This document shows, one piece after another, positions 1-64,000 of a stretch of 64,000 bases of DNA. The stretch is from NCBI GenBank assembly GCA_014727915.1, contig WJMO01000005.1, forward strand, positions 1 to 64,000, in the 5' to 3' direction. Under the pieces are notes generated by a model, which worked only from the letters and a program-made list of their open reading frames with translations, did no database searches and was not told where the DNA came from. Source of the DNA: Candidatus Altarchaeales archaeon (lineage in GTDB: Archaea; Altiarchaeota; Altiarchaeia; IMC4; SCGC-AAA252-I15). Within the stretch, counting starts at the first letter, position 1; each line of letters opens with the position of its first letter. Made by a program: the position numbers and the translations under genes.

Positions 1-1900
1 GACGACGCTGACACCGGCGGTTCCGGATCCTACACCCTCTCGGACTACGGCTGGTATGGGTTGAATGGTAACATCACCAGTAACGCTTCAATAAACCATG
101 GTAATGTGCATATCACAGGTAATTTGAGCCAGGGGACTAGTAAGGTTTCGGGGGAGGGTAAGTCGGTTGCTCTTGGGAGTAACAACCTCGCGTCTGGGCA
201 GAATTCGGGTGTGTTGAGTGGTTACAGTAGCACTGCTTCTGCATATGAGTCTGTTGTTGTGGGGGGCTATGATAACACTGCCTCTGGTGATTACACTGTT
301 GTTGGCGGATACACTAACACTGCCAGCAACTATTATGCCATCGCCGCTGGAGGATCCTATAACATAGCTTCCGCGCAGTATTCTGGGGTTCTCGCAGGCT
401 ATAATAACCGGGCTTTTGGAGAGGCTTCCTTTGTCGGGGCTGGATACGAGAACAACGCCTCTGGCGATTACTCTGCTGTTGTGGGCGGCTATGATAACAC
501 TGCCTCCAACTCATATGCTTTTGTCGGCGCCGGCCTAAGCAACGCGGCCTCCGGAGATAAATCTTTTGTGGGTGGTGGAGACCATAACAACGCCTCTGGC
601 GTTTACTCTGCTGTTGTTGGCGGATACTATAACAACGCCCCAAAGGCTGGTGATTTTGTGGGTGGTGGACATTATAATGTTGCTGCTGGCGTTTATTCCG
701 GGATCGGCAGCGGAGAATATAACGCCGCATTCGGCACCTGGTCTTTCATCGGCGCCGGACAATCGAACACCGCCTCTGGCGATTATTCTGCTGTGGTCGG
801 CGGATCTACGAACAACGCCAGCGGCGGGTACTCTTTCGTCGGTGCAGGCTACGCCAACACCGCATACGCTGATTCATCTGTTGTCGGCGGCGGAGGATAC
901 AACGACGCGCTCGGACAATATTCGGTTGTCGTCGGTGGTTATTCAAATGAGGTTACAAACTCCTACAGTGCGATATTGGCCGGCTCCGACAATGAGGTTA
1001 ATGTGCAATACAGTTCCATTGCCGGCGGGTCTTATAACAACATCTCGAATGAACATTCCTTCCTCGGCGGCGGATTCCGTAATCTGTTGAATGGTTCTTA
1101 TGGTGTCCTAGGCGGCGGTTACGAAAATGACATAATAGGAGGTTACTACAATTTCATTGGTGGCGGCCAACACAACGAGGTAGTGCATGGGATGTACAGT
1201 TGCGTCACATGCGGTGCTGAGAACACTGCGTCCGGCGACTACGCAGCAATCGGCGGTGGATGGGACAACCTCGCCAACGGCACCTACAGCTTCGCAGCAG
1301 GCTACGGCGTCAACGTCTCCGGCCAGGCTTCGACAGGATTCGGCGAGCAGTCGCTTTCAGTGGGTGACTGGAGCTTCAGCGGCGGATACCGGGCCAACGC
1401 CACCGGAACAGCCGCGGTAGCCTTCGGATATGAGAGTAACTCGCTGGGTGAATACAGCGTCATCTCAGGAGGAAAGAACAACACAGTCGAAGATGGGGCG
1501 GACTACAGCGTCATAGGAGGCGGGACATTCAACAAAATACACCTCAACACCGTTTATGCATTCCTTGGAGGCGGTAATAATAACCAGATATTGGGTGGGT
1601 GGGGCTTCATAGGAAGCGGAGAATTAAATGAAATAGCGAGTGGATCTATATATGCTGGAGTAGCAAGCGGAAAAAACAACGTAATCAGCGGAAGTGGAGA
1701 CAGCTCGTTCATCGGCGGCGGAGATAATAACAGAATAACCAGCCACTTTGCAGCAATATCCGGCGGATACAATAACAACATAGACGGTGATTACGCAGCC
1801 ATACCTGGCGGGTACCAGTTGAACGCGTCAGGGTCTTACGCCTTTGCAACAGGGATAAACTCAATAGCCCACGGTGACTTCTCAGTAGCCATGGGTGAAG
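1..1900 (+). repeat. Imperfect tandem repeats of about 45 bases inside the beta-roll gene
   Basis: Near-repeated segments such as aacactgcctctggtgattac and its variants recur through the gene, matching the 15-residue protein repeat. The 5' third uses T-ending codons (ggt, gct, tct) more than the 3' part, which is closer to the rest of the window. This suggests repeat expansion or recent exchange in the 5' part. Confidence 0.7.
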
Positions 1901-2130
1901 GTGTGCAAGCAAAGGGCAGCCACAACCTTGTGTTCGGCAAGAACACGGTGTTCACGGGCAACGATTTCTTCGTAGTGGGGTTCGAGGCCAACACCCCGAC
2001 GATGACCGTCAACGCCTCGGAAGTCCTGCTAGGAGACAACAAGGTCCTGTGCTTCGGAGACGACTGCGACCACTGCATGTACTGGGACGGCTCAACCTTC
2101 GTGTCAGAGGCGCCCTGCACAGTATCATAA
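1..2130 (+). CDS. Surface protein with YadA-head-like beta-roll repeats (5' partial)
   Basis: The frame is open from the first base of the window, so the 5' end lies outside; at least 709 codons are present. Almost the whole protein is a degenerate repeat of about 15 residues with the pattern GG-x-x-N-x-A-S-G-x-Y-S-x-V-x, such as GGYDNTASGDYSAVV. This is the repeat style of the left-handed parallel beta-roll heads of trimeric autotransporter adhesins (YadA/Hep_Hag type). The repeats fade near residue 640 and are followed by a short non-repeat tail with four to five cysteines (CFGDDCDHC...). Many Asn-Ala-Ser sequons occur, so N-glycosylation is plausible. The next two genes encode an anchored Thr-rich protein and a membrane glycosyltransferase, which fits a surface locus. 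The adhesin or surface-fibre role is inferred from the fold resemblance; no membrane anchor is visible in the part present. Confidence 0.75.
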   Translation, partial: DDADTGGSGSYTLSDYGWYGLNGNITSNASINHGNVHITGNLSQGTSKVSGEGKSVALGSNNLASGQNSGVLSGYSSTASAYESVVVGGYDNTASGDYTVVGGYTNTASNYYAIAAGGSYNIASAQYSGVLAGYNNRAFGEASFVGAGYENNASGDYSAVVGGYDNTASNSYAFVGAGLSNAASGDKSFVGGGDHNNASGVYSAVVGGYYNNAPKAGDFVGGGHYNVAAGVYSGIGSGEYNAAFGTWSFIGAGQSNTASGDYSAVVGGSTNNASGGYSFVGAGYANTAYADSSVVGGGGYNDALGQYSVVVGGYSNEVTNSYSAILAGSDNEVNVQYSSIAGGSYNNISNEHSFLGGGFRNLLNGSYGVLGGGYENDIIGGYYNFIGGGQHNEVVHGMYSCVTCGAENTASGDYAAIGGGWDNLANGTYSFAAGYGVNVSGQASTGFGEQSLSVGDWSFSGGYRANATGTAAVAFGYESNSLGEYSVISGGKNNTVEDGADYSVIGGGTFNKIHLNTVYAFLGGGNNNQILGGWGFIGSGELNEIASGSIYAGVASGKNNVISGSGDSSFIGGGDNNRITSHFAAISGGYNNNIDGDYAAIPGGYQLNASGSYAFATGINSIAHGDFSVAMGEGVQAKGSHNLVFGKNTVFTGNDFFVVGFEANTPTMTVNASEVLLGDNKVLCFGDDCDHCMYWDGSTFVSEAPCTVS

Positions 2131-2136
2131 TCGACC

Positions 2137-2586
2137 ATGGCTGAAAATAACGGCACAAACAAACTGATAATGACACTGGCCGTTGCATGCGCCCTCGTAA
2201 TAGCAGCCTACATGCTCGGACTCCTAGGAACCAAGGCAGGAGAACACCAGACAACACCCACCACCTTGGCAACAGTGGAAAGCACGCCAACCACTGTGAA
2301 GAGCACCCCAAACACTGTGAGAAGGCCAACGCCAACCCAGCCCGGGGTAACGACGACAACGCAGCCAGCACAACCCTGCCTGATAGAAGACAAGAAGGTG
2401 ACAGTGAATTCGGGGGAGATATGCGCCATACGCGACGGGGAAGTGGAACTGGACGAGCTCGAACTGCAAGAAGGCAGCACGCTCGTCATATCAAACGTCA
2501 ACCTAACGGTGAAGAAGGTAACGAAGGCGAAGTCCACGAAGATACTCTACCACCCCCCATACAGGGTCCTAGGCAACATACTATAA
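2137..2586 (+). CDS. Small membrane-anchored protein with Thr/Pro-rich linker
   Basis: Unrecognised 149-aa protein. It has a short polar N-terminus, one hydrophobic segment at about residues 10-30 (uncleaved signal anchor), then a Thr/Pro linker at about 38-82 with repeats of TPTT, STPT and TTTT, and a C-terminal domain of about 65 residues containing two cysteines (QPCL..., GEICAI). The C-terminal part predicts as beta strands (VELDELELQEGSTLVIS), similar to one turn of a beta-helix or a small bacterial-Ig-like module. The ATG is 7 bases after the stop of the beta-roll gene, so the two are likely co-transcribed. The Thr-rich stalk resembles that of the lipoprotein at 9162-9887, suggesting a common O-glycosylated stalk style in this organism (inference). 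Confidence 0.7.
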   Translation: MAENNGTNKLIMTLAVACALVIAAYMLGLLGTKAGEHQTTPTTLATVESTPTTVKSTPNTVRRPTPTQPGVTTTTQPAQPCLIEDKKVTVNSGEICAIRDGEVELDELELQEGSTLVISNVNLTVKKVTKAKSTKILYHPPYRVLGNIL

Positions 2587-2639
2587 AATAATCACACTTT
2601 TCTATAAACTATTTATAAAAAAATATAAATAATTGTAAA

Positions 2640-4301
2640 ATGGTTGGTGGTTGGTTCGGTAAGGCGGCGCCCATAGTCCTTGCGCTGGCAGCCCTGCTCT
2701 CATACAGCCAATTCTATTCCATCCAATACGCGGAATTCGACACCATAGCCAAGATAGTCACCTTCAAAGGCGGGCTGGAAGAACTACCAAGGATACTCAC
2801 CACCCCAGAACAACAGTATATGCTCACCACAACAAACTACCGCCCGGTAGCCTCCCTGATACTCTGGGCGATGCACCTACTATTCGGCCTTAACCTGACG
2901 CCTTACCACCTCCTGCTCTACCTCCTACACGCAGCTAACACGGTACTCGCCTACGCGCTCGCGGTGAAGCTCATAAAGGACAGGAGATACGCGTTCCTAG
3001 CCTCCCTCGTCTACGCCGTGCACCCCATCCACCTGCAGACAGTGATATTCATCTCCCGCCTCCCCGACATGCTAGTCGCGCTATCCTCGCTGCTGACCAT
3101 ACTCTCGCTGATGAAGTACGTGAAAAGCAGCGATGAAAGATACTATAAACTCTCAATACTAGCGTGTGGGTTGGGGATATTCAGCAAGGCATCCGGCGGC
3201 CTCATAGTGATATTGGCATTCCTCTACCTAACATTATACGATGGCGGATGGAGGAAGGCCTTGAAGAAGGTCATACCCCACACTGCCCTCTTCATGCTAT
3301 ACCTGCCGATGATGTACCTGGCTTTGGGGAGGATGGCGGGCTACTACGGCCTCCCGGACTCTGAATGGCACTTCGGACTCCTCAACTACATATTCGGCCT
3401 CGCCTACCCCACGAACTTCACGGACTACAGCCTATTCCAGATCGTATACAAGGCAGCTCTTCCACCGGCGCCTAACACAATACTGCTGCTTGCCTCCGCC
3501 GCGGCGCTCGCGCTCTCCATCAAAGCAGCTCTAAAGGACAGGACGGCGGCTTTCGCCCTCGCGTGGCTCCTCACATTCCTCGCGGCGTTCATGTCCCCCT
3601 ACGTGATAGTCAGCCCCTGGTACCTTTACACGCCGGCGATACCCTTCACCATCCTGACAGCATACGTCCTGAAGAGGTCCCTGGAGTCCAAGAACCATGC
3701 TAAAAAGCTCCCGGCAGCATTCATAGCGGTCATATGCGCGGGCCTCATATTCTACTCCCCCCTGCTCTCCGACTACCCGGAACCACGGCAGATGAGCCAG
3801 CTAATCGAGAGCCTCAACGACCACACCCTCGAAGCAGCAGTGAACATGCCGGTCCAGAGCAGCCTCTACCTCTTCAACTACCCTGATTACATGGTATACA
3901 CGGGGAAGGGATACCCCTACTCCCTGTTCATAGTAAGCGAAGCATCGCTCCAAGCCCTCCTAGACTATCACATGCCGGAGAAAGACCACAGGGTACACTC
4001 TGTAACGGCCGTTAGAATGCGATCCCAGATGGGCCAGCCGGCGTTCACGCTGAAGTCGGAGCAGAACTGCTACTTCCTAGCGACAAACCAAAACAGGCGC
4101 GCGGCAGAGCTCAGAATATCGGAACGATGGAATCTCAACAGACAGGGCATGGAGAGGATATCGGTTAAACAGCAGAAAACCCCGGAATCAGAGCACGTTA
4201 TGGTGACCTTCCCAGAGAAAACATACAAGAACACCTATCTTCTGGTGTACACCGGGGACAACATAGAAATCGCCGACCTAAGCATATACTGCACAGTATG
4301 A
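2640..4301 (+). CDS. Polytopic GT-C membrane glycosyltransferase, TMTC/PMT-like
   Basis: 553 aa with about ten or more hydrophobic segments in the first 370 residues and a soluble C-terminal domain of about 170 residues. The segments NYRPVASLILW (about 62-72), YLLHAANT, VYAVHPIHLQTV and FSKASGG are the hallmarks of the TMTC/DUF1736 branch of dolichyl-phosphate-mannose-type transferases. The acidic residues in loop 1 (YAEFDTI, about 30-36) match the catalytic-loop position of GT-C enzymes. Such enzymes transfer a sugar from a lipid-phosphate carrier to protein on the outer face of the membrane. It follows two surface-protein genes in the same direction, which could be substrates (inference). 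An AT-rich stretch (2584-2639) precedes the ATG. Confidence 0.75.
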   Translation: MVGGWFGKAAPIVLALAALLSYSQFYSIQYAEFDTIAKIVTFKGGLEELPRILTTPEQQYMLTTTNYRPVASLILWAMHLLFGLNLTPYHLLLYLLHAANTVLAYALAVKLIKDRRYAFLASLVYAVHPIHLQTVIFISRLPDMLVALSSLLTILSLMKYVKSSDERYYKLSILACGLGIFSKASGGLIVILAFLYLTLYDGGWRKALKKVIPHTALFMLYLPMMYLALGRMAGYYGLPDSEWHFGLLNYIFGLAYPTNFTDYSLFQIVYKAALPPAPNTILLLASAAALALSIKAALKDRTAAFALAWLLTFLAAFMSPYVIVSPWYLYTPAIPFTILTAYVLKRSLESKNHAKKLPAAFIAVICAGLIFYSPLLSDYPEPRQMSQLIESLNDHTLEAAVNMPVQSSLYLFNYPDYMVYTGKGYPYSLFIVSEASLQALLDYHMPEKDHRVHSVTAVRMRSQMGQPAFTLKSEQNCYFLATNQNRRAAELRISERWNLNRQGMERISVKQQKTPESEHVMVTFPEKTYKNTYLLVYTGDNIEIADLSIYCTV

Positions 4302-4331
4302 ATACTTTTCCACTGCTCTCTACCCTACTCT

Positions 4332-4341
4332 ACTTTTAAAG
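4332..4341 (+). promoter_or_regulatory. TATA-like box upstream of the structured leader
   Basis: acttttaaag is an archaeal TATA-like element. The 11-bp stem of the leader starts about 25 bases downstream, the usual distance to an archaeal transcription start, so the transcript would begin at the base of the stem. Confidence 0.45.
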
Positions 4342-4357
4342 AGACGACAAAGTCTAG

Positions 4358-4450
4358 TATGCCCTGGGTGGTTGGCTGTAACAATCCAGGAATCAGAAAC
4401 CGTGAAATCCGGTTTTCAGAATCCACTTGGATCCCGGGGCATAGGAGGTG
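4358..4450 (+). promoter_or_regulatory. Structured RNA leader closed by an 11-bp stem next to a Shine-Dalgarno
   Basis: Bases 4358-4368 pair with 4433-4443 over 11 consecutive positions with a single U-G wobble. The enclosed 64 bases contain a second hairpin, gaaaccg (4397-4402 region) with cggttttc (about 4410-4417), with one bulged base, plus a possible small tcc/gga hairpin before the closing arm. The closing stem runs directly into ggaggtg (4444-4450), a strong ribosome-binding site 8 bases before the ATG at 4459. Most genes here look leaderless, so a long folded leader abutting a strong ribosome-binding site is unusual. I tried TPP, fluoride, guanidine, SAM, c-di-GMP, ZTP and tRNA consensus features and saw none. 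It could also be a separate small RNA. Confidence 0.5.
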
Positions 4451-4458
4451 AACAAAAG

Positions 4459-4575
4459 ATGGAATACTGGACCCAATCAAAGGGAAGGACGGACATGGAC
4501 GCACCATACTCCAAGAGGGGTGGCGGGCGCAGGTACGTCTACAACCGGCTAGGATTCACACCCTCATTCGTGTAA
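4459..4575 (+). CDS. 38-aa Arg/Gly/aromatic small protein
   Basis: Start chosen at the ATG at 4459 because it has the best ribosome-binding site in the area (ggaggtg, 8-base spacing). The longer frame from 4372 would run through the folded leader. The product is basic and rich in Arg, Gly, Tyr (KRGGGRRYVYNR), without a hydrophobic segment, and ends in GFTPSFV. No family is recognised. It sits 54 bases before cdc6 on the same strand, but cdc6 has its own TATA-like box (ctttaaac), so the two need not share a transcript. It may be a real microprotein or a regulatory leader peptide. Confidence 0.45.
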   Translation: MEYWTQSKGRTDMDAPYSKRGGGRRYVYNRLGFTPSFV

Positions 4576-4629
4576 GACCCCCCCTATGCCCCACTCCCTT
4601 CTTTAAACAAGGAATCCGTATGATATACG

Positions 4630-5739
4630 ATGAAAGCAGCCGAGATACTCCTGGACGACGAGACCCTCTTCCGGGACGAGGAGGTCTTCACACCCTCCTA
4701 TGTGCCCGAGGACTTCATACACCGGGACGACCAGCTCAAGGAGATATCACTATCATTGAAGCCAGGTCTCAGGGGTGTGAACCCAGTGAACACCCTAATA
4801 CACGGCCCCCCGGGAACAGGTAAGACAACGGCGGTAAAGCACATATTCAATGAGGTTAACAAGGTCTCCAACAAGCTCGTCACAGTATACGTGAACTGCG
4901 ACGACTACAACACCCGCTTCAGCATATTCAGCAGGATACACGAGGCCGTGTTCGGCACCGCGCCACCGGACACGGGAAAGCCGTTGAACGCGGTCAAAGA
5001 GAAGGTCTTCAGGAAGCTCCAGCGGGAGAACAAGTCCCTCGTCATAGCATTGGACGAGATAGACCAGCTCTTCCTCAACAAGACCATAGACAAGCTCCTA
5101 CTCGACCTGCTGAAGGCCCACACAACCTATGGCTACGACAAGATCGGGATCATCGGAGTCCTCATAGACGACTCCATAGTCTTGGGTTTGGACAGCAAAT
5201 CCAGCAGCGTATTCAACCCCGTGAAAGTCTACTTCCCACCGTACAGCACAGGGGAGGTGGAGGACATACTCTCAGCCAGGATAACCTACGGACTATATGA
5301 CGGCGTCCTATCCAAGGGCCTGTTCGAGTACGTGGTGGAGAAGACCGTCGATGCGGGCGACCTCCGCGTAGGCATAGACCTCATACGCAGGAGCGCATTG
5401 CTGGCTGAGCGGGACAGCTCTCGGAAGATCACATCAGACCATGTGGAACTCGCATATGAGCGGGAATCCAGGAGGGTGAACCTGGAAAGGATGATAAGGT
5501 CCATCGACGACGTTGAAAGGGCTTTATTGCGCATAATAGCCGACTCCAACGGAGAGGTTTCTGGTGTAATACAGGACAGGCTTCGGGAGGCCACCGGCAC
5601 TGGAGTCAAAAAATACAACCAGATGATAGGCAAACTCGAGCATATAGGGCTGATAGAGACCATCCCGGTCAAGGGACGGGGCCAGACCCGTGAGATACGC
5701 CTGAAAAACACAGTTGAAGACGTGCGGGAGCTGGTTTAG
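4630..5739 (+). CDS. cdc6: Orc1/Cdc6 replication initiator, AAA+ ATPase
   Basis: 369 aa, a little shorter than the usual ~400. Walker A GPPGTGKTT is at residues 59-67 and Walker B LVIALDEID at 137-145. The sensor-2 helix GDLRVGIDLIRRS lies at about 243-255, and a winged-helix DNA-binding domain follows from about 285 (PCI-like helices, then GTGVKKYNQMIGKLE and the RGQTREIRL wing). The sensor-1 strand reads GIIGVLIDD, where the family commonly has a Ser-Asn pair. Orc1/Cdc6 binds origin repeats and helps load MCM. A ctttaaac TATA-like element about 25 bases upstream of the ATG suggests a leaderless message. I found no origin-recognition-box repeats in the 330 bases upstream. Confidence 0.95.
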   Translation: MKAAEILLDDETLFRDEEVFTPSYVPEDFIHRDDQLKEISLSLKPGLRGVNPVNTLIHGPPGTGKTTAVKHIFNEVNKVSNKLVTVYVNCDDYNTRFSIFSRIHEAVFGTAPPDTGKPLNAVKEKVFRKLQRENKSLVIALDEIDQLFLNKTIDKLLLDLLKAHTTYGYDKIGIIGVLIDDSIVLGLDSKSSSVFNPVKVYFPPYSTGEVEDILSARITYGLYDGVLSKGLFEYVVEKTVDAGDLRVGIDLIRRSALLAERDSSRKITSDHVELAYERESRRVNLERMIRSIDDVERALLRIIADSNGEVSGVIQDRLREATGTGVKKYNQMIGKLEHIGLIETIPVKGRGQTREIRLKNTVEDVRELV

Positions 5740-5784
5740 GCCGCTTTTATTACCCCTATTGTAATATGTTCACCGGTGATGTGA

Positions 5785-6426
5785 TTGCCACAGCCACATG
5801 TTACATTGACTTCTGCTATGAGCTTGGACGGCAGACTGGAGCCTGAAAGGCCTGACACCCTCCATAACCGCCTGGAAGAGTACAGGGTACAGGAGCTGCG
5901 CGGTAAGGTGGATGCCATAGTCACCAGCGGCGCAAGGGTCTCGGAGGAGAACCCCGAATTCCCAGTCAAGGATTCGATGGGCAAGGAGCCTGCCATAGTC
6001 ATAGTCGACAAGAACGCTGAACTGCCGCCCGAATCCGACGTCCTGAAGAACCAGTCCCGGAAGATGATCCTCGTGACCTCGAGGAAGGCCAACAGGAACA
6101 GGATAAAGCGCATCCAGGAGAAGCGCCCCGACATCGAGGTCATGGAATTGGGAGAGTTCGCAGTCAACCTCGAGGACATGCTCTGGGAGCTTCACAGGGC
6201 AGGTATAAGGAACCTCCTATTGGAAGGTGATGTGAGCCTTAACATGCGCATGCTGGACCACAACCTCGTGAACGAGATGTATCTCCTGGTAGCTCCATTG
6301 CTTTTGGGCGAGCAGGAGCCTTCGGCTTTCGACGGCAAGCTGGAGCGGAAGACCCACCTGCAGCTTGAGGGCATACTCCAGTTCGGAGACCATGTGGTGC
6401 TACACTACAACATAAGGAAACACTAG
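5785..6426 (+). CDS. RibD C-terminal-domain reductase (diaminopyrimidine reductase-like)
   Basis: 213 aa, a stand-alone RibD_C/dihydrofolate-reductase-like domain. The N-terminal TSAMSLDGR (9-17) and the nucleotide-binding LLLEGDVSLN (144-153) match the family signatures. The archaeal enzyme reduces the ribosylamino side chain of 2,5-diamino-6-ribosylaminopyrimidinone phosphate, a step in flavin and deazaflavin synthesis. The TTG start at 5785 is preceded by ggtga at 5775-5779; no ATG gives the conserved N-terminus. The canonical E-G-G is E-G-D here, so the substrate is assigned by family only. It converges with the DUF401 gene, overlapping by 4 bases. Confidence 0.8.
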   Translation: MPQPHVTLTSAMSLDGRLEPERPDTLHNRLEEYRVQELRGKVDAIVTSGARVSEENPEFPVKDSMGKEPAIVIVDKNAELPPESDVLKNQSRKMILVTSRKANRNRIKRIQEKRPDIEVMELGEFAVNLEDMLWELHRAGIRNLLLEGDVSLNMRMLDHNLVNEMYLLVAPLLLGEQEPSAFDGKLERKTHLQLEGILQFGDHVVLHYNIRKH

Positions 6427-7649
6427 CCCAACACCATCGCCGGCCAACCCATAATGTACAATACCACCATAACCGCGACTGCCGCCCCCACGACCCTGAC
6501 GACCTTCCGGTACACGCGGTTGAAGTCGCTTCCATAGTACTCGTTGGTGAGCACGAGACAGAGGTGGACGGGACTCATCATAACGCCCATGAAAGCCCCC
6601 ATGTACGCCACCATGAAGTTGCCGTAGTCTACGCCGGCGGACGCGATGAAGGCCATCAGCAGGGGGAACGTGGACCCCACCGCCGCCACAGTTATGCCCG
6701 TCAGCGCCCCCACTATGAAAGGGACCGTGAAGAGGATGAGGGGGGCTGGTATGCCCGCACCCTCGAAGAAGGACGGCAGCTCGTTGACGGCTCCGCTATC
6801 CTCTATCACCGACTTGAACACCATAACGCTCAATATCAGCAGTGTAAGGTTCAATGTTATCGTCTCCCTGAAGACCCTATGGCGGAATCCCCTGAAAAAA
6901 CCCGATTGGATGAAGACCACGGATAAAACAGCCAGCAAAACGAGCACGAGGTTGATGCCGAACACCAGGTTAGCCACTATCACCGCGGCTATCGGCCAGA
7001 TGCTCCCGACAAGCACTTTGAACCTGGCTAGGAAGTCGCCGTAACCTACATAATCTGATTTTTTCACGTGTCTTAGGAGCATGTACCATCCTCCCACGAT
7101 GGCTGCCAGGGTGAGGGGCCCGTTGGCTACCGCGATCTCGGCATAGGTTATGTCCAGGAGAGCAGCGCTCAGCACAACCGCAGGATAGAGCGGGAACATG
7201 TACTCCCAAACGTGCCGGAACCAGTAGTTTATCGCTGTCTTGGTGTTCGCGTCCACTCCCGCGTTTTCCGCCACCTCCCCCGCCAACGGGGCGGAGAGCA
7301 TCGCGCCCCCGGGCATGGGCATGAGGCCTATGAAGGCGGGTATGGACGCCAACACGACCCTAGTGTCGCCCAATATGTGCTGTATGCTCTCAACGGCCTT
7401 CTGGAGGTTTTCAGTGTGCTTCAGCACGTTCCCAAGCAGGGTGATGAGCCATACTATAGCCAGCAGATTGATGGTATCCAGTTCCGTCGCACCCTCGAAC
7501 ATGGAGTATGAGAGTCTTCCGGGTGTCATGCCGAATAGGAAGCCCAAGACCAGGCTTGCTGCAATCAGGGCGTAGCCCACGTTAAAGCCCCGCCTGATCA
7601 GCAACACCATCGCCGCGAACACGAAAAGTATCTTCGCCAACACGAGCAT
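6423..7649 (-). CDS. DUF401 family integral membrane protein
   Basis: 408 aa with about ten to eleven hydrophobic segments. The segment GLMPMPGGAMLSAPLAGEVAEN, placed after the fourth membrane segment, is the signature of archaeal and bacterial DUF401 proteins, which belong to the ion-transporter superfamily near GntP/DctM-type carriers. The repeated inverted topology with a re-entrant PMPGGAM loop supports a secondary transporter role; the substrate is unknown. The ATG at 7649 is preceded on the minus strand by an AT-rich region with ttaattttatac. No transport partner is adjacent. Confidence 0.8.
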   Translation of the reverse strand: MLVLAKILFVFAAMVLLIRRGFNVGYALIAASLVLGFLFGMTPGRLSYSMFEGATELDTINLLAIVWLITLLGNVLKHTENLQKAVESIQHILGDTRVVLASIPAFIGLMPMPGGAMLSAPLAGEVAENAGVDANTKTAINYWFRHVWEYMFPLYPAVVLSAALLDITYAEIAVANGPLTLAAIVGGWYMLLRHVKKSDYVGYGDFLARFKVLVGSIWPIAAVIVANLVFGINLVLVLLAVLSVVFIQSGFFRGFRHRVFRETITLNLTLLILSVMVFKSVIEDSGAVNELPSFFEGAGIPAPLILFTVPFIVGALTGITVAAVGSTFPLLMAFIASAGVDYGNFMVAYMGAFMGVMMSPVHLCLVLTNEYYGSDFNRVYRKVVRVVGAAVAVMVVLYIMGWPAMVLG

Positions 7650-7687
7650 GGCATAATATTCGCAGAGTATAAAATTAAAGGGATTAT

Positions 7688-8572
7688 TCAGAGGCTGAAC
7701 CCGAAGCTGCTGTCCCCGTCATCCTCGAACCTGCCAAGGTATGGGGAGTATGTGCTTACCCTGACCTCGCCCCCAGCGGTGAACTCCATTATCCTCAGAT
7801 AACCGTCGCCGCCGTTTTCCCTGCTCTGATAGTCCGAGAGCAGTTGTATCACCTCCCGGCTGCCTGCTCTGCTCTTGAGCATGCCTTCCCCGTGGACATG
7901 GCCGGAGAGGGCCATGAACACGTTCTCGTTAGGCTCTACCAGGCCCTCCCAGAGGTATTCCATGTCCCCGCAGGTGTGCACCTTCCTGTTCCCGTCCTCG
8001 TCCATGTAGGCGTGGGTGGCGACGACAGCCCTCCTGCCCCGATGTTCCGCTAGCACCCTGTTGCCCCATGTGATGGCTTCATCGCTGGGGCAGGCAGCGA
8101 GGCTCAATATGAGATAGTCCGTTCCCCCGGCTGTGAACAGGTGGTAGCTGTTCTCGTTGCCTGTGAAGTTACCATACCCTCCCATGGCCTCGAACCTTGA
8201 AGGCGGGAAGAAATTGTTGTAATGGACTGTGGGCATGTCATGGTTCCCGGGGAGGACGCTGTACCTCACCTTCCCGTCCAACAGCGACATGCTCTCGTTC
8301 GCGTTCAACCACTCTTCGAGGCTGCTGGCGTGCTGTACGATGTCGCCCAAGTGTATCACAAAAGCGATGTTCATTTCGTCCGCTTGGTCGGCGATCCAAC
8401 CGGTCTGGTTGGAGAATATCATCGGATGCTTCTCGCTGTAAAACTGGGTGTCGGGCAATACAACAATCGTGAACCGCTCCCCCTCGGCGGGTTCCGATGC
8501 CTCTCCCCTGTCTTGGATGAGGAAGGCGAAGCTAGCCAGTGCAACCGCAAAAACCACCAGAGCATATTTCAT
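7688..8572 (-). CDS. Exported calcineurin-like metallophosphoesterase
   Basis: 294 aa. An N-terminal hydrophobic signal segment (residues 3-19) is followed by a metallophosphoesterase core with the order PDTQ (40-43), HLGDIV (74-79), LPGNHD (107-112), a late VVATHAY and ALSGHVHGEG. These give the Asp, Asp, Asn-His, His and H-x-H metal ligands of the family. It should act outside the membrane on phosphoesters; the substrate cannot be told. It lies 6 bases downstream of the membrane-protein gene at 8579-9112 on the same strand, so the two probably form an operon. Confidence 0.85.
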   Translation of the reverse strand: MKYALVVFAVALASFAFLIQDRGEASEPAEGERFTIVVLPDTQFYSEKHPMIFSNQTGWIADQADEMNIAFVIHLGDIVQHASSLEEWLNANESMSLLDGKVRYSVLPGNHDMPTVHYNNFFPPSRFEAMGGYGNFTGNENSYHLFTAGGTDYLILSLAACPSDEAITWGNRVLAEHRGRRAVVATHAYMDEDGNRKVHTCGDMEYLWEGLVEPNENVFMALSGHVHGEGMLKSRAGSREVIQLLSDYQSRENGGDGYLRIMEFTAGGEVRVSTYSPYLGRFEDDGDSSFGFSL

Positions 8573-8578
8573 GGTATC

Positions 8579-9112
8579 TTATCTTCGGCCCATGACGATC
8601 TCATAGCCTGCTGACACCACAGTCAGAGCGAACAGGAACCCGTAGAAGGGGGTGAGAGCGTCCGCCACCATGTAGGCCGGGACGGGCTGGGTGTCGTTGG
8701 AATACCACATGAAAACGAAGAAGCCTATGAAGAAGTAGTTTATCATCCCTGTGAGGAGGAGGGTCAGGCTGTTGGATGCGAGCTTAGCCCTCCTGAACAC
8801 CTCCCTGTCCTGCTCGTCGAAGCTCAGCCTGATTATGTCCCTGTCTTTCCTCATCTTGGGTATGAGGTGGTTGTCCACGAACACCTTCATGGGTATGAGC
8901 AGCATTATCAGCTCCCCGTAGAACAAGACCATGCTCAACGTCACCGAGATTATTATCTGCGACAATGTCAGCTCCTTGAATGTGAAGATTATACCGTGCA
9001 AGACATACCCGACAGCGAAGAAGTTGATGAAGAGTATGGGGCCTAAAACCACCATCCTCTCGCTTTTCACGACCTCAAGCAGCACCCCAGAATAGCCTTT
9101 GGTGTTGAGCAT
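8579..9112 (-). CDS. Four-TM membrane protein of unknown function
   Basis: 177 aa with four hydrophobic segments at about 20-40, 50-72, 112-135 and 150-170. A charged loop between the second and third segments contains KMRKDRDIIRLSFDEQDREVFRRAK. No family is recognised. Probable operon with the exported phosphoesterase downstream. Confidence 0.65.
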   Translation of the reverse strand: MLNTKGYSGVLLEVVKSERMVVLGPILFINFFAVGYVLHGIIFTFKELTLSQIIISVTLSMVLFYGELIMLLIPMKVFVDNHLIPKMRKDRDIIRLSFDEQDREVFRRAKLASNSLTLLLTGMINYFFIGFFVFMWYSNDTQPVPAYMVADALTPFYGFLFALTVVSAGYEIVMGRR

Positions 9113-9130
9113 CGTTAATTATCAGACCCA

Positions 9131-9143
9131 GACTTAAAAAGCC
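9131..9143 (+). promoter_or_regulatory. TATA-like box of the lipoprotein gene
   Basis: gacttaaaaagcc lies about 25 bases before the ATG at 9162, which indicates a leaderless transcript and supports the ATG over the TTG at 9153. Confidence 0.45.
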
Positions 9144-9161
9144 TGAATTACATTGTTTCAT

Positions 9162-9887
9162 ATGCGTTTAATCTGCGTTTGCCTGCTGGTTTCATCCCTC
9201 GTTTCCGGGTGTCTCACCGTCCCCAAGGAAAATGTTGTCTGCAACACACCATACATCAGGTTCCAGGACGACTGCTGCCTTGACCGGAACGGGAACAGCA
9301 TATGCGACGCGGACGAGACCACCACAACACAGCCCAGGCCAACCACAACGACGGCCGCTCCAACCACGACCCTGCCCCCCACCACGACCACTTTACCGCC
9401 TACGACCACGACCCTGGCTCCCACCACCACTACTGTGCAGGCGACCACAACGACGGCCGCTCCAACCACGACCCTCCCCCAGCCGACGACCACCACCGAG
9501 CCTCCCGTATGCACTGAATCCGATGGCGGCATAGACGAGTGGGTGAAGGGCACCACAACACGCGGTATGGAGGCTGCAGTGGACAAGTGCGTCGGATCGG
9601 CGATACTCCACGAGTACTACTGCGGCGGTAACCGGATAGGGATGAAGCAGATAGACTGCACGACAGGCTGCGATGACGGGAGGTGCATAGGCTGCGAGGA
9701 CAGCGACGGCGGAGACAACCCCGAAGTCTACGGGGAGGTCAGGATGAGCAGCGAGTGGACTAAGGCAGACAAGTGCAGCAACATCGACGGGATAACGCTG
9801 CGGGAGTTCTTCTGCAAGTCTCACACTGAACTAGGTTACCGGGATGTGGTATGCCCCACATCATGCGCGGGCGACTACTGCCACTAG
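9162..9887 (+). CDS. Lipoprotein with Thr-rich stalk and two Cys-rich SDGG repeats
   Basis: 241 aa from the ATG at 9162. The signal peptide ends in a lipobox-like LVSGC, so a lipid-anchored mature N-terminus is expected. A short CNTP...DDCC...C domain with an EF-hand-like acidic loop (DRNGNSICDADE) comes next, followed by a stalk of about 60 residues made of TTTT units spaced by AP, LP and VQ. The C-terminal region contains two related modules beginning CTESDGG and CEDSDGG, each about 60 residues with four to six cysteines. Such C-x-DSDGG modules are common in secreted proteins of DPANN archaea (from memory). The function is not known. Confidence 0.75.
   Translation: MRLICVCLLVSSLVSGCLTVPKENVVCNTPYIRFQDDCCLDRNGNSICDADETTTTQPRPTTTTAAPTTTLPPTTTTLPPTTTTLAPTTTTVQATTTTAAPTTTLPQPTTTTEPPVCTESDGGIDEWVKGTTTRGMEAAVDKCVGSAILHEYYCGGNRIGMKQIDCTTGCDDGRCIGCEDSDGGDNPEVYGEVRMSSEWTKADKCSNIDGITLREFFCKSHTELGYRDVVCPTSCAGDYCH
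9342..9475 (+). repeat. 32-base direct repeat in the Thr-rich stalk
   Basis: Bases 9342-9373 and 9444-9475 are identical over 32 positions (starting accacaacgacggccgctc). They lie 102 bases apart within the TTTT stalk, a sign of stalk growth by duplication. Confidence 0.8.
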
Positions 9888-9888
9888 C

Positions 9889-10857
9889 TCAGAACCACTG
9901 GTTTAGCGATTGCTGGCTGTTCTCCTTGTAGGCTTTCTCCAGCTCCGAAGCCGCGCGTTTGACCCTATCAATGCTGAACTCGTGCCGGTTGGAGAGAAGC
10001 TCGACGAGGCCGTCTGTGTCGATGGCCTTCCAGCTTATCTCATAATCGTCGGTTGTAGGGTGCTCCAGGAATACCTCACGGACCTCCTCAAAGCCCACCT
10101 CATCCTCGAATTCCCCGACCCTACCCTCCAAAACAGCCTTCAAAGCCTTCTTGGGGCCTATCCCATGTATCCCCTCGTTGAAGTCCGTGCCCACAAGTAT
10201 GGCCAAGTCCACCAGCTGCTCCCTGCTGATGCCCAAACCCGCAAGCGCATCCTCCAATTCGATGAGTGAGAGCTCGAACTTCCCGCTCATCGTCAATCCC
10301 CGCACAATCCTCGGCGCGCCGAAGAGCAGGGCGTCATAGTCCTGGCTCCCGACAGCCCAGGCCTCACCGTCCAAGACCATCCTAGTGCACTGGGCCTCGC
10401 CCTCCGACGGCGCCTGAACATATGGGACTCCCATGCGGTCCAACAGTTCCTTGCTCTCGTCCAGCATCCCGTCGGTCAGCTTAGAAGTGCGCTTCGCATA
10501 CTTGAGAGCATCGTCGAAACGCCCTTCCTCCTTGGCTTTCGTCCATTCCCGCTCAGCCTCCCTCTTCCGCTCGCCCCTCGCCTTCAACGTCTTGTACTTG
10601 AGGTCTGGCGGTTTGCCGTCGAAGACGTAGATGGGCTTCACACCCAACCTCGCTAGGTTGGTGGTCCTGTAGAGCAGACCCGACAGGTGGGAGGTGACGT
10701 TACCCTGAGAGTCCATCAAAGGAGTTCCGTCATGCTGGCGGATGGAAGACAGGAACTGGTATATGGTGTTCAAAGCATCAACGGCTATGGTCTTCCCGGA
10801 CAGGTCGCCGTATCCTATCCTCTTCGAGGGGATTATGTCCTTCAGGTTAACGCCCAT
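9889..10857 (-). CDS. fen: Flap endonuclease FEN-1
   Basis: 322 aa. The XPG N-terminal domain has VDALNT (metal Asp) and VFDGKPPDLK; the XPG-I domain has APSEGEAQ and VGSQDYDALLF; the H3TH region has VGTDFNEGIHGIGPKKAL. The last eight residues, QSLNQWF with the preceding Q, form a textbook PIP box for binding PCNA. The protein removes 5' flaps during Okazaki-fragment maturation and repair. The expected active-site acidic residues all appear present. It ends facing the lipoprotein gene, 1 base away, and starts 4 bases after the 293-aa gene upstream. Confidence 0.95.
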   Translation of the reverse strand: MGVNLKDIIPSKRIGYGDLSGKTIAVDALNTIYQFLSSIRQHDGTPLMDSQGNVTSHLSGLLYRTTNLARLGVKPIYVFDGKPPDLKYKTLKARGERKREAEREWTKAKEEGRFDDALKYAKRTSKLTDGMLDESKELLDRMGVPYVQAPSEGEAQCTRMVLDGEAWAVGSQDYDALLFGAPRIVRGLTMSGKFELSLIELEDALAGLGISREQLVDLAILVGTDFNEGIHGIGPKKALKAVLEGRVGEFEDEVGFEEVREVFLEHPTTDDYEISWKAIDTDGLVELLSNRHEFSIDRVKRAASELEKAYKENSQQSLNQWF

Positions 10858-10861
10858 TTTC

Positions 10862-11743
10862 CTATTTGAAACCGTATAGCCTCCTGATCCACTCAGGAGC
10901 TATGACGTCCCTTATGATGATCGAGCCAGTGTGTATGTCGTCGTCGGAGCCTGAGATAACCACCTGGTTGTTATCAGCCACGTATATGCCGGAGCTGTTG
11001 GATTCCGTCAGCACGATCGCTGGCCCGATCCCCATGCAATCGTATGTCTCGTTGGTGCCGGTCCAGTTCTGCACCAGGTTGTGGAGGGGCTGAGTCCGGC
11101 ACTCCCCGCCGCTCTTTATGAAAGGGTATATGAAGAAGTCGTTGGCGTCCACGTCGCTCTGGTTCACCAGGCCGTCACCGTCCAAGTCCGCCTTCCTGCT
11201 CTGCACGAAGCTGAGGGCGCCCATGATCTCCGCGTACCCCCTGCCCCCTGCTGCTCCAACGTTCTCGTCCAATATGACGCTCATGCTCCCAGGCTCGCGG
11301 AAGAAGCTGTCCAAAAGCATGAAATTCGGGCATTCTATGCCGTCCCTGAGGCACGCGAACACATGGCACGCTTCCAGCAGCTCCTCCTCCGTCTTGCCCC
11401 TGATAACAGCGCTTTTGCCTCCGATGTACAGTCCGGTGCTGCCCTGCTCGATCTTTATCCGGTATCCCCTAATGTCCGGGTTGGATATGGCAGAAAGCTC
11501 GAACTTGCACGTCAGCTCCGCGGGCGTGACAGACTTGTTGTACAATGCGATGTGGGTCATGGACCTCAGCTTATCCAGCGGGATCTCCGAGACGACCTTA
11601 ACGCCGTACTCCACAGACTCATCGGTCGGCTTTGGCGTGAAATATGCGAGCGCGAAAAGTATCACAAGCAAGCCCGCTATTATCTTCACCAATGTGACTG
11701 CCTTACCCTCTGATCCCTCCTCGCCTGCTCCATCGGCGGCCAT
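10862..11743 (-). CDS. Membrane-anchored protein with a dockerin-like calcium loop
   Basis: 293 aa, no recognised family. A single hydrophobic segment at about residues 17-36 anchors it, with the rest outside. The extracellular part contains several cysteines (TCKFELSA, CHVFACLRDGIECPNF, ECRT, YDCMG). The motif DLDGDGLVNQSDVD matches an EF-hand/dockerin calcium-binding loop in an otherwise undescribed domain. It probably shares a transcript with FEN-1, 4 bases downstream, although the functions look unrelated. Confidence 0.6.
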   Translation of the reverse strand: MAADGAGEEGSEGKAVTLVKIIAGLLVILFALAYFTPKPTDESVEYGVKVVSEIPLDKLRSMTHIALYNKSVTPAELTCKFELSAISNPDIRGYRIKIEQGSTGLYIGGKSAVIRGKTEEELLEACHVFACLRDGIECPNFMLLDSFFREPGSMSVILDENVGAAGGRGYAEIMGALSFVQSRKADLDGDGLVNQSDVDANDFFIYPFIKSGGECRTQPLHNLVQNWTGTNETYDCMGIGPAIVLTESNSSGIYVADNNQVVISGSDDDIHTGSIIIRDVIAPEWIRRLYGFK

Positions 11744-11773
11744 GGGTAATAATATGAAAGCTTATAATATAAC

Positions 11774-12349
11774 ATGAGCTTCGAAAGGCAGAAGAAAACC
11801 GCGTTGAACAACCTTGAAGCCTCCTTAAATGTCGGTGACGTGGACCCTGCTTTGAAGCCCCTATTGGAGGCTATCAACTCGTTCGACCGGTATTATAGCA
11901 CTTCCAGCTGCTCGGGCAGAGTTGCCTTGCTGCAGGACATAAAAGGCAAAGGAGAATGCAGATTCCTCGGCAAATGGCATCGTAGGGCGACTTCAGACGA
12001 GGTGCTTCGCGTTTTGAAGCCGTGTGACGGTGTGGTGTGGTTCAGGTATGAGTCTCCCATATTGCATGTGATAGCCAGGGACATAAAAGCCGCCTCAGAG
12101 TTGCTGAAAGCCTGCAGGTCAGCGGGTTTCAAGAGGTCTGGCATACAGTCCATGAAAGAGGAGAGGCTCATGGTGGAGGTGCTGAGCACTGAACGATTGG
12201 ACGCGCCGGTCATGGCTGACGGCATAACTCTGGTGTCGGATGAGTACATACGATATCTCGTAGGGCAGGCGAACCTGAAGTATGACCGGGGCAGTTCCAA
12301 ATTGGACAAGCTTCTTGAGTGTTTGAAATCCGTTCAGGCTGCCATCTGA
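11774..12349 (+). CDS. taw3: Taw3/TYW3 wybutosine-pathway methyltransferase
   Basis: 191 aa. The N-terminal FERQKKTALNNLEAS, the YYSTSSCSGR motif and the C-terminal VSDEYIRYLVGQANLK are characteristic of TYW3 proteins. These N4-methylate the wyosine precursor at position 37 of tRNA-Phe using S-adenosylmethionine. The length matches archaeal members (about 190-200). It is transcribed away from the gene at 10862-11743 across a 30-base AT-rich gap that must hold both promoters. Its 3' end overlaps the convergent 304-aa gene by 16 bases. Confidence 0.9.
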   Translation: MSFERQKKTALNNLEASLNVGDVDPALKPLLEAINSFDRYYSTSSCSGRVALLQDIKGKGECRFLGKWHRRATSDEVLRVLKPCDGVVWFRYESPILHVIARDIKAASELLKACRSAGFKRSGIQSMKEERLMVEVLSTERLDAPVMADGITLVSDEYIRYLVGQANLKYDRGSSKLDKLLECLKSVQAAI

Positions 12350-13248
12350 TGTTCCGCGCCCTCGAAACGGCTGCCTGTCCTCCCGCCCCTGTCAGGGGGC
12401 CTGGGCTGCAGGTCGAAACCCTTCGCAACCCCATAGAGCACCCCCAGCAACAGCGCGGAGTCGACGCTCACCTTACGGTCCTTGACCAGCCTTGCGAGGT
12501 CGGGGCTGCCACGCACCTCCTCCATCAGCTCTTCAGCGTCATCGGGGTTTAATCCGAGATTGTGGGCAAGAGACGTGACCGCCAGGGAAACAGCCCTGTT
12601 GTCCTCCCGGTCGCCCATCCTCCTCTTTTCCATCCTCTCCCGGAGCCGGGTGTCATCCCGCTTCTGAGCCTTTTCCCTCGCCATCTTCCTGATCTTGTAG
12701 TCCATCAGGTAGAATGTGACATCCGCGGATAGCTTGAGAAGCTCCTCTATCCCGCTTCCCGTCCTAACGGCTTCCACCGCAGCCTCCTTTATCAGGTCCC
12801 TCTTCTCTTTGCTGCGTGTCACATGCCATAGGGCAGTAGCCTGCGCGAACTCGCTCTGGTCGTCTCCGAACTCCTTCTCCCGGAAGTTCTCAGCCTCTAT
12901 GTCCAACCCCCGGTGATACTGTTCAACCGCTTCGTTAACGTTTTTGGGATTCAGGGGCCCGCTCCTGGTCGCGACTTCGACCAGGTCCCCTATGAGGTCC
13001 CCGACGAACTCCCTCTGCTTGTCCTCCTTGAACAGGTTGTTCGTCATACGGAGCTTCCGGAGCGTCTGGCCTCTCCGCCGGTCGTCCATCAGACCCCATA
13101 CCTTCTGCGCCAAGCCCATGCGCTCCCTGTCCCAGCCCAGTAGGTGGAAGAACTCCTCAGAACCCTCCAAACCACCGTGCACCTGGGGCACCTTATCGCC
13201 CAAATCAACGTTAATGTCCCGTCCCCTGGCGGCAGTGGCGGTTTTCAT
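12334..13248 (-). CDS. Unknown alpha-helical, highly charged protein
   Basis: 304 aa, no signal peptide or membrane segment, rich in Arg, Glu, Lys and Asp. It is predicted almost wholly helical with a coiled-coil-like stretch (residues about 185-220, IRKMAREKAQKRDDTRLRE). The C-terminal GLNPDDAEELMEEVRGSP is loosely like the ~80-aa module of the proteins at 43817-46093, but too weak to claim homology. No family is recognised. Start ATG at 13248; transcribed away from rtcB. Confidence 0.6.
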   Translation of the reverse strand: MKTATAARGRDINVDLGDKVPQVHGGLEGSEEFFHLLGWDRERMGLAQKVWGLMDDRRRGQTLRKLRMTNNLFKEDKQREFVGDLIGDLVEVATRSGPLNPKNVNEAVEQYHRGLDIEAENFREKEFGDDQSEFAQATALWHVTRSKEKRDLIKEAAVEAVRTGSGIEELLKLSADVTFYLMDYKIRKMAREKAQKRDDTRLRERMEKRRMGDREDNRAVSLAVTSLAHNLGLNPDDAEELMEEVRGSPDLARLVKDRKVSVDSALLLGVLYGVAKGFDLQPRPPDRGGRTGSRFEGAEHQMAA

Positions 13249-13347
13249 GATTATTTAAAAAATGGGCAGGATAGGTTTAAATAGCTGCTAAAAGCCCTTA
13301 TTTCATCACGTCATAGGAACCAAGTCATGCTTGAAAAACAGGTTAGG

Positions 13348-13356
13348 ATTTAAAAG
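13348..13356 (+). promoter_or_regulatory. TATA-like box of rtcB
   Basis: atttaaaag is centred 29 bases before the ATG at 13381, consistent with a leaderless message. Confidence 0.5.
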
Positions 13357-13380
13357 TGTTTAGGACCATAAATTGTAGCT

Positions 13381-14787
13381 ATGAATCCTGAGAACGTCCG
13401 CGAGGGGGTGTGGGAGTTCCGCGAGGAGGGGATGAACGTCCCCGCCAGGGTCATAGCCTCGGACAAGCTACTGCCAACCATCGAAGAAGGAGTGTTCAGG
13501 CAGATATCCAACGTAGCCAGACTCCCCGGAGTTAAGAACCCGGTTCTTGTGATGCCCGACGGCCACTTCGGATACGGGTTCCCCATAGGCGGCGTCGCCG
13601 CTTTCGACCTCGAGGAGGGGGTGATAAGCCCGGGCGGCGTCGGATACGACATAAACTGCGGAGTCCGGCTGATGTCCTCCAACCTAGTATGGGATGATGT
13701 GAAGGACAAGATTAAGGCACTCACCGACGACCTCTTCACATCCGTGCCATCCGGCCTTGGGAGCGAGAGCAGGCTCAGATACGGCAACAGGGAGCTGGAG
13801 GAAGTGTGTGTTGGAGGGGCGGGGTGGGCGGTCGAACAGGGGTTCGGCGTCGAGGAGGACCTCAACCACATCGAAGAGTCCGGCGCGATAGACGGGGCGG
13901 ACCCGTCGATGATAAGCGACCGAGCCAAGAAACGAGGGAGGCCACAGCTGGGAACCCTGGGCTCGGGAAACCACTTCCTCGAGATATCTAGGGTCGAGGA
14001 GATATTCGACGAGGGCATCGCAGGGAAGTTCGGGATAAGGGAGCCGGGCCAGGTGACAGTTATGGTCCACTGCGGTAGCAGGGGCCTCGGCTACCAGGTC
14101 GCCGACGAGTACATAAAGGTCATGTTAGACGCGTCTAGGAAGTACGGGATAGAACTCCCCGACAACGAGCTGGCGTGCGCTCCATTGGACAGCAGGGAGG
14201 CCGGGGATTATGTGAAGGCGATGTACTGTGCCGTGAACTATGCCTTCGCCAACCGCCAGTTCATAACCCACTGGGTCCGGGATGTCTTCAAAAAGCACAT
14301 CCCAGGCTCTGAATTGGGGCTTGTCTATGATGTCTGCCATAACATCGCCAAGTTCGAGGAGCACGGGGGCGAGGAGGTGTGCGTGCACCGCAAGGGCGCG
14401 ACCCGGGCTTTCGCAGCTGGCAGGACGGAACTGCCCTCAGACTACCGGGATGTCGGACAGCCGGTCCTAGTGCCGGGCGACATGGGAACCTCATCCTATG
14501 TGATGGTCGGCACCCAGACCGCGATGGAAGAGTCTTTCGGGTCAGTATGCCACGGCGCTGGCCGGGTGATGTCACGCTCCAAAGCCAAGAAGACTGTGAG
14601 AGGGGATGATGTCATGAAGGCTCTCGAGGCGGCTGGCGAGTGCGTCCGCTGCGCCAGCATGAGCGTATTAGCGGAAGAGCACAGCGAAGCCTACAAGGAC
14701 GTCACCGAAGTTGTGAAGAGCGTGGAACTCGCAGGACTCGGGAAGCTCGTCGCCAAGGTAGTGCCAATGGGAGTGGTAAAAGGATAG
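13381..14787 (+). CDS. rtcB: RtcB 3'-phosphate RNA ligase (tRNA-splicing ligase)
   Basis: 468 aa, full length and without the intein found in some archaeal copies. The manganese ligands and guanylylation site are visible: GYDINCG (Asp and Cys), GSGNHFLE, MVHCGSRGLG, YDVCHNIAKFE and CHGAGRVMSR, whose His is the GMP-accepting residue. It joins 2',3'-cyclic phosphate to 5'-OH ends of tRNA halves and repairs RNA. No archease gene is adjacent. Confidence 0.95.
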   Translation: MNPENVREGVWEFREEGMNVPARVIASDKLLPTIEEGVFRQISNVARLPGVKNPVLVMPDGHFGYGFPIGGVAAFDLEEGVISPGGVGYDINCGVRLMSSNLVWDDVKDKIKALTDDLFTSVPSGLGSESRLRYGNRELEEVCVGGAGWAVEQGFGVEEDLNHIEESGAIDGADPSMISDRAKKRGRPQLGTLGSGNHFLEISRVEEIFDEGIAGKFGIREPGQVTVMVHCGSRGLGYQVADEYIKVMLDASRKYGIELPDNELACAPLDSREAGDYVKAMYCAVNYAFANRQFITHWVRDVFKKHIPGSELGLVYDVCHNIAKFEEHGGEEVCVHRKGATRAFAAGRTELPSDYRDVGQPVLVPGDMGTSSYVMVGTQTAMEESFGSVCHGAGRVMSRSKAKKTVRGDDVMKALEAAGECVRCASMSVLAEEHSEAYKDVTEVVKSVELAGLGKLVAKVVPMGVVKG

Positions 14788-14806
14788 GCAATCCTAGTTT
14801 GGGGTT

Positions 14807-15283
14807 TCAATCACGCTTCACATAATCCCCTGGCAGACCGAGTACCCTATAGGCTTCCTTCACATACGGCATGGCTTCGATCCCCTCCAGACTATCCGAG
14901 TCCTTGAGGAGCCTCTCATAAACGTCCAGAAGCCGAGCCATCTTGTCGCTCCCGAACACTTTGGGGCAGCGCAGGTCTACTGTCACCTCCTCACCGTCCT
15001 GGACTCCAAGGGCTTCCATATCCTGAACGCTTACTGTTGAGGCTTTCCTCCCATCGTCTCTGCTGAACCAGCCGATGATGCTGTAGTCCTCTCTAAGCCT
15101 GTTGGATAGGATCTGCACGGTCGAGGCAGGTCTAATGTGAAGCCCCTCTTTCTTCTCAAGTATGCAGCGGCGCTCGACAGGCGCAGTAAGATAACCTAAA
15201 TCGTCCGCCTCAACATCCTCTAGGGTGGGCAGGACTATCTTGGGCAGGTTTCCGGTACTCGCGCGCCTCCTCTGAGGGGTCAT
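14807..15283 (-). CDS. HPr-like phosphocarrier-domain protein
   Basis: 158 aa. The central region (about residues 36-105) follows the HPr fold. EGLHIRPAS carries the H-x-R-P phosphorylation site of PTS HPr, and DGRKASTVSVQDMEALGV matches the region around the regulatory serine, followed by DGEEVTVDL. It has an extra basic N-terminal arm of about 35 residues and a helical C-terminal tail of about 45 residues. PTS proteins are scarce in archaea, and no EI or EII gene is in the window. It lies downstream of the KaiC-like and AroB' genes on the same strand, 68 bases after aroB' with an inverted repeat between. Its phosphodonor and target are unknown, and phosphorylation is inferred from the motif. 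Confidence 0.7.
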   Translation of the reverse strand: MTPQRRRASTGNLPKIVLPTLEDVEADDLGYLTAPVERRCILEKKEGLHIRPASTVQILSNRLREDYSIIGWFSRDDGRKASTVSVQDMEALGVQDGEEVTVDLRCPKVFGSDKMARLLDVYERLLKDSDSLEGIEAMPYVKEAYRVLGLPGDYVKRD

Positions 15284-15305
15284 TTTCCTTCTGTGCTCCA
15301 GTAGG

Positions 15306-15391
15306 CTTTCATGCCGAAGCCCCGGTCACATTCGTTCGCTTACTTCGGCATTCACTTCTCCTCTATGCTCTCGTCGACTTTCATGCCGAAG
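15306..15391. repeat. Inverted and direct repeats at the aroB' 3' end
   Basis: atgccgaag (15311-15319) and cttcggcat (15343-15351) form a 9-bp perfect inverted repeat with a 23-base loop; the second arm touches the aroB' stop codon. A 14-base direct repeat (ctttcatgccgaag) occurs at 15306-15319 and again at 15378-15391 inside the aroB' coding end. The spacer could be a partial duplication of the gene end, a hairpin before the HPr-like gene, or both. Confidence 0.6.
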
Positions 15392-16380
15392 TGCCTTCCT
15401 CCTTCTTCCACGTGGGCCAGGAGCTTGTCGCCTTTCTTGACCTTGACCACAGATACTGCTTTGCCCTTCTCGTCTACTAGGTTGATGGTCTCAGCGTTCT
15501 GCAGGAGGCTCTTTATGACCTTACCCTCCTTCTCAGCTTCCACGAGTATGAGGGGGCGCTTCTCTATCTTCAACCTGCCGATTATCAGCGTTCGGGTGTT
15601 CCCGTCCTTGTTGACTGCGAGCACCTCATCCCCCGCCTTCAAGTCGCTGAGGTATTTGGTCTTACCCCCGGGGACCATGGTGTAGGCGTGCACGGGCCCC
15701 GCGTTCACCCGGAACGGCCTGCTCGCCACATACTCTGTCTCAAGGGTTTCGCTGTGGACGAGGAACAAACCGTTGCTCTGGCTGCCCACCAGCATCCCCT
15801 CCCCCAGGGCGAACATGCTCGCAGTGTCGACGCAGACCCGGTCTCCCATACCCACCTGCCTCACGTCAGTGACTGTGGCGGCCGACACCTCCACCTTCTC
15901 CTGGGATATGCTGTCGATGTAGTCCTTGATCCTGTTCAACGTCTTCCTGTCCGCTTCCACCAGCACGCCGTCGGCTCCCACCTCCAACGTCTCCAGCACG
16001 GTCTTCGCCTCCTCGAAGGAGTCCACCTCGACTATTATCCTGGCCTTCTCCTTCTGCAGTGCGGCGATGATGTTCTCCAAAGGTATGACCTTCCAGTCGG
16101 ACGCCCTGAAGACGACGTACTCGAAGGATTTCCCGGCTTTAACTACCTCCTGCTCGCTTTCCTTGTCCTTGATGACCGTGTAGGAGACGTCCTTGCCAAC
16201 TTTCAGGTCGGCCTTTTCACCGTCTGACACGACTCTGAGGCTGCCCAGCTGCCGTGTCTTATCCTCTTCGCCGGGGTTCACCCAGACGGTGCCGACACCG
16301 GATTCCAACGCGTTGGTGACCCGCTTCTTCCGGGTGTTCCAGTCGTCCTTGCCATCTGCCCTGACCCATAATTCCTTCAT
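15352..16380 (-). CDS. 3-dehydroquinate synthase II (AroB')
   Basis: 342 aa, the archaeal alternative dehydroquinate synthase. It converts 2-amino-3,7-dideoxy-threo-hept-6-ulosonate to 3-dehydroquinate with NAD at the start of archaeal aromatic amino-acid synthesis. ELWVRADG at the N-terminus, ADGVLVEADR, VGMGDRVCVDT, GMLVGSQSNGLFLVHSE and NAGPVHAYTMVPGGKTKYLSDL are the family signatures. The length is usual. The ATG overlaps the stop of the upstream KaiC-like gene by 4 bases, so translation is coupled. The aldolase partner is not in the window. Confidence 0.93.
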   Translation of the reverse strand: MKELWVRADGKDDWNTRKKRVTNALESGVGTVWVNPGEEDKTRQLGSLRVVSDGEKADLKVGKDVSYTVIKDKESEQEVVKAGKSFEYVVFRASDWKVIPLENIIAALQKEKARIIVEVDSFEEAKTVLETLEVGADGVLVEADRKTLNRIKDYIDSISQEKVEVSAATVTDVRQVGMGDRVCVDTASMFALGEGMLVGSQSNGLFLVHSETLETEYVASRPFRVNAGPVHAYTMVPGGKTKYLSDLKAGDEVLAVNKDGNTRTLIIGRLKIEKRPLILVEAEKEGKVIKSLLQNAETINLVDEKGKAVSVVKVKKGDKLLAHVEEGGRHFGMKVDESIEEK

Positions 16381-17087
16381 TGGTCGTCACCCCCCAGGGC
16401 GAAGGAGGTGGCGTCCGGCTGGAGGATTATGCCGCCCGTCTTAATGGCGAAGGGGTGTATCTTAAGCGAGTGGTCCACGCCCCTCATCTTGCTGATGGTC
16501 AGGCAGCGCTCGAATGCGGACTTCAGCCTGGGTTTGAACAGGAATATGATGCCGTTGAACAGGTAGTCTGTGTGGGTGTATTCGACGTTGTCCACGCTGG
16601 TGGTATTCCTCTCTGATGTGACGAGCAATGTGACGTTCAACTCCCTCATCCTGACCATGAACTTCAGCAGGTTAGACCTGAGCGACATGGGATTGTCCTG
16701 GTGCATGTACTTGAACAGCGTCAGCGAGTCCAAGACCATCCTCTTTATGCCCTTCTCCTCCACCATCTTGCTGATGAACTCAGCGGACAGGACGGAACCC
16801 TTGAGTATCGGCTGCTCTAATAGGGTTACCAGCCCGTTCTCCTCAAGGTCTGAGAAGTCCATTCCCAGGCTGTTGGCGTAGTCTCTCATGTCCGACGCGT
16901 GCTCTTCGACTGTTATGTAGATGCCAGGCTCATTGTACTGTCGAGCTCCCTCGATTATGTACTGAAGGCACAATACCGACTTTCCCGTCCCCGGAGCCCC
17001 TGTTATCAGGCAGGAGCTTGAGGGCTTAAGACCACCGCCCAATATCCTGTCCAATCCCTTTATACCTGTTGGTATGGAATCCGCCAT
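16377..17087 (-). CDS. KaiC-like RecA-superfamily ATPase
   Basis: 236 aa, a single KaiC domain. IPTGIKGLDRILGGGL, Walker A GAPGTGKS (30-37), the catalytic-Glu strand ITVEEHA and the Walker B strand MVLDSLTL are visible. Archaeal single-domain KaiC proteins bind and hydrolyse ATP and often have signalling or motility roles, so the function here is open. ATG 17087 is preferred over GTG 17096 because aggtggg sits 5-7 bases before it. First gene of a likely operon with aroB' and the HPr-like gene. Confidence 0.85.
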   Translation of the reverse strand: MADSIPTGIKGLDRILGGGLKPSSSCLITGAPGTGKSVLCLQYIIEGARQYNEPGIYITVEEHASDMRDYANSLGMDFSDLEENGLVTLLEQPILKGSVLSAEFISKMVEEKGIKRMVLDSLTLFKYMHQDNPMSLRSNLLKFMVRMRELNVTLLVTSERNTTSVDNVEYTHTDYLFNGIIFLFKPRLKSAFERCLTISKMRGVDHSLKIHPFAIKTGGIILQPDATSFALGGDDQ

Positions 17088-17127
17088 TTTACCCACCTAA
17101 TTAATATGAAATCTCTTTTTATTTATT

Positions 17128-17505
17128 ATGTCCAAACTTAAAAGGTTGCTGTTCGGCTCTGAAGACGGGGAATACAAGCAGGTGATAGCCGTGAGGGCCG
17201 ATTTGAAGATGGGAAAGGGGAAATTAGCGGCTCAGGTCGCTCACGCAGCCGTTGAAGCGGCGGACAAGAGCAGGCACAAGAGCCAGTGGAAGGATGAGGG
17301 CCAGAGGAAGGTAGTCGTCAAAGTCTCAGGAGAGAAGGAGTTGCTTAGGGTCCTGGCGGAGGCCAGGGACTATGGTCTGCCAACGTCGCTTATAGAGGAT
17401 GCGGGGCACACGCAGCTGGAGCCAGGGACCAAGACGGCAGTGGGGGTCGGCCCAGCCCCGGAAGACGACGTGGACAAGATAACAGGCAAGCTGAAGTTGA
17501 TGTAG
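17128..17505 (+). CDS. pth: Peptidyl-tRNA hydrolase, Pth2 type
   Basis: 125 aa. KQVIAVRADLKMGKGKLAAQVAHAAV near the N-terminus, TSLIEDAGHTQLEPGT and the AVGVGPAPEDDVDKITGKLKL ending match Pth2, which releases tRNA from stalled peptidyl-tRNA. The first 15 residues (KLKRLLFGSEDGE) extend slightly beyond the usual start. The stop is 1 base before gltX, so the two are co-transcribed. Confidence 0.95.
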   Translation: MSKLKRLLFGSEDGEYKQVIAVRADLKMGKGKLAAQVAHAAVEAADKSRHKSQWKDEGQRKVVVKVSGEKELLRVLAEARDYGLPTSLIEDAGHTQLEPGTKTAVGVGPAPEDDVDKITGKLKLM

Positions 17506-17506
17506 G

Positions 17507-18940
17507 ATGAGCGAGGCGGCGATTTCACTTAAGGACGATCCAACGGAGGTTGTGACGCGGTTCGCGCCCAACCCCAACGGGCCTCTCACGGTAGGTCACG
17601 TGCGGGGCGTGGTCGTGAACTACCATCTAACCAGGAAGTACGGGGGGCGGTTCATACTCCGATATGATGACACGGACCCGCGGACTAAGAAGCCGTTGAA
17701 GGAAGCCTACAAGTGGATAGTCGAAGACTGCGAGTGGCTTGGCTGCCCACCGGACGAGGTCGTCACCGCATCGGAGAACATGTTATCATACTATGAGATG
17801 GCCGAGAAGGTCCTGGAGTCAGGTGACGCTTATGTCTGCACATGCGAGCAGAGGGCGTTCAAGACCATGAAAGACCAGGGCATAGCATGCCAGTGCAGGG
17901 ATCTGGACGTCGAGGAGAACATGAGCCGTTGGAAGAGGATGTTCGATGACTTCCCGGAGGGCGGGGCGGTGCTCCGCGTGAAGACCGACATCAAACACCC
18001 CGACCCCGCGCTGAGGGACTGGGTGGGCTTCAGGATAGTCGACGAACCCCACCCGTTGACCGGCGACGAGTACAGGGTGTGGCCGCTCCTTGACTTTGAG
18101 AGCGCAGTCGAAGACCACGCCCGCGGAGTGACCCACATAATACGGGGGAAGGACCTGATGGACTCCGGGCTCAAGCAGAAGTACCTATACAAGCACCTGG
18201 GCTGGGACTATCCCGAGGTGATACTATGGGGTCGGATAAGGATCGAGGGCGTCGGAAAGTTCAGCAGCAGCAGGATGAGCGAGGAAATCGCCTCGGGCAA
18301 GTACGCCGGATGGGACGACCCTGCCCTGCCCACGCTGAGGGCGTTGAAGCGGAGGGGCATATCAGCCAAGACTTTGAGGGATTTCATGCTCTCCCTGGGC
18401 TTGCACGAGTCGGCGGTGAAGATCAGCATGGAGAACATCTACGCCGAAAACAGGAAGAACCTGGATGAGGCCACCAACCGCTATTTCTTCATCCCCGACC
18501 CTGTGAAGCTCTTCGTCGAGGGGATTCCCGGGAAGACGGTTAGGATGCCATTGCACCCCGGCTTCAAGCAGCGGGGCACCCGGGACTGGTGCATGCAGGA
18601 CGGCACATGCCTATACATCCCAGGGAAGGACGCGAAACTTTCCAAGGACGAGATTGTGAAGCTCATGGGCCTGCCATGCATAGCGGTTGATTCAGTAGGC
18701 GACGACGGTGTGAGGGCACATTATATGCCCGGCCAGCATAAGAAGACCCGGAAGATACAGTGCGTCCAAGACTTTATCGAATGCACCATACTGAAACCGG
18801 ACGGCGTGGACGAAGGATACTGCGAGCCGGAGGTTGAAAACCTCCAAGCAGGCACAATAGTCCAGTTCGAACGCTACGGATTCTGCAGGCTCGACAGCAA
18901 GGAAGGAGAACGCCTGACATTCGTCTACGGGCACAAGTGA
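17507..18940 (+). CDS. gltX: Glutamyl-tRNA synthetase, archaeal type
   Basis: 477 aa. It belongs to the archaeal/eukaryotic GluRS-GlnRS branch: RFAPNPNGPLTVGHVRG carries the HIGH-type motif (as TVGH) and GKFSSSRMSEE takes the KMSKS position. A Cys cluster (CTCEQ...CQCR, about residues 105-130) lies in the inserted domain, and beta-barrel anticodon-binding domains follow from about 330. Archaeal GluRS proteins are commonly about 550-570 aa. This one lacks the extra N-terminal helical domain of about 80-90 residues, a genuine reduction if the start is right, since pth2 ends 1 base before. It may charge both tRNA-Glu and tRNA-Gln for later amidation (family knowledge). Confidence 0.92.
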   Translation: MSEAAISLKDDPTEVVTRFAPNPNGPLTVGHVRGVVVNYHLTRKYGGRFILRYDDTDPRTKKPLKEAYKWIVEDCEWLGCPPDEVVTASENMLSYYEMAEKVLESGDAYVCTCEQRAFKTMKDQGIACQCRDLDVEENMSRWKRMFDDFPEGGAVLRVKTDIKHPDPALRDWVGFRIVDEPHPLTGDEYRVWPLLDFESAVEDHARGVTHIIRGKDLMDSGLKQKYLYKHLGWDYPEVILWGRIRIEGVGKFSSSRMSEEIASGKYAGWDDPALPTLRALKRRGISAKTLRDFMLSLGLHESAVKISMENIYAENRKNLDEATNRYFFIPDPVKLFVEGIPGKTVRMPLHPGFKQRGTRDWCMQDGTCLYIPGKDAKLSKDEIVKLMGLPCIAVDSVGDDGVRAHYMPGQHKKTRKIQCVQDFIECTILKPDGVDEGYCEPEVENLQAGTIVQFERYGFCRLDSKEGERLTFVYGHK

Positions 18941-19032
18941 AAGGACTACAAATAATTCAAAGAAAAACCAAAACAATTCAAACAAAAATCTGAAATATTT
19001 AAAAAAACATCCAAGATTGTCTTTTGACCGTG
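18941..19032. other. AT-rich intergenic spacer between convergent genes
   Basis: The stretch aataattc...aaaaaaac is AT-rich, with runs such as caaacaaaaatc and atttaaaaaaac. It separates the convergent gltX and PfkB-family genes and may contain terminators for both. No ORF or stable hairpin is seen. Confidence 0.4.
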
Positions 19033-19950
19033 TTACGGTGGCGTGTGGTCGAACGCTACTAGCTGTCTGAAGTCGTCGTATCTTTTCTGTATGTCCTCTT
19101 GTGTTTTGTCTTTGACTCCGTTGGTGCTGAAGCCTTCGCAGACGTAGCTCGCTATCACGGACCCGCAGACGATGCTCTTCTTGATGTCCTCCGTTTTGAA
19201 GCTGCCGTGCTTGGCCAGGTGGCCGATGGTGCCTCCCGCGAAGCTGTCCCCCGCTCCCGTTGGGTCAACCACGTTTGGTATTGGGTATCCTGGCGCCGCG
19301 AAGAAGTCGTCCTGGTGGAAGAACAACGCCCCGTGCTCACCCTTCTTGATTATGACCTTGCTGTCCCCGATGTCGGAGAGCATCCTCCCCGCCTTTATCA
19401 GGTTCGGGGTTCCACAGTACTCCCTGGCCTCCCCGTCATTGATTATTATCCCCTCCACCCTCTCGAACACCTGGGTGAGTTCGTCCTTCTTGGACTCGAT
19501 CCAGTAGTTCATGGTGTCGCAGAGGCTCACCTCCGCCTTAACCTCATCCAACACCTCAAGCTGGAGTGTGGGGTCGATGTTGGCAAGGAACAGGTACTTG
19601 CACCCCTGATAGTCTTTGGGGACCTTCGGCTTGAAGGCCGCGAGAACGTTCAAGTCCGTCTTCAAGGTTTCGGCCGCGTTCATGTCATGCTCGTAACGCC
19701 CCTCCCAGTGGAACGTCTTACCCTCCGCCCTCTCAACGCCGGATGTGTCCACGCCTTTTCCCTGCAGGAATTTCAAGTGTTCCTCTGGGAAGTCCTCCCC
19801 GATGACACTGACGATCCCGGATTTCGTGAAAAAAGACGCTGCCAGGCTGAAATAGGTCCCGCTGCCCCCCAAGGCGTTCTCCACCCTCCCAAACGGTGTT
19901 TCAACAGTGTCCAAAGCGACGGTGCCCAGTGACACAAGCGGCAAGGCCAT
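19033..19950 (-). CDS. PfkB-family carbohydrate kinase
   Basis: 305 aa, ribokinase fold. NALGGSGTYFSLAASFF near the N-terminus is the first PfkB signature region, and VVDPTGAGDSFAGG carries the anion hole and catalytic Asp of the second. IIIKKGEHGALFF precedes it as in the family. The substrate (a sugar, nucleoside or vitamin hydroxyl) cannot be told. A tataaaaagg element (19982-19973 on the minus strand) is about 28 bases before the ATG, giving a leaderless start. Confidence 0.88.
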   Translation of the reverse strand: MALPLVSLGTVALDTVETPFGRVENALGGSGTYFSLAASFFTKSGIVSVIGEDFPEEHLKFLQGKGVDTSGVERAEGKTFHWEGRYEHDMNAAETLKTDLNVLAAFKPKVPKDYQGCKYLFLANIDPTLQLEVLDEVKAEVSLCDTMNYWIESKKDELTQVFERVEGIIINDGEAREYCGTPNLIKAGRMLSDIGDSKVIIKKGEHGALFFHQDDFFAAPGYPIPNVVDPTGAGDSFAGGTIGHLAKHGSFKTEDIKKSIVCGSVIASYVCEGFSTNGVKDKTQEDIQKRYDDFRQLVAFDHTPP

Positions 19951-20007
19951 GAAGAATATTAGTATCCTCCTCCTTTTTATAGGGTTGTTTCCTAGTTAGT
20001 TAGGCTA

Positions 20008-20058
20008 ACCCCCCGGTACGCCCCCATATGGTGGGCGGCGGAGTGTTCCGCTAGGGGT
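20008..20058 (+). promoter_or_regulatory. Three-way-junction RNA element upstream of the L7Ae operon
   Basis: Stem P1 pairs 20008-20012 (acccc) with 20054-20058 (ggggt). P2 pairs 20019-20023 (cgccc) with 20033-20037 (gggcg). P3 pairs 20038-20042 (gcgga) with 20047-20051 (tccgc) with a gtgt loop. P2 and P3 are directly adjacent and can stack coaxially. A TATA-like ctttttatag (19973-19982) would start transcription near 20004, placing the element in a ~100-base leader; that box may instead serve the divergent kinase gene. Gene order suggests ribosomal-protein autoregulation. No clear kink-turn is seen, so the ligand is unknown. Confidence 0.4.
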
Positions 20059-20107
20059 GTTCTTAACTTGTGAACCGATGAAGTGAGTTTATGAGGTGAA
20101 GTAGAAA

Positions 20108-20467
20108 ATGGGTTACGTGAAATTCGAGGTACCGGCCGACCTCCAGGAGAAGGCATTAGCAGCGTTGGAGAAGGCCAGGGACAGTGGGAAGACGAAGAAG
20201 GGCACTAACGAAGTGACGAAGGCCGTGGAGCGCGGCAACGCGAAGCTCGTGTTGGTCGGCGGGGACGTCGAGCCGCCCGAGATCGTGATGCACCTGCCGA
20301 TGCTCTGCGAAGAGAAGAAGATCGCATACCTTTACGTGCCGAAGGCCGAGATAGGCGAGGCAGTGGGCATACACGTGTCGACGGCTGCCGCGTGCATCAT
20401 CGAGGAAGGCAAGGCCAAGGACGATGTTGCGGACGTTGTCGAGAAGGTCAAAGAGTTGAAGAAGTAA
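20108..20467 (+). CDS. rpl7ae: Ribosomal protein L7Ae
   Basis: 119 aa. [20 protein letters not shown], the RNA-binding [20 protein letters not shown] and the [18 protein letters not shown] region are diagnostic. L7Ae binds kink-turns in 23S rRNA, box C/D and H/ACA guide RNAs and RNase P RNA. gaggtgaa (20093-20100) is the ribosome-binding site. First gene of a six-gene operon with S28e 1 base downstream. See the structured element upstream for possible feedback control. Confidence 0.97.
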
Positions 20468-20468
20468 A

Positions 20469-20660
20469 ATGGTCGACGCGGAAGTTGTCAAGATAATCGG
20501 GCGCACCGGCATCTACGGCGAGGTCATGCAGGTAATGTGCAAGGTCTCCGACGGCGATAACAAGGGCCGGATAATCCGCAGGAACGTGCGCACGCCCGTG
20601 CGAGAAGGCGACATAATCGACTTGACAGAGACTGAAAGGGAGGCTAAGCCCCTGACCTGA
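20469..20660 (+). CDS. rps28e: Ribosomal protein S28e
   Basis: 63 aa, usual length. VVKIIGRTGIYGEVMQVMCKV and the C-terminal NVRTPVREGDIIDLTETEREA are the S28e signatures (OB fold, small-subunit head near the mRNA exit). Sits between L7Ae and L24e with gaps of 1 and 2 bases, the conserved archaeal order. Confidence 0.97.
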   Translation: MVDAEVVKIIGRTGIYGEVMQVMCKVSDGDNKGRIIRRNVRTPVREGDIIDLTETEREAKPLT

Positions 20661-20662
20661 AG

Positions 20663-21079
20663 ATGGACTGTAGTTTCTGCAGTGACAGGATCCCCAGGGG
20701 GACGGAGTACCTGTACGTCACTAGCAAGGGGAAGATCATGTACTTTTGCAGCAGCAAATGCCTGAAGAACCAGGTAAAGCTCAAGAGGAAGCCCCGGAAG
20801 GTCAAGTGGACCGAGACCTACAGGGAAGAGAAGCAGGGCAGGCTCAAGCTTCTAGGCCAGAAGAAGGAAGAACCCAGGAAGAAGCCAGAGCCTTCAAAGG
20901 AGCCGGAGCAGCCCGTGAAGAAGAAAGAGAAGAAAGCGAAGAAGGCTGCCAAGGAACGGTCAAAGCCCAAGGGCGAAGCGAAGAAGAAGGCTCCAGCGAA
21001 GGAGGAGCCGAAGGAAAAGAAGGGCGACAAGAAGGGAGGATCTAAGAAGAAGGTCAAGAAGAAGGCTGCCAAGAAATGA
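20663..21079 (+). CDS. rpl24e: Ribosomal protein L24e with long Lys-rich tail
   Basis: 138 aa. The N-terminal ~60 residues are a complete L24e zinc-ribbon: CSFCSDRIPRGT ... YFCSSKCLKN with four cysteines. Typical archaeal L24e ends near there. Here about 75 extra residues follow, almost entirely Lys, Glu, Pro and Ala (KKEKKAKKAAKERSK style), probably disordered. The tail is longer than the domain and could contact rRNA or a polyanion. The stop overlaps the ndk ATG by 4 bases. Confidence 0.95.
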   Translation: MDCSFCSDRIPRGTEYLYVTSKGKIMYFCSSKCLKNQVKLKRKPRKVKWTETYREEKQGRLKLLGQKKEEPRKKPEPSKEPEQPVKKKEKKAKKAAKERSKPKGEAKKKAPAKEEPKEKKGDKKGGSKKKVKKKAAKK

Positions 21080-21513
21080 AGACTCTCATAATCATAAGGC
21101 CTGACGCCGTTATCAGGGGTCTCGTCGGGGAGATAATAACCCGTTTCGAGAAGCATGGCATACGGATCGCGGGCCTTAAGATCATGCACTTGGCCAGGAA
21201 GCAGGCCGAAGAGCTTTACAAGCAGCATAAGGGCCAGCCCTTCTACGACCGCCTGATACAGAACATGACCGCCAACCCGTCGGTGTTCGTGGTCTTGGAC
21301 ACGGACGTCCTCGACCGTGAGAGCGCCATAGCCTTGGTGCGGAAGATCATAGGGGACACAGACCCTGCGAAGGCGGAGATGGGGACCATAAGGGGCGATT
21401 TCGGGTTGAGGATCGACCAGAACATAATACACGCATCCGACAGCAGGGAATCTGCTGAACGGGAGATACCGCTCTTCTTCAAGAAAGAGGAGCTTCAAAC
21501 GTACAAGGAATAA
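21076..21513 (+). CDS. ndk: Nucleoside diphosphate kinase
   Basis: 145 aa. KTLIIIRPDAVIRGLVGEII is the N-terminal signature and DSRESAEREI near the end is the C-terminal one. The family usually has an active-site histidine in an N-x-x-H-x-S-D context; NIIHASDSRESAEREI supplies it. It equilibrates NTP pools. Position after L24e is the common archaeal arrangement. Start ATG overlaps the L24e stop; 1-base gap to S19e. Confidence 0.97.
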   Translation: MKTLIIIRPDAVIRGLVGEIITRFEKHGIRIAGLKIMHLARKQAEELYKQHKGQPFYDRLIQNMTANPSVFVVLDTDVLDRESAIALVRKIIGDTDPAKAEMGTIRGDFGLRIDQNIIHASDSRESAEREIPLFFKKEELQTYKE

Positions 21514-21514
21514 A

Positions 21515-21928
21515 ATGGCAACAGTATATGATGTCCCAGCCGATGAGCTGATAAGGGAGACGGCAGCAGACCTGAAGGAGAACGTCAAGCTTGAGAGGCC
21601 TGAATGGGCTCTCTTTGTGAAGACGGGAACCAATAAGGGGCGCAAGCCGGACAGCATGGACTGGTGGTGGACGCGTGCTGCCTCGCTTCTAAGGCGGATA
21701 TACGTCCAAGGTCCTGTTGGAGTCCAGCGCCTTAGGTCATACTATGGGGGGAAGAAGAACAGGGGCCGGAAGAAGGGGGAGTTCCGCAGGTCAAGCGGCA
21801 AGGTTCTCAGGTCCATACTGAAGCAGCTTGACGAGGCCGGCCTCACGGAATCCGGGGCCAAGGGCAGGAAGATAACCTCTAAAGGCCAGTCTTACCTGGA
21901 CAAAATTTCCTCTAAAATATCCCAGTAA
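21515..21928 (+). CDS. rps19e: Ribosomal protein S19e
   Basis: 137 aa. YDVPADELIRETAADLKE, DWWWTRAASLLRRIYVQGPVG and YGGKKNRGRKKGEFRRSSGKV are diagnostic of this winged-helix protein, which acts in small-subunit assembly. 2-base gap to the PDCD5-like gene. Confidence 0.97.
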   Translation: MATVYDVPADELIRETAADLKENVKLERPEWALFVKTGTNKGRKPDSMDWWWTRAASLLRRIYVQGPVGVQRLRSYYGGKKNRGRKKGEFRRSSGKVLRSILKQLDEAGLTESGAKGRKITSKGQSYLDKISSKISQ

Positions 21929-21930
21929 AG

Positions 21931-22263
21931 ATGTCTGAACTGGATGAGCTTCGGCAGAAGAAGCTGCGCGAGCTCCAGATGGCCCAGCAGCAGAGGGGGC
22001 AGCAGCAGGCGGAGAACCAGCTGAGGGAGGAGGAGATAGAAAGGCAGATATCCATCATCATGAGGCAGATAATGTCCAGTGAAGCCCGTGAGCGCCTGTC
22101 CAACATAAAGTTAGCCAGGCCCGACTTCGCCCGCCAAGTGGAGATACTCCTGATACAGCTTTACCAGTCCGGGAGGCTGCGGTCTCTAAACGACGAGCAG
22201 TTAAAGGCGTTGCTAACCAAGCTGAGCTCCACCAAGAGAAAGACTAACATAACCTTCAAATAG
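21931..22263 (+). CDS. PDCD5/TFAR19-family DNA-binding protein
   Basis: 110 aa. A charged N-terminal helix (ELDELRQKKLRELQMAQQQRGQQQAENQLREEEIE) leads into a three-helix core with ILRQIMSSEARERLSNIKLARPDFARQVE-type sequence, the hallmark of the family. The archaeal role is not settled: nucleic-acid binding is reported and association with translation genes is conserved. Last gene of the L7Ae operon, ending 1 base from the convergent gene. Confidence 0.93.
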   Translation: MSELDELRQKKLRELQMAQQQRGQQQAENQLREEEIERQISIIMRQIMSSEARERLSNIKLARPDFARQVEILLIQLYQSGRLRSLNDEQLKALLTKLSSTKRKTNITFK

Positions 22264-22264
22264 G

Positions 22265-23404
22265 CTAAGCTCCGAGGTCCGGGAGGTCGTCGTCTTCTCC
22301 TCCTTCGCTGGAGCCTTCCAGTTCGTAGCCTAGCTCGTTCAGTATGTCGTCGTCCTTTATCTTGACCTCTCCTGACTTCTTCTTCGAGTAGGCTATGGCA
22401 GCCAGTAGTATGCAGACCCCGAGTATTATCAGGGCCCAGTCGCTCTTCTTGAACGGGCCTATGGTGTCCTTTTCAGCCTCCAGTATCTGCTGTTGCAGCT
22501 GTGTGACCGTTAGGCTGGCCTGGTTGAACTTGGACCTGAAGCTCTCCCTCTCGTCCGTAAGCTGTTCGACCTCCTGTTCCAGCTGGAGGGTCCTCAGCCT
22601 CAGCTCCTTTATCTTCAGCTGCAGGTCCGTTGTGCTGTTCGCTGAGGTGTAGTTCCTGTCGGATGCGAGCCCGAGCCATTCCACTATGTTTATGCCGAAG
22701 TTCTTGTTGTTGTACTGCTCCAGGTTCTCGTTGGATAGTATGTCCGCGTCGCTCAATGTGAAGACCAGCCCTCCCCCGAACTGGGATGCTGCCGCGACGC
22801 AGGGCATGCTTCCCGAGGCGAAGGATCCCGTGTCCGAGTAGGTGTCCGAGTTGCCGGTGACGATGCAGCTGCTCGTGCCTGAGAGGAACAGTCCGGAGCC
22901 CTGGTAGAAGCCTATCTTGCTCACTCCCCTCCTCAATGTGTTGCTGCTGGGGGCGTCAGTGAACCGGTCCAGGACGAAGGTGTTCCTGTCCTTCCCCGGT
23001 ATCTTGTCCGTGTTGTCTATGAGCGTTCCGCCGTCTATGGTGACCCCGAATGGTATGGTCAGCTGGTTCGCCGTCCCGCTGCCCCCTGCTCCGTTGATGA
23101 ACAGCCCCCGTCCCTTCTGCAGCACGAACCATATTATCGACGATATCTCCGTTGTCGACAGTTGCTTGTTGAGGTCTTGGACCACGAGTATGTCGTACGC
23201 TTCCAGCTTCTCCTTGGTCAGGCTTCCCTTCTCTATGGTCGCCACCTCAAAGCCTTTCTTCCGTAGTTCTCCCACGAATTTGCTGTATTCCTTTCCGATG
23301 CTGTACTTGGAATTCCCAACCTCATAGAATAGTATCTTCTTGGCTGATACCATGCCCGTGAGCAGGTATAATACCAGGAAAACCGCGACTGCCTTCTTGT
23401 TCAT
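22265..23404 (-). CDS. Secreted GATase-fold-like protein with coiled coil and C-terminal TM
   Basis: 379 aa. A signal peptide (residues 1-21) is followed by a domain of about 230 residues that begins KILFYEVGNSKYSIGKEYSKFV and contains YDILVVQDLNK and GRGLFINGAGGSG, an arrangement like DUF4350/class-I glutamine amidotransferase folds without a clear catalytic triad. A coiled coil at about 265-315 (LRLRTLQLEQEVEQLTDE) and one transmembrane helix at about 325-342 follow. The acidic cytoplasmic tail ends DDDLPDLGA. Similar architectures are seen in archaeal surface proteins; the function is unknown. Confidence 0.6.
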   Translation of the reverse strand: MNKKAVAVFLVLYLLTGMVSAKKILFYEVGNSKYSIGKEYSKFVGELRKKGFEVATIEKGSLTKEKLEAYDILVVQDLNKQLSTTEISSIIWFVLQKGRGLFINGAGGSGTANQLTIPFGVTIDGGTLIDNTDKIPGKDRNTFVLDRFTDAPSSNTLRRGVSKIGFYQGSGLFLSGTSSCIVTGNSDTYSDTGSFASGSMPCVAAASQFGGGLVFTLSDADILSNENLEQYNNKNFGINIVEWLGLASDRNYTSANSTTDLQLKIKELRLRTLQLEQEVEQLTDERESFRSKFNQASLTVTQLQQQILEAEKDTIGPFKKSDWALIILGVCILLAAIAYSKKKSGEVKIKDDDILNELGYELEGSSEGGEDDDLPDLGA

Positions 23405-23438
23405 CTCATTAAATTAGCTCTATAATCTTAAAAATCTA

Positions 23439-24110
23439 TTATCCGGTGTAAAATCCGAATTCTATGGCGTCTCCCGCCTCCAGTATGTAAGCCCGGCCCT
23501 CGGATATCCTTCCGAGGTTGAATATCCTACTGTCTCCGATCTTGTCCTCCGAACCGCCGGACTCGTGGATGTGGGAGCATAGGACGAGATTCGGCTGTTT
23601 TTCCTCTATATACTCTCTCAGGGCGGTGCTTCCCACGTGGGTTCCATCCGATATCTGGTCGCATCTTGTGTCCTTCGGCGGGAAGTGGCTCATCACTATC
23701 ACCTTGGAGCCTTCGTCCACTCCGCTGTGCAGCTGCTCCAATGCCTTTCCTATGTCCTCTTCGCTGTATTCGAAGGGCGTGTTGAACGGTGTCGGGTTGC
23801 TCCCCCCGAATCCTATGATGTCGGCGTCCGGGAGCTTTAAGACCGTGTTGTGCAGGTTCGCGTTCCTCTCCGACAGTATGTCGGTTGTCTCCCGCTGGTC
23901 GCAGTTCCCTGGTATGGCCTTAACGTCATAGTCCGAGAGGGTGTCCAGTATGGCTGTTATGTCTGCCCGGTTCTCCGCAGGGTCCTTGAAGCCCTTGCTG
24001 AAGTCCCCCAGGAGGAAAGCGTATCTTATGTCCTTGTCTGCGATGGAGTTCCTCAACCTGGTGACAGCTTCCAGGTCTCCGTGTATGTCTGCGATGCAAA
24101 CAGCCCTCAT
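23439..24110 (-). CDS. YfcE/Icc-like metallophosphoesterase
   Basis: 223 aa, cytoplasmic. Metal-binding motifs occur in order: ADIHGD (D, H), LLGDFSK (D), GNCDQ (Asn; the usual GNHD is GNCD here), SHFPP (His) and CSHIHESGG (H-x-H). The substitution of Cys for the His of GNHD is also found in the YfcE group. Substrate unknown. Divergent from the MBL-fold gene across a 38-base promoter gap. Confidence 0.85.
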   Translation of the reverse strand: MRAVCIADIHGDLEAVTRLRNSIADKDIRYAFLLGDFSKGFKDPAENRADITAILDTLSDYDVKAIPGNCDQRETTDILSERNANLHNTVLKLPDADIIGFGGSNPTPFNTPFEYSEEDIGKALEQLHSGVDEGSKVIVMSHFPPKDTRCDQISDGTHVGSTALREYIEEKQPNLVLCSHIHESGGSEDKIGDSRIFNLGRISEGRAYILEAGDAIEFGFYTG

Positions 24111-24148
24111 GGTATAAACTTAATACCCTGGTATTAAATACATATTCT

Positions 24149-24919
24149 ATGGATTCCGTCACCTTCCTGGGGACTGGGGGCGGCCGCTTTGTGCTGCTGA
24201 CTCAGAGGCGTTTCTCGGGGGGTTTGTGGCTGGAATTGGATGGTGTTCGCTTCATATTGGACCCTGGTCCCGGGGCGCTTGTCCGGGCGTTGCAGTTCGG
24301 CAAGGACCCTGGCCGCCTGGATTGTGTGCTGGCATCCCACAAGCACTTGGACCACTACAATGACGTGGAGGTCATGGTCGAGGCCATGACCCATGGCCTG
24401 AACCGGAGGAAAGGCTTGCTTGCCGTTCACGAGGGTGTTGTCGAGTATATTTCAGATTATCACTGGAATTCTGTGGAGACCATAGTGGTATCGGAGGGCG
24501 GCTCATTTGAAGTCGGGGATGTTCATGTGGATGCCATTCCGACGGTGAACCATGTGGGTGGTGTGGGCTTCAGGTTCGCATGCTCACGGGGCGTTGTAAC
24601 TTATTCAGGTGATACTGGCTACGACAAAAGGGTGGTTAGGCACTACGGGGGTTCGAGGGTTCTGGTGCTTAACACCATATTTGCGTCCGGAACCAGGTCT
24701 CCTACGCATTTGAACACGGATGATGCCGTGGAGATAGCATCCCAGGCCAAACCTGAACTTTTGATAATCAACCACTTCGGGGTGCGGATGCTCAGGGAAG
24801 GCCCTGAAAAGGAGGCGGAGAGGATAACGGAAGAGGCAGGTGTCAGGGTGGTTGCTTCGGCAGATGGCATGACAGTCGACCTGGAGGATTTGAGTATAAT
24901 GGGGCAGGGTGGTATTTAG
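24149..24919 (+). CDS. MBL-fold metal-dependent hydrolase
   Basis: 256 aa. The metallo-beta-lactamase fold is shown by SHKHLDHYNDVEVM (here S-H-x-H-x-D-H), a late PTVNHVGGVGFRF (His), TYSGDTGY (Asp) and INHFGVRM (His). The family covers RNases, phosphodiesterases and thiol-ester hydrolases. The short TFLGTGGGRFVLLTQ start resembles the RNase Z/YycJ-like group, but the diagnostic exosite is missing, so no specific activity is assigned. The stop TAG overlaps the GTG start of the next gene by 1 base. Confidence 0.85.
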   Translation: MDSVTFLGTGGGRFVLLTQRRFSGGLWLELDGVRFILDPGPGALVRALQFGKDPGRLDCVLASHKHLDHYNDVEVMVEAMTHGLNRRKGLLAVHEGVVEYISDYHWNSVETIVVSEGGSFEVGDVHVDAIPTVNHVGGVGFRFACSRGVVTYSGDTGYDKRVVRHYGGSRVLVLNTIFASGTRSPTHLNTDDAVEIASQAKPELLIINHFGVRMLREGPEKEAERITEEAGVRVVASADGMTVDLEDLSIMGQGGI

Positions 24920-26814
24920 TGGCCTTAAAGGTGTCGAACTTGGCGGGCTGGCTGAAGAGCAGAGAGGACCGCCTCATATACTATTATCTTCTGGCTCTCA
25001 CCATTTTGTTGCTTTTTGGTGTTCGGGGCATGCCATGGGTCAACGACGAACTAGCCTACCTGCTCTCAGTGGACTCCCTGTCCAAGACCGGCTCCCCACT
25101 CGTGGACAATGGCATATCCGATTTTAACGCGCCAGAGCTCGTATTGCATGGCACATTGGTTGTTGACGCCAACGGTAGGCGCATGCTGATGCCCTACCCC
25201 TCCATATTCTATCCCTACTTGGCCTTGCCGTTCTATCTATTGTTCAGCATACCTGGGCTGGTGCTGTTGAACCTGATGTCTTTCATTGCCTCCACATTCC
25301 TCGTCTACCATTTGAGCCTCAGGTTTTTCAACGCTTATGATGTCTCCTTGACTTCCGCAATAGTATATTCAGTACTCACCTACTCAGTGAAGTACTCTCT
25401 CGACATATGGCCTCATAGCCTGTCAGTCCTGGCGGTCCTGCTGTCATCCGCCCTTTTAATCCGGAATGGGGGCGGATCCGTGTTCGCAGCAGGCATGATA
25501 TCCGGTTTGGCAGTGGGGCTGAGATATCCTAATATCATATTCACCCTGGTCCTGGCAGCGTATCTCATACTGTCAAACAGGCCCCGACAGCTTCTTCTCT
25601 TCTCTGCGGGTGCAGCCATCCCACTCTCTATTTTACTGTGGGTCAACAACAGCCTTTATGGCACACCATTAAGGACGGGCTATATAGACTTTGCGGACAC
25701 GGAATACATATGCCAGCTTATGTTCATCCCGTTGGCGATACCTGTGGCCATACTATCTGCACTGGTGGTGAAGCGATACGTGGATGTTCCACTCCTCTAT
25801 CGCAGGCATGGTGGTGATATGAGACGGCTGCTGTTCGCTCTTCTGGTCTTGTCTCTTGTCCTGTTTGGAAACAGAATCATCTACTATCTGGGATTCTTCT
25901 TCTCGCTTGTTGTGGATTTTTCATTCAACCCCTACTATGATGAGTTTATATTCACAAGGGCGATACTCCAGTCTTCTCCCATACTAGTGCTGTCCTTTAT
26001 AGGGATTCACTTGATGATACGTGAGCGGACTAGAAGAGAATCCCTAATATTGCTCGTTTCGATACCTGCTGTGGAGATATTATTCTGTTGCGTTTTAGGG
26101 GTGTTTGGAAGCATGTCCCTTATGCGATACCTGCTGGAGTCGATACCCTACCTCTCGATTCTCTCGGCGTACGCTCTTCACCGGCTCCGTGCATACGTTC
26201 TTTCATGCCCGCAGATTTTCGCCCTTCTCTATGCGCCAGTAATACCCCTCATCATCGAGGCGGTCAACTTTGCAGCCTCCAAAAATCTCATATACTACAC
26301 ATATAAGGTGCCTATGTTACTGTCATTGTCGACTTTGATTGTCTACTATTATGGCATGGGAATCAAGAAGGTTATACTGCCCTATCTTCTCGTCTCCATA
26401 ATAGCCTATTCATTGGTTCTCAACATCACCTTCTTGTCATATAACGTCCTCCACAGGGAATACCTGCTGTCGGAGGCCCATGAGATATCAGAGATTATTC
26501 CTGATGGTTCTCTGGTCCTGCACTCTCGTTACGTGGGCCAGATGATCTATATACCTGCCAAAGTCCATAGGAACCTGGACATAGCCTTCTTGGAGCTGGG
26601 GAACAGGACATCGAACAAGGAGCTTGTGGATCACTACCTCGACAATGGCATTCAAGTTTATGTTGTACCCCCCCATAACAAGTCCGCAAGCTTCATTTAT
26701 GGCATGGTGAAACCCAATGAGGAGCCATATGTGCGGTGGATCCTCTCAGAGTACGAGATCAAAGAGGAAATAACCTTGATAAATGACCGATACCTATTCA
26801 GGATCGGCCGGTGA
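24919..26814 (+). CDS. Polytopic GT-C-type glycosyltransferase-like membrane protein
   Basis: 631 aa, GTG start overlapping the upstream stop (tagtg). About 12-13 hydrophobic segments occupy residues 20-515, followed by a soluble C-terminal region of about 110 residues. GMPWVNDELAYLL in the first outer loop places acidic residues where PMT/ArnT-like GT-C enzymes have their catalytic Asp/Glu, and GLAVGLRYPNIIF is typical of that superfamily. It likely uses a polyprenyl-phosphate sugar on the outer membrane face. The acceptor is unknown. Its last 17 bases overlap the convergent metE gene. Confidence 0.65.
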   Translation: MALKVSNLAGWLKSREDRLIYYYLLALTILLLFGVRGMPWVNDELAYLLSVDSLSKTGSPLVDNGISDFNAPELVLHGTLVVDANGRRMLMPYPSIFYPYLALPFYLLFSIPGLVLLNLMSFIASTFLVYHLSLRFFNAYDVSLTSAIVYSVLTYSVKYSLDIWPHSLSVLAVLLSSALLIRNGGGSVFAAGMISGLAVGLRYPNIIFTLVLAAYLILSNRPRQLLLFSAGAAIPLSILLWVNNSLYGTPLRTGYIDFADTEYICQLMFIPLAIPVAILSALVVKRYVDVPLLYRRHGGDMRRLLFALLVLSLVLFGNRIIYYLGFFFSLVVDFSFNPYYDEFIFTRAILQSSPILVLSFIGIHLMIRERTRRESLILLVSIPAVEILFCCVLGVFGSMSLMRYLLESIPYLSILSAYALHRLRAYVLSCPQIFALLYAPVIPLIIEAVNFAASKNLIYYTYKVPMLLSLSTLIVYYYGMGIKKVILPYLLVSIIAYSLVLNITFLSYNVLHREYLLSEAHEISEIIPDGSLVLHSRYVGQMIYIPAKVHRNLDIAFLELGNRTSNKELVDHYLDNGIQVYVVPPHNKSASFIYGMVKPNEEPYVRWILSEYEIKEEITLINDRYLFRIGR

Positions 26815-27694
26815 GTCTGTCCCTGGCTGACACCATGTTCTCCAGCTTCTTGTAAGCTACCTGTGGGTCGAGGTTTCTGAGGCCGCAGTCGGGGCTGAAG
26901 AACAGCCTGCTGGCGTCCATATGCTCCAGGGCCACGTTCATCCTCTCCTCTATCTCCTCGACGGTCTCTGCCCTGTTCAGGTCGCTCCTCACAACGCCAA
27001 CCCCGAGCTTCTGCTTGAACTTCACATCCTTCACGGTCTCCCAGAGTTGTGGGTTGGCTGCGAACTCATGCTCCAAAACCTCGACTTTGAAACCTGCGAG
27101 CTCCTTGAAAATCTCGCTGACGTCTCCGCAGACGTGCAGCATCCTCGGTTTTTTCACCCCTTTGAGAACGGTCTCGGTCAGCTTCCTCCCGTATTCTGGG
27201 TAGTCTACGGAGTAGAACGGCTCGTCAACCTGCACGTAGTCTACTATCCCGTCCAGCTCCTCAGCCTCCTTTGCCAGCCCACGGGCGTAGGAGAAGGCGA
27301 GGTCTTCTATGCTGTCATAGTAGCGGTTCACAGAGGACTTGGCCATCGTATACGGTCCTGTGATGATGCCCTTGACCTCCACACCCTCTGGAACAAGCTC
27401 CCTGACCTTCCTCTGGTCGTCGATTGTTGAAAGCCGAGAGTATTCTATCTCCTTGAGCACGGTTGGCCTGGTCTGTATGACGACGCCACTGAAGTTCCGC
27501 GCGAAGATGTTTATGAAATCCCCGCGTGTCTGCCCGTCGGAGATGATGTCCAAACCTGCGGCAACCTGCTCTTCAACGGCCTTGGACAGCGACTCCCCCA
27601 CTGCATCGGCTTTCGCGCCCTCATGGTAGGCTTTGGCGTATTTGACGCCGTCCAAGCGGATAGGATAGCTTCCGATGACGGTAGTGGGTATCAT
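26798..27694 (-). CDS. metE: Core methionine synthase (MetE C-terminal-domain type)
   Basis: 298 aa, only the catalytic barrel of cobalamin-independent methionine synthase. TTVIGSYPIRL opens the domain and DIISDGQTRGDF follows. The zinc ligands are present: LHVCGD (His and Cys), the Glu in LEHEFAAN, and SPDCGL (Cys). VQVDEPFY is the homocysteine-side motif. It lacks the N-terminal folate-binding half of bacterial MetE. Core enzymes of this kind are known to use methyl-corrinoid proteins as donor. The ATG overlaps the mtrH stop by 4 bases, and mtrA is just upstream, which points to methyl-MtrA as the donor (inference). Confidence 0.9.
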   Translation of the reverse strand: MIPTTVIGSYPIRLDGVKYAKAYHEGAKADAVGESLSKAVEEQVAAGLDIISDGQTRGDFINIFARNFSGVVIQTRPTVLKEIEYSRLSTIDDQRKVRELVPEGVEVKGIITGPYTMAKSSVNRYYDSIEDLAFSYARGLAKEAEELDGIVDYVQVDEPFYSVDYPEYGRKLTETVLKGVKKPRMLHVCGDVSEIFKELAGFKVEVLEHEFAANPQLWETVKDVKFKQKLGVGVVRSDLNRAETVEEIEERMNVALEHMDASRLFFSPDCGLRNLDPQVAYKKLENMVSARDRLTGRS

Positions 27695-28626
27695 TCTAGC
27701 TTGAAGTATGGGTGGCTGTCTGAGACCTTTACCCCGAAGTAGTCTGCTGAGCCCTCGGCCACCAGCTTGTCTGCGAATGCGATGGATGGGAAGATACGGC
27801 CGTATGAGCTGATGGGCCCGTAGACGATGAAGTCCCCTGACATCAACGGGACCATGCTGTTGGCTGCCGCGTCGGCGCAGTCATAGGCTTCCTGGTGTTC
27901 CCTCCTGTGCTCTTTCATCCAACTCCAGCTCTCCAGGGTGTTGTGTATGGAGCATCCAACTGGCAGTCCGAACTGGTTCTTGAACACCGGTATGGCCCTG
28001 AGGGTCTCGGCGCTCATGCTACCGAAGGGTGTCGCGCCCGTGTCCAACAGGATGCCTTCCACTCCCGCGTCCCGGGCGAGGTCCAAAAGCCCAGTGTCTT
28101 TGACGCATACCATGCCCGCTCCTGAAGAGAGGATATCAGCTCGTCCGTCAACGCTCATGTCACGTGGGTTGTATCCCAGGACTATCGCTGCTGCGGGGGT
28201 GTGCTTCTCCAACGCCTTAATTTCGTCTTCTGTCACCCCCAGGTTTATGCTGTTGTATACTGTCCTGTCCAAAGCGCCTGCCTTGGCCAGCCACCCCAAT
28301 GCCGCAGCCCTTGTCTCCGCGTCGCTGCTGTCTATGCTGAAGGGCAGGTCCGTGGAGTCGAGCACGAGATTAAGCTCTTTTTCTATGTCCTTAGCGTCCT
28401 TGATGTAAACGTCTATCAAACCCGCTATGCCCGTCTCCCTGCTCAAACTCTCCTGGCCGACCACGTACTCCTTGGCTTTGGTCAGTGTTTTATCGTCGAG
28501 GGTCTTGAACTCCCTCCCATAGAATAATGTGCCGAACAAAACGGTCGGGTTCTCCCCAGGCTGACCCCCGAACCGGACCCCTCCCAACTCTACCACAGCC
28601 TGTTCTCTCATGAACGAGTGCATCAT
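27691..28626 (-). CDS. mtrH: MtrH-like methyl-H4MPT:corrinoid methyltransferase
   Basis: 311 aa, usual length for tetrahydromethanopterin S-methyltransferase subunit H. VELGGVRFGGQPGENPTVL, the LPFSIDSS strand, VYNSINLG, IVLGYNPRDMS, GILLDTGATPFGS and GLPVGCSIHNTLESW are family motifs of the pterin-binding TIM barrel. It moves the methyl group from N5-methyl-tetrahydromethanopterin (or a related pterin) to the cobalt of MtrA. The other membrane subunits (MtrB-G) are absent from the locus, so it probably works as a soluble pair with MtrA. ATGA overlaps join it to mtrA upstream and metE downstream. Confidence 0.9.
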   Translation of the reverse strand: MMHSFMREQAVVELGGVRFGGQPGENPTVLFGTLFYGREFKTLDDKTLTKAKEYVVGQESLSRETGIAGLIDVYIKDAKDIEKELNLVLDSTDLPFSIDSSDAETRAAALGWLAKAGALDRTVYNSINLGVTEDEIKALEKHTPAAAIVLGYNPRDMSVDGRADILSSGAGMVCVKDTGLLDLARDAGVEGILLDTGATPFGSMSAETLRAIPVFKNQFGLPVGCSIHNTLESWSWMKEHRREHQEAYDCADAAANSMVPLMSGDFIVYGPISSYGRIFPSIAFADKLVAEGSADYFGVKVSDSHPYFKLE

Positions 28627-29204
28627 CCGGCCTCCGGCGCCGGCGATACGACGCCATACAGGTCAACATCCACCTTGGAGTGCAGGGCGTACTCGCTGTG
28701 GAAGACCTCCAAGACCCTGTCACTGGACACGGGCTCCAGCATCATAGCCTCGTCTAAGGGCCCAGGGCTCCTGCCGGTGCAGTCCTCAACAGCGTCCAAT
28801 ATGGCTTTCAACTCGCTGACCCCTATCAAGTCCACCACCTCGACCTGCTCCCTGAACCTCTTCAAACCATCGGCTGGGAGGTTCTCGATGAAGGGTATAG
28901 CGCTCTTCGCGCCTATCACCCTGTGATTGGAGTCCACGCCGTTACGGTGCAGGCAAATCAGGGCTTCCCCGCTCCTATGACCCCTGACTTCCGTCCCGCA
29001 CACTATTAGGAATCGTATGTTTCGGTTGGATATGACGTTGGCCACCACCTTCTCCACCCCGAGGTTCTCGGTCTTCATGCTACCGTACAATGCAACCTTG
29101 TCCAGGGGCAGGCTGAATTCCTCGCTTAGAGTGACGACAGCCACACAGGACATCCTGTCCCCTTCTGTGAACCGCCCACCCCACGGGTAAAGTCCATGGC
29201 ACAT
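28623..29204 (-). CDS. mtrA: MtrA-like corrinoid-binding protein, soluble
   Basis: 193 aa. The MtrA core is clear: MKTENLGVEKVVANVISN (43-60), IRFLIVCGTEVRGHRSGEA and HRVIGAKSAIPFIENL. His76, in EVRGH, falls at the position I recall as the cobamide axial ligand (His84) of methanogen MtrA. No C-terminal transmembrane helix is present, unlike the membrane-anchored methanogen subunit, so this version should be soluble. First gene of the coupled mtrA-mtrH-metE operon. The product likely shuttles methyl groups from MtrH to MetE. Confidence 0.88.
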   Translation of the reverse strand: MCHGLYPWGGRFTEGDRMSCVAVVTLSEEFSLPLDKVALYGSMKTENLGVEKVVANVISNRNIRFLIVCGTEVRGHRSGEALICLHRNGVDSNHRVIGAKSAIPFIENLPADGLKRFREQVEVVDLIGVSELKAILDAVEDCTGRSPGPLDEAMMLEPVSSDRVLEVFHSEYALHSKVDVDLYGVVSPAPEAG

Positions 29205-29219
29205 GGTTGAATATTTAAC

Positions 29220-29624
29220 CTATCGTCTTATTAAACCGGCGTCCTCAAGGCTGACGGCTACTATCAATACGAGGCCGGTCACCGGCAGTAGCACCTCCTC
29301 CGTGTGGATGTAGATCATAACCAGGAACAATGCCGCAACCACCCTGTCACCCAGATAGTCAGCCCGCTCTCCCAACTCCGTCTCTGTTCCAGTGACCCTT
29401 GCCAGCGCCCCATCCATGAAATCCAACGTGAAGTATGTGAGTATCAGAACAGCGCTTAACGCCGGATTCCGGAACATCAGAAGAACGCCTGCGACCCCGC
29501 AGGGTATGGATGCTGCCGTGAGATGCAATGGCTTGACTCCCGTACTCCCGAGCAACCGCATCAGGGGTGCCAGCCACCTGTCGAGGAGGCTCAACTTGAA
29601 TCTCCTAAGCAGTCTGTACGGCAT
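29220..29624 (-). CDS. Short CDP-alcohol phosphatidyltransferase
   Basis: 134 aa. It holds the complete family motif D-x2-D-G-x2-A-R-x8-G-x3-D-x3-D (within LDFMDGALARVTGTETELG, then ERADYLGD), so the catalytic metal site is intact. Four or so hydrophobic segments are visible, where full-length enzymes have six in about 180-220 aa. It ends ...DAGLIRR soon after the fourth, so it is a minimal or C-terminally truncated form. No frameshifted remainder is apparent downstream. It would join a CDP-activated lipid to an alcohol; the lipid is unknown. Confidence 0.75.
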   Translation of the reverse strand: MPYRLLRRFKLSLLDRWLAPLMRLLGSTGVKPLHLTAASIPCGVAGVLLMFRNPALSAVLILTYFTLDFMDGALARVTGTETELGERADYLGDRVVAALFLVMIYIHTEEVLLPVTGLVLIVAVSLEDAGLIRR

Positions 29625-29651
29625 ATTATATAATATCTGGCAATAACTAAT

Positions 29652-30110
29652 ATGTTGGAATTCCTAAAACTCATAGTAAAAGACTATGGCCTGTTCGGGT
29701 TGTTGGTATCATCTTTCATGGGCTCGACCATATTCCTCCCCTTCTCGGTGGAGCTGACATTCCCCTTTCTCGTGAAGGCTGGGATGCCCCGCCTGGCAAT
29801 AATGTTCTTCGCAGCCTTGGGATCTCTCGGCGGAACGCTACTGAACTACTCGATAGGCAATAAGGGCATGAACTACGTCCTCAAATACACCAAACTGGAC
29901 GACGTCAACAGGGCCAAGAACCTGATGGACAGGTACGGTTGGGCGGGGTTGTTCATAGTGTTGGCCTTTCCCGTGCCGTTCCCCGTCGACCCTCTAACGC
30001 TTTTTTGCGGCGCAGCCAAGATGGAACCGAAGAGGTTCACAACCGTTGTTTTCACGGCAAAGCTGCTGAAATACGCCCTCACCTTGGGCGTGATCTCCAT
30101 AATCCTCTGA
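29652..30110 (+). CDS. VTT-domain (DedA/SNARE-associated, YqaA-like) membrane protein
   Basis: 152 aa with four hydrophobic segments. The re-entrant first loop FMGSTIFLPFSVELTFPFLV and the internal YGWAGLFIVLAFPVPFPVDPLTLFCGAAKM (split across residues about 100-130) are VTT-domain features. These proteins are linked to lipid scrambling or flipping. Divergent from the CDP-alcohol phosphatidyltransferase gene over 27 bases, a pairing that suggests membrane-lipid work (inference). Confidence 0.8.
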   Translation: MLEFLKLIVKDYGLFGLLVSSFMGSTIFLPFSVELTFPFLVKAGMPRLAIMFFAALGSLGGTLLNYSIGNKGMNYVLKYTKLDDVNRAKNLMDRYGWAGLFIVLAFPVPFPVDPLTLFCGAAKMEPKRFTTVVFTAKLLKYALTLGVISIIL

Positions 30111-30150
30111 ACCGGCTTTAAATGGCGTTAATGCCAGTATTTAACCGAAG

Positions 30151-31917
30151 ATGCCTGTTGACCTGCCTGGCATAGACATCAAAGAGTATGGGGAGTTCAA
30201 GGCCATGGAGACCATGGGGAACGCCCTGGACCTGGTGGTCTCCAAGAAGATCGACACGAACCAGGCCTATAACCTAATATCCGTTGACTTGGACGAGCTG
30301 GCATGCATAACACGGGTCAGCCCTCAGAAGCTGCTGCAGGTACTCCTTAGGGAAGAGAAATACAATGCGCTGTTCGAGGGTATGCGGTCCCTCCTAAACC
30401 AGTCCTATGCGGGGGAGGTCGAACCCGATGTCCTTGAATCGCTCGTCCGCTCCACCTTCATACTCGACCGCCTGAAGGCATTGGCTAAGGAGTCTGGGAA
30501 ACCCCATAGGACTCTCTCTTTCCTAGCCTCTAAATTCAACGTGGAAGAGGAGGCTATAGCTCTCGTATCCCCCGGCACGGAATTCGTGGCTGAGGTGATG
30601 GACCGGCCGGAGAAGATAATAGAGGCTCTGAGGTTAACCCACAAGACATTTGGCATGGAATCCTCGGACATATACTCGGTTGCGATGGTGGCCACCACAG
30701 GCATGCTGGTCGGCGTCAGGGACTTTGAGGGCAGGCTCGCCGGAGTGGGAGAGTTCATATGCGACCGGAACGACAAATTCAACGTCTACAGGCTCTGTGT
30801 TTCCAAGGGCTTTGAGGGTCACCGGATATCAGAGACCATATTCAGGAAGGCGGTTGAACTCCACCCTGGCCGGACATTCTGGCTGACAGCCAGCGTTGAC
30901 GCCTCAGAACAGCTTATGATGTACTACGACAATGGATTCAAGATAGCCCGTCTTTTGAAGGACTACCTAGGTAGGGGAGTCCATCAGCTATACCTTGAAC
31001 GGAAGCCCGGGCAGGAAATTCTCATGGGCGGCCTGGAAGTAGAGGCTTCATTCAACCCTGACAGGGGCTCATACCTGATGGATGCGTCAGCCGACTTGGA
31101 CTTCGAGGACGTGCTGAATAACCACGGGTTCACCTTGGTGCAGTGGGATGTGGTCGGGGAGAGGATGTGGGTTCTTGAACGCGGTGACCTCCCGGCAACG
31201 GAGTCCAGGCGCATAAAGCTCCCGAAACCTTTTGGGAACCTGCACTTCGCCATTGCCGAATCCCCTTTGGACCTTGAAGCAACCTGCCTGGCGGAGAGGG
31301 AGATGTGGGGTGCGAAAGCCCTCAAAGAGAATGCAGTCTACCATATAGGCCACAGTGGCATGATACTCCTTGCAAAGGACGGGAACGGGGATATCGCAGC
31401 CGACTCCCCACTGGTCTTCGACGTAGAGGGCGGGATATACAGCCATGGCATCGGCGTTAAAGACGGCCTTGACAAGATCGAGGTTACAGACGCGGTGATG
31501 GCGTGCATAGAGGATATCGCCCGCCAGCTCGGCAAAACCACCGTGTGGACCACGGCGGAGACCGACAACCTACAGTGCGTCCTGGTAACCCTAAACAGGA
31601 GGGGATACTCTGGGAGGAAGATATACCTGAAATACTATGGCGTCGGCGAGAACAGGATGGTCATATCCAAAGACCTCGCAGGAGAACCGGCGGAAGAGCC
31701 AGAATGGATAGGTTCGCCGCTCATACGAGAGTACCGGGAATTCAAAGATAAACAGAGCCTCCTTGACACCTTCATGGTCAGCTCCCAGGACTACACACTT
31801 ATCGCTAAGATTCTCGAATCTGGCTACAGGGTATCCTATGCTGTAACGCCAGAAAAATATCTCGAGCACTATGGTTCCACAGTGAACCACCCATTATGCG
31901 TCCTGGTCCGGGACTAG
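30151..31917 (+). CDS. Multidomain protein with two GNAT-like domains
   Basis: 588 aa, cytoplasmic. A helical N-terminal region (1-165) contains LDELACITRVSPQKLLQVLL, like a small helix-turn-helix. A GNAT-like fold then spans about 175-300 (GVGEFICDRND, VYRLCVSKGFEGHRISETIFRKAV, LMMYYDNGFKIAR); the acetyl-CoA loop is Gly-His-x2-Ser rather than the classical R/Q-x2-G-x-G/A. A middle region at 310-400 and a second divergent GNAT-like half at about 410-560 follow. A gctttaaatgg box lies about 30 bases before the ATG. Substrate unknown; it overlaps a convergent GNAT gene by 4 bases. Confidence 0.6.
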   Translation: MPVDLPGIDIKEYGEFKAMETMGNALDLVVSKKIDTNQAYNLISVDLDELACITRVSPQKLLQVLLREEKYNALFEGMRSLLNQSYAGEVEPDVLESLVRSTFILDRLKALAKESGKPHRTLSFLASKFNVEEEAIALVSPGTEFVAEVMDRPEKIIEALRLTHKTFGMESSDIYSVAMVATTGMLVGVRDFEGRLAGVGEFICDRNDKFNVYRLCVSKGFEGHRISETIFRKAVELHPGRTFWLTASVDASEQLMMYYDNGFKIARLLKDYLGRGVHQLYLERKPGQEILMGGLEVEASFNPDRGSYLMDASADLDFEDVLNNHGFTLVQWDVVGERMWVLERGDLPATESRRIKLPKPFGNLHFAIAESPLDLEATCLAEREMWGAKALKENAVYHIGHSGMILLAKDGNGDIAADSPLVFDVEGGIYSHGIGVKDGLDKIEVTDAVMACIEDIARQLGKTTVWTTAETDNLQCVLVTLNRRGYSGRKIYLKYYGVGENRMVISKDLAGEPAEEPEWIGSPLIREYREFKDKQSLLDTFMVSSQDYTLIAKILESGYRVSYAVTPEKYLEHYGSTVNHPLCVLVRD

Positions 31918-32660
31918 TCTTGCCTGCCCTGTTTTAGCTTGATTATCATATATGCCATGTCCTTTCCCGTCCTCTCATAGCCTCCGGGGTGGATTTTTAT
32001 GCTGGCATCATGTCTTTTATAGAATTTATGCGGCGGCGAATCTATGAGGGCTCTGCCGCTGAAGAACTCGTAGGCCCCGTCTTCGGGGAAATTCCCGCTC
32101 TCCAGCACCTCCACCAGACGGTCTAAGAGCAGATATGACAGCCGGTGCCCCCGGTGGTTCTCAACGACTGCAAGCCCCGCACCATAGAATGTGTTGCCTT
32201 TTCCATATCCTGGGTCTTCGGGGACTTTCTCAAGCGAGCTGAAGTATGGCTTCTCTATGGGTCCTCCGAAGAGGAAACCAACGAGTTCCTTGCCTCTCTC
32301 CAAAACCAGGACCATCGAACGCGGGTCTTCGAACATGTCTTTCACACTGTCCTCGGTGTACGTGTATGGGCCTCCAAACCTCCTTTCAAGCTCCATGAAG
32401 CTATCCTTTATCAAAGGCCAATCATCGGATCCCACGTCGCGTATGACCACCCACCCGAGGTTCTTGCCCATCGACCTTCCAAGACGGTCTACCATCCTGT
32501 CGGTCGCGTCCACGTCCAAACCCAACCCAGGGTCTGCCCATGATCTAAGAATCCCGTCGTTGGGTGGCATGTTCTTAGGCTCTAGCCATTGGATCTCCCG
32601 GCCTGCATCCAGGTCTGCAACCAAAAGACGACGCCTACCCTCTCCGTGTGAAGACCCCAT
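31914..32660 (-). CDS. GNAT-family acetyltransferase-like protein
   Basis: 248 aa. MVLVLERGKELVGFLFGGP, GAGLAVVENHRGHRLSYLLLDRLVEVL and the C-terminal FYKRHDASIKI give the beta4-alpha3-beta5 core of GNAT enzymes, with N-H-R-G-H-R-L-S as the acetyl-CoA loop. The N-terminal 60 residues are extra. Substrate unknown. A ttaatttaatatt TATA-like element (minus strand, about 32690-32678) lies about 25 bases before the ATG. Confidence 0.7.
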   Translation of the reverse strand: MGSSHGEGRRRLLVADLDAGREIQWLEPKNMPPNDGILRSWADPGLGLDVDATDRMVDRLGRSMGKNLGWVVIRDVGSDDWPLIKDSFMELERRFGGPYTYTEDSVKDMFEDPRSMVLVLERGKELVGFLFGGPIEKPYFSSLEKVPEDPGYGKGNTFYGAGLAVVENHRGHRLSYLLLDRLVEVLESGNFPEDGAYEFFSGRALIDSPPHKFYKRHDASIKIHPGGYERTGKDMAYMIIKLKQGRQD

Positions 32661-32699
32661 ATGTTAAAAAATCATCCAATATTAAATTAAATACTTTGT

Positions 32700-32833
32700 C
32701 CAAGCCCAAGTGGCTGTTGGCTTGGGTGACCTTCTTCTCCGAGGCTGCAACCATATAAAAAAACATGGAGAAACCAGATCAACTATCAGACAGACCAGGC
32801 GGTAGTATATGGTGGTTCTCCTCTTTTTTTTTT
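32700..32833 (+). ncRNA. Candidate small RNA ending in a T10 tract
   Basis: A 7-bp hairpin (32700-32706 with 32719-32725) is followed by an unpaired stretch. A second hairpin pairs ggagaaacc (32767-32775) with ggttctcc (32814-32821), with one bulged A. Its 3' arm runs straight into tctttttttttt (32822-32833). No protein gene on the plus strand would need this terminator, and the tRNA downstream is on the other strand. An AT-rich TATA-like box lies at 32679-32692, shared with the divergent GNAT gene. No C/D or H/ACA boxes are seen. Confidence 0.3.
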
Positions 32834-32857
32834 AGGGTGTTGGTGAATGGGCTCAAG

Positions 32858-32931
32858 CGGACCCGCTGGGATTCGAACCCAGGTCCGGGGATCCGAAGTC
32901 CCCAAGGATATCCAGACTACCCTACGGGCCC
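32858..32931 (-). tRNA. tRNA-Arg (anticodon TCG)
   Basis: The minus strand folds as a cloverleaf: acceptor GGGCCCG with CGGGTCC (one G-U), D-arm starting TAGGGTAGTCTGG, anticodon stem GGGGA/TCCCC with loop CTTCGGA (anticodon TCG, reads CGA), T-arm CTGGG-TTCGAAT-CCCAG, discriminator G. CCA is not encoded. No intron is seen. The D-arm to anticodon spacing has one extra base or a G-U closed D-stem. An AT-rich promoter region (ccttatcataaaac on the minus strand) lies upstream. Confidence 0.95.
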
Positions 32932-33000
32932 AATCGCTTTTTGTGTTTTATGATAAGGCTTAGGTTGATTAAAAGCATGTTCCTCTTCTTTCTCTTGTTT

Positions 33001-33348
33001 TTAGGGGTTTGTTATTCCGCAGGTTCCTATGGTAGTCATCGATATTATCCATATCGCGGATTGTACCAATATCAATCCGACAAACGCGTGTATTATTCCT
33101 GATTTTGCCGCTTTCCTCAGGGCGGGGTCTTCAGCGGACCCTATCCATTTCAGGCCTTGGATTGTCACCACCAGCACTGCGACCCCTCCTGAGATGGAAT
33201 ATAGCAGCCAGTGGATGTTGGAGAGCACGTTGCATATGACCTCTTTGGCGCTTTGGGCTCCGCTGCTCTGGGCCATTACGGCTCCGAGGTTCAGCATCAT
33301 TGCTATTGTGAAAATTCCCATCCCCCTAATCGCTTCCGCAGGCTTCAT
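33001..33348 (-). CDS. VirB2/TrbC-like pilin candidate
   Basis: 115 aa from the ATG at 33348, chosen because gggtgag lies 4 bases before it. A signal peptide (about 1-26, ending GAVMAQ) precedes two hydrophobic helices at about 45-65 and 85-105. They are separated by a short polar loop WIGSAEDPALRKAAKSG, the layout of VirB2/TrbC conjugative pilins and of CedA1/TedC-type archaeal relatives. Cys39 and Cys110 could form a disulfide. G-x-x-W-I-G-S-A-E-D-P followed by A-K-x-x-I is typical of archaeal proteins annotated as TrbC/VirB2 or pilin-like (from memory). Likely co-transcribed with the membrane protein at 33419-33835. Confidence 0.6.
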   Translation of the reverse strand: MKPAEAIRGMGIFTIAMMLNLGAVMAQSSGAQSAKEVICNVLSNIHWLLYSISGGVAVLVVTIQGLKWIGSAEDPALRKAAKSGIIHAFVGLILVQSAIWIISMTTIGTCGITNP

Positions 33349-33418
33349 ATACTCACCCAAACAACACACTTCATGTACATTGTTCCACTATCTTAGGGTG
33401 TTTTTGGGTTAATAAACC

Positions 33419-33835
33419 TTAAGGCTTCAATTTTTCGGCTTTATTCCTCTCTGGGTCACCGAGCAGGTCTCGGTTGTGCTCTTCCCTGGGCAGCTGATAA
33501 TAGAACATGTTCCTTATCACCGACATTAGGATCATCCCTGACATAAGCCCAAAACTCAGGCCTGCACCCATTTCACCCCCTAATAGGCTCTTAAGGTAAT
33601 GGGTCAGTGTCCTGGCTAATACTATGAACAACAGGGGGTTGACCATTGCAGCAGCTATCATGCCCTCTTCTAGGCCCAGCCTGCGAACATAGAACCTGTA
33701 GAGGGGGCTGGTGTCTTCGTTTATCCAATTGGGGAAACCGAATCCCCTGACCTTCCTGAAGCAGAGATAGGTGACGAGGACATCGCACCAGACCATCAAC
33801 GTTAATAAAAGATGTAGGAGGGTGTATTCCATCAT
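33419..33835 (-). CDS. Membrane protein of unknown function, upstream of the pilin candidate
   Basis: 138 aa with about three to four hydrophobic segments (3-25, 58-78, 90-110) and a charged tail ending EERNKAEKLKP-like. WINEDTSPLYRFYVRRLGLEEG lies between the first two segments. Start taken at the first of two tandem ATGs; a TTG at 33838 is also possible. No family recognised. It ends 70 bases before the VirB2-like gene on the same strand. Confidence 0.55.
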   Translation of the reverse strand: MMEYTLLHLLLTLMVWCDVLVTYLCFRKVRGFGFPNWINEDTSPLYRFYVRRLGLEEGMIAAAMVNPLLFIVLARTLTHYLKSLLGGEMGAGLSFGLMSGMILMSVIRNMFYYQLPREEHNRDLLGDPERNKAEKLKP

Positions 33836-33905
33836 CAACTGAATCCACTCCAGAATTAATAAATGACCAAGAACATTTTTTTCCCGTGATTCTCAATTCT
33901 TCATT

Positions 33906-35132
33906 ATGTCACTGTCAGATCCTGCCCGGGCGGTTCTGGAATCTAATGACGTAGACGGCTCTAGCACTCGTCCCAGCCCCCGCCTCTATCCCCACCAGTG
34001 GCTTTGGGACTCCTGTTTCATCGCAGTCGGCTACTCCCACTTCAACGTGTCCAGGGCCAAGCGGGAGATTTTAAGCGCTCTTGGGGGCCAGTGGGAGAAT
34101 GGCATGATACCCCATATAAGATTCAACCCTGAGGTGAGGGACTACTTCCCCTCGCCGGGTGATTGGGGTGTACCGGACGGGAAAATGACCTCCGGCATAA
34201 CCCAGCCGCCAATGCCGGCCATCGCAGCATGGGAGATATTCCGGCGAGACAGGGACCGTTCCTTCCTGGAGAAAGTGCATGGCAGCCTCTGCAGCTACCA
34301 CGAATACCTACACAGTGAACGAGGCGGAGAAGTCCTGTTCATAGTACACCCTTGGGAGAGCGGCATGGATAACTCCCCGATATTCGACAGCGCTTTGCAG
34401 AGGATTGAAGTCGATGACACGCTTGAATATTTGAGGATGGACCGAGACCTGGTGGATGAGGCTCAAAGGCCTGTGAAGGAGCACTATGACCGGTACATGC
34501 AACTGCTGAAGACTTTCCAGGAGTTTGAATACGACATTGGAGATATCAGGCGGAATTCTGACTTCATATTCGAGGATGTGCTTTTCAACTCCATATGGTC
34601 CCGTGCCAACCAAGACTTGGCGAGGATATGCAGGGAGGTCGGAGAGGATGGTGCGGAATATAGTGAATGGTGTGAAAGGACCAATGAGGAAATGGCCCGC
34701 CGGGAATTCAGATGCTACGACGCAAAATCAGAGGAGTATGTTGAAAAGCTGAGCTGCGCGGCCATAATGCCATTGTATGCCGACGCTGTTGAAAAAGACG
34801 ACCTGGCTGGTGTCCTGTCGTCGATTGACGCCCTAACCCTAGAGCACCCAATCTGCTCATATGGGCCCGGCCAGCCCGAGTTCGACCCTTCCTGCTACTG
34901 GCGCGGACCCGTATGGGTCAACATAAACTGGTTCCTCATAAGGGGCCTGCTGGACTACGGATTAAACGACCTGGCACGGGAAATCACAGGCAAGACGCTT
35001 AAGATGATAGGGGAAAACGGTTTCCGAGAATACTACAATCCGCTCTCAGGTGAAGGCTATGGTGGTGATAGGTTCAGCTGGACGGCAGCATTATGCATAG
35101 ATATCGAAAAGTCGATGGTGAACGGCATATGA
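33906..35132 (+). CDS. MGH1/GH63-like (alpha/alpha)6-barrel glycoside hydrolase
   Basis: 408 aa, no signal peptide. YPHQWLWDSCFIAVGYSHFN at about residues 27-46 is the conserved opening of mannosylglycerate-hydrolase/trehalase-like barrels, with WENGMIPHIRF next. HPWESGMDNSPIFDSAL supplies the usual general-acid Asp region, and YWRGPVWVNINWFLIRGL with GYGGDRFSWTAALCID close the fold. It may act on mannosylglycerate, glucosylglycerate or cytoplasmic oligosaccharides. The start lacks about 20 residues seen in some relatives. Confidence 0.8.
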   Translation: MSLSDPARAVLESNDVDGSSTRPSPRLYPHQWLWDSCFIAVGYSHFNVSRAKREILSALGGQWENGMIPHIRFNPEVRDYFPSPGDWGVPDGKMTSGITQPPMPAIAAWEIFRRDRDRSFLEKVHGSLCSYHEYLHSERGGEVLFIVHPWESGMDNSPIFDSALQRIEVDDTLEYLRMDRDLVDEAQRPVKEHYDRYMQLLKTFQEFEYDIGDIRRNSDFIFEDVLFNSIWSRANQDLARICREVGEDGAEYSEWCERTNEEMARREFRCYDAKSEEYVEKLSCAAIMPLYADAVEKDDLAGVLSSIDALTLEHPICSYGPGQPEFDPSCYWRGPVWVNINWFLIRGLLDYGLNDLAREITGKTLKMIGENGFREYYNPLSGEGYGGDRFSWTAALCIDIEKSMVNGI

Positions 35133-35168
35133 TTAAATATACCCAATGAGCCTAATATTATCCTGATA

Positions 35169-36185
35169 ATGCTTCCTATGCGATACTATGTTGCTCTGAT
35201 AATCGTGGTGGCATCTCTCATATTGTACTATGTCTCATGGCCTCTCGGTTTTTTGGAAGTTATTTCACCCCCGCCGGTGGCAGACCTCTTCATAAAAGAC
35301 CCTGGGAATCCCCTCGACCTTCCATACGGGCCTGCCTCTGGCTGTCTACACCCAGATGTTAAATACTTCCCTGAAGGACGATCCGGGTACAGGTTCTGGA
35401 TGTACTACACACCATGGCCCCCCGACTCTGCCGAATACCCATACCTCGCCCGTTCAAACGATACCGTCAATTTCACATCAGAAGATGTGGTGAACCCCCT
35501 GTTCACCCCTGGCACGCCTGGCAGCTGGGATGACAGCTACCTGGCCGACGTGGATGTTATGCTAGTGAACGACACCTGGATGATGTACTATGCCGGGTGC
35601 TCCTCGGATCAGTGCAGCATAGGCCTCGCGCTTTCTGGCGATGGCGTAAACTGGCGGAAATACCGTTCAAACCCCGTGATCCCTGAACCGTCAGTAGAGC
35701 CGACAGTCGTCCTGGCGGATGGATCGTACCACATGTGGTACTCATGCAACAAAAAATCCCTGATAGTCTCTGCACTATCCAAGATGAAAATAATCAAGAA
35801 CATGTTTGTCTGCTATGCAACCTCTGAGGATGGCATTAGCTGGGATAGACACGGGACCGTGGACATACCACCGACCTACTATAACATCCATGCGAACGTG
35901 GTCTTTGATGATGGAACCTTCCATATGATGAGGCGCGCCCGCGACGGCATCAGCCTAGCATACTACACTTCAGAGGACGGAATTGACTGGGAACTACAGG
36001 GTTACGTACTATCCCCCTCACCCGAAGAAAGGCAGATATATCGCTCGTCTCAGCTGGAGAGCCCTCTCTCAGACGACTGGGTCGAACTGGACGGCAGCAG
36101 AATAATCTATTACTCATACCTTAACTTCACCGAACCAGGTTTTAACACCCCGCGCATAGGACTCGCAATAGAGGATACAGTTTGA
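35169..36185 (+). CDS. Membrane-anchored five-bladed beta-propeller, glycosidase-like
   Basis: 338 aa. One N-terminal membrane helix (about 8-26) anchors an extracellular domain built of repeated blades: CLHPDVKYF...YRFWMYYTPWP, VDVMLVNDTWMMYYAGCSSD, VEPTVVLADGSYHMWYS, ISWDRHG and LAYYTSEDGIDWE. The D-V-x-Y-x-x-x-W-x-M-Y-Y pattern is that of GH43/GH62/GH130-type propellers. Catalytic acids cannot be fixed by eye. gattaaatatacc (35131-35143) is a TATA-like box for a leaderless start. It directly follows the MGH1-like gene. Confidence 0.7.
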   Translation: MLPMRYYVALIIVVASLILYYVSWPLGFLEVISPPPVADLFIKDPGNPLDLPYGPASGCLHPDVKYFPEGRSGYRFWMYYTPWPPDSAEYPYLARSNDTVNFTSEDVVNPLFTPGTPGSWDDSYLADVDVMLVNDTWMMYYAGCSSDQCSIGLALSGDGVNWRKYRSNPVIPEPSVEPTVVLADGSYHMWYSCNKKSLIVSALSKMKIIKNMFVCYATSEDGISWDRHGTVDIPPTYYNIHANVVFDDGTFHMMRRARDGISLAYYTSEDGIDWELQGYVLSPSPEERQIYRSSQLESPLSDDWVELDGSRIIYYSYLNFTEPGFNTPRIGLAIEDTV

Positions 36186-36233
36186 AACGTCTTTAATGTG
36201 TATCTTTTAACCGCCCAATACCAGAAATGATTC

Positions 36234-37088
36234 ATGACGGATCCCTCCTCGTCCATAGTTCCGGGGTTGGTGGATTTCATCTCACAGATGCCTTCGAAGG
36301 TCACATCCGGCGACCTGCTTGCGGTATCCCTTGTCCTGATATCCATCTACCTCCTGGTCTACTTGATAAACAAGCTCACCGGGCTGATAATATTCCTACT
36401 CAAGAAGGTATTCCTCCTGGTGATCGTCCTACTGGCATTCTACAGGTTCATGGAGGATTTCATGACGAAGGTGGGGGCTGAGGGCTTCACCCAAGACAAC
36501 CTAGTGCTCGGGGTGGCGGGCACATTTGTGGGTTTCATAGCCACTGCCATAGCACTCTACGCCGCCCTATCCTCGCTGAAGGACATACACATATCACGAA
36601 CCGATGGTAAGAAGAAAGAGGAAGAGGAGGTTGGAGCGGAGCCTGAAGAGGTCGAAAGCGAGAAGAAAGAGATGAAACCAGGCAAGGAAGACTCTGGGCT
36701 CGGATTAAGCAATCTGTTGTCTGTCCAATCGCTGAAGAGCGACCGCCACCTCGGCGCAGTATTGGCCTACCTGGTGATCGCCGAGTTCGGGGTGTTCTCA
36801 TCCAAGACCATGGCCGCCCCCACACCCGCGGTCGGAGTCGGGTTCTTCGCGGTCTTCATGGTGGCTGCGCTTTTCTTCATACGCCAGAGCTACAGCGACT
36901 ACATGAAGGGGCTCCGTCACCTGGGAGCAGCAATCCTATTCGGCGGAATCCTCTCCCTGATACTGGGGCACTTCTGGGGGGGCTATCCTCTCGAAAAGCT
37001 ACTGTCAACAGCCTATTTCGCAACCGACTCACTGGTAGCCCTTGTTACCGGGCTTTCAGTGAGCCTTTTCATGGGAAGCAGAAGCTAA
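36234..37088 (+). CDS. Polytopic membrane protein with a charged central loop
   Basis: 284 aa. Three N-terminal hydrophobic segments (about 27-47, 51-70, 86-108), a Lys/Glu-rich cytoplasmic loop (120-160, KKKEEEEVGAEPEEVESEKKEM) and three or four C-terminal segments. No family recognised. A ttttaacc box is about 25 bases upstream. The last 33 bases overlap the convergent gene at 37056-37700. Confidence 0.6.
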   Translation: MTDPSSSIVPGLVDFISQMPSKVTSGDLLAVSLVLISIYLLVYLINKLTGLIIFLLKKVFLLVIVLLAFYRFMEDFMTKVGAEGFTQDNLVLGVAGTFVGFIATAIALYAALSSLKDIHISRTDGKKKEEEEVGAEPEEVESEKKEMKPGKEDSGLGLSNLLSVQSLKSDRHLGAVLAYLVIAEFGVFSSKTMAAPTPAVGVGFFAVFMVAALFFIRQSYSDYMKGLRHLGAAILFGGILSLILGHFWGGYPLEKLLSTAYFATDSLVALVTGLSVSLFMGSRS

Positions 37089-37700
37089 AACCTTTTTATC
37101 CTCTTTGCTGAGCAGGCGGGCTTCCAACAGTATCAGCGGCAGGGACGCTATTACCGCAATCACGAAAAGGAAAACAGTCAGCGACATAATCCCCACCAGG
37201 ACGTTCAATCCCCCGACAGTCTTGAACAGCTTGTTATCCCGGGCTCTCCAGACCCCAACACCAAAGGCTAATGAGGTGATGCCCGAGACTATGGCGCCAA
37301 CAAGGTAGGATGCCATGTAGAAGGTGTTGGTGTGGCTGCTTCCCATCCAAAAAAGGAGTTCGCCGACTATCTCGAAACCCATGGCGATCATCGAGGACAA
37401 TACCGCCATTGCAGAAGCGTAACCCAGCAACCTGCTCTTGCACTCCAATCCCAACTTCATGAAACCTGTGATGGCAACCGAGTAGACGACGAAGGTCACA
37501 GGCGCGAACAACGCCATCAACAGCGAGAAATTCCTGTAAGCGTCCGGGGAGTCCCCCCTCTCATAGCTGACATAAAAAGACACTGGCAACAGTATAAGGT
37601 ACAATATAAACGTCAGATAGTATGCCCTGACGCTGACGCTGAACGGAAAATCCCGTAGCACCCCATCAACGTGCTTTCCGAACAGGCTGGAACCGCCCAT
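37056..37700 (-). CDS. Six-TM DUF998-like membrane protein
   Basis: 214 aa with six hydrophobic segments. ALFAPVTFVVYSVAITGF and GFEIVGELLFW fit DUF998-type or related small membrane families, but the match is weak. It ends with a Lys/His-rich tail (ASASHEKAH). Function unknown. Convergent overlap of 33 bases with its neighbour. Confidence 0.55.
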   Translation of the reverse strand: MGGSSLFGKHVDGVLRDFPFSVSVRAYYLTFILYLILLPVSFYVSYERGDSPDAYRNFSLLMALFAPVTFVVYSVAITGFMKLGLECKSRLLGYASAMAVLSSMIAMGFEIVGELLFWMGSSHTNTFYMASYLVGAIVSGITSLAFGVGVWRARDNKLFKTVGGLNVLVGIMSLTVFLFVIAVIASLPLILLEARLLSKEDKKVLASASHEKAH

Positions 37701-37737
37701 GATTTACTTCTCTCAATCCACGGTTAAAAAGCCAATT

Positions 37738-38103
37738 TCACCTGTTTTCTGTGCTGTCCAGTGGAACGCCACGATATGACATGATTCCCTCACATCCACT
37801 GCTTTCCCCCCTTATGAACTTTCTCGCTGCATCCTCGCCCAACTCCTTCATATCCGCCGACCGGAACAGCAGCTGGATTCCATGTACCGTGGGCTTTCCA
37901 CCTCTCATAACCTGCAACCCCAGGGAATCCAACCTCATGCCCTCCAAGTCCTCCTTCAAACAGTCTTCGGATGTTATCCAGAGGTCGCCGCCCATGCCAA
38001 GGCACACATAACCCTCCAAAACCCTTGAGTCCACGCCATAGTCTCTAGTCCAGGACTCTACTATCCTCTTCTTCTCCTTGCTGTTTAGTATCTTCAACAT
38101 CAT
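37738..38103 (-). CDS. Small NOL1/NOP2-associated domain protein
   Basis: 121 aa from the ATG at 38103, which overlaps the TGA of the RNA methyltransferase gene by 4 bases (a longer frame starting further upstream lies inside that gene and is rejected). KILNSKEKKRIVESW, GYVCLGMGGDLWITSED, LQVMRGGKPTVHGIQLLFR and a C-terminal AARKFIRG...YRG resemble the pre-PUA/C-terminal domain found at the end of, or beside, archaeal NOL1/NOP2 methyltransferases. Probably the RNA-binding partner of the enzyme upstream (inference). Confidence 0.7.
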   Translation of the reverse strand: MMLKILNSKEKKRIVESWTRDYGVDSRVLEGYVCLGMGGDLWITSEDCLKEDLEGMRLDSLGLQVMRGGKPTVHGIQLLFRSADMKELGEDAARKFIRGESSGCEGIMSYRGVPLDSTENR

Positions 38104-38987
38104 CTTCTCAGCTTCGCCGCGAAAAAACCGCCCGTGTCGTTCTCGTGGGGGTATATGCGCACGCTGTTCTCCACCTCTGGACCATAACGTTTGCCCTTCC
38201 ATTCCAATAGTCCGTTCCTGCTCTTGAACTCCCCGCCTATGCCCTCACATGACAGGCCATGTTTCCTAATCGCATGGTCTACTACTGCCTCGTTCTCCTC
38301 CGGGCTGAACGTGCAGGTGCTATAGACCAGCACACCATCCTTCTTCAGAAAGCTTGCTGCAACATCCATGAGCTTCCTCTGAACACCAGCGCACCTTCTC
38401 ACATTACCCTCGCTCCAGGACTTCAACGCTTCCGGGTTCTCACGCAGCTGCCCCAAGTTGCTGCAGGGAGCATCCAACAGGACCCTATCGAACCGCATTT
38501 TGCTCCTGAACCGGGCCCCGTCCACGTTCGACACAACCGTGTTAACGACGCCCATCCGGTTCAAGTTGAACCGCAGCGTCTTCAAACGCTGACTGTCCAA
38601 CTCATTGGCGACGATACAACCCTCATTCTTCATCATCGCAGCCATCTGCGTGGTCTTGCTGCCAGGCGCAGCCGTCAGGTCTAGCACGCAATCGCATTCA
38701 ACAGGGTCCAGGACCTCGGCTGCCAGCATGCTCGCGCTCTCCTGCACGTAAAGCAGTCCCTGGAAGTGTTCTATCGAGTCCCCAACCCGCGCCTCCGTGT
38801 AGAATCCCGTGTGCGACCAGGGCACGGGCTCAGAATCGAAAACACTCGTCACATCGTCTATGGACGCCTTCAACGTGTTCACACGGTATGAAGTCCGCGG
38901 GGGCCTGCTGCAGGCCTCCGCAAACTCATCGTATTCCCCCTCCAGTTGAAGCCTCAATCTAGCCTCTAATACCCCGGGTATTTGCAT
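38100..38987 (-). CDS. NOL1/NOP2/Sun family RNA m5C methyltransferase
   Basis: 295 aa. VLDLTAAPGSKTTQMAAMM is the SAM-binding motif I, VNVDGARF motif III, LLDAPCSNLGQ motif IV and VYSTCTFSPEENE motif VI. Both catalytic cysteines (P-C and T-C) are present. It methylates cytosine C5 in rRNA or tRNA. The RNA-binding N-terminal part (TSYRVNTLKA) is short, and no PUA domain is fused. The small domain protein downstream, translationally coupled, may replace it. Confidence 0.92.
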   Translation of the reverse strand: MQIPGVLEARLRLQLEGEYDEFAEACSRPPRTSYRVNTLKASIDDVTSVFDSEPVPWSHTGFYTEARVGDSIEHFQGLLYVQESASMLAAEVLDPVECDCVLDLTAAPGSKTTQMAAMMKNEGCIVANELDSQRLKTLRFNLNRMGVVNTVVSNVDGARFRSKMRFDRVLLDAPCSNLGQLRENPEALKSWSEGNVRRCAGVQRKLMDVAASFLKKDGVLVYSTCTFSPEENEAVVDHAIRKHGLSCEGIGGEFKSRNGLLEWKGKRYGPEVENSVRIYPHENDTGGFFAAKLRR

Positions 38988-39054
38988 TTTTATTGTCGTA
39001 TGTGAGTATAGTTAAGCCATAATTTCATTAAATATTGTTTAGAGAGTTTTTAGG

Positions 39055-39474
39055 ATGGAATACAAGGTTGTTGTTTCGGACTCCAAGACAGGGAAATCCT
39101 ACAATGTGGAGTTAAAGGACCAGGAAGCCAAGAAAATCAAGGGCTTGAAGATATCAGACAGCTTAGAAGGCGCGGTGGTCGGCCTCCCAGGGTACAAGCT
39201 CGAAGTGACAGGCGGAAGCGACAAAGGAGGCTTCCCCATGAAGAAGGGAGTGCACGGGGCAACCGCGCAGAAGATACTCATGGGCAAGGGCACAGGCTAC
39301 AGGGCCAAGACCGGAGACCGGGCCAGGAGGCGCATACACGGCGAGGAAGTCGGAGACAATGTGGTCCAGGTAAACACCAAAATAATCGAATACGGCAGCA
39401 AACCAGTGGATGAACTTCTAGGAAAACCAGCCGAGGAACCCGGAGAAGAGGAGAAAACCGAGGGGGGTGCCTGA
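39055..39474 (+). CDS. rps6e: Ribosomal protein S6e
   Basis: 139 aa, usual archaeal length. [41 protein letters not shown] and [25 protein letters not shown] are diagnostic. A Glu-rich tail ends it. It is followed 5 bases later by aIF2 gamma, a common archaeal pair. Confidence 0.97.
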
Positions 39475-39479
39475 TTCCC

Positions 39480-40679
39480 ATGCAGTCAGAGGTCAACATC
39501 GGTTTGGTGGGCCACGTAGACCATGGTAAGACAACCCTGACCAAAGCCCTCTCCGGCCGGTGGACCGACACCCACAGCGAGGAAATACGCAGGGGAATCT
39601 CCATAAGGCTCGGCTACGCCGACATAGACCTTTACCGGTGCGAATCCTGCCCAGAGCCCGACTGCTTCACAACAGACAAGAAATGCGGCAAATGCGGGGG
39701 AGAAGCCAAGCTAATGCGCAGGGTGTCATTCGTCGACGCCCCAGGCCACGAGACCCTAATGGCCACCATGCTGTCCGGAGCCGCCATAATGGACGGCGCC
39801 CTTCTGGTTATCGCAGCCAACGAGAAATGCCCCCAACCCCAGACAGCCGAGCACCTCACAGCACTGGACAGCCTCGGAATAAAGAACATCGTCATCGCCC
39901 AGAACAAAGTCGACCTCGTGGAGAGCGACCGTGCCAAGGAGAACTTCAAGGAGATAAAAGAGTTCATAAAAGGCACTTCACTGGAAGACGCTCCCATCAT
40001 ACCCATCGCAGCACACTACGGAGTGAACATGGACATACTCATACAGGCCATGGAGGAGTTCATCCCCACGCCCGAACGCGACAAGAAGCTGCCTGCCCGC
40101 ATGTACGTGGCCCGCTCGTTCGACATCAACAAGCCAGGCGTCGACGTAACCGAACTTTCCGGAGGCATACTAGGCGGGTCCCTGACACAGGGGGAGATAA
40201 AGGTCGGCGACGAGATAGAACTGAGTCCCGGCGTGAAGAAGAAGAACACCTACCGGCCCATAACCACCAAGGTGGTCAGCTTGAGCGCCGGCGGGGAGGA
40301 AACTGATGCGGTCGACCCCGGAGGGCTGATAGCGATAGGCACCGAATTGGACCCCTCCCTGACCAAGTCAGACAACCTGTCCGGGAATGTCGTCGGCAAG
40401 CCCGGCACGCTGCCTCCAGTCAGGGAATCCCTCAAGCTCGATGTCAAACTACTCGACCGGCTGATAGGATTCGAAGAGGACATCAAGCCAATAGCGAAGG
40501 GAGAGCCGTTGATGCTCAGCTGCGGCAGCGCCGTCACCGTCGGCGTAGTCCAGAACCCCGGCAAGGGCGAGCTAGCATTGAAGCTCCCCGTCTGCGCAGA
40601 TGAAGGGGACAAGGTCGCCCTATCAAGGCGTGTGGGCGCCCGCTGGCACCTCATCGGATACGGAGTCATCAAAGACTAA
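39480..40679 (+). CDS. eif2g: Translation initiation factor aIF2 gamma
   Basis: 399 aa GTPase. G1 GHVDHGKTT (11-19), the zinc knuckle CESCPEPDC...CGKCG, G3 DAPGHE, G4 AQNKVDLV and domains II and III ([22 protein letters not shown], then [15 protein letters not shown]) are all present. It carries Met-tRNAi to the small subunit with aIF2 alpha (its gene starts at 63604) and beta. Slightly shorter than the usual ~410. Ends 1 base before the PIN gene. Confidence 0.97.
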
Positions 40680-40680
40680 A

Positions 40681-41055
40681 ATGGATGTTGTCCTGGACAC
40701 CAACTTCCTGCTACTCCCCCATCAGATGGGCGTGGACATATTCTCGGAGATAACCAGGGTCGTGTCCGAGGAGCATCGGCTGATGACGCTATCCCCCGTA
40801 CTGGCGGAGCTCAACAACCTCATAGGGCCTTCAGGAGACGGGGTCGCAGCCAAGGTCGGGATGCAGCTGCTCCTGGAAAAGAAGGTCTTCGTAGTCGGAG
40901 TCCCAGAGGCCAATGCGGACGAAGCGATAGTAAACTACGCAAGTGACAACAAGGCGATAGTCTGCACCAACGACGGGGGTCTGAAGTCACGACTGAAGAA
41001 GAAGCGGGTCAAGGTACTATGCCTGAAGGGCAAGGACCACCTAGGATTCGCATAA
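40681..41055 (+). CDS. PIN-domain nuclease, Fcf1/VapC9-like rRNA-processing type
   Basis: 124 aa, starting at the ATG 1 base after aIF2 gamma. LDTNFLLLP (first Asp), LAELNNL (Glu) and TNDGGLKSRL (Asp) give the PIN metal site. The S6e-aIF2g-PIN order is conserved in archaea, where this protein is thought to cleave pre-rRNA near Fcf1/Utp24 sites. It ends 19 bases from the convergent unknown operon. Confidence 0.85.
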   Translation: MDVVLDTNFLLLPHQMGVDIFSEITRVVSEEHRLMTLSPVLAELNNLIGPSGDGVAAKVGMQLLLEKKVFVVGVPEANADEAIVNYASDNKAIVCTNDGGLKSRLKKKRVKVLCLKGKDHLGFA

Positions 41056-41074
41056 TATTCTTTAAGGACTCTTA

Positions 41075-41941
41075 CTATTCGTGCCTTATTATCGTGCTCT
41101 CCTTGTCTAACGGGTTATCAACGAATTTTTGCAGTGTCATCCTGCCCTCGGCCACTTCACCGAGGTTGGCCAGCACCGGCAGCAGGTTGTTGTTGTAGAA
41201 CTGCTGTTTACCCATTGCAGTAGACCGTGTGCTATGGCCCGCTTTGAGGGCTGCTTTACCAGCTGCTTGTATCAGCTCTGGCTGAGCCAGTCCTTCACCG
41301 GGCTCCTTCAATCCCAGACTGTCGGCCCTGTCCCATATCCTCCTGCCCTCAACCCTGGCGTCCTCTATGATCTGGCCCAATGTCTTGTCGCAGTCGAAGC
41401 ACTCCCTGAATCTCATGTTGTTTCTGACATGCTCTGGAACAACATCCGCAAGTTTCATATTTTCCAGACTAGTAATCTGGCCTGGGATATGATTCCCTAG
41501 AACCGGGCTGTCCCGGCCTTGCTGCTCCAATGGCACGACCCTCATCGGCGTGGGCGTCAACCTGATCTCTTGCTCTGCGGGTGCCTGCGCACCATTTTCC
41601 AGTGGCCTTCCCTCGCACGTGAACCTGAGCTCGCCCGTGCTCTGAGCCACCTGCTTCATTAAATCCCTGTCTCCCCGCTTTAAAGCTGCCGCCGCCCTCT
41701 CCAACGCCCCCCTAACCTCCTTCATGTCCTCGCTTCTGCCTGTGCTGTCCCGAATAGCCAACAGCGAACTATGGCCGATCTGAGCTGCTTTGTTCGCAAG
41801 TCCCTTGCCCCTTATCTGCATCAGCCCGGGGTGAAGTTCCCCTGATTCGGATGTTAGGTCAACTTCTATGGTCGTCCTGCCACGTTCGTCCACGTTCTTG
41901 CTGACGCCTCTTATGTGCCTACGCTCCAGGGTGACTGCCAT
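41075..41941 (-). CDS. Module-A protein 4 of the 41-46 kb operon
   Basis: 288 aa, soluble. Residues about 5-115 form a domain (module A) shared with its operon neighbours: RRHIRGVSKNVDERGRTTIEV here matches PEDIKGVRTEVGEDGKLAIRV at 46093. Both then have ...HPG or ...PPG, an ...IGHSSLLAI / LGADSLSAI helix, and a Cys near the end of the domain (FTCEG / QGCKT). The C-terminal 150 residues are helical with CFDCDKTLG. No family is recognised. Last gene of a four-gene operon on the minus strand. Confidence 0.65.
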   Translation of the reverse strand: MAVTLERRHIRGVSKNVDERGRTTIEVDLTSESGELHPGLMQIRGKGLANKAAQIGHSSLLAIRDSTGRSEDMKEVRGALERAAAALKRGDRDLMKQVAQSTGELRFTCEGRPLENGAQAPAEQEIRLTPTPMRVVPLEQQGRDSPVLGNHIPGQITSLENMKLADVVPEHVRNNMRFRECFDCDKTLGQIIEDARVEGRRIWDRADSLGLKEPGEGLAQPELIQAAGKAALKAGHSTRSTAMGKQQFYNNNLLPVLANLGEVAEGRMTLQKFVDNPLDKESTIIRHE

Positions 41942-41985
41942 AAAAGCATATGGGAATCGATCAGTTAATAAATAGGGACTTACTC

Positions 41986-43458
41986 CTATCCTTGCCTGTG
42001 GGTGCTGCCCGTGCTCAGCTGCATTCTTGTGAATCCGTCCAATATGGCCTTCGCTCTCCCCTGGTAGTGCTCTCTGGTGCCCGGGGGCAGGGCTTGTGTC
42101 AGCTCTCCCGTGTATCCTGCGAAACTCTCAGGGCTCATCTGCACCGCAACGGTCAGGTCCGCTATGGTCGGGGGCCCCATAACAGTGGAATTCAAAGCCC
42201 TATCAGATGGCGTATTCCTCACTCTCTCGGACGCGTACTTCAACGCCCGGGCGAAACACAACTCACCCGGCTCGCTAGCCTGTATCGTGGGATTTCCCTG
42301 CGGATAGGCTTGTTTCGCCCTCTCGGCCTGGCCGCGGAGGCACTCTCCCCTAACCCATCCTGCGACCTGGTTGACGTAGCGGGCGGCGTTCATGTAGGCG
42401 CTCCTCGCGGTAGCAACCTGCTTTTCATCAGCGGTGGCAGACGTCCGCCTGGCCATCTGGTCCATTGCCACTTGGCTCAGGTGCTCGTCGAGGGTCAGAC
42501 CCCTGCGCTGGGCTGCCCGGGTCATCTCAGATATCCTCTGCCCTATGTAGAGCTTGACGGCATTCGGGTTCTCAAGCTGGGGGTTGGACTTCAGGAACTC
42601 CGCGTCGGAGGCTGGGAACTCCCTGCCACACGCCGCCTCGGCGATGCGCGCGCTCTGCCTCATGATCTGAGCCTGGCTTCCGGGGTTTTCCATGTCGCTT
42701 CCCCGGTTGGGACAGTTCTTCATGTCAACCGTTAGAACGCCGAGCTTCACATCCGACTCCGCGTTTGGAGCGGCTGGTATGTTCTGCTGTACTGCCCCAG
42801 CAGCTGGGACGCTGCCTGTGACCGGCGGGGCCTGGACTTCACGAGCCCGCGGGGGTGCTGGGGCAGCTGGAGGTGTCGGGGGATATCCTACTCTCTGAGG
42901 TGCGACCTGCTCTGGCATGGTCTGCGGGGGCAACACGACCGGCGGCTGTTTTGTCTGCCGGACTACCGGCGGCGGCTCGACCTCCCCCTCCCTATGCCCC
43001 GGTGCCGGCGGCGGCTTTGGAGACTGCCTGATTCCCGTCCTTGGAAGGGGCGGAGGCCTGATGTTTCTGGTGGAGGTCGCAGGCTGGTCTGATGTCACCT
43101 CCCTACCTTCTGATATGAAGCTGAAAGCGTAGCATTTGTCTACTGCAGACTTCCTCTCAGGGTTTATGACTCCTCCTGTTCTGAGGTCGGCGAGGGCGTC
43201 CCCGAAGAAGCTCTGGACCTTAAGCTGAGTGTCCAAGTCTGGGGTGTCGGTCTCCCCCTGGACTTTCTTTATTGCGGACAGTCCTCTCTGCCCCATTGCC
43301 TCGATCTGCTGGTGGGTGCTGCCCGGGGGAACGACCTCCTCGTTTCCCGGCCTCAGATGCACGTATAGTGTGAGCTTCTCCTGCCTGTCGTGGCCGTGGT
43401 CTCCGACTTGGGCTTTGACGCTCTCTATGTGCTCCTCCCTAATCTGTTTTACGGCCAC
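41986..43458 (-). CDS. Module-A protein 3, with Pro-rich linker
   Basis: 490 aa, soluble. Module A (about 3-115): REEHIESVKAQVG...LTLYVHLRPGNEEVVPPG...GQRGLSAIKK, then a Cys-containing strand CYAFSFISEG, close to the second module-A copy of the 758-aa protein (YSLTFRVGNEF). A Pro/Gln-rich linker (about 125-245, PPLPRTG, PPAPPRAREVQ) leads into a C-terminal helical domain of about 240 residues with CGREFPASDAEF, SEMTRAAQRRGLTLDEHL and RGECLRGQAERAKQAYP. The start overlaps the 3' end of the 104-aa gene by 20 bases. Confidence 0.65.
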   Translation of the reverse strand: MAVKQIREEHIESVKAQVGDHGHDRQEKLTLYVHLRPGNEEVVPPGSTHQQIEAMGQRGLSAIKKVQGETDTPDLDTQLKVQSFFGDALADLRTGGVINPERKSAVDKCYAFSFISEGREVTSDQPATSTRNIRPPPLPRTGIRQSPKPPPAPGHREGEVEPPPVVRQTKQPPVVLPPQTMPEQVAPQRVGYPPTPPAAPAPPRAREVQAPPVTGSVPAAGAVQQNIPAAPNAESDVKLGVLTVDMKNCPNRGSDMENPGSQAQIMRQSARIAEAACGREFPASDAEFLKSNPQLENPNAVKLYIGQRISEMTRAAQRRGLTLDEHLSQVAMDQMARRTSATADEKQVATARSAYMNAARYVNQVAGWVRGECLRGQAERAKQAYPQGNPTIQASEPGELCFARALKYASERVRNTPSDRALNSTVMGPPTIADLTVAVQMSPESFAGYTGELTQALPPGTREHYQGRAKAILDGFTRMQLSTGSTHRQG

Positions 43459-43753
43459 CTTCAGATTCTCCAGTATGCTGTCTCTTTATATTCTCAAGCA
43501 GCTTGCTCTTCTCGTCGAGGTCGTGTATTATCTCCTCGTCCAGCCTAACCTTGATGTTCTCCACGTTCTTGGCGCCGAGCTTCTCCAACACCTCCGACGC
43601 GGGCTTGCCCGACAGCTTCCTGAGGAACTCAACGGTGTCCTCGTCCAGTTTTTCAGGGTCAACGTCGACTGTGATGTTCAGCTTGCCGGTCTCAGGGTCA
43701 GTGGACACCACAACCTCCCGGATACCCTCCTTCCTGATCTCAGGCTCCATCAC
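43439..43753 (-). CDS. Module-A protein 2, short
   Basis: 104 aa. It consists of a single shortened module A (residues about 8-75): IREVVVSTDPETGKLNITVDVDP aligns with IKGVRTEVGEDGKLAIRVHLDP of the 758-aa protein. A Leu/Lys/Glu helix follows (DEEIIHDLDEKSKLLENIK). No signal or membrane segment. It lies 63 bases after the 758-aa gene and overlaps the 490-aa gene. Confidence 0.6.
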   Translation of the reverse strand: MMEPEIRKEGIREVVVSTDPETGKLNITVDVDPEKLDEDTVEFLRKLSGKPASEVLEKLGAKNVENIKVRLDEEIIHDLDEKSKLLENIKRQHTGESEGGRKTD

Positions 43754-43816
43754 ATATATACATTAAAAGAGGGGGTTATTTAATGGAATCCCCACACCCA
43801 AGGGCACAGTCTCCCG

Positions 43817-46093
43817 TCACATATCTGCCTTCTCTGTCGTGGCTGCTTTCTCAGCAGATTCAGTTACTGGTTGCTCTGCTCCGCCGGTCAGGCTGGCTAG
43901 CGTGTGTGCCACCACCCTCTGATGGTCTTCCTGTTCCATGGACTTGAGCCGGTCCGCGCCGAGGGCGCTCTGGTACACCATCCCGGCAATCAGCCGCGGA
44001 TCGTCCTTGCCGGTCTTTTCATCCGGGCCGAGCTCCAAGTAGCCTAGCATCTGCTCGGCGCCGAGCCCCAGGGACCGAAGACGTCCTGATATCTCGGCTC
44101 CAATCTGCTCTTGTGTCGCGCCGGCTGGGATGGGATGGGCCAACCTGTCCAGCAACCTCTCACGCTCACCCCCAGCTCCTGATTCCCCTCTCATTCTCCC
44201 GCTTATCTGGGCGAACATCTTTCCGTGTTCCGGCTCCCCCATGGACTCCAGCCTTTCATGTCCAAGGGCCCGGGTGTAAACAGCCCTGGCTATCATCCTA
44301 GGGTCGTCTGCCGGGTATTCCCCTGGTTTGGTGCAGGCTTCGAACTCCTCCGGGGTTATGCCCACGGCCTTCATCCTGTCGGATATCTCTGCGGCGACCT
44401 GCTCCGGCGGGACGTCTGGTTTAACAGGGGATCTTATCCTCTGCTCGATGCTCTGTCTTTCCCCCTCACCCTGCTCGGGAGGCTTGTGTCCCATCTTGTG
44501 AAGTATGTCGTTCACCATTCTGGCGTGTTCTTCACCGGTCATCCTGCCCTCACCGCCTTCCCCTCCGTTGACCCGTTCAGCGCCTAGTGACTGGAGGTAT
44601 ATAGCGTGCGCCCTGTAAAGCGGGTCATCGGGTCTCATGTTCTCGTCTGGCGGGGTCTGAACTGCTTCCAGGAACCTCTCGGATGTTATCCCCCCACCCT
44701 GCAACCTCGACCCTATCTCCGCGGCAATCTCGTCATTGGACGTTCCGGCGGGTATGGTCTCGGCCATGACCCTCTCCCTCATCCTCTCATCCATGGCTGT
44801 GGAGGGCCCGGCATCCTGTCTTGGAGGGCTTGCACCATCCGATGTTTCCCCTGCTGATCGCATGCCCCCCACCATCGCCAGCTCGTCCTCTGATACTATG
44901 CTCCCCAGCTCCCCATCGGTCAGGGCGCTCTCCTTCCTCCTTGCGGCTGCCCTGAGCCTCACCTCCCTATGGGCCTTCTGGTGGGGTCCCAGCCTGAAGC
45001 CCCTACCAGTATTCGGCGTGTACTCGTAGGGTTCCTCTATGAATTCGTTGCCCACCCTGAAGGTGAGGCTGTAGCTCTGGTCCATGCCGTTACGGTCGCC
45101 TGTGAACTCCCCCGACTTGTTCTTCGTGCCGTCGACTGCCGCGTTCAGGAAGTTCTGCGCCTCCAACTGGGTTTGCAGCTCGAAACCATGCGCCTTCTTC
45201 CTTATGGATTCCAATGAAGCCGGCCCAAGTTCTTCAAGCCGGTCGCTTGTCGGCTCCGGCCTTGGAACCATAGACTCACAACCCTCCCCTAACGTGACAT
45301 ACAATTTGACACCGGTCGGTGTCTTCTCGGCTTTGACCTCCTCTATGTCATCCGGCCTAATCGCGTCCGGGCCCCTAACAAAATCCCCTGGCTCTCCCGC
45401 CATAGGGGCTGCTACTGGACTCTCTGTTTTCGCCGTATTCACATCCCCGGTTGCAGTAGGGTCCCCGCCTGGAACAGCCCGTCTCTCAGCGGTCGCATCC
45501 TGACCTTCCGCTGAAGTTCTTACCTGCTGGTCTACGTCGCGCCTATCCTGCCTTTCCGATGTTGGCGCATCAGAAGTTGGGGTGCCGGGTCCTGGTGCGG
45601 TCGTAGCCTCTGGGTTAGCCGCTGGCCTCGGCGTCTCTGATGTTGCAGGTGCCGCCCTCTCGCCCTTTTCTGGTGGCATGTCCGCTGATTTCCCCCTTCT
45701 CTCGCCTCCTTTCTGCGCGGGCTGGGGCATGTCTCCTTCCACGAACTCGATCGTCTTGCACCCCTGGTCTATCAGGCCTGCCGTGATAAACGACAGGTCT
45801 CCAGTATCTCTTATCTCGTTGCCTGCCAGGTCGAGGAACTCCGCCGCCCTCTGCCTCTCATGCAAGCTCCTGTCTTTTGGGGATGTTCGGGCGTGTATTG
45901 CACTCAGCGAGTCCGCGCCGAGGTGTTCGAACCTGTCTGCCGGCCCCAAACCCGCGAACTCAGGACCCGGAGGAATAACACCCGCCTTCGGGTCCAGGTG
46001 AACGCGGATTGCCAGCTTACCATCCTCTCCCACTTCAGTGCGCACGCCCTTGATGTCCTCAGGCCTCAGCTGCTGGATCCTCTTGGCCATCAT
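43817..46093 (-). CDS. 758-aa modular protein (two module-A copies, three module-B repeats)
   Basis: Soluble protein built of repeats. Module A occurs at about 8-115 and again at 245-355, separated by a Pro/Thr/Ala-rich linker (120-240). Three module-B repeats of about 80 residues follow at about 444-534, 556-632 and 650-731. Each has the order I-P-A-G-x3-(E/D)-(E/Q)-(I/V)-x-A-E-I-x-x-R-(L/M), then (G/A)-(I/L)-(T/G)-x-E-x-(F/M), a D-D-P-x-x-x-A-x-x-Y-x-x-(A/S)-L-G core, R-(L/V) and a closing helix. The same module B is found once in the tail of the VirB6-like protein at about residues 1160-1243, including AYTRAL versus VYTRAL. No known family. First gene of the operon; its ATG faces rpoE1 across an AT-rich gap. 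Confidence 0.65.
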   Translation of the reverse strand: MMAKRIQQLRPEDIKGVRTEVGEDGKLAIRVHLDPKAGVIPPGPEFAGLGPADRFEHLGADSLSAIHARTSPKDRSLHERQRAAEFLDLAGNEIRDTGDLSFITAGLIDQGCKTIEFVEGDMPQPAQKGGERRGKSADMPPEKGERAAPATSETPRPAANPEATTAPGPGTPTSDAPTSERQDRRDVDQQVRTSAEGQDATAERRAVPGGDPTATGDVNTAKTESPVAAPMAGEPGDFVRGPDAIRPDDIEEVKAEKTPTGVKLYVTLGEGCESMVPRPEPTSDRLEELGPASLESIRKKAHGFELQTQLEAQNFLNAAVDGTKNKSGEFTGDRNGMDQSYSLTFRVGNEFIEEPYEYTPNTGRGFRLGPHQKAHREVRLRAAARRKESALTDGELGSIVSEDELAMVGGMRSAGETSDGASPPRQDAGPSTAMDERMRERVMAETIPAGTSNDEIAAEIGSRLQGGGITSERFLEAVQTPPDENMRPDDPLYRAHAIYLQSLGAERVNGGEGGEGRMTGEEHARMVNDILHKMGHKPPEQGEGERQSIEQRIRSPVKPDVPPEQVAAEISDRMKAVGITPEEFEACTKPGEYPADDPRMIARAVYTRALGHERLESMGEPEHGKMFAQISGRMRGESGAGGERERLLDRLAHPIPAGATQEQIGAEISGRLRSLGLGAEQMLGYLELGPDEKTGKDDPRLIAGMVYQSALGADRLKSMEQEDHQRVVAHTLASLTGGAEQPVTESAEKAATTEKADM

Positions 46094-46193
46094 AGAAAAC
46101 TGGGAAACACACCCCTAAATACCGCATATTCAAAATTATTCAAAGAATTTTCAAAATAATCCTGACTTTTCCCCCTATAGTTGTTGTTTGCTG

Positions 46194-46268
46194 CTTTTAT
46201 ACCCTATTGGCGTAATATTATAGGTTTCAGATGCACCTGAGTCTGCCATTGCACTGGCAGAATGCAGG
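46194..46268 (+). promoter_or_regulatory. Promoter and hairpin leader of the rpoE1 operon
   Basis: cttttata (46194-46201) and a second AT-rich box taatattata (about 46213-46222) are TATA-like. Between them and the ATG at 46301 lies a perfect 7-bp hairpin, tctgcca (46242-46248) with tggcaga (46255-46261). It is extended by cctg/cagg (46236-46239 with 46265-46268) across a 2x3 internal loop. If the first box is used, the hairpin is in the mRNA leader. Confidence 0.4.
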
Positions 46269-46300
46269 GAAGTATGTGAAGATCTGGGTGTGCAAATAAA

Positions 46301-46927
46301 ATGTACAAGATAGTTACAGTTGAGGACACGGTCAGGGTCCCGCCGGCTAGGTTCAGCGAAGACCTGGAGACCGTGATAACGCAGGAACTGGAGAACATGG
46401 TAGTCGGCAGGATAGACAAGAGCCTTGGAGTGGTGCTGGCTGTCACAGGCATCGACGAAGTCGGCGACGGGAAGATCATACTAGGCGACGGCGCAGTATA
46501 CTACAGCGCAAGATTCAAGATACTAGTCTACGAGCCAATGGTCAACGAGGTAGTCGAGGGCGAGGTCACTGAGGTCACGGAATTCGGCGTGTTCGTCGGG
46601 TTCGGCCCCATCGACGGGCTCATACACGTGTCCCAGATAACCGAGGACTTCATGAGCTACGACCAGAAGAACAGCTCGTTCGTGGGCCGGGAATCAAACA
46701 AGATACTCAAGGTAGCGGATGTCGTACAGGCCAGGATAGTCACGGTGAGCATGAAGTCCCGGGCCACGGAGTCGAAGATCGGATTGACGATGAGGCAGCC
46801 CTACCTGGGCAAGCTGGAGTGGATAGAGGACGACCGGAAGAAGCTCGAGGAGAAGATAAAGGCCGAAGACAACAAGGAAAAGGAGAAGGAAAAGAAGAAG
46901 GGCGGCAAGAAGGAGGGTGATAAATGA
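46301..46927 (+). CDS. rpoE1: RNA polymerase subunit Rpo7/RpoE1 (Rpb7 homologue)
   Basis: 208 aa. The N-terminal tip domain (MYKIVTVEDTVRVPPARFSEDLE, then ELENMVVGRIDKSLGVVLAV) and a C-terminal S1 domain (EGEVTEVTEFGVFVGFGPIDGLIHVSQI) define the stalk subunit, which pairs with Rpo4. It ends with a Lys-rich tail (EKEKEKKKGGKKEGDK). The ATGA overlap couples it to spt4. Confidence 0.96.
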   Translation: MYKIVTVEDTVRVPPARFSEDLETVITQELENMVVGRIDKSLGVVLAVTGIDEVGDGKIILGDGAVYYSARFKILVYEPMVNEVVEGEVTEVTEFGVFVGFGPIDGLIHVSQITEDFMSYDQKNSSFVGRESNKILKVADVVQARIVTVSMKSRATESKIGLTMRQPYLGKLEWIEDDRKKLEEKIKAEDNKEKEKEKKKGGKKEGDK

Positions 46928-47100
46928 GGGCCTGCAAGTCATGCATGCGGTTGAGCGAGGAGGAGCGCTGTCCAGTCTGCGGCTCCAACACGAGCCAGTA
47001 CTGGAGCGGCTACTTCGCAGTATTGGATCCTGAGACCTCACAGATAGCGAAGAAGATGGGCATAAAGTCCCCCGGCCAGTACGCGCTCAAGGTGAGGTAG
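46924..47100 (+). CDS. spt4: Transcription elongation factor Spt4 (RpoE2)
   Basis: 58 aa, too short for many gene callers. A four-Cys zinc ribbon CKSC...CPVCG is followed by SSQYWSGYFAVLDPETSQIAKKMGIKSPGQYALKVR, the Spt4 core. It forms the Spt4-Spt5 complex that keeps RNA polymerase processive. ATG overlaps the rpoE1 stop by 4 bases; the dephospho-CoA kinase gene starts 5 bases after its stop. Confidence 0.96.
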   Translation: MRACKSCMRLSEEERCPVCGSNTSQYWSGYFAVLDPETSQIAKKMGIKSPGQYALKVR

Positions 47101-47105
47101 ATTGC

Positions 47106-47594
47106 ATGGAGTTGACGCCCCGGCTCAGGGAAGAGCTGAAGAAGCCCCTCGGCGACGTAGTGACGGAAACATCCAAGATTCCCGTTGACGCGCCGCTCAT
47201 ATGCGTCGGTGACACCGCATCGGACACGATGCTCTCAGCGGGCTACAAGCCCAAGCTCCTAGTCTATGACGGCAGGACCGGAAGGCACGAGATCGGCGTG
47301 TCGGAGACGATAAGCTCATACGATGCCGTGGAGCGAACCGTCGCTAACCCGCCCGGAAAGCTTGAGGAAGGCGTTTTCGAGCTGTTCAGGGAGGTCTTGG
47401 ATGGCGGTGGGCCTGGCAGGGTCTACGTCGAAGGCGAGGAGGATTTGACCGCGCTCGCGGCCATAAGGGAGGCTGCAGTCGGTTCGGTGGTCGTCTACGG
47501 GCAGCCGGGCGAGGGCCTGGTAGTCGTGGACGTCAACGAGAAAACGAAAAATAGGGTTAACAAGATAATCGAGGATATGGAAGATGGAAGTTGA
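47106..47594 (+). CDS. GTP-dependent dephospho-CoA kinase (DUF359)
   Basis: 162 aa. LTPRLREELKKPLG, ICVGDTASDTMLSAGYKPKLLVYDGRT, TVANPPGKL and VYVEGEEDLTALAAI...VVYGQPGEGLVVVDV mark the DUF359 family, shown in Thermococcus to phosphorylate dephospho-CoA with GTP in the last step of archaeal CoA synthesis. Its place between spt4 and S24e is conserved in archaea. The last 11 bases overlap S24e. Confidence 0.95.
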   Translation: MELTPRLREELKKPLGDVVTETSKIPVDAPLICVGDTASDTMLSAGYKPKLLVYDGRTGRHEIGVSETISSYDAVERTVANPPGKLEEGVFELFREVLDGGGPGRVYVEGEEDLTALAAIREAAVGSVVVYGQPGEGLVVVDVNEKTKNRVNKIIEDMEDGS

Positions 47595-48090
47595 TATGAT
47601 CGAGGACAAGGAGAACCCCCTCCTAAACAGGAGGGAGATACGGTTTAAGGTGTCCTACCAGGGTCCGACCCCTGCCAGGCAGGATGTGCGGAGCAAGATA
47701 ATTGCGATGCTGAACTTGGACAAGGAACTCACCCTGTTGGACAAGCTGGATCCTCAGCAGGGGTCCCAGGTTGCGCTTGGATACCTTAAGTCCTACGGTG
47801 ACAAGGCTGCGATGTCCATAGAGCCGGAGTACCTGTTGAAGAGGAACTTCGAGGTCAAGGAGGAGCCGAAGGAAGACGGTGGCTCGCCTCCCTCAGGTGA
47901 TGATGGGGGCAGCCCGGACGGAGAGGGCGAAAGCGGCGGTGACAAGGCCGCGGCTGAGGGCGGAGACGCTAAGTCTGAGAAGTCTGGGGCAGGCAAGCCG
48001 GATGAGAAGGCGGAGAAGGATGATGAGAAAGGCGAGGATAAGGCTAAGGCAGGCTCTGAAGACGAGACCGGCCCTAAGGAGGGTGAGTGA
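47584..48090 (+). CDS. rps24e: Ribosomal protein S24e with long charged tail
   Basis: 168 aa. The first ~100 residues ([51 protein letters not shown]) are a full S24e. The remaining ~65 residues are Gly/Asp/Glu/Lys/Ser-rich ([17 protein letters not shown], then [12 protein letters not shown]) and surely disordered. Archaeal S24e usually stops near 100-130. The tail parallels the extended L24e tail in this genome. Confidence 0.95.
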
Positions 48091-48323
48091 TGGCTAAAGG
48101 CAAGAAGAAACGCAGGGAAAGGGAGAGGAAGGAGAAGGTGCCCAAGAGGAAGAGCGCCAAGTGGAAGGTATATGATGTCTCAGGAGAGGCTGTTAAGAGG
48201 AGTCTGAAATCATGCCCCAAATGTGGTGACGGCGTTTTCCTAGCGGACCATAAGACGCGCATGACCTGCGGGAAATGCGGTTACACGGAGTTCACCCGAA
48301 AGGGAGAAGAGGAAGAAAAATAG
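48090..48323 (+). CDS. rps27ae: Ribosomal protein S27ae
   Basis: 77 aa from the ATG at 48090, which overlaps the S24e stop by 1 base (a GTG 3 bases earlier is also possible). The basic N-terminus is followed by a zinc ribbon [27 protein letters not shown] with four Cys. There is no fused ubiquitin, as in archaea generally. It is somewhat longer at the N-terminus than the usual ~50-65 aa. Confidence 0.95.
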
Positions 48324-48358
48324 GAGCACTTAACTGCATTCACTCCCAATGTTTTCCA

Positions 48359-48907
48359 ATGAGGGTCGTGGGTTTGGACCTGGCCGGAAGCCCTAAGAAC
48401 AGCACAGGATTCTGCATTTTGGAGGTTGAGGGCGGGAAGACCGTCCATACCCGGCTGATACACTCTGACGAGGAGATACTGTCGGATGTCACGTCCGCTG
48501 ACCCGGACCTCGTGGCAGTTGACGCGCCCCTCATCTACGAGGGTGTGCGCAGGAACTGCGATGACCTGCTTCGCGAATATGGTGCCCTGCCCGTGACCTT
48601 GAAGGGCATGGAGGTTCTTGCAGAACGCGGGAGAAAGATCGCATCCGACCTGAAGCGATTGGGCCTGGATTATATCGAGGTTTTCCCTACTGCGTCCGCG
48701 AAGATACTGGGAGTATACAGCAAGAACGACTTCACACTCCAGAAGAACATGATGGCATTGGACCTGAAGGGGGACCTGAACACCAAGATACTATCAAGGG
48801 ACGAGTTGGACGCGGTCCTCGCCTCGTTGACGGGATTCCTCTATCTCCAGGGCCAGTCCGAGCCGGTCGGCGACGAAAACGGCCTCGTTCACATACCTCT
48901 CGTCTGA
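48359..48907 (+). CDS. DUF429-type predicted RNase H-fold nuclease
   Basis: 182 aa from the ATG at 48359 (earlier in-frame starts run into S27ae). RVVGLDLAGSPKNSTGFCILE at the N-terminus, DLVAVDAPLIYEGVRRNCDDLLREYG and VFPTASAKILG are typical of DUF429 proteins, with Asp residues at the RNase H metal positions. The activity is not demonstrated. Possibly leaderless, with cacttaac about 25 bases upstream. Confidence 0.8.
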   Translation: MRVVGLDLAGSPKNSTGFCILEVEGGKTVHTRLIHSDEEILSDVTSADPDLVAVDAPLIYEGVRRNCDDLLREYGALPVTLKGMEVLAERGRKIASDLKRLGLDYIEVFPTASAKILGVYSKNDFTLQKNMMALDLKGDLNTKILSRDELDAVLASLTGFLYLQGQSEPVGDENGLVHIPLV

Positions 48908-48943
48908 TGCTATAAAAGCGTCTAATACCATAGTTGAAACGTA

Positions 48944-50317
48944 ATGGGCGAATACGATTTCATCGTCGTGGGCGGGGGGCCGGCTGGAATGTTCGCCGCA
49001 TACGCCCTATCAGAAGCTGGAAGGAAGGTTCTGTTACTCGATGAGGGCAAGAACGTTTCAGACCGGCATTGTCCCATGGCCGAGTCTGGCGCATGCGTAA
49101 ACTGCAGGCCCTGCGATGTTATGACCGGACTGGGGGGTTCCGGGCTTTACAGTGATGGCACCCTGAACTTGAGGCCTGACATCGGCGGCGACCTCAGTCA
49201 GCTGACTGGCAGTGATGACCGGGCCTGGGAGCTGGTCGAACGTGTGGACGAGATATTCCTGCGTCATGGGGCTCCCGATAGGCTATACGGGGGGGACGAG
49301 GAGAAGATCGCCGAGTTGAAGAGGCGCTGTGCCTCTGACGACATCAAGTTCATAGACATACGTCAGCGTCACATAGGCACGGAGAACACTCCTGCGGTCA
49401 TCGAATCCATTGCGGAGCATCTGAGGGGTTCCGGAGTTGATATCATGGTGTCCACCAGGGTTGAGGACATCATAGTGGAGGATGGCCGGTGTGTCGGGGT
49501 CAAGACCGTCAAGGAAGAGTTCAGGGCTGGCGGCGTTCTACTGGCTCCTGGCAGAGTAGGGGCAAAGTGGGTTGATGAGCTGGTTGCTGAGCACGGTATA
49601 AAGGCTGTTTTCGGCCCTATCGACGTGGGGGTGAGGGTTGAGGTTCCAGCGTTGATAATGGAGTCCGTCATCGAGGTCAACCATGACCCTAAGTTCCACA
49701 TACGAACCCCAACATATGACGATTTTGTCCGTACATTCTGCACTAACCACCAAGGATGGGTTGTGAAGGAGAGCTATGATGGCCTGGTCGGAGTTAACGG
49801 GCATAGCATGCTCAAGGACATGTCTGGCAACACTAACTTCGCCTTCCTGGTGAGGGTGGCTTTGACTGAGCCAGTTGAGGACACGGTCGAATACGGCCGC
49901 GCGATAGCCGACCTGGCCACCACAATAGGGGGTGGGAAGCCGATACTACAGCGTCTCGGAGACCTCAGGCATGGCCGCAGGTCGCACCCCCATAACATCG
50001 CGGATAACCTGTTCGAGAACACGTTGAAGGATGTCACGCCCGGGGATGTTTCGATGGCGTTGCCTCACCGGATCGTCGAGGACATACTAGAGGGGTTGGA
50101 GAAGTTGAACGATGTGATACCTGGGGTGAACTCGGATTCCACATTGGTCTATGCCCCGGAGCTGAAGTTCTACAGCATGTGCGTGGAGGTAGGGTCCAGG
50201 ATGGACTCTAGCATCCCTGGATTGCACGTTGCAGGTGATGGGGTGGGGTTGAGCAGGGACATAGTTAATGCGGCTGCGACTGGTTTGCTGGCTGCTGAGG
50301 GAATGCTGCCACGATGA
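48944..50317 (+). CDS. FAD-dependent dehydrogenase (COG2509-like)
   Basis: 457 aa. The Rossmann [17 protein letters not shown] (8-24) is followed by [16 protein letters not shown] and a [26 protein letters not shown] motif typical of the COG2509 group. [11 protein letters not shown] and a closing [22 protein letters not shown] give the FAD-binding end. Substrate unknown; some members reduce polyprenyl or act in thiazole-like pathways. The stop overlaps the trm56 ATG by 4 bases. Confidence 0.88.
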
Positions 50318-50823
50318 ACGCGTCCGTTTTGAGGCTGGGTCACAGGCACAGCAGGGACAAGCGCATCAGCACACATGTCGCGTTGACTGCCAGGGCGTTC
50401 GGCGCCTCCAGGATAGTCTATGATGGTCGTGCTGTTGATGTTAAGGAGAGCGTCGATGAGATAACCTCCTCATGGGGTGGTGACTTCAAGGTCGAGTTCA
50501 CGGAAGGCTACCGTGATTTCATCAACTCCTTCGAGGGCTTGAAGGTTCATCTCACAATGTATGGCCTGCCCCTGGATGATGTGGTGGCCGACTTCGGCCT
50601 TGAGGGGGATATTCTGGTTGTGGTCGGAGGTGCGAAGGTGCCTTCGGATGTGTTTGAGCTGGTGGACTACAACGTTGCAGTGGGTAATCAACCGCACTCG
50701 GAGGTCGCGGCTCTTGCAGTGTTCCTTGACCGCATATTCGGGGGTGGTGAGCTGGACAGGGACTTCAAGGGCAGGATGAGAATTGTCCCTCAGAACCGCG
50801 GGAAGAAAGTATTGGAGGGATAG
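50314..50823 (+). CDS. trm56: tRNA (cytidine-56-2'-O)-methyltransferase Trm56
   Basis: 169 aa, a SPOUT enzyme specific to archaea. [82 protein letters not shown] (the knot region) are diagnostic. It methylates C56 in the T-loop. Its stop is 5 bases before the end of the convergent VirB6-like gene. Confidence 0.95.
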
Positions 50824-50828
50824 TCGAC

Positions 50829-53800
50829 TTATTCGTCTCCTCGGTCGTCGTCTTCGCTTCCCCCGGTTATGCCATAGTCTATCTGGCCTGACTCGTCTCG
50901 GTCTTCAAGCATGTCCTCCAACTGCCTTCCGACGCTCTTTGTGCGCTGCCTACCGAAACCTCCCATGTAGGTCATGTGTTCCTTGAGTGTTTGCATTCCT
51001 GCTCTGTCCTCACCCATCATCTCAGCGCCTAAATCCCCCACCTTCTCCTGGGCTGGGGATACGCCAGTCGAACCTGAGACTTCGCTATCTGGTGCTGCCT
51101 GGCTCGCCTGGGGTCCTGAACCCTCCTCGGTTTCTGATGGCTGTGCGGTTCCCGCATCTGCTGATGCGGTTGGCGCAGGCTCAGATGTCGGCGTTGGCTG
51201 CTGGCTCGCGTCCGGCTCTTGCGCAGGCTGTGATGTTGCGGTCGGCTGCTGGGTTGCATCAGGTTCTGGGGTTGATGGTGTGGTGTCAGGCTGTTGTGCG
51301 CTGGTCTCTGCCGCTTCGGGTTCCGGCGTCGTTGGCTGCTGTCCGTCGCCTGCTGCGGGTGCTCCCTGCTGGCTCTGGTCTGGCTGCGCCTCCGCCCCGC
51401 CCTCGGCTGCCTGGGCTTCGTTGGCTCTCATGTGGTTGAGTGTTGACTGTTTCAAAGCGTCGTTCTGGTCGGCGTTCATGCTCACCGCCTGGTCGTGTGT
51501 TAGGGCTCTCGTGTACGCTGTTGATGCGGTCTGCCCTCCGCTCCCGTATTCCGGGGCCTCGCCGGCTGGGGTGTCCACGAACTGTTGGAAGTCATCAGCG
51601 CTCACTCCCGCCTCTTGCATCTGCTGGGCCATCTCCGCCCCCTGCCGGTCTGTTTCAGCGTCTATCCTCGGATGGGGCCTCTGCTGCTGTTGTCCTCCGG
51701 TCCCCGCCTGTCCGCCCCGTCTGCTCTGGCTTCCGGTTGAACCTGCGGTCGTGGATGTTCCCCTACCATCCCTGCGCGCGCTGTATGCTGTCACAACGCT
51801 TTGGCCCGCGCCCCAGGCGCCGCGCACTCCCATCTTCCCAAGCCTCCATCCCAGGGGGAATGAGCTCAAACCCCCGGTCGCGGCGAACTTCAATGCTTCC
51901 ATGGGTGCGTGTATAAAAGCAATCTTGGCGGCTGCCACTCCCAGGTCCATGCCAATCCCTGCGGCTTTCCCTAGCACGAACCCTATCCTCGAGCTTGCCC
52001 TGTCCTGCCCCCTATAGCTTGTGACGGTATCGCGTATCCCCGTGGTTGACATGCCATCGAATACTCCGCTGAAGAACGTGCTCTCCCTTACGCCCCCCCT
52101 GACGGTGTTCAGCCCTTCCGATAGTTGTCCCGGGTCTGTTCCGAGCTTCCGAGCGGACAGTTGCATCTGCCGCTGTCTTATCTTGTTCAAAGTCGCCTCT
52201 CTTGTCGCCGGGTTCTGGAGGGCTGCGTTCACTCCCGCGGTCCCGGAGGGCATCATCGCGCCTCCCGGGTAGTCTGTGCGGCCGACGTCCTGGACGGCAT
52301 CCTGCCAGCTGGCTCCGCCTACGGCCTCCAGCAACTGGCTGTCGCTGGCGTTCCTCAGGTCTCCGACAGTGTTTATTCCTGCTTGCTGGAGGTTAGCCAC
52401 GGTCGTGTCGGAGTTAAGCCCCAGTGATTCCATGACCTCCCTGTTGTATCCGCTGTCTATCCCCAGGCCCTGGGCTGACTGCCCGATTGCCCTTCCAATA
52501 CCCGTCACTTCCATGACCTTGCTTACCGTGTAGGCCGATATTCCCAACCCCACCAGGGTCCCCGCTCCCATCCCTCCTATGCCTGCTATAGTGCCTATTA
52601 TGGCGAGCGCCTGGACTGTCATCGCCCATTTGCCGAGGCCCCATGCGGTCCCGATCACGCCCGCGCTTGCCATGGCTCCTAGGATGTTGCTTGCGACGTA
52701 TGATAGGCCTGCTCCTACGTTGTATATGCCCATTATGGACTTGCCAACAAGAGTCTCCGACCTGTAGAATGGTGTTTTCGGCTGCTGGGAGGCTGTGCTT
52801 GGCTGACTGCTTGGCCCGCCAGTGGTCTCTCCTAATCCCCTGCCTAGTCCGAAGCCCCATCCCCCGACCCATCTTCCGAAGGACCAGAGCCCGCTTCCAA
52901 CACCGAACATCCGCCCCTGGCGTGCGAACCATTTGCCCCACCTCTGCCTTCTCGCTGCTGTCCTCTTCTGATACCTCTCCGCAAAGCCTTTCATGCCTGG
53001 CATCTTGGAGAGCACCCTACTTGCTTTAGCTCTCTGGCCTACCCTAGCCCTTCTTGATATGGACTTCAATTCGCTGGTTCCCAGGCCGCCCTGCTCTGCC
53101 TCGTCACCTCCCATGAACATCTTTGAGATGTTCCGGCCCACGAATGACCCGCTCATGCCGATCGCACCCAACGCACCCGCATTATAGGACCACTTGGCCG
53201 CTCTCAAAAGGCTTCTCCCTATCATGTTCCCTGTCTTGGGCAGGGCTCCTCCTATGCCCATGCCTATGAACATGCCCAGCGGACCCCCAGCCAACGCGCC
53301 GATGGCTCCGCCTATAACCATTCCCATACCGCGTTTTCTGACCTGTCCCACACCCCACATGGCAGCCTTCTGCACGTGCTTACCAAATCCTAGCCCTACT
53401 CCCATGCCTATCGCAAGCCCGAGGGGGCCTCCCAGGGCGAGTCCGATGCCGGCTGATATGGCGATGCCCATCGCCCGGTGACCCAGGTATCCTCCGACGG
53501 CCACTCCCGCTCTCTTAGCCCATCCCGCGCCATAGTATGCGCCAAGTCCGATGCCGTATCCGGCCCATCCCAGCCCGTAACCGGCATAGTATGCTCCTTT
53601 GCCTGCGAGCCACGCGCCCTTGCCGGCCAGCCACAGTCCAGCGCCAGCAGCCATTCCCGCCACACCGATCAATGCTCCCAGACCGTATCCTCTCCCCAGC
53701 AGTCCTACGCTCCCTCTCATCAGAGAACCTCCCAGTCCGCTCAGACCCTTCGTAGCAGCCCAGCCTATGCCCATACCCAATCCCTTTAGTCCTGCCCAAC

Positions 53801-55160
53801 CGTATGACAGGGCACCGCTGCCAAGCTTACCTGCTGCGCCGCTGACAGTCTTCCAAGCCTGCCCAACCCGTCCTTGCTCCCATCTCTTAGCAGTCTGGCT
53901 CCACTTCCGCCTCCTCTCCGATGGCCTCTTACCCGGTTTCTTGCCGCTTTTAGGCCCTCCCGGCCGTTTTTTCATCTTCTTCCCGAGCCTTGATATGCTT
54001 CCCACCCCTGCTGACAGTCCGGCGGCGACCACGGCTTCCGCGCTCTGAGCCTGCATCATCTGCCCCGCCCCGACCATTGCAACACCTGCGAAGCCGGGGG
54101 TCAGCTGCCCCGCCCCAGATAGTATTGCCCCTATCATCGCAAGCGCTCCTGTGACTATCAAGGGGGAGATGATTATCATGCACATCAGGGAGATGGCCGC
54201 GAAAACGGTGAAATTCGACTCTACGGTCGGCCGGGCCTCCATCACTATCCCCGTTATCAGCACCCACATTGCCATGACGACATTCACCATAGCCCATGTA
54301 AGGCTGTACTTCAGGAACGTGCGCCCTATGCTCTTGGTGAAGTCCCACAGGTACAGGAGGCAGGTCAGAGGCATCATTATCGCCATCAGATGGATTATTG
54401 TATATCTCAACATGATCATCGTCACCGCCAGCAGGCCTACTATCTGACCGCAGCAGAAGGAGAAAAGATAGGCCTTGTTGTCCTTGCCTATCCCCTTGTA
54501 CGAGGATGCTATGCTCTTCCCAAAGTCCGGGCTGGTTGTGACCTGCTGGTATAGGCCGTCGATCCTGTTATAGCAGTGGTCCGGCACATCATATACTTCC
54601 GCGCATGTAAGCGGGGGCGGCCCGGGGTTGGCTATGGGCGGGGGGTCCTTCATTATCACGCCGCCTATCAGGCTGACCGTGATCTGGTATGAGATGTCAA
54701 TGAGCATCTGGTAGAAGTAAGGGGAGAAGGGCACTATGATAAGTGCGAGCAGCAGCCTCTGGAGCTGCGCCTTTGCGGCCGCTCTCTCTCCCGGGCTGTT
54801 GGAGAATATCATCATCTTTATGGCGGTTATGAGTATTGCGAATATGACCAGGGGCATGATCCACCGCATCACCATCCCGGCCATTAACAGCGTGTTGCCC
54901 TGGTTTATGACGGGCCTTCCAAGGGTTTCATTGCTTAGGCTCCAGGGTATGAGGTTTATCAAGAGGGCGGAGTCCCCCATGAAAGTATGCAATATGAACG
55001 CGTAGAAGTCTATGACCAGATTGGAGAACCATTCGCTAACCCCCTTTATCACGTCTCCTGAGATGGCTGCGGCACTCTGTGAAAAAACCAGTATCAACAG
55101 TATTGCTGACGCAGCTTTAGCCTTCTTCGCAGAATAAACCGTCTCTAAGGATGTTTTCAT
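50829..55160 (-). CDS. 1443-aa VirB6/TrbL-like polytopic protein with module-B tail
   Basis: A signal-like segment (18-33) precedes about six hydrophobic stretches: 48-60, 92-118, 134-170, 232-272, 283-306 and 318-348. The largest outer loop (170-230) has two cysteines (LTCAEVYDVPDHC), and SFCCGQIVGLLAVTMIMLRYTIIHLMA follows. This order matches VirB6/TrbL (and CedA-like) inner-membrane channel subunits of conjugation machines. After residue 360 comes a basic stretch and a long Gly/Ala/Met-rich region (about 430-660) with repeats such as GGPLGMFIGMGIG, then about 500 residues of mixed sequence. One module B (1160-1243) is shared with the 758-aa protein, and a Pro/Gln/Thr-rich tail rich in acidic residues ends it. 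It lies 50 bases downstream of the giant surface-protein gene. Confidence 0.6.
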   Translation of the reverse strand: MKTSLETVYSAKKAKAASAILLILVFSQSAAAISGDVIKGVSEWFSNLVIDFYAFILHTFMGDSALLINLIPWSLSNETLGRPVINQGNTLLMAGMVMRWIMPLVIFAILITAIKMMIFSNSPGERAAAKAQLQRLLLALIIVPFSPYFYQMLIDISYQITVSLIGGVIMKDPPPIANPGPPPLTCAEVYDVPDHCYNRIDGLYQQVTTSPDFGKSIASSYKGIGKDNKAYLFSFCCGQIVGLLAVTMIMLRYTIIHLMAIMMPLTCLLYLWDFTKSIGRTFLKYSLTWAMVNVVMAMWVLITGIVMEARPTVESNFTVFAAISLMCMIIISPLIVTGALAMIGAILSGAGQLTPGFAGVAMVGAGQMMQAQSAEAVVAAGLSAGVGSISRLGKKMKKRPGGPKSGKKPGKRPSERRRKWSQTAKRWEQGRVGQAWKTVSGAAGKLGSGALSYGWAGLKGLGMGIGWAATKGLSGLGGSLMRGSVGLLGRGYGLGALIGVAGMAAGAGLWLAGKGAWLAGKGAYYAGYGLGWAGYGIGLGAYYGAGWAKRAGVAVGGYLGHRAMGIAISAGIGLALGGPLGLAIGMGVGLGFGKHVQKAAMWGVGQVRKRGMGMVIGGAIGALAGGPLGMFIGMGIGGALPKTGNMIGRSLLRAAKWSYNAGALGAIGMSGSFVGRNISKMFMGGDEAEQGGLGTSELKSISRRARVGQRAKASRVLSKMPGMKGFAERYQKRTAARRQRWGKWFARQGRMFGVGSGLWSFGRWVGGWGFGLGRGLGETTGGPSSQPSTASQQPKTPFYRSETLVGKSIMGIYNVGAGLSYVASNILGAMASAGVIGTAWGLGKWAMTVQALAIIGTIAGIGGMGAGTLVGLGISAYTVSKVMEVTGIGRAIGQSAQGLGIDSGYNREVMESLGLNSDTTVANLQQAGINTVGDLRNASDSQLLEAVGGASWQDAVQDVGRTDYPGGAMMPSGTAGVNAALQNPATREATLNKIRQRQMQLSARKLGTDPGQLSEGLNTVRGGVRESTFFSGVFDGMSTTGIRDTVTSYRGQDRASSRIGFVLGKAAGIGMDLGVAAAKIAFIHAPMEALKFAATGGLSSFPLGWRLGKMGVRGAWGAGQSVVTAYSARRDGRGTSTTAGSTGSQSRRGGQAGTGGQQQQRPHPRIDAETDRQGAEMAQQMQEAGVSADDFQQFVDTPAGEAPEYGSGGQTASTAYTRALTHDQAVSMNADQNDALKQSTLNHMRANEAQAAEGGAEAQPDQSQQGAPAAGDGQQPTTPEPEAAETSAQQPDTTPSTPEPDATQQPTATSQPAQEPDASQQPTPTSEPAPTASADAGTAQPSETEEGSGPQASQAAPDSEVSGSTGVSPAQEKVGDLGAEMMGEDRAGMQTLKEHMTYMGGFGRQRTKSVGRQLEDMLEDRDESGQIDYGITGGSEDDDRGDE

Positions 55161-55210
55161 GGCGGCAGCCCAGTAAAAATATGGGTTCCAAACTATTTAA
55201 TTATAATATA

Positions 55211-58200
55211 CTATGCCTTACCGTCGAATTCGTCCCTTGCCTTCGCGAAGTCCAGGGCCTTCCCACTGAAGAACCTGTAGGACATTACAGCCGCGAAGGC
55301 TATCAGCAACACCCACAGGTTGTCCATCAGGTAATCGCAGAATTCCGGGGGCTTGTCCACTGGGACGGTGTCCACGAACGGGACTGACCTCTTGAAACCA
55401 TGGTCGTCGTGGCAGGTTATGACTGCCGTGATCAGCCGGTCCACGGGGAACATTATCTCCTCGTTAAGGTCGTACCATCCAGTGTATTCTATGTACGGGT
55501 GCTGGAACTGTATGTAGAAGTGCTTGCAGTATGGGTCGTACCCGTCTTCTGAGCTCTGGTTCGTGCATACGTTAAGCACTGCCGGCCATACCTTTATTAT
55601 CCTGGAGTTCTCGTTGAAGTCCGATTCCAGGTAGAACTCTTCAGGCGGGGGCTTGTTGACCCTCACCGTAAGGCCTCCGCTTCCGGCTCCGTGTTGTGCT
55701 CCGTCGGGGCAGATGGGAGCGTCTCCGAAGGCGGGGAAGTCCTGGCTCTGGAAGGGGGTGTAGACTTCAATGTCGGTGAATCCTAGCTCGTACTCTGTGA
55801 GCGAGTTGCTGTCTAGTATGAGCGTGTACGACTGTGGCGCAATGCCCTTCGGCTCGCATTCTTTGAGGTATTCTATATTGCATTTGCTCTCTCCGAAGTT
55901 CCATTTGTACCTGAACTGGAAGTGGTCCAGCCAGTAGGCTTTGAACTCCTCCTCGGCGCAGTGGTTCCTGTACTTGCTGGGCACTCCCTCGCATGGGACC
56001 AGCCCAGACAGAACCCACTTGTTCAGGTCCTTGCAGGTCTCGTTGTCGATGGGGTAGAGGTTTTCGAACTCCTCCTTGTATTCGCAGTCGCACCTGCCCC
56101 CCTCGCATACCAGATCCGCTATCTGGTTGCACATTGGCGGGCAGTCCTGGATAGAAGAGCACTGGTAGTCGACGTCCCTCCACTCTTCGCTGTCGCAGTA
56201 TAGCGCGTACCTCACATACGCTTTGCCTATGGGCTTGCTCTTCTTCAGGAATCTCACGTTGGTCCACTCGTCAACCCTCCAGTTGTCGTCGTCCAGGCCA
56301 CGCTCAACATCCTGCATCCTCCAGTAAAGCGCTGCGAAGTCGTAGTAGTGCGGTTCGTCCTCGTGGAAGTTCCTTAGCAGGCCGATGTTGGAGGATATCT
56401 CGTATATGTAGTTGTAGCATTCAGCACGGCCCTTGTCAACAAGCCATAGGGGGTGCTTCCAGGTGTACTGTGAGCCGTATGCGCTGAACTGGTCTATGAA
56501 GAAGTGGCTCTTCTTGGATGGGTTGTACGTCCACCTGACATACAGTGGGTCGCTTGTCTCGTATTCCAAGTCTATCTCCTGGCCTGGCGGGGTCAACCGG
56601 GTCTTGTAGCATTCCTTGGCCAGGTCGAGGAGCCTTGCGTTCTCCTCGGTGACCTCCTTCCAGTCCTGGGGAAGTGTCGACTGCAACGCGGTCCCGTCAT
56701 GCCAGGGGTAGTACTTCTTCGGCGTGAAGTCCATCATAAGGTATTGTTCGTAAGCGTCTTCTATGGTTAGTGTGAACCCGTCGAATAGGTCGTATACGAA
56801 TCTTCCGGGGCTCCTTGTCGACTCCTCGTCCACGGCTTTGAAGTTCAGGTAGGCGAAGGCCCAGTTCTCGTTGCTGCTGTCCTCGTGTCCGTGCTGTATC
56901 GTCCCGTTCACCTTTATCACCGCCTCGGAGTTCCCCGAGTCTATGGGGTTCTCCACCCTCAGATGGTCTCCGTAGTCGTCAGCCCATATCCTCGAATAGT
57001 CCTTCATCTTCTCGTAGACTATCTCCCACTCGCACGGTCCCTTGTCCTTCGTAACCAGGTAGTCTGCGAGGTTTACGCTGTCGTGGTGCCAGCACCCCCA
57101 GCAGGTGTAGTCGCACCTGCAGTCGTGGTAGTAGTAGCATTCCAGCTCTATGGGCACCCCGTTGCATGTGGTCCAGTAGGTGCACTCGCACCACGAGTGC
57201 GCGGGCGGGTTGTCGTTATCCCACTGGAAGGGTATGGGGTCCTGGGTGTATGGGGTCCTGGGCTGGTTGCCCCGGCAACAGCAGGGCGGCGTGAAGTCCC
57301 CGGCGTACACTTCATTGTGGGTAACGAACCATTCCGTCTCGCATGTTATGTCGTTGACTATGATCTCCTCCCACTGCTCCCACCTGTAGCTGATGACCTT
57401 CTCCTCGAGCCTGCTGCAACCCTGCCAACCGCACTGTTTGACCAGCAGCTCCCGTTTCATCTCGTTTATTACGCTGTACTTGAGCCCCACGTTCAGGTAC
57501 CTGGTCTCCGGGCTCAGCTGCACCTCCTGCTTGTCCTCGTGCATGACCGAAGCAGGCGCCGGCGGCTTCTCGGTCAGCAGGTTGTCCTTTCCATATAACT
57601 TGTTGCTTGTCTTGGCCTTGCTGAAAGATTGCACGTCAACTACGCCGTGGTTCTCGTCGTATTCCGTTACCATGATGTCCATCTGGGCGAACGGCTCCTG
57701 CCCGGGGTTTCTCGGGTATGTGTGAACCTCTTTCCTCTGCATCCTACCGCATGATTTCGGGATGTGGGCTGCGGCGTCGACGGCGTAGGGGTCCACTGGC
57801 ATTCCATCGACTACCTTCCCTCCTGTGAATCCTCCATGCCCTGACATGACCACGTTGCACTGGTGCGCTCCACCGGACACGTCAGACCTCTTGCACGTTG
57901 TTGGTTCCATCGAGTTGCAGGTCCCTGGCATGCAACCCATGCATCCTCCGTCGACCTCCCCTCCGCCTGCCATGTCGCATCCTTTGATCCCATCCTCCTT
58001 GTCCCAGTCGCCTCTCATCGCCCGCCCGCAGTTGCACTCCTCTGATATGCACTCCAGCGTCCGGCCGTCCGGCCCGTTGAGGAACGACTTGTACGGTTTC
58101 ACGGTGGCGTCTATGCCCCAGAAGTCGCCGTTGCAGACCGGCAGCGGCTCCCCATACTGGTACTGGTCTCCGAAGTTCCGGGCCTCGAACCATATGGGGC

Positions 58201-61200
58201 TCTCCGGGCACCTGTACGGCTCCGAAGCTACGCAGTAGGTGCAGTACTCGGGGCCTTTGCCCGTGGCGCAGCCGTCGGGTGGCTTTCCCCCGCCGCTGAA
58301 CAGCCAGCGATCGTCCTCATACCACGAGTCCTGGCCCCTGCACGTGGCCTCCCAACCCGCTGCCTCGCTGCAGTTCGGTATCATGAATCCTGCCCCCGAG
58401 TATATCCAGACCGGCTCATCCCCGCTCCTCGTCCACGTCTGAGACCATTCCTCCTGGTCTTCAACGTCCTTCGGCTTGCAGTCCCTCCCAGTCCACGTCC
58501 AGTTCTCCTTGCAGCAGGCTGTCTCGCTGCTTGGGGGTGTGCTGCTGTGTATGTTGCCGGTGCATATGAGGTCCGTGTCCGGGAGGCATTCGTCGTCGTC
58601 TTCGCATGGGCCCTCCTCCTCCTCGCACCATTGTCCGGTCTCATCATGCTTCATCCAGCACCATGTCCTCTCCTCTATGCCTCCGCTGCTCTGGTCTTTG
58701 ACGCCTATCGTATCGTACATCTCGACGAAACGAACTGCCTCTCCCGTCGGGAGGCAGCACTCGTGCGTGAGGTCCCATTCGGTTTCGCTGGGGCAGCAGT
58801 GGCCCTCCTGGAACCTGTCTATGCCCTTAGCATGGGCTGTTATGTTGTTCGCGCTGCAGTGCAGGTACTTTATCTGCGGGTCCTCCGGGGGTATCCTGTA
58901 GTGGGCGCAGTCGCTGCTCGTCTGGCAGACCCCGCCCATCCCCTCCAACCACTTGCCCCTCGCCTCTTCCGGGCATTCTTCAATATCCTGGTAGCAGAGC
59001 TCGTTCTCTTCGAACCTGCAGCAGTCGTCTATGTAGTGGGTTCCCGCAGGGCAGCAGAACTTGCTCCCCCCCTCGTATGATTCCACGCACTTCAAACCCT
59101 GGATGCAGTCCTCGTCTTCCCTGCAAGGCCCCTCGTGGACGTTCAGCAGCCCGCAATCGTACCTGCCTGGCAGAGTGTAAGCGCAGTTCGGCTCCATGTC
59201 CTCCGGGTATCCTACGTCGGTCGTCAGGAAGCTCAGCTCGGGGACGATCTTGAAAACCTTCGCCCACACGCTGTCCACGTTGAACTGCCTGTAGTACATG
59301 AGGTCGTAGTTGAAGCAGAGGTCCGGGCAGACGGTGTGCTTGTTGCATGCGAGGCACGGGTCGTGGCGTTTGCTCCCCGGACGATCCCACTCATCCCTTG
59401 TCTCCGCCTGCGGGCACTCTCCCCCGCTGCTGGTCTCGAAGGCGCAGTAGCCCGGCCGACTGCAGTAGAAGTCCTCGTCTATGGAGTCGTTGCGCTTCCA
59501 GTACCTGTCCCGCACAGTGTCGCCGTCCGGGAACACTCCCGGCATGGTTCCAGTGTACTCCGCGTACTCGTCGAAGAAACCAGCTCCGTGGACGTAACCG
59601 TATTTCTCAAGCTGGTCGTTGCAGTTCCTTCCATGGAAGTGCGTGGGCGGATAGTGGCTGTAGTTGTATCCTGCGGACTTGTTCTCGTCCCATACCACCC
59701 TGACCCCCCCGTATCCGCAGTAGCCCTGGCTGGCGACGGACTGGCTGTGGTCTGAGGTGTAGGGTGTGCACTGCCACCCTCCCATGTCGATGTTGTCCCC
59801 GTTCTCGAACATCTGCTGGCACTGTTCCGGGGGGTCGTAGCTGACCCAGCCTTCTCCCATGTCACAGCCTGCGGGCCCCACATTGCATGTCACCTCGACA
59901 CCTCCAACTTCGCATGTGTTGTCCGGCGGGCAGTTCGGGCACGGGCACGGCAGGGTCTCCCTCCTGTTGCAGGTAGCCCACCTGCAGTAGTATTCGACGC
60001 AGCTCTGGTCCGCGCAGGGCATGATCCATACCTCCCAGTCCGTCCACGCCCCTCCTGGGCCTGGGTTGTAGAGGTGCATCCAAAAGGGAGGCTGCTTCCA
60101 CTCTATCTCCCTGACAAAGTATGCCGTGACGTTGGTTATGATGGACTCGACCGCCTTCTGAACCACTGTTTCATCCGGCAGCCCGTTCTCGAAGTCGTAT
60201 TTCTCGTCGTATATGCCGTCCTGCCGGTGGTATGCCGGGTTATCGGCTGCCGCATCGTCGTCGAGGTCCAGGTATCCGTAGTAGTCTGCCTGCTTCTCCC
60301 AGTAACCGCACTTTGCTATTGGGGTCGGGTCGAAGGGGTTTCCCGCGTTATAGTGTATGGAGGCTATGGCCGACCCTAGGCTGCAGGTGGAGAACCCGCT
60401 CCAGCAGTTGTCGCAACCCCATATCCTCTCGATCGTGTCGTCATTCCACCACATCAGCCCCATGCCGACGGTCTCTATCTCGTATATGTGCTGGCTGGGC
60501 CTCATGAGCTGGTAGTATTCGAGGCCCTTGTTGGCTCCGAACCTGGAGACCTCGAAGGCCGAGATGTAAGTGCCTGGCTCGTCGTAGAACTTGCCCTCGT
60601 CTCGCATTGCGTACGTGCAGTTCCCAAAACCGCCTATGCCTATCAGCTCACTGTACGTTTCCTCTATCTTCTGGTATGGCCCCAGGTTGAACGTCTTGCA
60701 CCTCCCCCTCGCGCGTGTCTCCCCCATGCTGTCGCATATCCGGGACAGTATGTAGTCTGTGTGGTACTCTTCCTCGTTGAATACTCTTAGCTTGTTGATG
60801 TAGTCGCTGTCGTCCACGCCCAATACCTGGTATTCGCCCCCGACTAGCACATAGTCCCCGAATGTGCTTTCCTTCGGGTCTGTCAGCAGGGGCAGCCGCC
60901 GGTAGTTGACGTGCTTTGTCCTGACCCTGGTCGCGACACCCGCGGAGACCAGATCCTCGCAGTTTGGGTCGGCACCCCAGTCTATGCTGTCCCCGTCTAT
61001 CTTCCCGCAGGTGTATTCGCCGTTGTTCTTGACCCTGATGAACCTTAGGAAGCAGTTTAGCAGGTCCTTCGGGGCGCCACCCGCTATCAGAGGGTCCAGG
61101 TTCTTGTCGTATACTTCACTGTAGCATATGTCCTCCCCGTCCTCCTCGTAGCAGTCCAATACCAGCCTGCCTTTGTCGTCAACCAACACCTCAGCGTAGT

Positions 61201-61936
61201 ATAGCTCTTCCGAGTCCTCGTATCCGCAGCTGTACGACGGCCACCTGTAGTCTCCCTGAACGGTGTTCGGGTAGGGGTGGCATTCCTCATACCCTACCTT
61301 TGGGACGCAGTCCTCGCCGGTGTCCTCGTCAACATACCAGTATTCGCATGTGTTGGGCACGCATGTGTTGGGGTCGATCATCCTGTACTCGTCGTCCCTC
61401 AGCTCGAAGTATAATCTGGGGCCGGGGCTCGATCCCCTGCAGTAGTCGTCCTCCTGCCCTCCGCCAGCAGTCCCTATGACCTGGCCCATCTTGACCACCT
61501 CATCGTGTTCTGCAGACCTTGACTGCAGGTGCCCGTAGAATGCAGTGTACTTGCCATCCAAGGACTCCAGCTCTATAGCGCATCCCAGATAGTAGTCGAA
61601 GCCGCTCTCGTCAGTCTCGTTGAACCACTTGACTGTCCCGTCGAAGGCTGCGTACACGGGGTCCCCGTCGGCGGCGTACATGTCGAATCCGAAGTGGCCG
61701 TCCTGTACTTCACCCTCTCCCGAGACGCAAAGTGAAAGCAGAGCGCCCTCAGGTGCCTGAGTCGAATCCACAGGCCAGTCCATCTCGTAGGTGTCCCTGC
61801 AGTAGTGGCAGCATTTGTCGTTGAAGGCGTCGTTTTCCTCCTGTGCGGAGGTGCAGAGGCGGGCGGAGACGGTTTGCGAGTGCAAGATCAGAAGCAAAGA
61901 CGCGATTAGAACTGCCCTGCCACTCCACCCTTTCAT
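55211..61936 (-). CDS. 2241-aa Cys-rich surface protein with degenerate M23 domain
   Basis: Signal peptide (1-25); a LytM/M23 peptidase-like domain at about 45-195; over 1900 residues rich in Cys, Trp, Tyr, Asp and Glu; one C-terminal transmembrane helix (about 2205-2225) and a short cytoplasmic tail. In the M23 domain HFGFD (81-85) keeps the first His and the Asp, and YGHL (134-137) is intact. The final H-x-H is replaced by R-L-Y in GPRLYFEL (172-179), so zinc binding and catalysis are probably lost. Around residues 970-1190 at least two repeats of a Cys module recur (PCxxDxDC...C...CCP...CC). The protein probably stands on the cell surface, fixed by many disulfides. Its place just before the VirB6-like gene suggests they work together. 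Confidence 0.7.
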   Translation of the reverse strand: MKGWSGRAVLIASLLLILHSQTVSARLCTSAQEENDAFNDKCCHYCRDTYEMDWPVDSTQAPEGALLSLCVSGEGEVQDGHFGFDMYAADGDPVYAAFDGTVKWFNETDESGFDYYLGCAIELESLDGKYTAFYGHLQSRSAEHDEVVKMGQVIGTAGGGQEDDYCRGSSPGPRLYFELRDDEYRMIDPNTCVPNTCEYWYVDEDTGEDCVPKVGYEECHPYPNTVQGDYRWPSYSCGYEDSEELYYAEVLVDDKGRLVLDCYEEDGEDICYSEVYDKNLDPLIAGGAPKDLLNCFLRFIRVKNNGEYTCGKIDGDSIDWGADPNCEDLVSAGVATRVRTKHVNYRRLPLLTDPKESTFGDYVLVGGEYQVLGVDDSDYINKLRVFNEEEYHTDYILSRICDSMGETRARGRCKTFNLGPYQKIEETYSELIGIGGFGNCTYAMRDEGKFYDEPGTYISAFEVSRFGANKGLEYYQLMRPSQHIYEIETVGMGLMWWNDDTIERIWGCDNCWSGFSTCSLGSAIASIHYNAGNPFDPTPIAKCGYWEKQADYYGYLDLDDDAAADNPAYHRQDGIYDEKYDFENGLPDETVVQKAVESIITNVTAYFVREIEWKQPPFWMHLYNPGPGGAWTDWEVWIMPCADQSCVEYYCRWATCNRRETLPCPCPNCPPDNTCEVGGVEVTCNVGPAGCDMGEGWVSYDPPEQCQQMFENGDNIDMGGWQCTPYTSDHSQSVASQGYCGYGGVRVVWDENKSAGYNYSHYPPTHFHGRNCNDQLEKYGYVHGAGFFDEYAEYTGTMPGVFPDGDTVRDRYWKRNDSIDEDFYCSRPGYCAFETSSGGECPQAETRDEWDRPGSKRHDPCLACNKHTVCPDLCFNYDLMYYRQFNVDSVWAKVFKIVPELSFLTTDVGYPEDMEPNCAYTLPGRYDCGLLNVHEGPCREDEDCIQGLKCVESYEGGSKFCCPAGTHYIDDCCRFEENELCYQDIEECPEEARGKWLEGMGGVCQTSSDCAHYRIPPEDPQIKYLHCSANNITAHAKGIDRFQEGHCCPSETEWDLTHECCLPTGEAVRFVEMYDTIGVKDQSSGGIEERTWCWMKHDETGQWCEEEEGPCEDDDECLPDTDLICTGNIHSSTPPSSETACCKENWTWTGRDCKPKDVEDQEEWSQTWTRSGDEPVWIYSGAGFMIPNCSEAAGWEATCRGQDSWYEDDRWLFSGGGKPPDGCATGKGPEYCTYCVASEPYRCPESPIWFEARNFGDQYQYGEPLPVCNGDFWGIDATVKPYKSFLNGPDGRTLECISEECNCGRAMRGDWDKEDGIKGCDMAGGGEVDGGCMGCMPGTCNSMEPTTCKRSDVSGGAHQCNVVMSGHGGFTGGKVVDGMPVDPYAVDAAAHIPKSCGRMQRKEVHTYPRNPGQEPFAQMDIMVTEYDENHGVVDVQSFSKAKTSNKLYGKDNLLTEKPPAPASVMHEDKQEVQLSPETRYLNVGLKYSVINEMKRELLVKQCGWQGCSRLEEKVISYRWEQWEEIIVNDITCETEWFVTHNEVYAGDFTPPCCCRGNQPRTPYTQDPIPFQWDNDNPPAHSWCECTYWTTCNGVPIELECYYYHDCRCDYTCWGCWHHDSVNLADYLVTKDKGPCEWEIVYEKMKDYSRIWADDYGDHLRVENPIDSGNSEAVIKVNGTIQHGHEDSSNENWAFAYLNFKAVDEESTRSPGRFVYDLFDGFTLTIEDAYEQYLMMDFTPKKYYPWHDGTALQSTLPQDWKEVTEENARLLDLAKECYKTRLTPPGQEIDLEYETSDPLYVRWTYNPSKKSHFFIDQFSAYGSQYTWKHPLWLVDKGRAECYNYIYEISSNIGLLRNFHEDEPHYYDFAALYWRMQDVERGLDDDNWRVDEWTNVRFLKKSKPIGKAYVRYALYCDSEEWRDVDYQCSSIQDCPPMCNQIADLVCEGGRCDCEYKEEFENLYPIDNETCKDLNKWVLSGLVPCEGVPSKYRNHCAEEEFKAYWLDHFQFRYKWNFGESKCNIEYLKECEPKGIAPQSYTLILDSNSLTEYELGFTDIEVYTPFQSQDFPAFGDAPICPDGAQHGAGSGGLTVRVNKPPPEEFYLESDFNENSRIIKVWPAVLNVCTNQSSEDGYDPYCKHFYIQFQHPYIEYTGWYDLNEEIMFPVDRLITAVITCHDDHGFKRSVPFVDTVPVDKPPEFCDYLMDNLWVLLIAFAAVMSYRFFSGKALDFAKARDEFDGKA

Positions 61937-61965
61937 ATCGAGTAAACTATTAATAATTAATATTA

Positions 61966-63042
61966 TTATAAGCGTTGCTCACCTGTCAGGGCGAAAAAGA
62001 CCGTGGCGTCGGCGAGGCTGTCCTGTGTTATGTAACCCAAAAGTTTGTTCCTGTCCGAGACCAGCACCAGTGTCTTGCCCAACAGCAGCTTCAATGATTC
62101 GTCAACCCTCAGGTCCCCGTCCAAGACAAGGAAGTCCAATCCATCCTCCTCCCCTATCCTGGACTCCGGGTCGACCTTCTTCAATGCTCTGATGTCCAGC
62201 ACACCCCTCATCACACCGTCGGAGTCCACCTTCACATATAGGTTCTCACCCCTTCGGAACGTTGTGTTCAGGAACTCCCTCCACGTAAGCCCATCATTGA
62301 CGTACCTTATGTCCTGGACTGCGATATCCCGCAGCCTAGCCCCCTTCAAAGCCCGTCTAAGGCTGATATACTTCAGCTCGCTCCCGCCCGCCAGGTAGAG
62401 GAGGCCTCCTATGGCAATCCACCATATGTTCCACGATAGCAGTCCCAAGAAGGCTATGGTGAGGAATATGAACTGGCCTACCGCGGTCGCTATCCTCGTC
62501 GCCCGCGTGTAGTCCATCCACAAAGCCAACGTGCTCCTGAACACCCTCCCCCCGTCCATGGGGAACGCTGGCAGCATGTTGAACGCGCCAAGTATGAGAT
62601 TGAGGGAGACGATGATGCTCACGATCCCAGAGAGGCTGTCCATGGCGAAGCTACCATCCACGATGCCCGAGGTCACCTCGTCATATCCTATGAAGTCCAG
62701 GTTCAACGCGAATATCAGTAACAACCCGACTGCAGCCAGCATGAAGTTGAACATTGGGCCCACGACGGCCACCCTCAGCTCGACCACAGGGTCGTCCGGC
62801 AACTCTATGCTCGCGACTCCGCCGATGGGCAGGAGGGTTATCTTCGGCACCTTCACCCCGTGCATCATCGCAGTGAGGGAGTGCACGAGCTCATGAGCCA
62901 GGACGATGGTGAATATCAGAGAGAAGAACAGGAAACCCTGGATGCCCAATCCAACTAGGATGAACATGAACCACACTATGAATAGCAGGTGCAGCTCGAT
63001 GGATATGCCCTTTACCTTGAATATGCTGTAAGACCAGCGCAT
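61966..63042 (-). CDS. Site-2 protease (M50) with C-terminal CBS domains
   Basis: 358 aa. The zinc site HELVH (about 50-54) lies in the second membrane segment, and NMLPAFPMDGGR (about 158-169) supplies the third ligand Asp. Four to six hydrophobic segments make the membrane core (1-220). A pair of CBS-like repeats follows from about 235 (VQDIRYVNDGLTWREFL..., DESLKLLLGKTLVLV). It cleaves membrane-embedded substrates; the CBS part may sense nucleotides. An 8-base gap separates it from ilvN upstream on the same strand. Confidence 0.93.
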   Translation of the reverse strand: MRWSYSIFKVKGISIELHLLFIVWFMFILVGLGIQGFLFFSLIFTIVLAHELVHSLTAMMHGVKVPKITLLPIGGVASIELPDDPVVELRVAVVGPMFNFMLAAVGLLLIFALNLDFIGYDEVTSGIVDGSFAMDSLSGIVSIIVSLNLILGAFNMLPAFPMDGGRVFRSTLALWMDYTRATRIATAVGQFIFLTIAFLGLLSWNIWWIAIGGLLYLAGGSELKYISLRRALKGARLRDIAVQDIRYVNDGLTWREFLNTTFRRGENLYVKVDSDGVMRGVLDIRALKKVDPESRIGEEDGLDFLVLDGDLRVDESLKLLLGKTLVLVSDRNKLLGYITQDSLADATVFFALTGEQRL

Positions 63043-63049
63043 GTTGCCT

Positions 63050-63538
63050 CTAACCCCTCTGTATGGCGGTCGCTCCGGTTCGGGCGATCTCCTTTATGCC
63101 CAGCGTCCTCATGATGCTCAGGAACGCGTTTATCTTGTTAGTATCTCCGATTATCTCGACAGACAGCGTCTTCGGGCTGACATCCACGATGTTGCCCCTG
63201 AATACGTCAGCGTACTGTATGACCTGAGCCTTCTGCTTCTCAGATGGCGTGTTCACCTTTACGATGCACAGCTCCCTCATAACCGCGTTATCGGGTGATA
63301 TGTCCGTGACCCTTATGACGTTCACGAGCTTGTTCATCTGCTTGTTTATCTGCTCCAGCACACGGTCGTCGCCGCGGGTTACAATGGTCATCCTCGCGAT
63401 GTCCGGATGGTCGGTGGCGCCGACGGTGATGCTCTCTATGTTGAACTTCCGCCTCGCGAACAAAGACGCTATCCTCTGCAGGACTCCCGGCTTATGCTCC
63501 ACCAAAGCAGTGAACACGTGAACTCTCTCCTCGCTCAT
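63050..63538 (-). CDS. ilvN: Acetolactate synthase small (regulatory) subunit
   Basis: 162 aa, usual length. VHVFTALVEHKPGVLQRIASLFARRKFNIESITVG is the N-terminal ACT domain with the feedback-valine site. The C-terminal half (LCIVKVNT..., DVFRGNIVDVSPKTLSVEIIGDTNKINAFLSIM) is the second ACT-like domain. It controls the catalytic subunit IlvB, which is not in the window. Divergent from aIF2 alpha over 65 AT-rich bases. Confidence 0.95.
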   Translation of the reverse strand: MSEERVHVFTALVEHKPGVLQRIASLFARRKFNIESITVGATDHPDIARMTIVTRGDDRVLEQINKQMNKLVNVIRVTDISPDNAVMRELCIVKVNTPSEKQKAQVIQYADVFRGNIVDVSPKTLSVEIIGDTNKINAFLSIMRTLGIKEIARTGATAIQRG

Positions 63539-63603
63539 ACTATGCCCTCCTGACTTGCTAGTATTTATAGACGTTTCTATTATAAAGACTACTTACCTGC
63601 AAA

Positions 63604-64000
63604 ATGGCTGACGGAGACTATCCTGAACCGGGGGAGCTGGTTATCGGCACTGTCAAGAGCATATTCAACCAGGGCGCCTTCATAGACCTGGACGAGTACA
63701 CCGGCCGAAGGGGCATGCTGCACCTGTCCGAGATAAGCCTGAAATGGGTGCGGAACATCCGGGACTACGTGAAAGAGGGGCAGAAGGTTGTTGTGGTAGT
63801 CCTGAGGATAGACCCCAAAAGGGGCCACATCGACCTGTCTCTTCGGAGGGTGAATGACTCCCAGAGGAAGCAGAAGCTGCAGCAGGTAAAGCAGAAGCAG
63901 AGGGCGTTGAAGCTTTTGGAGCTGATGGCGTCGGAGCTGAAGCTGAAGCCAGAATCCGTCACCAAGAAGCTGTCGAACACGCTTTCAGAATATGACTCCC
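63604..64000 (+). CDS. eif2a: Translation initiation factor aIF2 alpha (3' partial)
   Basis: The first 132 codons are in the window; the gene runs past the right edge. The N-terminal S1 domain (PEPGELVIGTVKSIFNQGAFIDLDEYTGRRGMLHLSEIS) and the start of the helical domain (RVNDSQRKQKLQQVKQKQRA) are clear. It works with aIF2 gamma (39480-40679). ATG 63604 follows a ttataaag box about 25 bases upstream. Confidence 0.96.
   Translation, partial: MADGDYPEPGELVIGTVKSIFNQGAFIDLDEYTGRRGMLHLSEISLKWVRNIRDYVKEGQKVVVVVLRIDPKRGHIDLSLRRVNDSQRKQKLQQVKQKQRALKLLELMASELKLKPESVTKKLSNTLSEYDS

Follow-up and report, generated by a model that had tools for sequence, protein, structure and literature searches.

A conserved mtrA-mtrH-metE operon of Altiarchaeota and Thermoplasmatota is predicted to encode a folate-fed, corrinoid-dependent methionine synthase

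Pairs of MtrA and MtrH are widespread outside the methanogens, where their role is listed as unclear and has been guessed to be the feeding of the Wood-Ljungdahl pathway (PMC9635834), and a locus in which both genes are joined to a metE gene raises the question of whether such a pair could instead supply methyl groups for methionine. Parts of such a relay have been anticipated: MtrA was predicted as the donor of MesA, which was placed only in methanogens (Price 2021, PMC7857596), a few genomes were reported in which mesA and mtrA lie near each other (Price and Arkin 2024, PMC11378808), and MtrH had earlier been put forward as a candidate, as work on core MetE notes (PMC7005905). The literature searched (subscription journals and preprints lying outside it) treats either MtrAH by itself or MtrA as the donor to MesA, and contained no description of an mtrA-mtrH-metE operon. 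We analysed a window of 64,000 nucleotides, the whole stretch of DNA under study, from contig C12 of an altiarchaeal genome (1.81 Mb, 91% complete), and we consider its operon, with a probability of roughly 0.77, to encode a methionine synthase that is fed by folate, depends on a corrinoid, and is divided among three proteins.

The original prediction of a three-gene array joined by ATGA overlaps was borne out by the coordinates, by the Pfam matches (Table 1), and by both junctions, mtrA/mtrH and mtrH/metE (GGATGATG and GAATGATA). A three-gene operon describes the source genome well, whereas most other genomes carry a larger one that includes a DUF4346 gene and sometimes metF. The short CDP-alcohol phosphatidyltransferase gene just 5′ of mtrA occurs there in four Altiarchaeota genomes, with the same placement on contigs L002, L003, and L215, and was not found beside the Thermoplasmatota operons; it is kept as a neighbor of mtrA only in Altiarchaeota, has no evident link to methionine, and is probably not part of the pathway. 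Elsewhere in the window, a 2241-aa Cys-rich ORF with a peptidase-M23-like N-terminus by eye (50829-61936) and a 1443-aa ORF for a Gly/Ala-rich membrane protein (41075-46093) lie near several Pro-rich ORFs and resemble a secretion or conjugation-type cluster, and a 689-aa ORF (61-2130) carries degenerate GG-Y-N-A-S-G repeats like the head repeats of trimeric autotransporters, though it is archaeal.

Table 1 Operon genes and related genes of the source genome (positions without a contig label are those of the window)
Feature	Position	Strand and context	Assignment and match
mtrA	28623-29204	minus	soluble corrinoid carrier, 193 aa, axial His76; PF04208, E=4.8e-53
mtrH	27691-28626	minus	methyl-pterin:corrinoid methyltransferase (predicted), 311 aa; PF02007, E=1.2e-72
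metE/mesA	26798-27694	minus	core methionine synthase (predicted), 298 aa; PF01717, E=1.5e-37
CDP-alcohol phosphatidyltransferase	29220-29624	minus, 15 nt upstream of mtrA	PF01066
DUF4346	C12:265706-266026	outside the operon here; adjoins metE in most other genomes	PF14251
MTHFR	C12:120498-121382		PF02219, 100.7 bits
Fhs (formate-THF ligase)	C3:480459-482117		841 bits, over cut-off
FolD	C3:485735-486568		
GlyA	C3:486565-487857		over cut-off

Outside the source genome, the mtrA-mtrH-metE order was found in two further genera of Altiarchaeota as well as 48 genomes of Thermoplasmatota, and because of this recurrence it is not a chance arrangement. Among the Altiarchaeota, two relatives of the same family (G022 and G023) carry the operon on contigs L006 and L007, and the full order CDP-alcohol transferase-mtrA-mtrH-metE-DUF4346 is present on L002 and L003; Thermoplasmata contigs L008-L011 also carry the three genes. 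In a sample of 390 Thermoplasmatota genomes, MtrH was detected in 64, and metE lies beside mtrH in 46 of these, directly adjacent in 45 and separated by one opposite-strand ORF in G403. These 46, together with the genomes of L010 and L011, make up the 48 operon genomes of this phylum. DUF4346 follows in 45 of the 46 loci, the exception being at a contig end. Another 13 of the 64 belong to the Methanomassiliicoccales type, in which MtrA is longer and metE is missing. The remaining five mtrH loci are truncated where the contig stops, and in two of them (G047 and G409) the ~ 3 kb available downstream contains no metE. An upstream mtrA was present in 43 of the 48 operon genomes, three of the other five being cut by contig ends, and in three genomes (G399, G403, and G268; loci L279, L295, and L309) metF, encoding MTHFR, is the first gene of the operon, directly upstream of mtrA and overlapping it in G399 and G403. 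Pairwise identities of the four operon proteins correlate across operons with r = 0.91-0.94, as expected of genes inherited together. A variant, metF-metE-mtrH, was found in three Odin/Baldr Asgard genomes (L079, L080, and L081 at 4157-6924); MtrA was not found anywhere in these genomes, and in their MetE an Ala replaces the zinc-ligand Glu.

Two further observations concern the mtrAH loci of the Methanomassiliicoccales type. On L310 (1207-2856) and L312 (5277-6950), they lie beside genes for a RACo/RamA-like activase, an MtaA-like methyltransferase, and a metallo-beta-lactamase-like protein, a different setting that is in keeping with coenzyme M as the recipient. On L218, L225, L228, L229, L231, and L232, the mtrH match contains a single in-frame stop, which is TAG in five cases and TGA in the other; it could reflect readthrough, pyrrolysine, or a stop that lies just short of where the match ends.

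The carrier encoded by the operon has the properties of a soluble MtrA. No transmembrane helix was found (highest Kyte-Doolittle 19-residue mean 1.36), its best PDB match is the Methanothermus fervidus MtrA with cobalamin (5laa, E=2.6e-44), and H76 falls on the GH motif of that cobalamin-bound protein in the alignment, a position at which His is invariant in all 73 rows of the MtrA alignment; in M. marburgensis MtrA, the axial ligand is His84 (PMC4915002). The expectation of a soluble MtrA with its axial His was thus confirmed. MtrH matches both MtrH itself (9qtp, E=2.7e-58) and a methylcorrinoid:tetrahydrofolate methyltransferase (6sj8, E=1.5e-39), and the operon MtrHs form one clade (support 100/99), apart from those of Methanomassiliicoccales, Asgard archaea, and bacteria. 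An identity as an MtgA-type methylcorrinoid:THF methyltransferase was rejected, the score against model NF047990 being 156 bits for a cut-off of 550. The source genome holds a single MtrA and a single MtrH, both in the operon, and MtrE (PF04206) is absent from it, from the other Altiarchaeota, and from the four Thermoplasmatota operon genomes tested, which agrees with the proposal that this pair is detached from the sodium-pumping complex.

PF01717 spans the whole 298-aa MetE, leaving only the catalytic domain without the folate-binding N-terminal domain, and the zinc ligands (H187, C189, E210, and C270) and homocysteine residues (S9, Q55, and D157) are kept in the readable operon MetEs of both phyla. 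These proteins have Gln where MetE and split MetE carry Glu in the homocysteine site, a MesA signature, and they form a group (support 99/97) with a methanogen MesA and the Asgard proteins, while the split MetE of the same phylum falls elsewhere. Against the curated methionine synthase model NF002119 (PRK00957), the protein scores 249.7 bits, slightly under the cut-off of 258. All 54 operon genomes that were searched contain exactly one PF01717 protein, and in the source genome it is the operon metE; E. coli MetH as query matched no ORF there at E<0.01. Neither full nor split MetE was found in the three complete Altiarchaeota mtrAH-metE genomes, and the Altiarchaeota that lack MtrAH but have any MetE carry it at full length in two cases (G020 and G026), as a pair of genes like that of split MetE in ten (G005, G009-G011, G016-G019, G024, and G028), and MetE fragments only in G025. 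As the only MetE-type protein of its genome, the operon metE supports the earlier proposal that MtrA and MtrH feed a core MetE. An archaeal methionine adenosyltransferase (MAT) was found by motif in the source genome, and a motif search for SahH, a weak test, found none.

The identity of the methyl-bearing pterin is where the original prediction, which had the methyl group coming from methyl-tetrahydromethanopterin (H4MPT) and expected H4MPT enzymes in the genome, was not upheld. RFAP synthase catalyzes the committed step of methanopterin synthesis, and it (TIGR00144) and Mch (PF02289) were used as markers, both searches matching in the expected control genomes. Neither of these two markers was found in the source genome, in four other genomes of its family, or in four Thermoplasmatota operon genomes. 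Present instead is a set of tetrahydrofolate (THF) C1 genes: PurN, PurH, and FolC lie alongside Fhs, FolD, and GlyA within C3:478-488 kb, glycine cleavage genes, GcvT among them, at C12:306-311 kb, and MTHFR elsewhere on C12. Because both H4MPT markers are absent and the THF C1 set is present, methyl-THF rather than methyl-H4MPT is most likely the donor. E. coli FolP had no match in the source genome, and MTHFR was found in 39 of the 48 Thermoplasmatota operon genomes and not in the other nine (MAGs of 0.7-2.0 Mb). The same relay fed by methyl-H4MPT would suit the closeness of MtrH and MtrA to methanogen proteins that use this pterin, and Mch is present in the Asgard genomes with metF-metE-mtrH; against the two missing markers in nine genomes and the presence of Fhs, FolD, GlyA, PurN, PurH, GcvT, and MTHFR, we regard it as quite unlikely.

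We also considered that MtrAH might serve the Wood-Ljungdahl pathway or coenzyme M, with metE a mere neighbor or supplied by another corrinoid protein (CoFeSP). Both destinations have been published as hypotheses, the former for MtrAH outside methanogens (PMC9635834) and the latter for Methanomassiliicoccales MtrAH (PMC6147122). However, acetyl-CoA synthase (PF03598) is absent from every one of the 52 operon genomes tested in Altiarchaeota and Thermoplasmatota, which argues against a Wood-Ljungdahl role and against CoFeSP as donor, so that for these genomes either partner was ruled out, whereas the enzyme is present in 4 of 4 tested genomes with Methanomassiliicoccales-type mtrAH, which lack metE next door and whose MtrHs form a separate clade. 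Given also the conserved adjacency of metE and its standing as sole MetE-type protein, this explanation is very unlikely. A reversed relay, in which the MetE-like protein demethylates a methylated thiol and MtrA and MtrH load folate for catabolism, has a precedent in MtrH homologs such as MtgA that run from methylcorrinoid to THF (compare the 6sj8 match), yet it is highly improbable in view of the distant MtgA cut-off, the full MesA-type homocysteine and zinc site, the exclusive replacement of MetE and split MetE, and the presence of metF inside some operons.

Gene order, protein families, active-site residues, genome content, and the replacement of MetE can be read from the sequence, while the exact pterin is inferred, as are the methyl transfers and their direction, for which we draw on the established chemistry of MtrH, MtrA, and MesA. 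The route from MtrH to MtrA to core MetE to methionine is well supported. MTHFR, encoded elsewhere in the source genome and inside the operon in some relatives, would make 5-methyl-THF, whose methyl group MtrH would load onto the cob(I) corrinoid carried by soluble MtrA; in its methylated form, MtrA would then dock onto the MesA-type core MetE, where zinc-activated homocysteine would accept the methyl group to give methionine.

The small DUF4346 protein probably acts as an accessory subunit that serves MtrA or the pterin. The NCBI model NF002128, which describes an 'MtrA' of 390 aa, includes DUF4346 at positions 288-369, the dihydropteroate-synthase-like TIGR00284 includes such a stretch too, and these natural fusions tie the domain to MtrA; its AlphaFold model (fair, pLDDT 85.5) had no PDB match with E below 0.001. 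With regard to the corrinoid, the E. coli BtuR query matched in the source genome, BtuC, BtuF, CobS, CobT, and CobU did not, and only weak matches to a RACo/RamA-like reactivase were seen. At C3:507790-510520 in this genome (G000), a corrinoid adenosyltransferase (BtuR/CobA) gene overlaps the final part of a ribonucleotide reductase gene (PF02867), which we read as the B12-dependent class; the pair indicates other B12 handling in the organism.

What is new here is the context of MtrH, DUF4346, and metF, the link to folate, the substitution for MetE, and a likely function of MtrAH in non-methanogens. The operon suggests what may be the task of the 'orphan' MtrAH pairs of anaerobic non-methanogenic archaea, and in the many archaea without acetyl-CoA synthase it points to methionine synthesis and not to the Wood-Ljungdahl pathway; metagenomic MtrA or MtrH should therefore not be counted as evidence of methanogenesis or of that pathway. 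The genomic pattern also lends strong support to the prediction of MtrA as the MesA methyl donor, it extends the range of MesA beyond the methanogens, and the proposed relay implies that a 'folate-independent' synthase can be folate-fed by way of MtrH. The small soluble proteins offer a means of studying the MtrH-to-MtrA step away from the membrane complex. A broader reading, that metF-mtrA-mtrH-metE-DUF4346 forms a complete methionine synthase of a separate type and that methionine synthesis was an early or the original use of MtrA-MtrH, later drawn into the sodium-pumping Mtr complex, is speculative and on balance unlikely.

Among known systems, the closest is the core methionine synthase MesA of methanogens, reportedly described by Schroeder and Thauer in 1999 (METE_METTM), which likewise has a core MetE without folate domain and the same zinc and homocysteine residues, including the Gln; the operon MetE differs in occurring in non-methanogens with its own MtrA and MtrH (plus DUF4346 and sometimes metF), in genomes without MtrE or H4MPT markers and most likely folate-fed. 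With the Mtr complex (MtrA-H), the operon shares the methyl-pterin to corrinoid chemistry and the axial His, but MtrE was not found, MtrA has no membrane anchor, and the predicted acceptor is homocysteine instead of coenzyme M. The Methanomassiliicoccales MtrAH (MALP, PMC6147122) resembles it in combining MtrA and MtrH without the rest of Mtr in a folate-using host with methyl-THF as proposed donor, and is unlike it in its longer MtrA, other MtrH clade, lack of metE, and proposed acceptor, coenzyme M. The archaeal split MetE, composed of a catalytic and an N-terminal protein and used by related Altiarchaeota, has a homologous catalytic subunit, whereas the operon lacks the N-terminal subunit, has Gln for Glu, and would use a corrinoid relay instead of direct transfer. 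Finally, the overall logic from methyl-THF to corrinoid to zinc-bound homocysteine would be that of MetH, although here it is distributed over three separate proteins, with a MetE-type homocysteine unit and a corrinoid carrier of the MtrA fold that has no sequence relation to that of MetH.

Follow-up and report, generated by a model that had tools for sequence, protein, structure and literature searches.

A domain described in none of the libraries searched is almost certainly shared by descent between two proteins encoded in this Altiarchaeota genome. Three copies of the domain, here called the module, lie in P1, a soluble protein from an operon of related soluble proteins, and a fourth lies in the C-terminal tail of P2, a polytopic membrane protein resembling VirB6/TrbL. 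As judged from sequence comparison, the lineage-specific operon appears to be tied in this way to one member of the Altiarchaeota set of VirB6-like proteins. We take the orphan domain and the domain link between P1 and P2 to be real and offer the functional link as a hypothesis, since a shared module hints, short of proof, at the two proteins working together. All coordinates refer to the window, the whole stretch of 64,000 nucleotides that was analyzed.

Four copies of one module

The two genes that carry the module, and its copies within them, are as follows.

43817..46093, minus strand: P1, 758 aa, soluble and acidic, with two N-domains, a Pro-rich linker and three C-terminal modules
44483..44794, minus strand: module copy 1, P1 residues 434-537 (profile search)
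44180..44464, minus strand: module copy 2, P1 residues 544-638 (profile search)
43874..44170, minus strand: module copy 3, P1 residues 642-740 (profile search)
50829..55160, minus strand: P2, 1443-aa VirB6/TrbL-like polytopic protein with a long C-terminal tail
51423..51662, minus strand: module copy 4, P2 tail, residues 1167-1246 (profile search, AlphaFold model)

Each of the P1 copies spans about 95-105 residues, and in the alignment they are 33-37% identical to copy 1. The profile used against P2 was built from these three copies only, the P2 copy never being included. Run against the window in all six frames, it recovered the P2 segment with 23.6 bits (E = 1.9e-6), the runner-up open reading frame reaching 6.7 bits, and across the 1.81-Mb genome the P2 copy scored 30.1 bits (E = 6.4e-7). 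Only four places in the genome match this profile, with no fifth copy up to E = 5. The first-pass annotation had placed three modules in P1 and a fourth in the P2 tail; the genome-wide search confirms this arrangement, and the positions given there for the copies are correct. It had also proposed a profile search for a significant match between the two proteins, and here the real P2 tail scored 26.5 bits, whereas 10,000 shuffles of it reached 9.7 at most and its reversal 0.4. Of the motif pattern that it described, the homology of the four copies stands, whereas the DDP motif has been lost from the P2 copy, the most diverged of the four at 20-26% identity. Profile comparison found no significant extra copy in P3, P4 or P5, the other proteins of the operon, and none in the tails of the other VirB6-like proteins.

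The view that the module belongs to no named family has likewise held up, as profile and sequence searches gave no family match and no PDB match. AlphaFold, given an input alignment consisting of the four module copies, predicts a five-helix fold for the P2 copy (pLDDT 82.6, pTM 0.71). Because that alignment mixes the copies, the model is not independent proof of a shared fold, and the claim of one is carried by the sequence statistics instead. Foldseek returned no match of the model to the PDB below E = 4, and the viral structure library gave none below E = 1.7. Several candidate identities were tried and rejected. RecX, which gave the best sequence match in the PDB (52 positions, E = 0.02), was not among the fold matches; matches to HrpF and NOTCH-type proteins were insignificant or compositional; and a BID or other solved secretion-signal domain was set aside, as the model has no fold likeness to any solved structure.

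The operon of soluble proteins

P1 is the first of four genes read in one direction (P1, P5, P3, P4; 46093 to 41075, minus strand), spaced by gaps of 44-63 bases or by a 20-base overlap.

45740..46093, minus strand: N-domain, first copy in P1 (profile search, model)
45059..45361, minus strand: N-domain, second copy in P1 (profile search)
43439..43753, minus strand: P5, 104 aa, little more than an N-domain on its own, with a 20-base overlap with the start of P3
41986..43458, minus strand: P3, 490 aa, with an N-domain, a Pro-rich linker and a C-terminal region without match
41075..41941, minus strand: P4, 288 aa, with an N-domain and a C-terminal region without match

A second shared domain, absent from the first-pass annotation, unites these proteins: N-terminal and about 110 residues long, it is common to P1, P5, P3 and P4 and occurs twice in P1. 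Profiles built with one member left out recovered P3 at E = 3.8e-11, P5 at E = 1.6e-7 and P4 at E = 3.1e-6, and the five N-domains are homologous. Because this domain is common to all four proteins, 41075-46093 is a single operon of related soluble proteins. Hydropathy revealed no transmembrane-like segments in any of the four, and P1 carries a net charge of -37. The N-domain is modeled by AlphaFold as beta-beta-alpha-alpha-alpha-beta (pLDDT 71.5), with no meaningful match among solved structures.

The operon lies between a PIN gene and RPB7. In three genomes of the same family (G001, G004 and G006) and one of another family (G018) RPB7 follows the PIN gene immediately and the operon is missing, which makes the operon lineage-specific at this site. 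Neither the module nor the N-domain was found in the nearest 25-30 related genomes, P1 had no match among 100 relatives and no relatives in GTDB genomes, phages or plasmids, and viral contigs held no relatives of the module or of P3. Module and operon were seen in this genome only, among those searched, and both are to all appearances specific to the lineage.

About 5 kb separate the P1 and P2 genes, the interval being occupied by unrelated translation and housekeeping genes. Within it, a gene for a 457-aa FAD-dependent oxidoreductase-like protein (48944-50317) is inserted between DUF429-like and Trm56-like genes that are neighbors in G002 and G004.

P2 and the giant surface protein P6

Further features of P2, and the gene that adjoins it directly upstream, are listed here.

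53991..54884, minus strand: P2 VirB6-like membrane domain, about residues 93-390
50883..50948, minus strand: P2 motif GxQLEDMLEDRDES at the extreme C-terminus (residues about 1405-1426), also present in the G002 orthologue
55211..61936, minus strand: P6, giant surface protein of 2241 aa, rich in Cys, carrying an M23 peptidase domain and a C-terminal membrane anchor

Hydropathy places about eight transmembrane-like stretches, some adjoining or overlapping, within residues 16-336 of P2, which thus has the at least five core transmembrane segments expected of VirB6/TrbL. No VirB6 model in Pfam picks up P2, even with the threshold at E = 1; two of six aligned Altiarchaeota relatives, all of them homologous to P2, match PF04610 (best E = 7.1e-6). 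Its membrane domain has homologues in all seven genomes of the family, and the nearest GTDB relatives are, by name, Candidatus Altiarchaeota/Altiarchaeales MAGs. In a phylogenetic tree P2 groups with the copies of G002 and G003 (support 100/97), and a larger group around it (98/92) adds those of G004, G005 and G007. The VirB6-like nature first proposed for P2 is upheld by its place in the VirB6/TrbL-like group and by the presence of T4SS genes in the genome.

With 24 K+R vs 3 D+E, the large loop behind the VirB6 domain has a strongly basic character; further glycine-rich hydrophobic segments lie between this domain and the tail, and the tail is of low complexity on both flanks of the module. 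The assignment of loops, such as the central cytoplasmic one that has a conserved Trp in VirB6/TrbL, is uncertain in proteins as divergent as these. None of the P2 orthologues in the family has the module. The G002 orthologue carries other, unrelated repeats at the module position and retains the C-terminal motif, and the module has therefore been added to an otherwise conserved P2. Separately, residues about 911-962 of P2 (52276-52430) form a helix-hairpin-helix-like stretch, LQQAGINTVGDLRNASDSQLLEAVG, and similar stretches occur in the tails of the VirB6-like proteins of G004, DLEKAGIQTRGELANMTDDQMDRMV, and G005.

P6 is strongly acidic (net -200); its M23 domain is located close to the N-terminus, and the anchor at its C-terminus, AFAAVMSYRFFSG, is conserved. 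Its homologues have a C-terminal membrane anchor in common, with the motif SYRFF or similar, and one lies directly upstream of the P2 orthologue in each of G002, G003, G004, G005 and G007. The M23 domain was recognized only in P6 and in none of the four homologues scanned, several of which are cut by contig ends. By gene order and homology, P2 is the VirB6-like protein that is paired with P6, the pair being kept by orthologues that lack the module.

Type IV secretion genes and VirB6-like paralogues

The genome encodes VirB4 (PF19044, 4e-26), PrgI/VirB3 (PF12666, 6e-9) and a VirB2-type pilin (PF18895, 3e-7). A T4SS-like locus on another contig combines VirB4 (P-loop TraG), PrgI and the T4SS pilin with two VirB6-like genes; a further pair is located at C12:244-253 kb, and P2 is the fifth VirB6-like protein found in the genome. 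The module is present in P2 only, one of these five proteins. Both P2 and the operon are located away from the VirB4 locus, while paralogues stand beside VirB4 here and in other genomes. For the coupling protein VirD4/T4CP, nothing beyond short stretches matching PF02534 at about 20 bits was found.

Elsewhere in the Altiarchaeota, as many as five VirB6-like genes stand in tandem, and several of these groups adjoin PrgI and VirB4. Five-gene arrays were observed in another Altiarchaeota family at L086 649-9945, L087 11338-16713, L088 8026-13321, L089 5693-14292, L090 6990-12931, L097 3597-9574 and L098 3912-10301, with PrgI and VirB4 beside the array in L088 and L090, and such arrays are reminiscent of those of Rickettsiales. 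Within the family of the present genome the VirB6-like genes are dispersed (1 + 2 + 2 here). Four genomes of the family encode, beside VirB6-like genes, a small soluble protein (about 150 aa) in which a CPxC...CxxCG stretch resembles a zinc ribbon (L044 9340-9828, L039 1824-2297, L105 7170-7622 and L106 8001-8468). The zinc-ribbon protein of G004 was considered as a module carrier and rejected at 8.6 bits only, within the shuffle range. For the G002 and G004 tails, a low-sensitivity search found no modules in common with soluble proteins of the same genome. In G003, an HExxH-like stretch raised the suspicion that a 1685-aa VirB6-like tail and a soluble protein of 840 aa are fused and separate forms of each other; this is unsupported (E = 0.67).

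Possible roles of the shared module

The first-pass annotation read the shared module as suggesting a common machine and as a possible docking or substrate-recognition domain for secretion or DNA transfer. That reading is partly supported, by the homology of the copies, the lack of a named family and the VirB6/TrbL-like affinity of P2; the common machine and the role of the module stay conjectural. Our tentative preference, held at somewhat less than even odds, is that the P2 tail displays a docking domain and that the P1 paralogues bind the same partner or P2 itself. On this view P2, the partner of P6, would belong to a type IV secretion-like system of Altiarchaeota that has about five VirB6/TrbL-like proteins, and the P2 tail would have gained the five-helix domain in this lineage. 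Lying in the cytoplasm, the tail domain would act as a docking site for P1, a multivalent adaptor whose three copies may make homotypic contact with the tail copy or bind the same ligand. P5, P3 and P4 might join P1 through their shared N-domains, and the assembly could bring soluble cargo or regulators to a P6-P2 channel, cargo and direction of transport being conjectural. In favor of docking are four homologous modules with no others in the genome, and the restriction of the module to P2 among the five VirB6-like proteins. The N-domain common to the operon proteins, their lack of transmembrane-like segments, the T4SS genes of the genome and the P6-P2 pair kept in five other genomes also speak for it. 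The basic loop after the VirB6 domain suggests a cytoplasmic tail, as expected for that side of the membrane. The operon and the module are both missing in family relatives that have P2 orthologues, a pattern that is compatible with a link between P1 and P2 and cannot establish one; with a single module-bearing genome (n=1), co-occurrence carries no statistical weight. Against docking, the operon adjoins neither P2 nor the VirB4 locus, no copy of the module was found in P3, P4 or P5, and the glycine-rich hydrophobic segments before the tail make its membrane side uncertain. Two VirB6 paralogues of Anaplasma are reported to expose their C-terminal domains on the surface (PMC7648143), which also counts against a cytoplasmic tail.

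A general-purpose helical domain, for instance one with a common cellular ligand, may instead have been copied into the P2 tail in this lineage by domain shuffling, P1 and P2 working independently; since the feature is seen in one genome only, we hold this to be nearly as likely as docking. It would fit the divergence of the P2 copy with its lost DDP motif, the fast-changing tails of P2 proteins with other repeats at the module place in the G002 orthologue, and the unrelated genes that separate the two loci. However, a generic domain would be expected in many proteins and this one is found in two, and in one of five VirB6-like paralogues.

Rather improbable, in our judgment, is that P1, P3, P4 and P5 are secreted effectors, with the N-domain or the module as a translocation signal that the P2 copy mimics or receives. 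Adjacent genes that combine a common N-domain with a Pro-rich linker and with C-terminal regions of different kinds may resemble effector families that share a targeting domain, but no toxin, peptidase or other effector family was recognized in the C-terminal regions of the operon proteins, the coupling protein is limited to weak local matches, and the sequences offer no apparent sign of export. That the fourth copy resembles the others by chance, or through the composition of Ala/Gln-rich helices, as its low-complexity flanks and low identity might suggest, is largely refuted by the shuffled and reversed tails and the genome-wide search, and is very improbable.

Relation to known systems

P2 is like VirB6/TrbL (PF04610) in its polytopic membrane domain, in its relatives that match PF04610 and in its paralogues beside VirB4, PrgI and pilin genes. 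It differs in having no Pfam match, in lying away from the VirB4 locus, in its length of 1443 aa and in its orphan tail module. The closest parallel to several VirB6 copies per genome is found in Rickettsiales, where rvhB6a-e and Anaplasma virB6-1 to -4 are tandem extended VirB6 paralogues (PMC2653234, PMC7648143). Outside the VirB6/TrbL domain these proteins, too, have long regions that change fast and in some cases contain repeats. They are bacterial, however, and a non-exhaustive literature search met no report of a tail domain that also occurs in a separate operon of soluble proteins.

The MPF-FATA-type T4SS of monoderms and archaea is of the PrgI/VirB4 type (PMC12102498). The present genome resembles it in its PrgI-type VirB3, VirB4 ATPase and T4SS pilin. 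To our knowledge, the five VirB6-like proteins and the P6-P2 pair are additional to the MPF-FATA set. BID and XVIPCD are effector-recognition or docking modules of type IV systems. Like them, the module is a small domain common to soluble proteins that are associated with a T4SS-like machine; unlike them, it has no sequence or fold match to solved structures and is here also part of a channel protein.

Little was found on type IV secretion in Altiarchaeota in the literature searched. A new archaeal secretion apparatus, in which P6 and the VirB6-like P2 would act together and an orphan docking domain on a cytoplasmic tail would recruit soluble operon adaptors or cargo through the repeats, is unlikely as a whole. 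The module itself represents a domain family described in none of the libraries searched, and if it is a docking domain, it would offer a direct handle on recruitment to an archaeal VirB6-like channel that is paired with a giant surface protein.
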